From: a virus
IMG/VR virus record: IMGVR_UViG_3300031566_000227
Span: 1-32,396 of that record
Reading direction: 5' to 3' (one strand)
DNA length: 32,396 bases
Of this stretch, positions 1-32,396 are shown in pieces. The notes below the pieces were generated by a model. That model was not told where the DNA came from. It made no database searches and saw only the letters and a program-made list of their open reading frames with translations. The position numbers were made by a program, and so were the translations under genes. Numbering within the stretch: position 1 is the first letter of the stretch; each line of letters starts with the position of its first letter.

Positions 1-1
1 C

Positions 2-1255
2 GAGGCATTGGTCAAGGCTGGGATGAAGTACATCGACAAGGACAGGACATCCGTTCTGACAGAGATGGTCGAGCTGACGAAGAGGGTGGTCGAACACCTC
101 AAGGAGAACTCACGCGAGGTGACCGATGACAACCTCCTCAGCATAGCCACCATATCAGCGAACAATGACGAGGCCATAGGTAAGCTCATCTCGGATGCGT
201 ACATCGAGGTGGGGCGTGATGGTGTAGTGATGGCCGCGCTCTCTCAGGACAATGAGACCTACAGCGAGGTCACACATGGTATGAGGATCGATAGGGGCTA
301 CTCCTCTGAGATGTTCATCACCGACCAGTCGACGGATGAATGTCGGATGGACGATGTCCACATCTTGGTATCGGACGCAGAGATATCCAACCTGATGAGC
401 ATGGAGATACTGCTCGGTGACATCATCGCGAAGAAGAAGAAGCTGCTCATCATAGCGCCATGCACCCGTAACGTGACCAACACCCTCGCGGCCAACAAGA
501 TGAAAGACGTGCTGAAGGTCTGTGTCATACCACCACCCAGCTTCGGATACCGTCAGCATGAACTGATGTCCGACATAGCCGAGGCGGTAGGGGCCACCTA
601 CTTCTCCGAGAAGACGGGTGACGACCTGTCCATCATCCGCATGGAGGACTTGGGCCATGTCAAATCCATCACCGTCTCTTCCGACATGACCGTGCTTGTC
701 CATGACGAGGACGCTCCAGATACATCCGAGCGCGTCAAGGAACTCAAGAACGCAGCGAAGAAGGCCAAGAAGAAGGGCGACAAGGAATTCATAACATCAC
801 GCATCGCATCACTCAGTGGGGCAGTGGGCGTCATCCACGTAGGAGGCAACACCGACCTTGAGCAGAAGGAACTGTTCGACAGGGTGGACGATGCCATCTG
901 TGCTGTGCGCTCCGCGCTGGAGGAAGGCATAGTCGCTGGGGGTGGTGTAGCTCTGGAGAACGCAACAGAGGCGCTGCACAATGTCGACTCTGTCGTACAC
1001 AGCGTGATGTTCGAAGGTCTTCTGGCCCCGATCATGAGGATACTATCCAATGCCGATATGCGTTACGAGGACATATACACCTCGATGGACGCGGACGGCA
1101 AAGGCTACAACGTCAAGACCAAGGAGTATGGGAACATGTTCGACATGGGCATCATCGACCCACTCAAGGTCACACGTCACGCATTGCAGAACGCGGTCTC
1201 TGTAGCAGTGACGATACTATCAACAGACGCGATCCTGACAATGACAAGAGCATGA
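2..1255 (+). CDS. groEL: GroEL-type chaperonin, 5' end cut by window edge
   Basis: ATP-driven folding chaperone of the Hsp60 (group I) family. The frame is open from base 2, so the start lies outside the window; roughly the first 100 residues, including the DGTTT ATPase motif, are not visible. Family landmarks appear in the expected order: SIATISANND, RGYSSEMFI at the start of the apical domain, LLIIAP, the lid-proximal PSFGYR, RIASLSGAVGVIHVGG, DRVDDA (holding the ATPase aspartate equivalent to E. coli D398), EEGIVAGGGVAL, YGNMFDMGIIDP and KVTRHALQNA. The C-terminus stops at ILTMTRA and lacks the GGM-rich tail usual in bacterial GroEL. Its stop overlaps the next start (ATGA). It is surrounded by phage genes, so it is phage-borne rather than host. 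Identification is secure; the client proteins are unknown. Confidence 0.96.
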   Translation, partial: EALVKAGMKYIDKDRTSVLTEMVELTKRVVEHLKENSREVTDDNLLSIATISANNDEAIGKLISDAYIEVGRDGVVMAALSQDNETYSEVTHGMRIDRGYSSEMFITDQSTDECRMDDVHILVSDAEISNLMSMEILLGDIIAKKKKLLIIAPCTRNVTNTLAANKMKDVLKVCVIPPPSFGYRQHELMSDIAEAVGATYFSEKTGDDLSIIRMEDLGHVKSITVSSDMTVLVHDEDAPDTSERVKELKNAAKKAKKKGDKEFITSRIASLSGAVGVIHVGGNTDLEQKELFDRVDDAICAVRSALEEGIVAGGGVALENATEALHNVDSVVHSVMFEGLLAPIMRILSNADMRYEDIYTSMDADGKGYNVKTKEYGNMFDMGIIDPLKVTRHALQNAVSVAVTILSTDAILTMTRA

Positions 1256-1728
1256 ACATATACCCAGCCATGAAGGTCTCAGAGTATGACGACCATTTAG
1301 ACCTATTGACGCACGTGCAAAGAGAGTTCAACGGAAAGCAATACCTGATACGGCACACGAAATGTGTCAAGATATACGAAGACCTGTCGGAATTTGTCGA
1401 TGAGATCAATGAATTTCATCAGTATTGCCTGTACCTCATGGAGGAAGCGCCCTTCTCAGAGGAGTACAAGCGGTACTGGCAGCCGAGAGAGCTTGGTACT
1501 TTCGTGACCATGGATGAGATCTTTTTCAGAACTCGGCCCATGCAGGACGGAGGCTTATCTATCGAAGGCAAGGTCGACTACAACGGGGCGATATACGAAC
1601 AAACGGTAGAGTTCGTCTCACCGAGAGACGATGCTATGCATGTCGTGACCGAATTCTTGAACGAGAAGATAGCCAAGTCCCTACAGACCAACAGCACGAT
1701 GCCTGATATTGAAATCAAATACGTATGA
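1252..1728 (+). CDS. conserved-looking hypothetical protein, 158 aa
   Basis: I do not recognise this protein. It is soluble and fairly acidic, with no signal peptide or membrane segment. The N-terminal half is rich in aromatic and charged residues and probably helical (around residues 40-75). The C-terminal half (about 80-130) alternates in a way that suggests beta strands (TFVTMDEIFFRTR, SIEGKVDY). The start ATG overlaps the groEL stop as ATGA, so translation is probably coupled and the two are likely co-transcribed. The position directly after groEL could suggest a chaperonin-related accessory, but nothing in the sequence shows that. Confidence 0.8.
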   Translation: MNIYPAMKVSEYDDHLDLLTHVQREFNGKQYLIRHTKCVKIYEDLSEFVDEINEFHQYCLYLMEEAPFSEEYKRYWQPRELGTFVTMDEIFFRTRPMQDGGLSIEGKVDYNGAIYEQTVEFVSPRDDAMHVVTEFLNEKIAKSLQTNSTMPDIEIKYV

Positions 1729-1729
1729 T

Positions 1730-1810
1730 CCTCCCGTTTTGGAGTCCTGTTCCGTCAGGAAGGAGGGTAGACTCAGGACACGCGGATCCTTCGGGAGTCC
1801 TGTTTCTATT
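1730..1810 (+). other. structured non-coding element, possible terminator
   Basis: The gap after the 158-aa gene holds nested dyads. CCTCC near 1731 can pair with GGAGG near 1763, enclosing a perfect TCCTG/CAGGA stem (about 1746-1761). A second dyad, CAGGAC (about 1773) with GTCCTG (about 1797), is followed by TTTCTATTT. GGAGTCCTGTT occurs twice, near 1741 and 1795. This could be a terminator for the groEL unit or a structured leader for the downstream genes. The U-tract is interrupted, so termination is only a possibility. Confidence 0.35.
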
Positions 1811-1830
1811 TAATTCTTAATTTCGCATCC

Positions 1831-1932
1831 ATGATCATCAACGAATTATTCCAGTGGGCAGCTATCATCGCGGTGGTACTGTGGCTTATCAGGGCGAACA
1901 AGGATATGCTGAGAGCTTCCAATCAGGAGTAA
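1831..1932 (+). CDS. 33-residue single-span membrane peptide
   Basis: ATG to TAA encodes a very small protein with one hydrophobic segment (WAAIIAVVLWLI, residues 9-20), a short polar N-terminus and a basic/polar C-terminal tail (RANKDMLRASNQE), so the tail is likely cytoplasmic. It sits between the structured element and the lipoprotein gene. No homology is recognised. Its composition resembles the second micro-ORF at 6066-6158. Small holin, antiholin or membrane-stress roles are possible, but the sequence does not decide. Confidence 0.5.
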   Translation: MIINELFQWAAIIAVVLWLIRANKDMLRASNQE

Positions 1933-1962
1933 AGCTCACAGTCGAAATAGAGAATCCATAAA

Positions 1963-2859
1963 ATGCGAAACATAATTTATGTAATCACGGCCATCCTTTT
2001 GATGGGATGCTCCAAGGAGAATCTGAGAGATGGACGCATGAGCGATGCAGAAGTCTATGAGAGATTCGTAGAATTACCCTCGCTTCATTACAAGGATTCC
2101 ACAAATATACCCCCGCTTCATTACGATAAATCAGGCTGGTCTGAGGTCAACTTGGACAGCCTCATCCAAACAGGGTTCTACGTGTGGTACAGTATTTTAC
2201 CGAGCGGTAACTTCATAGCTTATGAGGAGGGAGAGTTCGGCCCTATAACCGCCTATAATTCGGTAATGAGATTCGGGGTCACGGGATATGGGTCTTCGGG
2301 CTTTGTCGTCCCTTCAGGAGACAGCATCAGACTAGGCGTGACTCATTGGCCATCGGGATCGATAGTCGGCTCAGAGATAATCGAACTGAACTCGTTCAAC
2401 ACAGCGAGGTCATGGATACTCCGTAAGGACGTTCTGCCATTGAATCAAGGATTGGCATTCTGCACCTCGTTCAATGGCTTTGCTAACGAAGGGTTCATCA
2501 CGGGAAGGATAGACGCATTCTTCAGAGACCCACAAGGGAACTTCTTCGAGGTGGACGCATCCAACACCACTAGCTGTTTGATAACGCTCACCAACTGCTG
2601 CGAGATGTTCACAGGCGCACAGGACTACGGGGCGATAACGTTCGTCAATCAGGTCAATGCCAATGGAGACGTGTTCCAAGAATGCAGCGTGGTGAATTAC
2701 AGGTGTGACGTGTCCATCGTACATCCAGAGTTCAACGTCATATCCAACGCGTACTTCGGGAATTACAGGAGTCCATTCCAAAGCGACAACACCTGTGCTG
2801 GATTGGACAATTACATACTCCAAGACGGGGAGGTCTTGGGTGAATTTCTAAATAACTGA
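1963..2859 (+). CDS. phage-encoded lipoprotein, unknown function
   Basis: The N-terminus is a signal peptide with a lipobox: after MRN a hydrophobic stretch leads to LLMGC, with Cys16 as the lipidation site. Ser17 follows the cysteine, so there is no inner-membrane-retention Asp at +2 and outer-membrane sorting is expected. The mature part (about 283 residues) begins with a charged linker containing a short internal repeat (LHYKDS, LHYDKS). It continues as a beta-rich region with several cysteines (CLITLTNCC, CDVSIV, NTCAGL) that could form disulphides. No family is recognised. Known phage lipoproteins include receptor-blocking superinfection-exclusion proteins such as T5 Llp; that role here is only a guess. 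It lies 2 nt before the glycosidase-like gene, so the two are probably one unit. Confidence 0.8.
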   Translation: MRNIIYVITAILLMGCSKENLRDGRMSDAEVYERFVELPSLHYKDSTNIPPLHYDKSGWSEVNLDSLIQTGFYVWYSILPSGNFIAYEEGEFGPITAYNSVMRFGVTGYGSSGFVVPSGDSIRLGVTHWPSGSIVGSEIIELNSFNTARSWILRKDVLPLNQGLAFCTSFNGFANEGFITGRIDAFFRDPQGNFFEVDASNTTSCLITLTNCCEMFTGAQDYGAITFVNQVNANGDVFQECSVVNYRCDVSIVHPEFNVISNAYFGNYRSPFQSDNTCAGLDNYILQDGEVLGEFLNN

Positions 2860-2861
2860 CC

Positions 2862-3791
2862 ATGATAGTCAACTCACCACCAAGAGGTTATGATTTCAAC
2901 GACCACCTCATCGTTCCATTCAGATACGTCACCAACGGAGGGACGTGGAGCAAGGATCCACTCAACTACGCGACCGATGCACAGCTATCCGTATGGGGCA
3001 GCAACGGCTACAGCGTGGTATACTCGGTCTGTTTGCAGAGAAGCCCACAGCAGGAGGTGGATGAGATCGCCAGATACAAGAGCTTCGGCATAAAAGTCGA
3101 CAGGAGTAGGCTCGGAAATGAGGAGGATGACGGTTCGGTATTGGACAACTCGGTAGATCCTTGGGAGGCTGGATGGCAATATGCTGATGCATATGTAGCC
3201 AAGGCGGCTGCGTACAAACAAGCCATAGAGACCGCCTATCCTGATATGGAGTTCATCCTTACAGCGCCATTTCCATCCAACCAACAGACGCAAAAGCAGA
3301 CGATGAAGAGGATTGGCTGGTGCGCTAGGATAGATCAGGAACCCTTGGCGATCGGTGTCGACATGCATGTGTACGACAGATGCAACCCCATCAACAAGAT
3401 AGACATGTCTCTCGCTCCCGCGTTCGAAGGGAGGAAGCGATTCTTCTTGGAAGTCGGGGCCATACCAGTTTTCTCTCAGGACATATGGATGAGCAGATCG
3501 ATAGAAACCTTGCAGATGGTCAGAGCCATAGCAAGAGAGGGAGATGAGGTCGGAGTTCAGGTGATGGAGAACAATGTCGGTATTGGTCTCATAATGAACA
3601 AAAGCCTTACAGCTTGGGGCGACCATGTGGTGAGCATGGACTGGAGGAAGGTGGCAAAGATCTATGACAGACTGAGCGGCATCCCCTCTCCTTTCAAATT
3701 CCTTATAATCAAATTCGACAACGGTGACGAAGAGTATTGGAACGGATGGTATACCAACGCTCCAGTTGTCGGAACATACATCGACTCATGA
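2862..3791 (+). CDS. glycosidase-like (TIM-barrel, clan GH-A pattern) protein
   Basis: The 309-residue protein has motifs arranged as in clan GH-A glycoside hydrolases. RLGNE (Glu87) resembles the acid/base motif at the end of strand 4. WEAGWQYADAYVAKAAAYK follows, as expected for the helix after it. FILTAPFPS (131-139) and GVDMHVYD (165-172) resemble barrel strands, and FFLEVGA (Glu197) resembles the nucleophile strand. There is no signal peptide. The family is not identified, so a substrate cannot be given; wall, capsule or exopolysaccharide glycans are reasonable candidates. It lies between the lipoprotein gene and groES, with its stop overlapping the groES start (ATGA). A non-catalytic barrel is an alternative. 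Confidence 0.5.
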   Translation: MIVNSPPRGYDFNDHLIVPFRYVTNGGTWSKDPLNYATDAQLSVWGSNGYSVVYSVCLQRSPQQEVDEIARYKSFGIKVDRSRLGNEEDDGSVLDNSVDPWEAGWQYADAYVAKAAAYKQAIETAYPDMEFILTAPFPSNQQTQKQTMKRIGWCARIDQEPLAIGVDMHVYDRCNPINKIDMSLAPAFEGRKRFFLEVGAIPVFSQDIWMSRSIETLQMVRAIAREGDEVGVQVMENNVGIGLIMNKSLTAWGDHVVSMDWRKVAKIYDRLSGIPSPFKFLIIKFDNGDEEYWNGWYTNAPVVGTYIDS

Positions 3792-4048
3792 GACCTATAG
3801 GAAAAAAGATACTCATCGACCCTATCGTAGAGAAGGTCGAGACCAAGACTGGACTGGTTCTTTCGAAAGAGGACACAGACCAGCTCCGATACAAGAGAGG
3901 ACGCATCATCAGTACTGGAGATGAGGTGACCCCTCACATAAAGGAGGGGGACATCGTGCATTACGACACGAGGGCTGGCTACACCATGAGGATAAACGGT
4001 GAGGCGGTCACTTTGATCTCCGAAGTCGAGGTCGTTGTTGTCGAATAG
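3788..4048 (+). CDS. groES: GroES-type co-chaperonin (Cpn10)
   Basis: The 86-residue protein has the GroES layout: RPIGKKILIDPI at the N-terminus, a mobile-loop region VETKTGLVLSKE (LVL in the place of the IVL that docks on GroEL), RGRIISTGDEV, IKEGDIVHYD and a closing VTLISEVEVVVVE. The start is ATG 3788, overlapping the previous stop; longer in-frame upstream sequence lacks the family N-terminus. It presumably caps the GroEL encoded upstream, although four genes separate them, unlike the adjacent bacterial groES-groEL pair. Its last 41 bases overlap the end of the minus-strand regulator gene. Confidence 0.9.
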   Translation: MRPIGKKILIDPIVEKVETKTGLVLSKEDTDQLRYKRGRIISTGDEVTPHIKEGDIVHYDTRAGYTMRINGEAVTLISEVEVVVVE

Positions 4049-4451
4049 CGTTGTTCATGTCCCGTATCTGCTGCTGATACATGCGGTCTGTGAAGCAAGC
4101 GTCCTCTCTGAAGATGGGATTCTTTACAGAGAACTCTGATATCTCCTCTTTCCCGTCCAAGACCTTGTACAATTTGGATATCATGCGCAATCCCTTTATC
4201 GAGACCTGATATCTTGCGGCCACACCGTTCATGTTGGGCCTGAACTCCTGTATCCACCCTCTGTCGACCAGACTATGGAACCTTTTCTTGTTCCATTTGA
4301 GGGCGAACTCCGATCTTCTGTACTGTTTCTTGGTGAAATACCTCTCCGATCTAAGGAACAGTAGCAGATCCAGCTCTGGCCCTGTCAATTTATTGGCTAC
4401 CATCGCCCATCTGCGCACTATGTGCCAGTACTTTAGGTAGTCGGTTTGCAT
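4008..4451 (-). CDS. winged-helix (MarR-like) DNA-binding protein
   Basis: This is the only convincing minus-strand gene. The 147-residue protein starts YLKYWHIVRRWAMVANKLTG and continues with LDLLLFLRSERYFTKKQYRR. WNKKRFHSLVDRGWIQEF then gives a helix-turn-helix plus the beginning of a wing, and RYQVSIKGLRMISKLYKVLDG completes it. This pattern matches, from memory, a short wHTH/MarR-like protein common in marine phages. The C-terminus (NPIFREDACFTDRMYQQQIRDMN) is conserved in that family, and the last residues are basic. It converges on groES with a 41-nt overlap and diverges from the lysis block, so it may control the adjacent promoters. A structural role has not been excluded. Confidence 0.75.
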   Translation of the reverse strand: MQTDYLKYWHIVRRWAMVANKLTGPELDLLLFLRSERYFTKKQYRRSEFALKWNKKRFHSLVDRGWIQEFRPNMNGVAARYQVSIKGLRMISKLYKVLDGKEEISEFSVKNPIFREDACFTDRMYQQQIRDMNNAIRQQRPRLRRSK

Positions 4452-4457
4452 TTTGAT

Positions 4458-4465
4458 TAGATTTG
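4458..4465 (+). promoter_or_regulatory. Bacteroidota -7 element (TAGATTTG)
   Basis: Matches TAnnTTTG and ends 15 nt before ATG 4480, the first gene of the lysis block. No clear TTG is seen at -33. The same 15-nt spacing is found at 7874-7881. Confidence 0.55.
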
Positions 4466-4472
4466 TATCCTG

Positions 4473-4480
4473 TAAAGCTA
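4473..4480 (-). promoter_or_regulatory. weak -7-like element for the regulator gene
   Basis: The reverse complement reads TAGCTTTA, one base from TAnnTTTG, and lies 22 nt upstream of the minus-strand start at 4451. If active it would face the + strand promoter at 4458-4465, with the two overlapping head-on. Confidence 0.25.
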
Positions 4481-4710
4481 TGAAAGAAAGAGAATATCAT
4501 GTGAGACAGGACGAGAGATTCACTAATAGGGCGGAATCTGAATGGGATCACTCCAAGAAATCAAGAGGTCTTGGCGATACGGTGGCAAAATTCACCAAGA
4601 TCACCAAGATAGATACTTTGGTAGCGAAAATGAGTAGTGAACTCGACACGGATTGTGGCTGCAAGAAGAGACAAGACGTGTTGAATAGTGTTCTCCCCTA
4701 TAAAAAGTGA
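4480..4710 (+). CDS. small phage protein with GLGDT and DCGC motifs
   Basis: A 76-residue protein with a charged N-terminal half, then GLGDTVAKFTKITKIDTLV and a Cys-Gly-Cys motif (DCGCKKRQDVLN) near the end. Small proteins with this GLGDT...CGC..R pattern recur in phages of Bacteroidota and often lie near lysis genes; that is recollection, and no function is established. The first ATG in the frame (4480) is chosen because it follows a TAGATTTG promoter element at a sensible distance. An upstream TTG would overlap that element. The stop is one base before the holin-like start. Confidence 0.75.
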   Translation: MKEREYHVRQDERFTNRAESEWDHSKKSRGLGDTVAKFTKITKIDTLVAKMSSELDTDCGCKKRQDVLNSVLPYKK

Positions 4711-4711
4711 T

Positions 4712-5083
4712 ATGACGATCCTACAACTGCATGATATACCAAGACTTGCCAACCAAGGAGGAGGTGAGTTAGCGGAGATACTTGCTATAGTCGCTTGTGC
4801 TGTAGTGGCAGGGCTAATCTTCTGGATAATCAAGCTGGATAAGCAGAAAGAGAAGATGCTAGAGTACCAACAAGAGAACGACAAGGCCACGCTGACTGCC
4901 CTGAGTGCCGTCTCGTCTGTTCTTGACGCTGTAAAAGAGTATCTTCCTGAAATGAAAGTGGATATCAAGGAGGAGGTGAAGAACAGCAACATTTTGACCA
5001 AAGAAAGATTGAGCATCTTATCCAAACAAGTAGATGAAGCAAGAGCTGAGATATCAAGGCACTTAAAAAAAAGAGATGAGTAA
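4712..5083 (+). CDS. holin-like membrane protein with coiled coil
   Basis: A 123-residue protein. The short N-terminal segment (MTILQLHDIPRLANQGGG) is followed by one strong membrane span (EILAIVACAVVAGLIFWII, about residues 23-41), a basic boundary (KLDKQKEK) and a long amphipathic, charged coiled coil to the C-terminus (KERLSILSKQVDEARAEI). This single-span plus coiled-coil layout fits several phage holin or XhlA-like proteins, and the gene sits close to the amidase. Start ATG 4712 follows the previous stop by one base; an upstream GTG at 4688 would add MFSPIKSD and overlap the previous gene. The holin role is inferred. Confidence 0.6.
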   Translation: MTILQLHDIPRLANQGGGELAEILAIVACAVVAGLIFWIIKLDKQKEKMLEYQQENDKATLTALSAVSSVLDAVKEYLPEMKVDIKEEVKNSNILTKERLSILSKQVDEARAEISRHLKKRDE

Positions 5084-5510
5084 GATCAAACATCTTGTTG
5101 ACGGGCTACAGACCATGGCGTTCGTTGGATTCGATAAGGTAGAGACCGTGTCGATAAATTCCATGCCCATGGAGATATCCGACTTCCCTGATGGCAAGGG
5201 TGGTCGATGGAAGAAGCTCATCGTAGAGGAAGAGGACGTGGATTGCTGCCAGTACAAGGCGAAGAAAGGCCATGTCTTCAGGAATCACATCCATCAGAAC
5301 GTGGAGATAGCCATATGCATAGGTAAATTCAAGATCGAAACGCCATTCAGGAAGTTCATAGTGGATAAGAACGGAACCTACAAGATAGACCCGAAGATAC
5401 CACACAGGGTGACATGGCTTACAGACGGATCCTTGATCATAGTGTTCAGCCCCAAGTTCGGGAATGGTAAAGAGTGGGAAGCTGATGTAGATCTTACTGA
5501 TGAGAACTAG
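5076..5510 (+). CDS. cupin-fold protein
   Basis: A 144-residue protein with both cupin motifs. Motif 1 is G-x5-HIH-x3-E-x5-G (GHVFRNHIHQNVEIAICIG, about residues 66-84), giving two His and one Glu as metal ligands. Motif 2 is G-x5-P-x-IPH (about 108-117), giving the third His. A small metal-binding beta barrel is expected, perhaps with enzymatic or sugar-binding activity; the substrate is unknown. It overlaps the holin-like gene by 8 nt and the amidase by 11 nt, so it is translated as part of the lysis block. A second cupin-like protein is at 31841-32371, but the two are not obviously close paralogues. Confidence 0.75.
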   Translation: MSKIKHLVDGLQTMAFVGFDKVETVSINSMPMEISDFPDGKGGRWKKLIVEEEDVDCCQYKAKKGHVFRNHIHQNVEIAICIGKFKIETPFRKFIVDKNGTYKIDPKIPHRVTWLTDGSLIIVFSPKFGNGKEWEADVDLTDEN

Positions 5511-6069
5511 AGGAGGCATATTAGGCGGTATAGCCATCATCCTTATGATCGGGGTGGGGGTCAATCGTTACGGCCCTGATAAGGTCGGGGCCATATACCA
5601 TACACAAGGAGAAGCAATCAAATGCGAAAGGGTCGACACCTTCGAAGAGGCCGAAGCTTACGCATTCCTTATCGCTCAAGTAGGAGCAGAGAGGGGGTTC
5701 GGTGGAGGCTCATACCATTACGTTGTCATTTATGACTGGGTATTCAAGATGAACGAGGACAACGCTGTCAGCTACCACTCATCAGGCATGAACACAGCAA
5801 CTATGGGCGTGATGTTCTGCCGAACGGACAACGAGGACTTCAACAAGACCACGATGTACACGGGTCGTAGGCTGATGATCGAGTTGGATAAGCAGTACAG
5901 CTTCACTTACGCCCTGAATCACGCGGATGTCAACAAGCAGAAGACCGACCCTCATGAATACATACCTTGGATAGACAAGATGGGCCTTAGATGGGATAAG
6001 AGGGATGAAGATGTACGGCTCAGGTCTGCACCACCAGCCCCTAGCTATGACAAATGGGTCAGGATATGA
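5500..6069 (+). CDS. N-acetylmuramoyl-L-alanine amidase endolysin, membrane-anchored
   Basis: The 189-residue protein fits the Amidase_2/PGRP family, zinc enzymes that cut the bond between muramic acid and the peptide stem. IYHTQG gives the first zinc His (H34). SYHYVVIYDWVFKMNEDNAVSYH follows the family's core beta hairpin, GMNTATMGVMF matches the NxxSIGIE-like strand, and NHADVNKQKTDP supplies a second His (H141) and the KTDP Asp (D150). Residues 5-21 are hydrophobic and Gly-rich (GGILGGIAIILMIGVGV) without an obvious cleavage site, as in signal-anchor-release endolysins. It lies downstream of the holin-like gene, with its start overlapping the cupin stop. The C-terminal tail (RSAPPAPSYDKW) may be a short wall-binding or disordered extension. 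Confidence 0.8.
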   Translation: MRTRGGILGGIAIILMIGVGVNRYGPDKVGAIYHTQGEAIKCERVDTFEEAEAYAFLIAQVGAERGFGGGSYHYVVIYDWVFKMNEDNAVSYHSSGMNTATMGVMFCRTDNEDFNKTTMYTGRRLMIELDKQYSFTYALNHADVNKQKTDPHEYIPWIDKMGLRWDKRDEDVRLRSAPPAPSYDKWVRI

Positions 6070-6158
6070 ATACAAAGAAAGCGATAACAGTAGTCACCGA
6101 CATGCTGATATGGATCTTGATACTATGGGTGGCTTATAAGGTCTGGCCCAATGAGTAA
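6066..6158 (+). CDS. 30-residue single-span membrane peptide
   Basis: ATG overlaps the amidase stop (ATGA), and the TAA stop overlaps the next gene by 8 nt, so it is translationally embedded. The peptide is MNTKK, then a Trp-rich hydrophobic segment (MLIWILILWVAYKVW), then PNE. The tight overlaps at both ends make it more likely a real gene than chance. Possible roles are a pinholin, antiholin or lysis regulator; no homology is recognised. Confidence 0.55.
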   Translation: MNTKKAITVVTDMLIWILILWVAYKVWPNE

Positions 6159-7170
6159 CAGAGATAGAAATATGGGAGATATCACGATGGAATATCTCGC
6201 AAAGCACCCAAAGATGCTCACGAGAACGCTTGCTAGGCTACTTTTGAAGCACCACCCAGAACACTATGGCAGCTTAGAGAGTGCAAGATCAAATATAAGG
6301 TACTACAGGAATGCGTTAGGAGAGAAGAATAAAGCAAAGGTCAAGCCTGAGGACTTCACTAGGGAGCAAAAGCCAATAAGGGAGTGGATGAAGCACTTCT
6401 ACTTAGAGCAAGAGCATGATAGCCTGAGGGATTTCGTTATTCCAACAGGGGTCAGTAGGACTCTAGTGATAAGCGATCTCCATATACCCTACCATGACCT
6501 TGAAGCTATAACGACCGCCCTTGAGTATGGTGAGGCGAACAACATGGACTCCATCATCATCAATGGAGACCTGATAGACTTCTATAAGGCGTCTAGGTTC
6601 ATCAAGGATCCGACTCGGAGGAACCTCATCTACGAGATGGAGATGACACAAGAGTTCTTCGATATGCTTCGTAGCGCATTCCCCGACATACAGATATACT
6701 ACAAGTTAGGGAACCATGAGGAGAGATGGGAGATGTACCTCAAGTCAAAGGCTCCAGAGATATTCGGAGACGAGTACTACGACCTACAGACCCGACTAGG
6801 TCTTACTGACTGGAACATCCATTTCGTTGGAGGAAAGCAGATCATCAAGTACGGAAAGTTGAACGTGATACACGGGCATGAGTTCGGCCAGTCGTTCTTC
6901 AATCCTGTCAACCCAGCAAGGGGTATGTTCTTGAGGGCCAAGTGCTCGACATTGGCAGGTCATAACCACCAAACATCCTCCCACCACGAGAACAACCTGA
7001 ACGGGGACTCGATGGCTACGTTCTCTACTGGATGCCTATGTCACATGGAGCCAGAGTACGCTCCATACGCCTTCACAAAATGGAATCATGGCGCAGCCTT
7101 CATAACAAAGAACGAGGCAGGCACATTCCATGTGGATAATTTCAGGATAATAGATGGCAAGATAGTATGA
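6151..7170 (+). CDS. calcineurin-like metallophosphoesterase
   Basis: The 339-residue protein has the full set of dinuclear metal motifs: SDLHIP (D109, H111), NGDLID (D140), GNHEE (N188, H189), IHGHEF (H241) and AGHNHQ (H271, H273). The first 90 residues form an N-terminal extension with a helical, basic region (TRTLARLLLKHHPEHYG) that could bind nucleic acid or a partner. Relatives hydrolyse phosphodiesters such as cyclic nucleotides, nucleic acid ends or phosphoproteins; the substrate cannot be told. Its location within the lysis block is odd. A role against host cyclic-nucleotide defence signalling is conceivable but unsupported. Confidence 0.85.
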   Translation: MSNRDRNMGDITMEYLAKHPKMLTRTLARLLLKHHPEHYGSLESARSNIRYYRNALGEKNKAKVKPEDFTREQKPIREWMKHFYLEQEHDSLRDFVIPTGVSRTLVISDLHIPYHDLEAITTALEYGEANNMDSIIINGDLIDFYKASRFIKDPTRRNLIYEMEMTQEFFDMLRSAFPDIQIYYKLGNHEERWEMYLKSKAPEIFGDEYYDLQTRLGLTDWNIHFVGGKQIIKYGKLNVIHGHEFGQSFFNPVNPARGMFLRAKCSTLAGHNHQTSSHHENNLNGDSMATFSTGCLCHMEPEYAPYAFTKWNHGAAFITKNEAGTFHVDNFRIIDGKIV

Positions 7171-7868
7171 GCGACCGAGAGAGATACGCTTGGACGTTCA
7201 TTGTCATACTCATTCTCTTGATGACGATCGGAGGATTGTATTTCGATAACAGGCTCAGGGACAAGGCCGAGCAGGTGACAGCTTATGAGGCCACCAATGA
7301 CAGCCTTGTGTCAGCTATAGACAGGAAGGGCAGAGAGACGGTGTCGAGGAAACCTATCGTGATGTCAGACCCAAAGGACTTCATCAAGCTAGACCTATCC
7401 GCCAGCCCAGAGTGGAGAGAGCTTCAGAGTCTGGTCAGGCAGATACGCGGCAAAGTCCAGCATGCAGCCATCATCAAGTCAAGGACTGAACTCACATCGG
7501 CAGCTCCCACCGTTAGGGATACCGTTCAGGCCGAGGTGTATTACAAGGGGGCCTATAAGGACGAGTGGGTGGAATGGAATGGGGACGCTGGCCCAGATTC
7601 ATTCTTAGTCCACATAGTGATGGACAACGAGTACCAGTACACTCAGGTGGTGGAGAACCCCATCTTCAAGAAACCGAAGGTCACAGCTCAGGTCAAGAAC
7701 ATGAATCCATACACGAGAACGAAAGACCTCGTGAGCTTCGATGTGGATGTTCCAGTCGACAGGTTCTCTCTAGGCCCATCCATGACATATGGTATAGACC
7801 CATTCACCCAAAGGCCACACATGGTCATAGGGTTCGGGGCGCAGATCAAGATGATAGGCATAAAGTAA
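7167..7868 (+). CDS. membrane-anchored envelope protein, spanin-like
   Basis: The 233-residue protein has an N-in membrane anchor (WTFIVILILLMTIGGLYF, residues 9-26), a helical periplasmic stalk (about 30-105) and a C-terminal beta-rich region ending in LGPSMTYGIDPFTQRPHMVIGFGAQIKMIG. This matches, from memory, inner-membrane-anchored proteins of Bacteroidota phages (DUF6549/DUF6808-like) that resemble inner spanins by topology. Together with the amidase and holin-like protein it would act on the last barrier in lysis. The spanin role rests on topology and context. Its start overlaps the metallophosphoesterase stop (ATGA). Confidence 0.55.
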   Translation: MSDRERYAWTFIVILILLMTIGGLYFDNRLRDKAEQVTAYEATNDSLVSAIDRKGRETVSRKPIVMSDPKDFIKLDLSASPEWRELQSLVRQIRGKVQHAAIIKSRTELTSAAPTVRDTVQAEVYYKGAYKDEWVEWNGDAGPDSFLVHIVMDNEYQYTQVVENPIFKKPKVTAQVKNMNPYTRTKDLVSFDVDVPVDRFSLGPSMTYGIDPFTQRPHMVIGFGAQIKMIGIK

Positions 7869-7873
7869 TTAGC

Positions 7874-7881
7874 TACATTTG
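7874..7881 (+). promoter_or_regulatory. Bacteroidota -7 element (TACATTTG)
   Basis: Matches TAnnTTTG and lies 15 nt before ATG 7896. The 15-mer CTACATTTGTGAAAA is repeated exactly at 23710-23724. No convincing -33 TTG is seen. It probably starts the tail-fibre transcript. Confidence 0.6.
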
Positions 7882-7895
7882 TGAAAAATCAAATC

Positions 7896-8153
7896 ATGGA
7901 AAAATTAGAAGATCAAGAATTGAAATCACTTAAGGATATTTCTCAAGCCATAAATGAAACTCACAGCAGGATTGCTGATCTGGCAGTAGCTCAGAATCAG
8001 ATGATATCAAGACTTCATTCCTTGTCAGATGAGAAGAACACATTGACCTCCAAGTTGGCTGAAAAATACGGAGAGGACTCAGTAATCAGCTTGGAGACAG
8101 GCGAAGTAAAAAGAAAAGAGAATGGGCAAGATAGCGGGATACCCAACGGATAA
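7896..8153 (+). CDS. small coiled-coil protein
   Basis: An 85-residue protein that is helical over most of its length (residues 1-60, with heptad-like spacing of Ile and Leu), then EKYGEDSVISLETGEVK. A small helical protein ending in an EKYG..L..ETGE motif recurs upstream of structural genes in marine phages; its function is unknown to me. ATG 7896 is preferred over GTG 7881 because the GTG is part of the TACATTTGTG promoter box. The last 32 bases overlap the next gene in another frame. Confidence 0.7.
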   Translation: MEKLEDQELKSLKDISQAINETHSRIADLAVAQNQMISRLHSLSDEKNTLTSKLAEKYGEDSVISLETGEVKRKENGQDSGIPNG

Positions 8154-9222
8154 TGACGTCCAGTTAAGCGACAAGCTCATAGGGAGTGATGTGGCAGACC
8201 AGTTCGGAGCGAAGAATCTTCAGACAAAGAACTATACCGTAGGAGACATCCTTGGGGTTTCTGGGTCACCGACCTATGTACCATACACTGGCGCTCTTGG
8301 CTCGGTGGACTTAGGTGTCTATGGCATGACCTTGACAGCTATCACGGTCAATGGCGCATTCACTGACAGCGTAGCAAGTGCTGGCACATTGAATCAGATA
8401 CTCTCTGTTGCCGCATCAGGGTTCGTTGAGTGGAAGGATCCAGCGGCCGTCAGTGGAGCCGTGCCTTATGTTGGAGCCGATCAGGACGTAGACCTTGGTG
8501 GACAGAGTTTATCTCTTCTCAACATAGATATTGCAGGAACAATAACAGACCGCAACGATTCGATAGGAACGAATGGTCAAGTGCTTGTTTCAGCGAACAC
8601 CTCAGGAACGCAATGGACGTCCGACCTTACTTTTTTGAATGAGGTGGTGACCTCTGATTTCACAGCAACAGGAACATTCAATGATGGAACCTCAACAGCG
8701 GCAACGGTTGGAGCCTTGTTAACTGGAACATCTTCTGGAGAATCACTTTGGTTCACGCCTGTAGAGGTTTTGAACAGGTCTTCCAAGGCTACTCAGTTAG
8801 CGGGTATGTTTGCAAATGATGCTGTGGTCGTGTCTCTAGGGTCGTCACTCACGAATGCATATGTCGTCTTCAACGGATCAAGGGTCACCTTCCAGCAAGC
8901 GGGTACGTATTTCATCGAATGTGGAGTCCACGCGATAGCTGATAGCACAGACCCAACTGCTGTTACTGCAGGGACAGTCGCCTTGCTCAACGGGGCGCTT
9001 ATTCAGGATGCTAAGAAAATAAACACCAATGGAGATAACCTTGTCTATCACAATGAATCATGCGTCTTGAATGTTGCAGCAAACGACTACTTCGAGTTAT
9101 GGTGCTTTAAAACAAACGGAAGCACATTCTCTCTTCGATCAGTTTCAATCACTGGAGTAACTAACATTCCAGCGCAGACCGCTATTAACTCAGCAGAAGT
9201 AAGGATAGTCAAGATTTCTTAA
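8122..9222 (+). CDS. tail-fibre protein with C1q-like head domain
   Basis: The 366-residue protein begins with an attachment-type module (YPTDNDVQLSDKLIGSDV, TKNYTVGDIL) shared with the next gene. It then has [14 protein letters not shown] repeats (about residues 50-125), typical of trimeric fibre shafts. The C-terminal region (about 215-366) has strand-rich features of a C1q/TNF-like trimeric jelly roll: FNGSRVTFQQAGTYFIECGVHA, VALLNGALIQ, VLNVAANDYFELWCF. This would be the receptor-binding tip or adhesin. It is probably a trimer. The domain assignment rests on pattern recognition. Confidence 0.75.
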   Translation: MGKIAGYPTDNDVQLSDKLIGSDVADQFGAKNLQTKNYTVGDILGVSGSPTYVPYTGALGSVDLGVYGMTLTAITVNGAFTDSVASAGTLNQILSVAASGFVEWKDPAAVSGAVPYVGADQDVDLGGQSLSLLNIDIAGTITDRNDSIGTNGQVLVSANTSGTQWTSDLTFLNEVVTSDFTATGTFNDGTSTAATVGALLTGTSSGESLWFTPVEVLNRSSKATQLAGMFANDAVVVSLGSSLTNAYVVFNGSRVTFQQAGTYFIECGVHAIADSTDPTAVTAGTVALLNGALIQDAKKINTNGDNLVYHNESCVLNVAANDYFELWCFKTNGSTFSLRSVSITGVTNIPAQTAINSAEVRIVKIS

Positions 9223-9225
9223 TAA

Positions 9226-12200
9226 GTGGCTAGGATAAAGACATATCCGATCGACCTTGTCCCCACCCTCACAGATAAGGTGGTCGGGTCTGATGTCGAC
9301 GAGAGTTCAGCAACGAAGAACTACACGGTAGGATCTATCTTATCCTTGGAAGGATCGACCACCTATGTCCCATACACGGGGGCATTAGAAGATGTCGACC
9401 TCGGATCTTACTCACTTACCCTCACAGACCTTCATCTATCAGGAAGCCTATACGATAACGTGGGGGGCACTGGATCTCTGAGCGACGTTCTATCGATAAC
9501 AGCCAATGGGGTCGAGTGGACGAGTATAGGTATCGAAGAATTCGTTCCATACACGGGGGCCACAGGTGATGTCGATCTAGGAACCCACGGACTCACATTG
9601 ACCGATATTGCTATCGAAGGATCGCTGATAGATGTATTTGGATTTACAGGAACCTCTGGTCAACTACTGTCTTCCACAGGGACTGGGGTACAATGGATAA
9701 ACGATATAGGCCCATCGAACTATGTGCCATACCTAGGAGCGACCTCCAATGTGGATCTAGGTACAAAGGGACTCAAGACATGGAATCTGACAGTATCTGG
9801 AGTCTTGAACGACTCATCAGGGCTCGGAGGGACAGCAGGGCAGATACTATCATCGACAGGGACTAATGTAGAGTGGATAGATAATTCTGGAGGCGGTGGA
9901 TTAACCCCTAGCAATGGACTAAGTGAAGTAACTGCAGGAGTTATTGGTCTTGGTGGCACTTTAACTGAAGCTACTGGAATCGTTATAAATGATCTTCTTA
10001 ATCTAAGCTTTAGTGGAGTAGGATCAAGTTTTACAGCAGATAGTAGTTTATCAGCTAATATTGGGCCTGGGGCAGTTAGCTTTATACTTTCAAACGATGC
10101 TTTCGACCAGACAAACCAATCACAATTTATACTACAAAAAAGTACAGCTTCAATATTTCATTATCTAGATACAATACCAACAACCTTTTATGTGGATGGT
10201 GGTGGAGTTAGAGTTGATTCTGGTTCAAATGCTACTTTAGGGATTTCGTTAAATCAACCAACTACAGGGCATTTTCTGATTGATAACGCAAATAACCAAA
10301 CAACATTTAAAGATCTATCTGTTACTAAAGCAGGTATTGAATACTTCGCAGATTATAGTGCTGATTTTACTGCTAGAAGCTTAGTTGATAAAAACTATGT
10401 TGACAATGCTGTAGCGGGTGGAGGAGCTGTCGATAGCGTCAATGGGTTCACGGGTATAGTCGTGCTTGATACGGACGACATAAATGAAGGGGTTACCAAT
10501 TTTTACTATACAGATGCTAGGGTGGCTGCAAATGCTGCTGTTGTCCTGAACACAGCCAAGGTCACCAACGCCACACATACGGGAGATGTAACAGGAGACA
10601 CAGTTCTAACTATAGCAGCAGGAGCAGTAGACCTCAGCATGTTGAGTGCTGGCGGCACTCCATCTATCTCCAAGTATCTGAGAGGCGACTATCAATGGGT
10701 CACCCTCCCGTCATTTGGAACGGTAACAAGTGTCGCAATAGCAGGAACTGATGGTATAGATGTGGATAGCGGAAGCCCCATCACCACTAGCGGAACGATA
10801 ACCCTCGGACTGAATAAGGCCACCACCCTCTCATTCTTGAATGTCCAAGACGGTGCGCAGGTCAATGCGGTCGATAGTGTCAACGGGCAGACAGGTGTTG
10901 TCGTCTTGGATGCCGACGATATAGATGACTCAGCGACGTCCCATAAATTTGTCACTGCTACCGACCTCACTATTTTGTCGAACACCTCTGGTGTTAACAC
11001 TGGTGACCAGACGTCCATATTAGGGATCACTGGGACAAAAGCCCAGTTCGATACCGCCCTTACAGATGGGAACTTTGCTTTTGTCGATCAGGCGAATACG
11101 TTTGCCGCTGGTTCCAAGCAGAGGGTACGATCTAGTGCTACCACTGCTGGGTTCGGTATGATAGGGGTCACTGCCGACCCGTCCTCTACTACCAATGGGG
11201 ACATGTGGTTCAGGGCAGACCTTGGACTCATGAGGTATGTAGAGAACCTTGTCACTAGGACGCTTGTTACTGAGACCAAAACTCAGACACTTACGAATAA
11301 GACTATAGACGGTTCTTCGAACACGATCACCAATGTCAGTCTCCTCACAGGGGTAACTGGAAATCTTCCAGTGGCAAACCTCAACACTGGTACAAATGCT
11401 TCTGCCTCAACTTTCTGGTGTGGTAATGGAACTTGGGCCACTCCAGCGGGTGGTGTAGGAACAGTTACTAGTGTAGGAACTGCTGGCTCGATCAATGGAC
11501 TGACTTTGACGGGTGGAACTATAACTAGTTCTGGGACTATTACGTTAGGAGGAACTTTATCTATAAATAATGATGACTGGGTTGGTACTGATTTATCAGT
11601 AGCCAATGGTGGAACAGGGGCTAGTAGTCAACTTGGTGCAAGAGCTAATTTAGGACTTACAATAGGAACAAATGTACAAGCTCATAGTGTAATTTTACAA
11701 GCTATTTCATCTGCGAGCATCAGTGGTGTCCCTGCAGATCGAATGTTCTACACTAGTGGGCTTGATGCAATCAGCTTGGCTACTATAACTGGAGCAGGAA
11801 GAGATTTACTTGACGATGCCACTATAGCTGACCAAAGAACTACTCTTGGACTTGGAAGTTTAGCAATACTCAACACTATAAATAACGGGAATTGGTCTGG
11901 ATCAGATCTTTCTGTAGCCAATGGTGGAACAGGGACTAGTACTCTGGAAGTCGATGGAATAATGGTGGGTAATGGCGGCAGTGCTGTCAAGACCTTAAAA
12001 TCTGAATTCAATCAAGCAGTAGATCCTGCTGTAAGTAATGATATAACCCAAGGATATAGTGTAGGCTCAAGATGGGTGAACACCACACTTGATAAAGAAT
12101 TCGTCTGTCTAGATACTTCAACTGGTGCGGCAGTTTGGAGAACTTCAACAGGTATTGAAAGTGTATTTGATGACCCCTCCCCACAATTAGGAGGAGGACT

Positions 12201-13644
12201 CTACACTTATGGCCAGAATATTTTTGTAGAGACAAATGACTACATAAACTTTGGGCTTGGACAATTCCTTATCAGGCATACAAGTGCTAATGTTATAGAT
12301 ATATTTTCAAATCATGATGTAGCATGGTCTGCAGCTGGAGGTACAATTGTTAAACTTGCTTTAGGAAGTACCGATGGGACTAACAAATTCCTTATAGATA
12401 ATAATACTGCAGAGAACCTTTTCTCTGTTTCTTCAGATGGAAAATTTGAGATCCCAAAGTATGGAGCAGGCAACTTCACTGGAACTTCTACTTATGGTCT
12501 AGCAGTTACTGCTACTGGAAACGTTGTTGAAGTAGCCCTTGGTGGTGGAGGAGGAGTTACTGTAGAAAATAATAGTACCCCACTTACCACTGTTGCTACT
12601 ACACTGAATTTTACAGGTGCTGGAGTAACTGCAAGTGGTAGTGGTGCTACCAAGACAATAGAGATCGCAGGTATTCCTTTAACAATATATGATGAAGGGA
12701 CCCCTTTAACACAAAGAAGCAGACTGAATTTTACAGGTGCTGGAGTAACTGCAACTGATAATGGTACAAATTCAACAGAAGTCACTATCGCAGGAGGAGC
12801 CATCGACAGCGTCAATGGACTCACTGGTGTCGTAGTACTGGACACCGATGATATAGCACAGGGTTCCACCAATCTCTACAATCAGGTACATACTGGAGAG
12901 GTGACTGGAGGAACCGCCCTCACTCTTGGTGTAACAGCCATATCCAATAAGCCGAACCTAAGCTCACTCACGGGAGCAGAGCAGATGATATTAAATAGCG
13001 GGGGGTCTTTGGTCAGTTCCAGCCTAGGAAACATAGTCACTCTTGCTGAGACGGTCTTCATAAGAAGGGATCTTACCAATGCGACCATTGGATCGGTCAC
13101 TACTGGGCATGTCCTTACAGCTACTACAGGAGGAGAAGCTTCTTGGCAAGCGCCTACACAGAGATTAAGTCAAACACTGGCGGTAAGATGGTTCTTCCCT
13201 ACAAATAATGCTTGGGTGAGCTGGTCTACGTCAGCAGCTATAGTTGGAGACTGCAATACTCAATATGGAACTGGTTCTACCCCCACCCCAAACTGGCAAC
13301 AGAGTGGGTTGTACATACCTAATGGCGCAATACTCAAGAGTATGTATTTTGCAGGAAGAGCAAACTCAAGCTTTGGTTCGGTCAAACTTTATGTGGGTTA
13401 CTATGACGCTAATACTGATGGGACTTTGATAAATAGTGATGTAGAGGCAAATTTTACAGAGATACTATCCTCTACAGTTATTAGTGATTTTGGAAATTCT
13501 GCCCTCAGAACAGCAAGTGTAAGCCTTGGTGATTTTGTAGTGTCTGGCAATAGAATGTTGCTATTCTATCTAGGATCTGTCAACAACACATCTGGCGCTC
13601 AGAGGAATATGCCATTGAATATCCATTTGAATTACGAGCTATGA
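9226..13644 (+). CDS. large mosaic tail-fibre / receptor-binding protein
   Basis: The 1472-residue protein has a GTG start directly after two stop codons. Residues 1-45 repeat the N-terminal module of the preceding gene ([28 protein letters not shown]), so both probably dock at the same site. The shaft follows with three VPYTGA/VPYLGA...VDLG repeats, three DSVNGxTGxVVLDxDDI repeats, two ANGGTG repeats of the phage-fibre type and two [10 protein letters not shown] repeats. The C-terminal about 160 residues (from WFFPTNNAW) lack repeats and look like a receptor-binding beta domain. Some internal segments are visibly AT-richer than their flanks, suggesting module exchange. It is non-enzymatic as far as can be seen. 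Confidence 0.85.
10429..10482 (+). repeat. DSVNG repeat, copy 1
   Basis: 54-nt in-frame unit encoding [18 protein letters not shown]. Diverged copies are at 10870-10923 and 12802-12855. Copy 1 marks the end of the first AT-rich cassette. Confidence 0.7.
10870..10923 (+). repeat. DSVNG repeat, copy 2
   Basis: In-frame unit encoding [18 protein letters not shown], aligned codon for codon with copy 1. Confidence 0.7.
11599..11619 (+). repeat. ANGGTG repeat, copy 1
   Basis: A 21-nt stretch encoding the centre of [11 protein letters not shown], repeated exactly at 11914-11934. This ANGGTG unit is characteristic of phage tail-fibre shafts. Confidence 0.7.
11914..11934 (+). repeat. ANGGTG repeat, copy 2
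   Basis: Exact 21-nt match to 11599-11619, encoding the centre of [11 protein letters not shown]. Confidence 0.7.
12603..12634 (+). repeat. [10 protein letters not shown] repeat, copy 1
   Basis: A 32-nt stretch encoding [10 protein letters not shown], repeated exactly 120 nt downstream; part of a 40-residue tandem unit in the fibre shaft. Confidence 0.75.
12723..12754 (+). repeat. [10 protein letters not shown] repeat, copy 2
   Basis: Exact 32-nt match to 12603-12634, in the same frame. Confidence 0.75.
12802..12855 (+). repeat. DSVNG repeat, copy 3
   Basis: In-frame unit encoding [18 protein letters not shown]. It marks the end of the second AT-rich cassette. Confidence 0.7.
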
Positions 13645-13865
13645 TAATCAGGAAGATAGCTGTAGGGCCAGACCTTAAGTCTGGAGCAATGCACTACGTG
13701 CTGGGCCAGCCTGTTCTCGATAAGACATGGTTCATACACCTCATACAGGTCAACGAAGAAGGATTCATCACTATCTGGATAGAGTCAGAAAAACAAGAGA
13801 TCCTAGCGTGGAAAAGGTTCGCTCCCTCCATGCCGATAACAATAGAGTACAAGATAGATTTCTGA
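13641..13865 (+). CDS. small conserved phage protein, 74 aa
   Basis: Begins [20 protein letters not shown] and includes a strand-rich core ([16 protein letters not shown]) ending in [10 protein letters not shown]. Small proteins with this [11 protein letters not shown] start are familiar from marine phage contigs upstream of packaging genes; their function is unknown. The start overlaps the fibre stop (ATGA) and the stop overlaps the next start (TGATG), so it is coupled at both ends. Confidence 0.75.
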
Positions 13866-14428
13866 TGCAGTCACCGTACAACTTCATAGTAAGACCAGTT
13901 GAGGGCAAGAGGTACTCTAACACCAAACGCATAGGAGGGCTTGACGTTGTGGTCAGCACCTCTGATGAAGACCATAAGTTCTCTAATAGGTATGGCGAAG
14001 TGGTAGATGTACCGCTTGGTTATGACGGGCCTATATCAAAAGGAGATATACTCATCGTTCATCATAACGTGTTCAAATTCTACAACGACATGAGCGGAAG
14101 GCAGAGGAGCGGAAAGAGTTTCTGGAAGGATGACCTGTTCCTTGTGGACAACGATCAGTTCTTCATGTACCATGACGGTAATACTTGGACTCCTCATGAT
14201 AGATATTGTTTCGTTCAACCCTTACCACCAGAGGAATCCATTATATTCAAGGGCGAATCAGAACAGCCATTGGTGGGGATCATGAGATACCCTAATGAAT
14301 ACCTGCTCAAGAAGTGCGTTAACTCTGGAGATAAAATCTCATTCAACCCCGACAGCGAGTATGAGTTCTATGTTGACGGTGAGAAGCTTTACAGGATGTT
14401 CGACCATCAGATAAACTTTGTGTTATGA
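13865..14428 (+). CDS. tandem GroES-like (Cpn10-fold) protein
   Basis: The 187-residue protein reads as two GroES-like halves. First half: NFIVRPVEG (residues 6-14), a loop region DVVVSTSDEDHKFSNR, GEVVDVP (44-50), PISKGDILIVHHNVFKFYND (56-75). Second half: RYCFVQPLPPEE (113-124), PLVGIMRYP (135-143), a GD turn (NSGDKISF, 153-160), YEFYVDGEKLYRM (166-178). Both halves follow the order RP/QP strand, loop, G-strand, GD turn, final strand. Residues 76-112 look like an insertion between the halves. It could act as a co-chaperonin variant, comparable in layout to chloroplast Cpn20, or reuse the fold for another role. The start is ATG 13865, overlapping the previous stop. Confidence 0.6.
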   Translation: MQSPYNFIVRPVEGKRYSNTKRIGGLDVVVSTSDEDHKFSNRYGEVVDVPLGYDGPISKGDILIVHHNVFKFYNDMSGRQRSGKSFWKDDLFLVDNDQFFMYHDGNTWTPHDRYCFVQPLPPEESIIFKGESEQPLVGIMRYPNEYLLKKCVNSGDKISFNPDSEYEFYVDGEKLYRMFDHQINFVL

Positions 14429-14473
14429 GTAATCGAGAATACGAGGGTCTACCCTTGAGAAAATCAAATCGGA

Positions 14474-14752
14474 ATGGACGTAAGAAAGACCAAGGAAAAA
14501 ATCATAGAGGCAGGGAAGAAGGCGGTGGATCAACTAATAAAGGTGGCGAGGGAAGAGATAAAGAACGAGGAGGGAGGAGACCTGTCAGCCGATAGGTTGA
14601 AGAACGCTGCGGCAACAAAGAAGCTTGCGGTGTTCGATGCCTTCGAGATCCTTGAGAGGATAGAGAGGGAGCAGGACATGTTGGACAGCGTGGACAAGGG
14701 GCCGAGCCGAACTGAAACAAAAGAAGGATTTGCAGAGCGAAGAGCTAAATAG
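14474..14752 (+). CDS. probable small terminase subunit
   Basis: A 92-residue, highly helical and charged protein: KTKEKIIEAGKKAVDQLIKVAREEI, then DLSADRLKNAAATKKLAVFDAFEILERIEREQ. The same kind of small helical protein commonly precedes the large terminase in related marine phages. Size, charge and position fit a small terminase subunit or terminase accessory that recognises DNA; no helix-turn-helix motif can be pointed to with confidence. It overlaps the terminase by 23 nt in a different frame. A 45-nt gap without a promoter box separates it from the upstream gene. Confidence 0.6.
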   Translation: MDVRKTKEKIIEAGKKAVDQLIKVAREEIKNEEGGDLSADRLKNAAATKKLAVFDAFEILERIEREQDMLDSVDKGPSRTETKEGFAERRAK

Positions 14753-16943
14753 CATATATCACATCGTAGATGGTCTTGTCACAGACTCCGATAAGAGGAA
14801 GACGAACTGGCAATACGGCTATAACGAGAAGTATGACATGGTCGTCATATCCAAGGACGGGACTATCGGTGATGTCTACGAGATAAAGGGATTGAGGGTA
14901 GCTCTTCCAAGGCAGCCCAAGCATTGCTATGAAAGGTCATCTAAAAAGAAAGACCAATACTGGGAGAGAGAGGAGCTTCCAAAAGAACTATCCAAGATAA
15001 GCACCATCTTCAAGTGGAACGAGATGCCCCATGAGTTCAAGGACAAGTGGATAGACTACATAGAAGAGGAGTTCGAAAGAAGAGAGTCAGGGCATTGGTT
15101 CACCAACAATGGTGTTCCTACCTACATCACTGGCTCACACTACATGTACTTGCAGTGGTCTACAATAGACATCGGATACCCAGACTTCAGGGAGGCCAAC
15201 AGGATACTGTTCATACATTGGGAAGCATGCAAGGCAGACACTAGATCTTTTGGTCAGAACTATCTTAAGATAAGACGATCTGGATTCTCATTCATGGGGT
15301 CTAGCGAAGTGGTGAATTTATCCACCATGGCAAAGAACAGGAGGGTGGGTATACTCTCCAAGACTGGTTCGGATGCCAAGAAGACATTCACGGACAAGGC
15401 TGTGCCTATAGCCAATAACCTCCCGTTCTTCTTCAAGCCCATACAGGACGGTATGGACAAGCCTAAGACCGAGATGGCCTACCGTGTGCCAGCGTCCAAG
15501 ATCACCAAGAACAACATGAATGATTCCTTCACTGACGATCAGGAAGGATTGAACACCTCTTTCGACTGGAAGAACACGGACGACAACTCCTATGATGGAG
15601 AGAAACTCCTTCTGCTGCTACATGATGAGAGCGGCAAGTGGCTCCTACCGAATAGCATACTTGCCAACTGGAGGGTGACCAAGACCTGTCTCAGGCTAGG
15701 TAGTAAGATCATAGGTAAGTGTATGATGGGATCCACTTGCAATGAACTGAAGAAGGGTGGAGATAACTTCAAGTCCCTCTACATGGATTCGGATGTATCC
15801 AAGAGAAGCAAGAACGGCCAGACCAAGAGTGGACTCTATTCCTTATTCATTCCGATGGAATGGAACATGGAAGGGTTCATCGATAAGTACGGCATGCCTG
15901 TACTCAGAACTCCTGAAGAACCTGTGATCGGAATAGACGGAGAGATGATAACCAAGGGGGCCATAGATTTCTGGGAAGATGAGGTGGAGTCATTGAAGAA
16001 TGACTCTGACGCATTGAATGAATTCTATCGTCAGTTCCCAAGAACAGAGTCCCATGCATTCAGAGATGAGAGCAAGGCGTCCTTGTTCAACCTCACCAAG
16101 ATCTACCAGCACATAGACCACAACGACTCTTCCATAATGGAACACCATGTGACAAGAGGAAGGTTCTACTGGAAGGACGGGAATGATTCAGAAGTGGCAT
16201 TTGCCCCTGATAGGAACGGTAGGTTCTTTGTGTCATGGACTCCGCCAAGGAACATGACGAACCTCAAGTCCAAGAAGGGAGGTCAGTACTATCCAGTCAA
16301 TGTACACATAGGCGCATTCGGATGTGACTCGTATGACATCTCTGGCGTAGTGGGAGGAGGCGGATCCAACGGTGCGCTGCACGGTCTGACAGGATTCCAT
16401 ATGGCCGATGCGCCTGTCAATGAATTCTTCTTAGAGTACATAGCAAGACCTCAGACCGCAGAGATATTCTATGAGGATGTTCTGATGGCCTGTGTATTCT
16501 ACAGCATGCCGATACTTGCGGAGAACAACAAGCCTAGGTTGTTGTACCACTTCAAGAACAGAGGGTATAGAGGGTTCTGTATGAACAGGCCAGACAAGCA
16601 GTTCACCAAGTTATCCAAGACAGAGAGGGAGTTGGGTGGTATACCGAACACCAGCGAATCCGTAAAGCAAGCTCACGCAACAGCTATAGAATCCTACATA
16701 GAGGAGTACATAGGCATCATGGATGATGGCGAGATAAACAACATGCCGTTCCAGAGGACACTGAAGGACTGGGCCAGATTCGACATCAACAACAGGACAA
16801 GGCATGACGCCTCGATAAGCTCAGGTCTTGCATGCATGGCGGTCAGAAAACATATCTACCAACCCGTTAAGAAGTCATCTGAAATAAAAGTTAACTTTGC
16901 GAGATACCGAAATAACGGAACAGTCAGTGAGATAATAAGATGA
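14730..16943 (+). CDS. terL: terminase large subunit
   Basis: The packaging motor ATPase/nuclease, 737 residues. The ATPase half has an adenine-binding and Walker-A region around residues 180-215 (LKIRRSGFSFMGSSEVVN, GILSKTGSDAKKTF; not a canonical GxxxxGKT), Walker B KLLLLLHDESGKW (D299-E300) and a coupling segment GKCMMGSTCNEL (about 329-340). The nuclease half has VNVHIGAFGCDSYDISG (D533), probably one catalytic acid, and PILAENNKPRLL (about 594-605). The only start in frame after the upstream stop (14661) is TTG 14730, apart from a CTG at 14712; the first ATG would remove 36 conserved-looking residues. The overall look matches terminases of crAss-like and marine flavobacterial phages. Confidence 0.85.
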   Translation: MQSEELNSIYHIVDGLVTDSDKRKTNWQYGYNEKYDMVVISKDGTIGDVYEIKGLRVALPRQPKHCYERSSKKKDQYWEREELPKELSKISTIFKWNEMPHEFKDKWIDYIEEEFERRESGHWFTNNGVPTYITGSHYMYLQWSTIDIGYPDFREANRILFIHWEACKADTRSFGQNYLKIRRSGFSFMGSSEVVNLSTMAKNRRVGILSKTGSDAKKTFTDKAVPIANNLPFFFKPIQDGMDKPKTEMAYRVPASKITKNNMNDSFTDDQEGLNTSFDWKNTDDNSYDGEKLLLLLHDESGKWLLPNSILANWRVTKTCLRLGSKIIGKCMMGSTCNELKKGGDNFKSLYMDSDVSKRSKNGQTKSGLYSLFIPMEWNMEGFIDKYGMPVLRTPEEPVIGIDGEMITKGAIDFWEDEVESLKNDSDALNEFYRQFPRTESHAFRDESKASLFNLTKIYQHIDHNDSSIMEHHVTRGRFYWKDGNDSEVAFAPDRNGRFFVSWTPPRNMTNLKSKKGGQYYPVNVHIGAFGCDSYDISGVVGGGGSNGALHGLTGFHMADAPVNEFFLEYIARPQTAEIFYEDVLMACVFYSMPILAENNKPRLLYHFKNRGYRGFCMNRPDKQFTKLSKTERELGGIPNTSESVKQAHATAIESYIEEYIGIMDDGEINNMPFQRTLKDWARFDINNRTRHDASISSGLACMAVRKHIYQPVKKSSEIKVNFARYRNNGTVSEIIR

Positions 16944-19375
16944 AGGATGTAAAGCCAATCATAAAAAGTGCATCGTTCCCAAATGCATTTGCATCCGACT
17001 CAGAGAAGAAGACTCAGGAGTATGGGCTAACCATAGGACAAGCTATTCAATACGAATGGTTCAAAGGTGAAGGCAGCAATTGTAGGTTCTACAGCCAGAG
17101 AAGAGAGTTCCATGAGAAAAGACTGTACGCATTAGGCAAGCAACCTATCAGTAAATACAAGAACGAGCTTGCTGTAGATGGGGATTTATCCTATCTCAAT
17201 CTTGACTGGACACCAGTCCCTATCATCCCCAAGTTCGTTGACATCATCGTCAATGGTATGTCAGAGAGGGTCTTCTCTGTGAAAGCATACGCTCAGGACG
17301 CTATGTCCCAATCGAAGAAGACCAAGTATCAAGACATGATCGAAGGCCAGATGATAGCCAAGCCTATGCTTGAGACCATCGCTGAGAACACTGGCGCCAA
17401 CCCATTCAGCGTAGACCCTGAGCAGCTACCGAATACTGACGAGGAGTTGTCGCTGTACATGCAGCTCAACTACAAACCAGCTATAGAGATAGCCGAGGAG
17501 ACGGCCATCAACACAGTCCTTGACGAGAACGATTACCAAGCCATCAGGAAGATGGTCGATTATGACATCACTGTCATAGGTGTTGGAATGGCAAAGCATG
17601 AATTCCAGTTAGGCGCTGGAGTTGTTGTCAATTATGTAGACCCAGCCAATGTGGTGTACAGCTACACAGAGGATCCGAACTTCAAAGACTGTTTCTATTG
17701 GGGAGAGGTCAAGACGGTTCAGGTCAATGAACTCAAGAAGATAAACCCATCGCTCACCAATCAGGATCTCGTAGAGATATCCCAATATGGTAGGTCATGG
17801 TACAATCAGTATCAAAGGAATGATGTCTATCAGAACGACATGTTCTCTGATGATGTGTGTACTCTACTCTACTTCAATTACAAGACCACCAAGACTATCA
17901 CCTACAAGAAGAAACTTTCCGAGGATGGCACTGTGAGGTTCATCGAGAAAGATGATACATTCAATCCTCCTCAGGAGATGATGGATGATGCTGGTTTCGA
18001 AAGAGTATCCAAGACGATCGATGTCTGGTATGAGGGTGTGATGGTTCTTGGAACAACGGTCATCCTCAAGTGGGAGATGTCGAAGAACATGGTCAGACCA
18101 AAGTCTGCATCGCAGCATGCTCTATCCAACTACGTTGCTTGCGCACCTAGAATGTACCATGGAGTCATAGACTCTACCGTTGGTAGGATGATGCCGTTCG
18201 CAGACCTTATCCAGATGGTGCACCTGAAGCTACAACAGGTCACCTCCAAGATGGTTCCAGACGGTATCTTCTTGGATGCCGATGGTATCAACGAGGTGGA
18301 CATGGGTACTGGTAACGCATATACTCCAGATGACGCATTGAAGCTTTACTTCCAGACTGGTAGCGTTGTAGGTAGGAGCTATACGCAGGACGGTGAGTTC
18401 AATAATGCTAGGGTTCCGATCACTCAACTGACAGCCTCCTCTGGAATGGGTAAGGCACAGATGCTGATACAGAGCTACAACCATTATCTCGACCAGATCC
18501 GAACGGTCACTGGATTGAATGAAGCCGTTGACGCAACGACTCCGAACCCACATGCATTGGTAGGTCTTCAGAAGCTTGCGGCCCTAAGCTCCAACACCGC
18601 TACAAGACACATACTTGAAGGTGGTCTAAGGATCTATAAAGGACTGGCAGAAGCCATCACCTACAGGATAGCCGACATACTTGAGTACTCTGACTTTGCA
18701 GAAGAGTTCATCAATCAGGTAGGTAAGTACAATGCAAGCATCCTCAGGGATATAAACGATCTCTACATCTATGACTTCGGTGTGTTCATAGAGATATCTC
18801 CAGACTCCGAGCAAAAGGCGGAGCTTGATAACAACATCAATATCGCTCTCAAGCAAGGGAACATAGACATCGAAGATGCCATAGACATCAAGGAGATAAA
18901 GAACATCAAGCTTGCTAATCAGTTGATAAAACTGAAGAGGAAGACCAAGCAGGATCGACAGGAGAGACTGGCAATGCAGCAACAGGCCATGGCCGCACAG
19001 CAGGGAATGCAGCAGCAGCAGATGAAGGCTCAGTCGGATATGCAGACAATGCAAGTAGAGCTTCAAGGCAAGATGCAATTGAAGCAAGCCGAGGTCGCAT
19101 TCGACATAGAGCGAGTGAGGAACGAAGCCGACCTCAAGTTGATGTTGATGCGTGAGGAATTCGAAATGAACATGCAGCTCAAAGGGTTGGACTTGGAATC
19201 CCTCAATCAAAGGGAGGACAAGAAGGAAGAGAAGAAATCCGAAAGGATAAGCCAGCAGAACACTCAGCAATCAAAGCTTATCAATCAAAGGAAGAACAAC
19301 CTTCCGCCACTTAGCTTCGAATCCAACGAGGACTCACTGGATGGTTTCGATCTAGCTGAATTCGAACCTAGATAA
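16940..19375 (+). CDS. portal protein
   Basis: The 811-residue protein follows terL with an ATGA overlap and precedes the scaffold and capsid genes, the usual place for the portal. The core (about residues 60-640) has portal-like features: VPIIPKFVDIIVNGMSERVF, AIEIAEETAINTVLDENDY, VVNYVDPANVVYSYTEDP and TTPNPHALVGLQKLAALSS. Residues about 670-775 form a long Gln- and Met-rich coiled coil (QQQAMAAQQGMQQQQM), typical of the internal C-terminal barrel or tail of large portals. The last 35 residues are acidic. Twelve copies would form the head vertex ring. The identification rests on position and motif style. Confidence 0.8.
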   Translation: MKDVKPIIKSASFPNAFASDSEKKTQEYGLTIGQAIQYEWFKGEGSNCRFYSQRREFHEKRLYALGKQPISKYKNELAVDGDLSYLNLDWTPVPIIPKFVDIIVNGMSERVFSVKAYAQDAMSQSKKTKYQDMIEGQMIAKPMLETIAENTGANPFSVDPEQLPNTDEELSLYMQLNYKPAIEIAEETAINTVLDENDYQAIRKMVDYDITVIGVGMAKHEFQLGAGVVVNYVDPANVVYSYTEDPNFKDCFYWGEVKTVQVNELKKINPSLTNQDLVEISQYGRSWYNQYQRNDVYQNDMFSDDVCTLLYFNYKTTKTITYKKKLSEDGTVRFIEKDDTFNPPQEMMDDAGFERVSKTIDVWYEGVMVLGTTVILKWEMSKNMVRPKSASQHALSNYVACAPRMYHGVIDSTVGRMMPFADLIQMVHLKLQQVTSKMVPDGIFLDADGINEVDMGTGNAYTPDDALKLYFQTGSVVGRSYTQDGEFNNARVPITQLTASSGMGKAQMLIQSYNHYLDQIRTVTGLNEAVDATTPNPHALVGLQKLAALSSNTATRHILEGGLRIYKGLAEAITYRIADILEYSDFAEEFINQVGKYNASILRDINDLYIYDFGVFIEISPDSEQKAELDNNINIALKQGNIDIEDAIDIKEIKNIKLANQLIKLKRKTKQDRQERLAMQQQAMAAQQGMQQQQMKAQSDMQTMQVELQGKMQLKQAEVAFDIERVRNEADLKLMLMREEFEMNMQLKGLDLESLNQREDKKEEKKSERISQQNTQQSKLINQRKNNLPPLSFESNEDSLDGFDLAEFEPR

Positions 19376-19383
19376 TTTATCCT

Positions 19384-19391
19384 TAGTTTTG
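19384..19391 (+). promoter_or_regulatory. Bacteroidota -7 element (TAGTTTTG)
   Basis: Matches TAnnTTTG in the 34-nt gap between portal and scaffold genes, 19 nt before ATG 19410. It would drive scaffold and capsid at higher level than the upstream genes. Confidence 0.5.
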
Positions 19392-19409
19392 TAACTAAAT
19401 CATATTGGA

Positions 19410-20468
19410 ATGGAATTCAAAGTAAGAGCAGTATCAGCAGGAGAAGAGAAGTCTTTATCAGAAAGAGAACAGGAAGCCATTGACAAAGTGGATTCAGAGA
19501 AGAAGGAGGAAGCTGCCGTTGTAGAAGAAGAAGAGATCAAAGTAGAGATGAAGGAAGAGGATGTCCTCTCGTTCATGTCTAACAAGTACGGCAAGGAGCT
19601 TAAGTCCCTTGATGATCTGATGAAGCAGCCAGAGGTTGTGGAGCCAGACCTACCTGAGGACGTCAAAGCCTACGCCAAGTACAAGAAAGAAACTGGGAGA
19701 GGTATCGAGGATTTCATGAAGTTGAATAAAGACCTTGATAAAGTATCCCCTGAGCGCCTACTGAAGGACTATCTATCTGAGACGAACCCTGAGTTCGATG
19801 AGGAAGATGTCGCCATCATGATGAAAGAGTACGTATATGATGCGGAACTCGATGACGAGGACGAGGTCAGTAAGAAGAGGCTGGCTCAGAAAAGAAAGAT
19901 TGCTGAAGCTAAGAACTACTTCTCAAAGCAGAAGGAGACATACGCAGTGCCTATCGAGTCGAAGGCGTCTGCTGTCCCTGAAGCGGACAAAGAAGAGTAC
20001 GAACGCTACAAGCAGTATATGACAGAAGCAACCACCTTGGAGGAGGAGAATAAACGAAGAGTCGATTATTTTCTAGACAAGACAAGCTCACTGTTCGGAG
20101 ATGGATTCAAAGGTTTTGAGTTCACCGTTGATGATCAGAAGTTCGTCTACAATCCATCTGATGCTGCCGAACTGAAGAAGATACAGAGTGACCCATCTGG
20201 TTTTGCCAAGAAGTTCTTGGACGATCAAGGTCTGCTCTCTGACGCAGAAGGGTATCATAAAGCCTTGGCTGTTGCGAGGAATCCTGAGAAGTTTGCCAAG
20301 TTCTTCTTTGAACAAGGAAGGGCGATGGCGCTGGACAAGACGATGAAAGACATGAAGAACATCGACATGAAAGAACGTAAGCAGCCAGAGGTAACATCCA
20401 AAGGAGGACTCAGAGTCAGGTCTACAAGCGAACCCTCTTCTGGGCGAGGCTTGAAGATTAGAACATAG
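19410..20468 (+). CDS. scaffold-like head assembly protein
   Basis: A 352-residue, highly charged and largely helical protein directly before the major capsid gene, the usual place of a scaffold. The N-terminal 60 residues are very acidic (VVEEEEIKVEMKEEDVL), the middle is coiled-coil-like (SKKRLAQKRKIAEAKNYF, EEYERYKQYMTEATTLEEENKRR), and the C-terminal tail is basic and Gly/Ser-rich (KGGLRVRSTSEPSSGRGLKIRT), as in scaffolds that contact the capsid through a basic tail. No protease motif is seen. It has its own promoter element. Confidence 0.7.
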   Translation: MEFKVRAVSAGEEKSLSEREQEAIDKVDSEKKEEAAVVEEEEIKVEMKEEDVLSFMSNKYGKELKSLDDLMKQPEVVEPDLPEDVKAYAKYKKETGRGIEDFMKLNKDLDKVSPERLLKDYLSETNPEFDEEDVAIMMKEYVYDAELDDEDEVSKKRLAQKRKIAEAKNYFSKQKETYAVPIESKASAVPEADKEEYERYKQYMTEATTLEEENKRRVDYFLDKTSSLFGDGFKGFEFTVDDQKFVYNPSDAAELKKIQSDPSGFAKKFLDDQGLLSDAEGYHKALAVARNPEKFAKFFFEQGRAMALDKTMKDMKNIDMKERKQPEVTSKGGLRVRSTSEPSSGRGLKIRT

Positions 20469-20496
20469 AATTACAGACCATTAAAAATTAGAAAAA

Positions 20497-21912
20497 ATGG
20501 CAGGACAAGTAGATGCAATCCCAACCTTTGGATTGACACCAGCCCCACAACAAGTTGCATTGGGCAGCAACTACATAACCAACTTCGACTTCTTGAGTCA
20601 GTATCTTCCAGATACCTACGAGAAGGAGTTCGAACGATATGGTAACCGATCGGTAGCTTCATTCTTGCGAATGGTGTCTGCCGAACTACCTTCTGAATCA
20701 GATCTCATCAAGTGGACTGAGCAAGGAAGGCTGCACACCAAGTATACTAGCTGTACATCTTCCTCATTAGTTAACTCTGACACAGCCACTATAACTGTAG
20801 CTGACACTGGTGATCCAGCGTTCTCTGCGGACAATGGTATCGCTATCAGGGTCGGTCAGACCGTTCTTTTATCTGGAACAGCAGGAGTGAACCACGCAGT
20901 TGTCTATGGCGTAAACCTAGGAAGCAACACATTTGATGTTGCCTACTATGAGGCTGGCGGCCAAGTCTTTGCACAAGGAGCCACGGTATCTGTCTTCGTC
21001 TACGGTTCGGAGTTCAAGAAAGGAACCAATGGCATGCAAGGAAGCAATGAGGCAGTGCCTGATATCTTTGAGGTCTCTCCTATCATCTTGAAGGACAAGT
21101 ATGCGGTCAGTGGATCGGATATGGCTCAGATCGGATGGGTGGAAGTGACCACTGAGAATGGAGCGACTGGATACTTATGGTATTTGAAGTCCGAGCATGA
21201 GACCCGTCTCCGCTTTGACGACTACCTTGAGACATCCATGATCGAGGCGGTTCCAGCGGAACTTCTTTCTGGAGCTATTGCCGCTACAGGAGACGTGGGT
21301 AACAAAGGAACAGAAGGTGTGTTCCATGTTGTTTCCACCAGAGGTAACGTGTGGTCAGGAGGTAATCCTACCACGCTTGCTGAATGGGATCTAGTAGTAT
21401 CCCGTCTTGACAAGCAAGGAGCAATTGAGGAGAACGCGATCTTCAACGATAGGGACTTCGGTTTCGATATCGATGACATGGTGGCTTCTCAGAATGCGAA
21501 CTACGATGGTGGTACGTCTTGGGGACTATTCAATAACGACAAAGAGATGGCGTTGAACCTTGGATTCATTGGATTCAGAAGGGGTTACGACTTCTACAAG
21601 ACGGATTGGAAGTACCTGAATGATCCTACCATGAGAGGCGGATTGACTGGCGCAGCAAAGATCAACGGACTTTTGGTTCCAGCAGGAACCACTACCGTGT
21701 ACGATCAGGTACTGGGCAAGAATGCCAAGCGCCCATTCCTTCACGTCCGTTACCGTGCTTCCGCAAGGGAGGATCGTAAGTACAAGACGTGGATGACTGG
21801 ATCCGCTGGCGGAGCAAGCAACTCAGATCTCGATGCAATGGAAGTCAACTTCCTTTCAGAGAGAGCTATCTGCACGTTGGGAGCTAACAACTTCTTCCTC
21901 TTCACGGACTAA
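20497..21912 (+). CDS. major capsid protein (HK97-fold type)
   Basis: A 471-residue protein in the expected position after portal and scaffold. The N-terminal region includes NFDFLSQYLPDTYEKEFERYGNRSVASFLRMVSAELP, a segment I associate with capsid proteins of crAss-like and marine flavobacterial phages. Residues about 85-170 look like an inserted beta domain (TATITVADTGDP, VGQTVLLSGTAGV, ATVSVFVYGSEF). The later part (PIILKDKYAVSGSDMAQIGWVEV, DDYLETSMIEAVPAELLSG) fits the P-domain and long helix of an HK97 fold. It ends LGANNFFLFTD. An A-rich leader without Shine-Dalgarno precedes the ATG, and a strong terminator follows. Confidence 0.85.
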   Translation: MAGQVDAIPTFGLTPAPQQVALGSNYITNFDFLSQYLPDTYEKEFERYGNRSVASFLRMVSAELPSESDLIKWTEQGRLHTKYTSCTSSSLVNSDTATITVADTGDPAFSADNGIAIRVGQTVLLSGTAGVNHAVVYGVNLGSNTFDVAYYEAGGQVFAQGATVSVFVYGSEFKKGTNGMQGSNEAVPDIFEVSPIILKDKYAVSGSDMAQIGWVEVTTENGATGYLWYLKSEHETRLRFDDYLETSMIEAVPAELLSGAIAATGDVGNKGTEGVFHVVSTRGNVWSGGNPTTLAEWDLVVSRLDKQGAIEENAIFNDRDFGFDIDDMVASQNANYDGGTSWGLFNNDKEMALNLGFIGFRRGYDFYKTDWKYLNDPTMRGGLTGAAKINGLLVPAGTTTVYDQVLGKNAKRPFLHVRYRASAREDRKYKTWMTGSAGGASNSDLDAMEVNFLSERAICTLGANNFFLFTD

Positions 21913-21933
21913 GATTTGTTGTATGTATGTGAG

Positions 21934-21968
21934 AGAAGCGTCCTATTATGGGGCGCTTCTTTTTTTTT
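21934..21968 (+). terminator. rho-independent terminator after the capsid gene
   Basis: AGAAGCGTCC pairs with GGGCGCTTCT (10 bp, one G-U pair) across a 7-nt loop, followed immediately by at least eight T. It ends the packaging and capsid transcript. Confidence 0.9.
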
Positions 21969-21969
21969 A

Positions 21970-21977
21970 TACCTTTG
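21970..21977 (+). promoter_or_regulatory. Bacteroidota -7 element (TACCTTTG)
   Basis: Matches TAnnTTTG directly after the terminator T-run. Its last base is only 7 nt before ATG 21984, so transcripts would have almost no leader. Confidence 0.6.
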
Positions 21978-21983
21978 GTTCAA

Positions 21984-22271
21984 ATGGCAGCTAAGAAAGA
22001 TTCCAAGTTAGTAAAGGCAGGAGTGTCAGGCTACAATAAGCCAAAGAAAACTCCATCACACCCGACCAAATCACATGTTGTTGTAGCTAAGAAAGGCTCT
22101 GAGACAAAGCTTATCCGCTTCGGGCAACAAGGAGTGAGTGGGGCTGGAAAGAACCCTACATCGGAAAAGGACAAGAACAGGAAGAAGTCTTATTACGCCC
22201 GTCACAATGCTCAAGACTCTAAGCCTGATAAGCTATCAGCTAGGTATTGGTCACATAAAGTAAAATGGTAA
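21984..22271 (+). CDS. small basic phage protein, 95 aa
   Basis: A very basic protein beginning MAAKKDSKLVKAGVSGYNKPKKTP, with KSHVVVAKKG, KLIRFGQQGVSGAGKNP and a closing KLSARYWSHKVKW. The IRFGQQGV...G...YW..KVKW pattern is common in small proteins of marine phages; its function is not known to me. Its position between capsid and neck genes suggests a DNA-binding or virion role. ATG 21984 is chosen because a longer frame would include the promoter box. Its 3' end is part of a repeat duplicated 308 bp downstream. Confidence 0.8.
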   Translation: MAAKKDSKLVKAGVSGYNKPKKTPSHPTKSHVVVAKKGSETKLIRFGQQGVSGAGKNPTSEKDKNRKKSYYARHNAQDSKPDKLSARYWSHKVKW

Positions 22272-22278
22272 TGGCAAA
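22223..22278 (+). repeat. 56-bp direct repeat, copy 1 (with 15-nt dyad)
   Basis: Identical to 22531-22586 except at one base (22250 G, 22558 A). It covers the last codons of the 95-aa gene and the start of the next gene. It contains the perfect dyad CTGATA-AGC-TATCAG at 22225-22239. Confidence 0.9.
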
Positions 22279-22531
22279 AAAGACAACCACCACCCGCAAT
22301 GCATCCTCTGGAGTCATGAAGACGACCATGAGGACAAGTAAGAACGGCACTGAAAAAGTGAAAGAGACAATGTTGACTGGCCCGAACAGGGGGTCGACGC
22401 TCATCACAAAGCGCACGCCATCGACATACAAGAGCAAGATGGTAGAGAAGGCTTCTGGTAAGAAGTACGGCGTAGACAAGATGAAGGTCAACAAGGCGGG
22501 GGTCGTAAAGAACAAGGCTAGGGGCTATTAG
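22271..22531 (+). CDS. small basic duplicated protein A, 86 aa
   Basis: A Lys/Thr-rich protein (MAKKTTTTRNASS, TSKNGTEKVKETMLTGPNRGS, YKSKMVEKASGKKYGVDKMK, ending KARGY). It is paralogous to the next gene over its full length, sharing MAKK, K-T-T, KETM, TKRT, YKSK-VEK, GK-YGVD and RGY. No known domain. The basic charge suggests nucleic-acid binding or a virion component. The start ATG overlaps the previous TAA (TAATG); an ATG 6 nt upstream is equally conserved. Confidence 0.75.
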   Translation: MAKKTTTTRNASSGVMKTTMRTSKNGTEKVKETMLTGPNRGSTLITKRTPSTYKSKMVEKASGKKYGVDKMKVNKAGVVKNKARGY

Positions 22532-22586
22532 CCTGATAAGCTATCAGCTAGGTATTGATCACATAAAGTAAAATGGTAATGGCAAA
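22531..22586 (+). repeat. 56-bp direct repeat, copy 2 (relic of an upstream gene end)
   Basis: Second copy, offset 308 bp. Read in the frame of the 95-aa gene it still encodes PDKLSARY, then TGA replaces TGG, then SHKVKW and a stop. It is thus a non-coding remnant of that gene's 3' end and serves as leader for duplicate B. Dyad at 22533-22547. Confidence 0.85.
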
Positions 22587-22833
22587 GAAAGCAACTACAG
22601 TTCGCAAAGGCGAATATGGAAATATCAAGACGACTACTAGTATCAACAAGAAAGGTACTGTCAAAAGCAAGGAGACTATGGTCTCTGGTACTTTTAAAGG
22701 TTCTTCGTTGAAGACTAAGAGGACTGCTTCAGGCGACTATAAAAGCAAGTCGGTAGAGAAGTCAAATGGAAAGACATACGGTGTAGATAGAACGAAGACA
22801 AAGAAGGGCGTTACTAAGACACGAGGATACTAA
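22579..22833 (+). CDS. small basic duplicated protein B, 84 aa
   Basis: Paralogue of the preceding gene (MAKKATTVRKGEYGN, INKKGTVKSKETMVSG, KSKSVEKSNGKTYGVDRTK, ending TRGY). It is diverged through most of the coding region but shares the same 56-bp start region. Function unknown. The start is ATG 22579, with an alternative 6 nt upstream, as in copy A. Confidence 0.75.
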   Translation: MAKKATTVRKGEYGNIKTTTSINKKGTVKSKETMVSGTFKGSSLKTKRTASGDYKSKSVEKSNGKTYGVDRTKTKKGVTKTRGY

Positions 22834-22848
22834 GATCGAGGTTTTCCA

Positions 22849-22856
22849 TACCTTTG
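22849..22856 (+). promoter_or_regulatory. Bacteroidota -7 element (TACCTTTG)
   Basis: Matches TAnnTTTG 25 nt before ATG 22881. The leader between them contains three ATTCAA repeats. Confidence 0.5.
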
Positions 22857-22861
22857 CATCT

Positions 22862-22879
22862 AATTCAAATTCAAATTCA
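22862..22879 (+). repeat. three tandem ATTCAA hexamers in a gene leader
   Basis: AATTCA-type hexamers repeated three times between the -7 element and ATG 22881. TTCAAATGG also occurs at the start of the 21984 gene. Confidence 0.6.
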
Positions 22880-22880
22880 A

Positions 22881-23630
22881 ATGGCTGATAAAATACTCAC
22901 AGACAAGTTCTATAAGCTCAAAGGAAAGTCTGCCCCTTTGTCGCACTCGATACCATCCAGAAGTAATAAGTCCTTCTCCCTCCTGTACTTCGATGAGAAG
23001 ACTGGTACTAACAGGCCGCTCAGGTACTCTCCTAATCAGAAGTCTCCGTTCGAAGATGAACAGGACGGTAACGTAGTCCTTGAGCCTATCGTTTTCACAA
23101 ACGGAACGCTCATGGTTCCAAAGCAGAACCAAGTGCTTCAATCATTCCTTCATTACCATCCGTTCAACGGGACTAGGTTCGAAGAGATCAACAATGAAAG
23201 AGATGCTGAGAAGGAAGTTGAAGACATCAACTCTGAGGCTGACGCACTTATCTCCGCAAGGGGCATGGAGGTGGAAGAGCTGGAGATGATAGGGCGAGTC
23301 CTCTTCAATAAGGATGTCACGATGATGACCACCGCTGAATTGAGAAGGGATATCTTGGTATTCGCAAAAAGGAACCCTAAAGATTTCTTATCAGCGACCT
23401 CTGACCCACAGATCGTATTCAAAGCAAAGCTTCAAAGGTTCTTTGACGAGAAGCTTCTCACATTCAGGAAGCAGAAGAAGGAGGTATGGTATAGCCTACC
23501 TACCAACAGAACAAAGATGCTTGAGGTTCCTTTTGGGAAAGACCCAATGTACATAGTCGGCTCATTCTTGAGTAGCGATGAAGGACTAGAACAACTGAAG
23601 TTCCTAGAGGATACGCTAGAGAACCTGTAA
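22881..23630 (+). CDS. hypothetical head-associated protein, 249 aa
   Basis: An unrecognised protein in the head/neck gene cluster. Residues 1-85 are strand-rich (SFSLLYFDEKTG, RPLRYSPNQKSPF, VLEPIVFTNGTLMV) and probably form a small beta domain. Residues about 95-145 are acidic and helical (EINNERDAEKEVEDINSEAD). The rest is mixed and helical (TAELRRDILVFAKRNPKDFL, KLQRFFDEKLLTFRKQKKE). No membrane segment. ATG 22881 is preferred because the longer frame runs through the promoter box and hexamer repeats. It ends at a terminator. A small virion or head-completion protein is likely from position only. Confidence 0.75.
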   Translation: MADKILTDKFYKLKGKSAPLSHSIPSRSNKSFSLLYFDEKTGTNRPLRYSPNQKSPFEDEQDGNVVLEPIVFTNGTLMVPKQNQVLQSFLHYHPFNGTRFEEINNERDAEKEVEDINSEADALISARGMEVEELEMIGRVLFNKDVTMMTTAELRRDILVFAKRNPKDFLSATSDPQIVFKAKLQRFFDEKLLTFRKQKKEVWYSLPTNRTKMLEVPFGKDPMYIVGSFLSSDEGLEQLKFLEDTLENL

Positions 23631-23647
23631 GACAAACCCCCTGTACG

Positions 23648-23707
23648 AGAGGTCTGACGGTAAAGGATTGAGGAGACTCATTCTGCCGATCAGACCTCTT
23701 ACTTTTT
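23648..23707 (+). terminator. terminator hairpin before the neck/tail genes
   Basis: AGAGGTCTGA (23648-23657) pairs perfectly with TCAGACCTCT (23690-23699), with CGG/CCG continuing the stem inside and a small GAG-CTC hairpin in the loop. TTACTTTTT follows. The loop is long for a classic terminator, so an additional RNA role is possible. Confidence 0.7.
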
Positions 23708-23710
23708 ACC

Positions 23711-23718
23711 TACATTTG
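23711..23718 (+). promoter_or_regulatory. Bacteroidota -7 element (TACATTTG)
   Basis: Matches TAnnTTTG, 16 nt before ATG 23734, inside the 15-mer CTACATTTGTGAAAA shared with 7873-7887. It would start the neck and tail transcript directly after the terminator. Confidence 0.65.
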
Positions 23719-23733
23719 TGAAAATGCCCACAG

Positions 23734-24684
23734 ATGATAAACTCCGTAAGGAATACAGTACTGTCAATACTCAATAAGAACAATTACGGGTACATATCTC
23801 CATCTGATTTCAACCTATTTGCCAAGCAAGCTCAGTTAGATATCTTCACATCGTTCATGAGTGACTACAATGAACAGATAAACAAGGAGAATTCTAGGAT
23901 ATCTGGGACGGAGTATGCCGACCTGAGGAAGGCGATAGAGGCTGACATCGATGACTTCTCTGTAACGAATCCGTTACAACTGGATTCCTCCAACAAGTAC
24001 TTCCTTCCGTCATTGACCACCACTGGTGATGAGGCGTTCTTCATAAACAAGGTTCTATCCTACACTGAGCTACTGGCTAACGGAACCACTGATGGAACGG
24101 TGGTTGCTGAAAACCAATGCGTTGATTCAACAGCAGACTTCATAGAAGATGGAGTAGCAGTCGGAGATATAGTGGCGTTGATAGCTGACAGTATAGTGGA
24201 GTACGTTACGGTACTCGCTGTCACAGAAACATCTATCACAACGACTGGAGTCTTATGGACGGTGACCGATATACCATACGCTGTGTATCGCCCGACAAAG
24301 AAGGAGATGGAGAGAGTGACGCACTCCAAGATAACCATGCTTGAGAATGCTCCACTCATTATGCCGAAGACCGACTGGCCTGCATACACGCAGGAAGGCA
24401 TAAGACTTACTGCATACCCTAGCGAGATATCTACTGTTGGTAGGGTGGTAGCGCAATACCTCAGGTTCCCAAGAGAACCTAAATGGACGTTCGTGTCACT
24501 GACAAGTGGTGAGCCTATGTTCGATCAGTCACAACTAGATTATCAGGACTTTGAGTTGTCGTTGGATTTCGAGAACATGTTGGTCAGCAAGATCCTGCAA
24601 TACGCTGGCATGTCGATAAGGGAGATAACTGCTGTGCAGTTCGGCCAAGCTGATGAGCAGATGGAAAAACAAGCAAAGCAATAA
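23734..24684 (+). CDS. neck/ring structural protein
   Basis: A 316-residue protein starting MINSVRNTVLSILNKNNYGYISPSDFNLFAKQAQLDIF, a start I associate with neck or ring proteins in crAss-like and flavobacterial phages. Residues about 118-187 (GTVVAENQCVDSTADFI, VGDIVALIADSIVEYVTVL, SITTTGVLWT) look like an inserted beta-barrel domain. The C-terminal part (AYPSEISTVGRVVAQYLRFPREPKW, LDFENMLVSKILQYAGMSI) is typical of connector proteins. Its exact place in the neck is not known. Confidence 0.7.
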   Translation: MINSVRNTVLSILNKNNYGYISPSDFNLFAKQAQLDIFTSFMSDYNEQINKENSRISGTEYADLRKAIEADIDDFSVTNPLQLDSSNKYFLPSLTTTGDEAFFINKVLSYTELLANGTTDGTVVAENQCVDSTADFIEDGVAVGDIVALIADSIVEYVTVLAVTETSITTTGVLWTVTDIPYAVYRPTKKEMERVTHSKITMLENAPLIMPKTDWPAYTQEGIRLTAYPSEISTVGRVVAQYLRFPREPKWTFVSLTSGEPMFDQSQLDYQDFELSLDFENMLVSKILQYAGMSIREITAVQFGQADEQMEKQAKQ

Positions 24685-24687
24685 TAG

Positions 24688-25608
24688 ATGTACCTATCTC
24701 AGTATCAATACTATGACAATGCAGGGCAGACGCCAAGAGATAAGAACTGGGGTTCGTATCAATACGTGTCGCTATACGACATAGTCAACAACTTCCTCCT
24801 CAACTACACTGGCAACCATAGCTTGGTGAATAACGAAGAGCGATTCAAGGTTCTCTTCCATGCCAAGCGTGGTATACAGGAACTGAACTATGACGCATTC
24901 AAAGAGATCAAGGCGCTTGAGCTTGAGGTCGATGATCAATTGAGATTCATACTCCCCTCGGACTTTGTGAATTGGGTGAGGATCTCTGTCAATAGGAACG
25001 GGCTACTTCATCCTCTTACAGAGAACGCTCAGGCCGTGACATCAAAGGCGTACCTACAGGACAGTGACTACGACATCTTGTTCGATGAGGACGGTAACGC
25101 GCTGTCCCCAGAGTTCTCTGAATTGGACATCAAGCGGATCTTAGGACAGGCTCCTACCATATACCTCAATTCAGGGAATCAATACAACGGTCATCTCGGA
25201 TACAACTGCGATGGTAATTGGTATTTCGGGTACAGGATGGGAGCTAGGTTCGGTCTTCAGACTGGAACAGCCAATGCCAATCCCACATTCGCTATCGATA
25301 AGAAGCGAGGCGTCATAAACTTCAGCTCCATCATGGCTGGAGAGATCGTGGTCGTTGAGTATATATCAGATGGTATGGAGGGTGGCGATGACTCATTGGT
25401 CTCAGTGAACAAGCTTTTCGAAGAGTACATCTACGCCTATATAAATTACTGCATACTTGATTCCAAGCTTGGTGTTCAGGAATACATAGTGAATAGGGCT
25501 AGAAAAAGAAAGACAGCCCTGTTGCGCAACGCAAAGATCAGGATAAGCAACATACATCCTTCAAGGCTACTGATGGCTATGAGAGGTCAAGATAAGTGGA
25601 TCAAGTAA
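24688..25608 (+). CDS. stabilisation / tail-tubular-A-like neck protein
   Basis: A 306-residue protein: VSLYDIVNNFLLNYTGNHSLVNNEERFKVLFHAKRGIQELNYDAFKEIKALEL, followed by FILPSDFVNWVRISVN and later INFSSIMAGEIVVVEYISDG. A helical N-terminus followed by ILPxDFVxW is familiar from stabilisation or tail-tubular proteins of crAss-like phages, which sit below the portal. The C-terminus is basic and helical (RARKRKTALLRNAKIRI). It is flanked by the ring protein and the large tail hub, fitting the order of a short-tailed phage. Confidence 0.7.
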   Translation: MYLSQYQYYDNAGQTPRDKNWGSYQYVSLYDIVNNFLLNYTGNHSLVNNEERFKVLFHAKRGIQELNYDAFKEIKALELEVDDQLRFILPSDFVNWVRISVNRNGLLHPLTENAQAVTSKAYLQDSDYDILFDEDGNALSPEFSELDIKRILGQAPTIYLNSGNQYNGHLGYNCDGNWYFGYRMGARFGLQTGTANANPTFAIDKKRGVINFSSIMAGEIVVVEYISDGMEGGDDSLVSVNKLFEEYIYAYINYCILDSKLGVQEYIVNRARKRKTALLRNAKIRISNIHPSRLLMAMRGQDKWIK

Positions 25609-25609
25609 G

Positions 25610-28600
25610 ATGGCTAACCTACAGAGATTCTTCAGTCTAGGAAAGATGAACAAGGTCGTGGACGAAAGGTTCGTCCCGAACGGTGATTACATCGATGCCA
25701 TGAACATCAGGATGGGGTCTACCGAGAGCGATGAGATCGGAGTCTTGACCAATACCCTTGGGAATTCCAAGCTCACATCCTTGAACTTCTTAGGCACATC
25801 ACTAAGTGCTGATGCTAGGTGTATAGGTGCATTCGATGATGGAGCTTTTGAGACGATATACTGGTGTGTACATGATCCATCCTTTGCGTCAAGCCCAACT
25901 GGAAAGTTGGATCTAGTGGTCTCGTATAGCACCAACAACGCAGTCACCACGTATCACATAGTTAGCATGTGGGATGGTGAGGGCGTTGCAGCACAGGGCG
26001 CAACGACTCTTAATTTTGACCCACTCTACCTTATCACTGGCATGGATAAGGTTGAAAATCTACTCTTCTTCACGGACGGGAATGTGCAGCCTAGAAGAAT
26101 AAACGTAAAGAGAAATTACCCAACGCCAATTGGAGGAGTGGACGGGTTCACTGAGCAGGACATATTGGTCGTAAAGAAGCCGCCAGTAAATTCACCATCC
26201 ATACTCCCTATCGCAACAGCAAGCAATTCAGAGTTCCTTAGCGAAAGGTTCATATGTTTTGCTTATAGATACAGGTATGAGAACAACGAGTACTCCGCTA
26301 CATCTCAATGGTCGGAGCCATCGTTCTATCCAAGCACCTTCTCCTTCTCGTTCGCAAGTAACTTGAATGAGGGCATGATCAACAGCACCAACTCTGTAGA
26401 GGTGACGTTCAACTCTGGGTCTAGTTCAGTTGTAGGGGTGGACATCCTGTTCAAAGAGATGGGTAACTCTATCATAAAGGTCATTGAGAAACTCGACAAG
26501 GGAATCCTTGGTTATGCAGACGACACTGACTACACCTATACTTTCACCAACAGCAAGATATTCAGCGTACTACCATCCTCTGAGATACTTAGGCTGTATG
26601 ACAATGTGCCGTTGACCGCAGAGGCCCAGACCATAATGGGTAACAGGGTCATGTACGGAAATTATACGGAAGGTGGAGACATGGTAGACCTCAATGGATA
26701 CCCTACAAGGTTGGAGTTCGTGTCCGATCTTGTGTCTGAAGACATAGGGTTAACTAACGTCACCGATAACACAGAGAATGGGGTTTATTCCATTGCTACG
26801 CCATCCTACTCTGTGACTGGCTGCATTGTGTCGTTCGATCTATCTGAATCAGAGGGAGTCCTTAATGAAGGAGCGAGCTTCACATTCAGGATGGTGTTCA
26901 ATCACTATGATTTTGAATTCGCTGGAGGTGCTTCAGACCCAAATGAAGAGACCAGCGACATAGAGATAGGCTTCACCTTCATCCTTCAGCAGGACTACAG
27001 CTCTATTTACGAGATGGCTTCAAGCGAGGCTTTCTTAAATAGAATAGGAATTGCTGGAACGATACTCCCAGTGGATGAGGCATGTGACGGCATAACCCTT
27101 ACTGACTACTTCAATTGCTTTATTCCTCTAACTCTTGGGGATGTAGGGAACGTGTATCAGAAACTACAGAGTGGTATTGATGACATCAATGAGCCGATCC
27201 GCGTCATATCCTCTCAGGGAAGCAGCAGTATCAAGTTCCAGATTCCAGCAATGAGATTCGTTGATGATGTTGATACACCGACTCAAAGCGTTTATGAATA
27301 CTACAAGATAATCAACGCCGCTGGTTTCTTCCAGCAGATATCAAACCCAACAAGCCTTCACAGCAACAGAGGTTACGAGGTAGGCATCTCATACATGGAC
27401 GAGTACTCAAGAGCAAGCCCTGCCCTTGTGAGTGAGAACAACAATCTATTTGTTCCATGCAGTGCGTCTGATAAAAAAAACTCGATACAAGTGTCTATCC
27501 CTACATCTCAAGTGGCTCCGTCTTGGGCCAAGAGGTACAAGTTCCTTATAAAAGCTGATCGAGATGGGTACGAGACTATTTATTCTAGGTTGTTCTTCAA
27601 CAATGACGATGACAATACGGCTTGGCTTCTACTTGAAGGAGAGAATGCAGCCAAGGTAGAGAAGGGATCTAGACTCATAGTCAAAGCAGACTCCAATGGG
27701 CAGATAGATAATTGTACTTACGCCACTGTCCTTGAGAAGGAAGCCTTAGGAGCAGGGGTCGCTGACGAAAGCGGGGTGGGGGCTGGAGACGGAGCTGCCC
27801 CAGCAGGAGCCTATATGAAGATAAGCACCTTCAATTTCTCAACTGATCTTATACCGAATCAGAACATATACTTCGGATACAGAAAGAAGATAGAGAACGA
27901 CAGAGGCGATTCCCCAAGACTCTTCTACCCGCTAAGTTTGTCAGACACGGTCGGGCCGCTACCTTGGATAGACTATAGCATACCGCAAGGGACTGTTATA
28001 AACTTCTACGTGAGAATGATAAGGAAGGGTTCTTGGGGAGGGAATGGAAACTGCGAACTCAGGGAATATATTTTTGACAAAGAGTTTGTAGCGTCCACCG
28101 ACTACGACAGTATAGAAGATTGGTTCTATGGTGACAACTTCGGACTATCTGTAAATAGCGGTACTCAGAATGTGGGAGGAAACTCTGGAAACCCAGCAGT
28201 GCAGAACACATTTTTAGAGCCAACGGCTGTATCTCCACCGAACTTTGGTTCTGAGTCCATTAATTATTGGCAGCTATACAGGAACACGACAGATGCTGTT
28301 GGGCCTCCGTCTACCAGTAATCTCAACAAGTTATACCTAGTCATATCGGGAACTAAATCATGCGGCTCAAGCGACAACAATGAGTCCAAAGTGGAGGCGA
28401 GCATAGCTGTGTTCAGAACTGGTGCGACCATTGTCTTTGAGACAGAGCCTTTAGATGCTGCTCCAGATATATGGTTTGAAAGTGAGCAAACATTCGACAT
28501 CAACGATCAGGGTGAACACATGGGCAATGTGCAAGACCAAGACATCCTACTGAATCAGCCAGCTATAATCGATACAAGCTTCTTTAATTGTTGGTCGTTC

Positions 28601-30082
28601 GGAAATGGAGTTGAGAGCTACAAGATCAGGGACTCTATCATAGGCAAAAGAATAACCCTAGGCAATAGAGTAACGTCCACTCAAGAGAAAGACTACGAGC
28701 TTTCGGAACGATTCGCTGACATCACATACAGCGGTATCTACAACGAGGAGTCCAACGTCAATAAACTGAATGAATTCAACCTAGGACTCCTGAACTTCAA
28801 GAACCTAGAGATAGCGTTCGGCCCTATAAAAAAGATGTTCGGAAGGAGAAAGGACGTGATGGTTCTTCAAGAGGATAGGATATCTTACGTCTTATCTGGG
28901 GCCAACATATTGTCAGACCTATCCGCTGGAAACCTACTCACCTCTGTACCAGACGTACTTGGAGACCAGTTCGTCAGGGTGGAACAGTATGGTATAAGCA
29001 ACAACCCAGAGAGCTTTGTGGAATGGGGAGGCATGAAGTACTTCACAGATGCCAAGAGGGGCGCTGTCATACAGCTCAGAGGAGGAGCAGAAGGCCAAGA
29101 CCAATTGACTGTCATCTCAGAAGCTGGTATGAGGACATGGTTCAGAGACCTGTTCATAGACTCATTCAATACTCAGAAGCTTGGTGGGTACGACCCATAC
29201 ATGGACGAGTACGTATTGAGTAGTAATGAAATACTGAATCCATCAGATGAAGAGTGTGTCTCTTGTGGTGTAGTGATGACGTTCAATGTAAGTCCTAGCA
29301 ACCCAATTTCATTCTGCACTGATTTCAGTGGGATTGTTGGAGACGTCCAAGTGAGATGGCAAGTGTTGTCTGGAGATCAGCTTTTCGAGATAGTCACCAC
29401 ATATAATTCTATACCCAATTCCTCTGGCCCAGCCAACGGGAACGGAGACTTTACATTCGACAAAGACTCGGTATCTGTGAATCAAGCGACAACAACGATA
29501 ACCAGTATCGGTGATGGAGATGGCAATGTTGTTCAGATTGTGGTGGGATGTCCTCAAGCTCAAATAATAACCATCGTAGAGGTCGTGGTCACAGGACTGC
29601 CAGATGTAGGCAAGTTCATTCATACAGAATATAGGTGGGAGGATGGTTCATTCATATCTCCTCTTCACTCTGCGTTGACGGAGTTTCAGGATAGTGATGA
29701 CAACCCTATAGTCTCAAGATATAACCTTATCACTGGGCCTCAAGGGGCTGGCATCATCCCCTCAGACACGGCCACAGTAAGGCTCTACACCAACAAGTTT
29801 GCTTTCGATGATTTTGTATTCGACCCAGTCTACAACAACTTCAGATATTTGAGGACTGAAACTGTATACGAGAATAACGAGACGGACATAAACCTACTGC
29901 TGCCAGCAGCAACAGTAGCGACACCCATAGTGGACACTGGCGCTCCAGCCCTGTACTACGTTGATTTTGAAATGCCAGATACGGGCGAGAGTAGGCTGTA
30001 CCTGATATGGGACTTGAGGAAGCCAGTTGTGATAGAGCTTTGTTATGGCGTCACCGCTTATGAGGCTTGCTGTAATTGTTAA
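25610..30082 (+). CDS. large tail hub / nozzle protein (tail-tubular-B-like)
   Basis: The 1490-residue protein begins NLQRFFSLGKMNKVVDERFVPNGDYIDAMNIRMGSTES, a signature (VDERxVPNGxYxDAxNI) I associate with the nozzle or tail-tubular-B-like proteins of crAss-like phages. The N-terminal part (about residues 60-330) repeats strand units, as in a beta propeller (DARCIGAFDD, ENLLFFTDGNVQPRRI, FICFAYRYRYENNEYSATS). The middle has many beta segments, and residues about 1080-1200 include VMVLQEDRISYVLSG and KYFTDAKRGAVIQL. Residues about 1217-1343 look Ig-like (MTFNVSPSNPISFC, VRWQVLSGDQLFEI), and several Cys are near the end. It probably forms the hexameric tail tube or nozzle. Confidence 0.75.
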   Translation: MANLQRFFSLGKMNKVVDERFVPNGDYIDAMNIRMGSTESDEIGVLTNTLGNSKLTSLNFLGTSLSADARCIGAFDDGAFETIYWCVHDPSFASSPTGKLDLVVSYSTNNAVTTYHIVSMWDGEGVAAQGATTLNFDPLYLITGMDKVENLLFFTDGNVQPRRINVKRNYPTPIGGVDGFTEQDILVVKKPPVNSPSILPIATASNSEFLSERFICFAYRYRYENNEYSATSQWSEPSFYPSTFSFSFASNLNEGMINSTNSVEVTFNSGSSSVVGVDILFKEMGNSIIKVIEKLDKGILGYADDTDYTYTFTNSKIFSVLPSSEILRLYDNVPLTAEAQTIMGNRVMYGNYTEGGDMVDLNGYPTRLEFVSDLVSEDIGLTNVTDNTENGVYSIATPSYSVTGCIVSFDLSESEGVLNEGASFTFRMVFNHYDFEFAGGASDPNEETSDIEIGFTFILQQDYSSIYEMASSEAFLNRIGIAGTILPVDEACDGITLTDYFNCFIPLTLGDVGNVYQKLQSGIDDINEPIRVISSQGSSSIKFQIPAMRFVDDVDTPTQSVYEYYKIINAAGFFQQISNPTSLHSNRGYEVGISYMDEYSRASPALVSENNNLFVPCSASDKKNSIQVSIPTSQVAPSWAKRYKFLIKADRDGYETIYSRLFFNNDDDNTAWLLLEGENAAKVEKGSRLIVKADSNGQIDNCTYATVLEKEALGAGVADESGVGAGDGAAPAGAYMKISTFNFSTDLIPNQNIYFGYRKKIENDRGDSPRLFYPLSLSDTVGPLPWIDYSIPQGTVINFYVRMIRKGSWGGNGNCELREYIFDKEFVASTDYDSIEDWFYGDNFGLSVNSGTQNVGGNSGNPAVQNTFLEPTAVSPPNFGSESINYWQLYRNTTDAVGPPSTSNLNKLYLVISGTKSCGSSDNNESKVEASIAVFRTGATIVFETEPLDAAPDIWFESEQTFDINDQGEHMGNVQDQDILLNQPAIIDTSFFNCWSFGNGVESYKIRDSIIGKRITLGNRVTSTQEKDYELSERFADITYSGIYNEESNVNKLNEFNLGLLNFKNLEIAFGPIKKMFGRRKDVMVLQEDRISYVLSGANILSDLSAGNLLTSVPDVLGDQFVRVEQYGISNNPESFVEWGGMKYFTDAKRGAVIQLRGGAEGQDQLTVISEAGMRTWFRDLFIDSFNTQKLGGYDPYMDEYVLSSNEILNPSDEECVSCGVVMTFNVSPSNPISFCTDFSGIVGDVQVRWQVLSGDQLFEIVTTYNSIPNSSGPANGNGDFTFDKDSVSVNQATTTITSIGDGDGNVVQIVVGCPQAQIITIVEVVVTGLPDVGKFIHTEYRWEDGSFISPLHSALTEFQDSDDNPIVSRYNLITGPQGAGIIPSDTATVRLYTNKFAFDDFVFDPVYNNFRYLRTETVYENNETDINLLLPAATVATPIVDTGAPALYYVDFEMPDTGESRLYLIWDLRKPVVIELCYGVTAYEACCNC

Positions 30083-30094
30083 TAGAGAAATAGA

Positions 30095-31024
30095 ATGGCT
30101 ACATTATACATAAACGGAGTATCATTCTCTACCGCCACAGCGATATACACAGACCCGCAGTTGACGACCTGTGCCCCAGATGGGTTCTATTCTTTCGAGG
30201 GGGCCGTAAGGGAATTGTCTGGGTGTGTCTTACAACCTATAGGCATATGTGATGAGTGTATACCTCCTTGTGGACAGATATTGCAAGTCCAAGGGACCCA
30301 AGGATTTTATAGCTTGCCTACAAGTCTTGGATCAGATATAGGCGCAGTTGCAGTAAGGTTTTATACAGGAGGCATACCAGATGGTATAAGGGTCATTTAT
30401 GATGGAGTGATATATAACAAGTTAAGCTGTACTCTAGATGGATATCATGGGACAACCACTAATGATGGATTCACCTACTTAGGGAATGCTGATAACATCT
30501 GTGTAGACAACGGAGTAGGAGGGAACCCGTTAATTGATGGATCACCATATGACCTAAGCAGATATGAATGGTCGCCATCTATATCTGACTTTGTAGACAC
30601 AGGGCTTACAGAAACTGTTAACGTGGTAGCTGGAGATATTTCAACGGTCTTAGGGTGGACAGGGATATGGGCAACTATGGTGATACCTAAAACAACCCTG
30701 ACCCCAACAAGTTTATTGGCTGAAATATCTGCTCCCTGCCCGAACGGAACTGGTTGGTACATAGAGGTATTCTGCCCAGTTGTATTGACGCCTTTCGCAA
30801 GCACCTCCATAGAGGCCAGCTCGATCAATGCTTGCGCCTCAGGTAGCTCGGTCACGTATTACAACTATCCCATTTCTGGAACGGCTGGCAATCCAGCGGT
30901 AAATGACTTCGTGTTCTCTGATGAGAATGGAGCCAACCCCCTCCCTGCTGGATGGTATAAATTCGGGACAAGCGCATTTGAAACAAATGACTTCGGGGTC
31001 ATAATATCAATGGTATCCTGCTAA
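30095..31024 (+). CDS. cysteine-containing tail structural protein
   Basis: A 309-residue, beta-rich, Thr/Ser/Gly-rich protein with paired cysteines (LQPIGICDECIPPCG, SCTLDG, APCPNGTGWYIEVFCP, ending SMVSC). No signal peptide or membrane segment. It has two similar halves in style: FYSFEGAVRELSG and GWYKFGTSAF, each ending a strand-rich segment. Located directly after the tail hub and before another tail protein, it is probably part of the tail tip or an appendage. Homology is not recognised beyond position. Confidence 0.65.
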   Translation: MATLYINGVSFSTATAIYTDPQLTTCAPDGFYSFEGAVRELSGCVLQPIGICDECIPPCGQILQVQGTQGFYSLPTSLGSDIGAVAVRFYTGGIPDGIRVIYDGVIYNKLSCTLDGYHGTTTNDGFTYLGNADNICVDNGVGGNPLIDGSPYDLSRYEWSPSISDFVDTGLTETVNVVAGDISTVLGWTGIWATMVIPKTTLTPTSLLAEISAPCPNGTGWYIEVFCPVVLTPFASTSIEASSINACASGSSVTYYNYPISGTAGNPAVNDFVFSDENGANPLPAGWYKFGTSAFETNDFGVIISMVSC

Positions 31025-31818
31025 TGGCGAACTACACCCTTACATATTCAGAGTCGGCACAAGGATTCCCGTCATTCTACTCTTACTACCCAGAGTGGAT
31101 GATAGGGATGAACCAGTACTTCTACACATTCAAGAACGGCAACCTCTACAGGCACAATGTGAATGAGGAGAGGAACACCTTCTATGGAGTATATACCCCT
31201 TCATCAGTGAGGTCTGTGTTCAACGATGTGCCGATAGAGAACAAGCTCTTCAAGACCATGACTCTAGAAGGAACGAACTCATGGGACGCCCTGATGCAGA
31301 CGGACTTGCAGAACTCTGGATTCATAGAGGCGGACTGGTTCCAGAAGAAGGAGCAGAGCTGGTTCGCATTCGTCAGGAATATCGGAACGGTTCCAGTCGG
31401 ACAGCCAGAGTACGCACTCAGGTCATTGAACGGTATAGGTAGGAGTTCGGCCGTGACCTTTGACACGGGGATAGCAATCATCAACTTCGCAGTGACGATA
31501 TCCATAGGAAGCATAATGAGTATAGGTGATCTGTTCTATTTCTCAGAGCCTCCATATGATACACCAGTCTTGGGTGGTCAAGTCACGCTGATCGAGGTGG
31601 ATCTCAGGCGAGGAGTGAACAGGGTGACTATAGACACCACCATCCCTGACACTGTTCCGATCCCTATACAGGACGCGTTCTACCTATACGTGAAGAATGC
31701 AGTTTCCGAATCACATGGCGTCCTTGGACACTACTGTGTGTTCGATATCACCAATGATTCCACGGAGGAAATAGAATTATTCTCAGTGAGGTCAGAGGTC
31801 ATGAAGAGCTATCCGTGA
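31024..31818 (+). CDS. tail structural protein
   Basis: A 264-residue protein beginning MANYTLTYSESAQGFPSFYSYYPEWMIGMNQYFYTFKNGNLYRHN. This start, with LTYSE...G..SF.S..PEWM.GMN..FYTF..G.LY.HN, is familiar from phages of Bacteroidota, where the family lies next to the tail-tubular genes; its role is not settled. The rest is beta-rich (AIINFAVTISIGSIM, QVTLIEVDLRRGVNRVTID). Its start overlaps the preceding stop (TAATG). Confidence 0.7.
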   Translation: MANYTLTYSESAQGFPSFYSYYPEWMIGMNQYFYTFKNGNLYRHNVNEERNTFYGVYTPSSVRSVFNDVPIENKLFKTMTLEGTNSWDALMQTDLQNSGFIEADWFQKKEQSWFAFVRNIGTVPVGQPEYALRSLNGIGRSSAVTFDTGIAIINFAVTISIGSIMSIGDLFYFSEPPYDTPVLGGQVTLIEVDLRRGVNRVTIDTTIPDTVPIPIQDAFYLYVKNAVSESHGVLGHYCVFDITNDSTEEIELFSVRSEVMKSYP

Positions 31819-31824
31819 AATACC

Positions 31825-31832
31825 TACCTTTA
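31825..31832 (+). promoter_or_regulatory. weak -7-like element (TACCTTTA)
   Basis: One base from TAnnTTTG in the 22-nt gap before ATG 31841, ending 9 nt upstream of the start. Confidence 0.35.
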
Positions 31833-31840
31833 TCAGGCAT

Positions 31841-32371
31841 ATGGGACTGTTGAGTAGATTCAAAAAAGAAGACCCGTCAGATATCCTTTGGGGAATACAC
31901 AAAGAGAGGGGGCTGTTATGGGAATCTATAGAGCAGTTCAGGCAAGACATCTCGCAGATAAAGGGTGCGGTACTACACCACACTCAGGAGATGGAGGACA
32001 CGTTCCCGTTGAAGCACCACCTGAAAGATGGTCTATACACGAGGACGATCTTCATGCCGAAGGGTAGTTTGGTGGTGAGCTTCATACACAAGACCAATCA
32101 CCCGTCCTTCTTTATGAAGGGAGAGATGTCGGTACTGGTGGATGACGGGGATGTCAAAAGGATAAAGGCTCCTATGGTCATCCATACCGAGGTCGGCACA
32201 CAGAGGGTGGCCTATATGCATGAGGACTGCGAATGGACGTGCGTGTACAGGACGGACGCATCGACTGTCGAGGAGGCAGAGAAAGAAGTATACACAGATG
32301 ATTATCGGGAGCTACCTGATGGTATCATCGCAAAACGATTAGAGAAATGGCTGGAGTATCAACAGGATTGA
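31841..32371 (+). CDS. cupin-like phage protein
   Basis: A 176-residue protein. Residues 1-45 are basic then helical (LLSRFKKEDPSDILWGI, LWESIEQFRQDISQIKG). Residues 55-135 are a small beta barrel of cupin type: FPLKHHLKDGLYTRTIFMPKGSLVVSFIHKTNHPSFFMKGEMSVLVDDG, then IKAPMVIHTEVGTQRVAYMHEDCEWTCVY. Candidate metal ligands are His in KTNH, Glu in GEM and His in VIH; the pattern is less exact than in the cupin at 5076. Cupin-like proteins of this kind recur among phage tail genes; function unknown. It overlaps the next gene by 25 nt. Confidence 0.7.
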   Translation: MGLLSRFKKEDPSDILWGIHKERGLLWESIEQFRQDISQIKGAVLHHTQEMEDTFPLKHHLKDGLYTRTIFMPKGSLVVSFIHKTNHPSFFMKGEMSVLVDDGDVKRIKAPMVIHTEVGTQRVAYMHEDCEWTCVYRTDASTVEEAEKEVYTDDYRELPDGIIAKRLEKWLEYQQD

Positions 32372-32396
32372 TAATAGCAGGGCTTGGGATCTCTGC
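32347..32396 (+). CDS. start of a hydrophobic, glycine-rich protein, cut by window edge
   Basis: The ATG lies inside the cupin-like gene in another frame. The visible residues, MAGVSTGLIIAGLGIS, resemble the start of internal virion or ejection proteins with a Gly-rich membrane segment. Only 16 full codons are present, so the call is tentative. Confidence 0.55.
   Translation, partial: MAGVSTGLIIAGLGIS

Follow-up and report, generated by a model that had tools for sequence, protein, structure and literature searches.

A gene just ahead of the large terminase gene in a viral genome fragment (IMG/VR record IMGVR_UViG_3300031566_000227, positions 1 to 32,396; 'the window' below denotes this whole stretch of 32,396 nucleotides) encodes a 187-aa protein that is, in its predicted structure, two head-to-tail Cpn10 domains in one chain. 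From its fold, loops and gene company, we infer with a probability of roughly 0.75 that this doubled protein serves as a second, roofless, gp31-like co-chaperonin for virion proteins. The gene family is not new: it corresponds to PHROG 13932, public phage records already label its members 'co-chaperonin GroES/cpn10', and 'Chaperonin cpn10' has been listed as a core gene of the Pervagoviridae (PMC8776804). What appears new against the literature searched is the doubled architecture, the match to Cpn20 and the pairing with a single-domain GroES. The initial annotation knew of no established doubled case in a phage, and this stands for the doubling, no published description of a phage tandem GroES having been found in a literature search that left most subscription papers outside its reach; the family itself is already annotated as co-chaperonin GroES.

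The 74-aa gene in front ends in a stop codon that shares bases with the ATG of this gene (TGATG). At least 597 contig stretches in IMG/VR encode a relative, and the relatives share the start and length of the window protein; the best 80 of them are 63–69% identical to it over practically the whole length. By this conservation, it is a real gene under selection. Direct scans of the window protein returned zero Pfam and zero NCBIfam matches; against PHROG 13932, 'co-chaperonin GroES', it gave E 6e-21, residues 1–178 aligning with positions 1–190 of the 200 in the profile.

Fold and sequence of the two halves

AlphaFold2 modelling of the full protein, with 52 aligned relatives as input, produced a nearly all-beta model (mean pLDDT 83.6, pTM 0.76), for which the best solved structure in Foldseek was Chlamydomonas Cpn20 (7ekq chain R; E 2.8e-5, 209 columns). 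The same chain ranked first in VIA-align (Z 10.5, 158 residues, rmsd 4.2), residues 1–187 of the model lying on residues 11–193 of the chain, and the resemblance to plastid Cpn20 raised in the initial annotation thus extends over the whole length. The VIA-align rows that follow Cpn20 are single Cpn10s placed on half 2 (Z 7.2–8.9), including T4 gp31 at Z 7.8. As the match list of the full model barely tests half 1, this half (residues 1–108) was predicted alone (pLDDT 86.5), and its 13 best rows were all Cpn10 or Cpn20 (Z 6.2–7.9, 59–82 residues aligned), with 81 residues at rmsd 3.1 against 8wuw_a. Cpn10s therefore head the comparisons of both halves, and the match is not confined to one of them. 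The GroES-like domain of zinc alcohol dehydrogenases, considered as another identity for half 1, reached Z values of at most 5.6, beneath every Cpn10 row, and was rejected. A Z just below 8 is indecisive taken singly; in our judgement, it is the agreement of the top rows together with the sequence evidence that decides for a predicted Cpn10 fold in half 1. The earlier reading of two GroES-like halves in tandem is upheld by the models, while its boundary, set at residues 112/113, is better placed at about 105/108.

By sequence, half 2 is a Cpn10 domain. In relatives, it passes the Pfam Cpn10 (PF00166) cut-off, as in phi18:3 (8.5e-8), phi38:1 (2e-6) and the contigs L110 (4.9e-6) and L109 (7e-6), and the Pfam Cpn10 matches of relatives are limited to this half. 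The Cpn10 HMM check proposed earlier consequently succeeded in half 2 of relatives only, the window protein falling below the gathering cut-off for PF00166, which is a detection threshold and not a biological criterion. Profile–profile comparison with hhalign, taking 26 single Cpn10 domains as reference and 300 column shuffles as null, scored half 2 at 46.8 (probability 95.5; shuffle maximum 22.4, n=300) and half 1 at 26.8 (probability 38; shuffle maximum 21.6, n=300). The half 1 match is colinear, extending from the first to the G-D strand, and rises to a probability of 58 when Pachyviridae are added to the profile; the sequence link of half 1 to Cpn10 is weak. When the profiles of the two halves were compared with each other, no similarity was detected (probability 1.5–2.4), which rules out a recent internal duplication: either the duplication is old, or the halves were joined from separate origins. 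A weak profile match to a designed alphaRep (E 1.8e-4) contained no single stretch with E below 7 and was set aside as noise.

GroES is a heptamer, and its mobile loops bind GroEL. In the model of the doubled protein, two low-confidence loops, one per half (residues ~21–40 and ~121–135), lie at the GroES mobile-loop position. The mobile loop of single-domain phage GroES reads KTESGLLLS and similar. At this place in half 1, elemo-like phages have SGLVL or NGLIL, phi18:3 has SGLEL, and the clade of the window mostly has GG(I/L)(D/E)(F/V), with GGLDV in the window itself. In half 2, phi18:3 has SLIYIP and phi38:1 NGLRV; the clade of the window has only (S)(I/Y)I(F), a form with a non-canonical tripeptide that reads SIIF in the window. 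A G-hydrophobic-x-hydrophobic motif stands out in half 1 of elemo-like phages and can be recognized in both halves of phi18:3; the short, non-canonical half 2 loop of the window's clade suggests that one half may not contact GroEL there. The roof segment measures 13–15 aa in half 1, 10–11 aa in most single-domain phage GroES and 19 aa in cellular GroES. Judged by this segment, half 1 is without the roof hairpin, as are the phage's own GroES and T4 gp31, which is known to be devoid of roof loops (PMC6318259). A His-His-Asn (HHN) motif in half 1 is the family's most conserved spot outside the Pachyviridae and has no GroES counterpart.

Among known systems, Cpn20 of chloroplasts and apicoplasts is the closest, with two head-to-tail Cpn10 domains in about 190–200 aa, the best full-length structural match and, in plants and algae, a coexisting single-domain Cpn10. 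It differs in that its sequence similarity to the phage protein is low (12–15% in structural alignments), in lacking the hairpin insert and HHN of phage half 1, and in the late-gene context of the phage gene. The phage doubling is probably independent of the Cpn20 duplication; being a phage gene outside plastid descent, it is not Cpn20 proper and would be at most Cpn20-like in its working. T4 gp31 is likewise a phage co-chaperonin without roof loops that matches half 2, but is single-domain and homoheptameric with a longer mobile loop, and T4 is not known to encode a second GroES. The single-domain phage GroES of PHROG 3188, also present in the window, has the Cpn10 fold, no roof and a G-hydrophobic-x-L mobile loop, but comprises one domain and is encoded by a separate gene closer to groEL. 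Annotated PHROG 13932 members (phi18:3, phi38:1, Calle, elemo and Panino) share the length class and the place before terL; their annotation is silent on two domains, and the window protein differs in having no Pfam-level similarity. A 304-aa viral protein in BFVD (A0A516L046) matches the model over 217 columns and may include an additional domain or a GroES unit beyond the two seen here.

Gene neighbourhood and pairing with a single-domain GroES

The doubled gene belongs to the virion-morphogenesis cluster, where terL and the portal gene come shortly after it, and is far from groEL and groES, which are part of another gene cluster (Table 1). The neighbouring terminase and the presence of groEL with a separate single-domain groES in the same genome, both claimed from the sequence beforehand, are confirmed at the positions listed.

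Table 1. Features of the doubled gene and its surroundings in the window
Feature	Position	Strand	Remarks
groEL	8..1255	+	5′ end lost at record start
Separate single-domain groES	3788..4048	+	86 aa; PHROG 3188; roof segment absent
74-aa gene	13641..13865	+	stop overlaps start of doubled gene; relatives have a comparably small ORF there
Doubled Cpn10 (tandem GroES-like) gene, probable co-chaperonin	13865..14428	+	187 aa; PHROG 13932, predicted structure
Half 1, residues 1–105	13865..14179	+	predicted Cpn10 fold; extra hairpin insert after G-D strand
Mobile-loop region of half 1, residues 20–42	13922..13990	+	TKRIGGLDVVVSTSDED...; low model confidence
HHN motif of half 1, residues 66–68	14060..14068	+	top-residue frequency 0.98 in family
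Half 2, residues 108–187	14186..14425	+	predicted Cpn10 domain
Mobile-loop region of half 2, residues 120–136	14222..14272	+	LPPEESIIFKGESEQPL; short; conservation lowest in the clade of the window
92-aa small helical protein, between doubled gene and terL	14474..14752	+	candidate small terminase subunit
Terminase large subunit (terL)	14730..16943	+	PHROG 6681, E 2e-175
Portal protein	16940..19375	+	PHROG 6547, E 7e-146
Virion structural protein	20497..21912	+	probably major capsid protein; PHROG 13704, E 1e-98

Several other features of the surroundings were observed. Three genes (158 aa, a 298-aa lipoprotein-like ORF and a 309-aa ORF; window 1252–3791), none with a Pfam match, part groEL from groES, two genes that abut or overlap each other in MW202828 and elemo; accessory genes seem to have been inserted here. 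Repeated VPYTGA..DVDLG modules are common to two neighbouring putative tail-fibre genes (8122–13644). In the structural cluster, a basic 107-aa protein is followed by two small basic paralogues in tandem (88 and 86 aa; 22265–22531 and 22573–22833). A separate helical protein of 92–103 aa precedes terL in the window, MW202828, phi18:3 and Gundel; it is missing in elemo, Panino and phi38:1, where terL has about 140 extra N-terminal residues. This may represent a terS gene versus a terS–terL fusion (loci concerned: window 14474–14752, L002 18540–21170, L085 8549–11185 and L086 8582–11221), and a test of homology between the small protein and the terL extension gave no sequence support.

Relatives found in searches that included IMG/VR and GTDB were confined to phage records, contigs of viruses and metagenome-assembled genome (MAG) contigs, the last accounting for all 12 matches among GTDB genome contigs; with the Panino protein as query, no relatives were found in IMG/VR. 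Four MAG loci, L178 (CP070801.1), L177, L180 and L183, bear labels such as Aenigmatarchaeota 'chromosome' and Aliivibrio and are probably mis-binned or wrongly joined phage contigs. The annotated relatives comprise phi18:3, phi46:3, phi13:2 and phi19:3 of the Pachyviridae, the Cellulophaga phages Calle and phi38:1 of the Pervagoviridae, the elemo Flavobacterium phages, Maribacter phage Panino and Podoviridae ctfjg026 (MW202828). In all of them, terL and portal closely follow the gene, with at most one small gene intervening.

Among the 30 records that hold the doubled gene, two of which represent the same phi38:1 genome, 23 also encode a separate single-domain GroES, accompanied by GroEL in 22 of these 23. 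In the seven records without single GroES and GroEL, the contigs stop 2.1–9.1 kb ahead of the doubled gene, and in most of the remaining records the single GroES lies about 7–20 kb upstream of it; the absence is likely contig truncation, albeit not proven for the three contigs extending some 9 kb. All records of sufficient length have both the doubled gene and a separate single-domain GroES. Four complete Pachyviridae genomes and the phi38:1-like contig G017 have both lids and no GroEL, so the two lids co-occur more strictly than either does with GroEL; in the related Gundel phage, neither a Pfam-detectable lid nor GroEL was found. This linkage was counted over related phages, which makes for few independent events and a pattern only. 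The single GroES of elemo is on the opposite strand to the doubled gene. The groES of contig G008 contains in-frame stops, and the groEL of G008 and G009 is in two pieces, which may be due to sequencing error, insertion or decay.

A probable second co-chaperonin and its alternatives

The gp31 protein replaces GroES for the folding of the T4 capsid protein (PMC6318259), while plastid Cpn20 and Cpn10 form functional mixed rings, homo-oligomers with an even number of domains also being able to work (PMC5780408, PMC3542282). By analogy, the domains of the doubled subunit would occupy places in a GroEL-capping ring, the partner being the phage-encoded GroEL or, where the phage has none, that of the host, and this lid would widen the cage or adapt it to virion proteins, e.g. 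the capsid protein, as gp31 does; the probable major capsid protein of the window is a possible substrate. Subunits of two domains cannot by themselves total seven, so such a ring would need a single GroES and might consist of three doubled subunits and one single GroES, a composition already suggested for chloroplast Cpn20/Cpn10. A mixed seven-domain ring, which we put forward tentatively, best accounts for the unfailing company of the single GroES. A comparable caution, somewhat short of even odds, applies to the fuller proposal that an asymmetric, roofless lid of three doubled and one single subunit arose independently of chloroplast Cpn20/Cpn10, tuned to virion proteins and acting with phage or host GroEL. 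Two observations weigh on the other side: the doubled gene is away from groEL and groES, although adjacency could be expected of a dedicated lid, and chloroplast and apicoplast Cpn20 are active in vitro with no single partner (PMC3542282), which means that such a partner is not obligatory.

In a different arrangement, the doubled protein would cap GroEL as a homo-oligomer, a trimer or tetramer of six or eight domains with one site or domain to spare, as is reported of Cpn20 homo-oligomers and GroES concatamers, and the single GroES would act earlier in infection or on a different set of substrates. Cpn20 homotetramers and concatamers of six to eight domains do function with GroEL (PMC5780408, PMC3542282), and the doubled gene sits in the structural cluster with the single GroES elsewhere, on the opposite strand in elemo, so that the two lids may be made at different times. 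We consider this arrangement less likely than the mixed ring, though quite plausible; it leaves unexplained why no sufficiently long record is without the single GroES, even where GroEL is absent.

The initial annotation had offered either a second co-chaperonin or a reuse of the fold in packaging or assembly, and the first is favoured because motifs of the GroEL-binding loop survive, in several branches, and the single GroES accompanies the doubled gene wherever this can be tested. That the protein has lost its GroEL function and now stands in for the small terminase subunit, serves as a scaffold or forms part of the virion is less likely, even though the gene is always just before terL in annotated relatives and is a Pervagoviridae core gene beside structural genes (PMC8776804), HHN is a strongly conserved non-GroES feature, and the half 2 mobile loop is reduced in the window's clade. 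The small-subunit slot is already fitted by the separate helical protein in the window, MW202828, phi18:3 and Gundel, and by the extended N terminus of terL in elemo, Panino and phi38:1. The doubled protein was itself rejected as a small terminase subunit, as it has no helical DNA-binding or oligomerization fold, the model being nearly all beta with Cpn10 as best match. In phi18:3, the doubled protein (gp096) bears no virion MS/MS label, while neighbouring genes are labelled; methylation tables of free phi38:1 virions include GroEL and not the doubled protein (PMC13288928), which carries little weight either way. A lid for some other ring complex, e.g. the ClpP protease, suggested by the closest solved structure (7ekq) showing Chlamydomonas co-chaperonins on ClpP, is very improbable, as neither the window nor the inspected annotated relatives showed a clp gene and the linkage is to GroES and GroEL.

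Doubled co-chaperonins are known from plastids, where an even number of domains on a seven-fold barrel is a long-standing puzzle. The phage case would be a second instance, with a conserved single-domain partner, and, beyond T4 gp31, may be another way in which phages reshape the GroEL cage. For annotation, it means that genes of the PHROG 13932 type are not ordinary GroES. Cultured, tractable phages carry both lids (Cellulophaga phi18:3 and phi38:1; Flavobacterium elemo), making the idea of a mixed ring directly testable.
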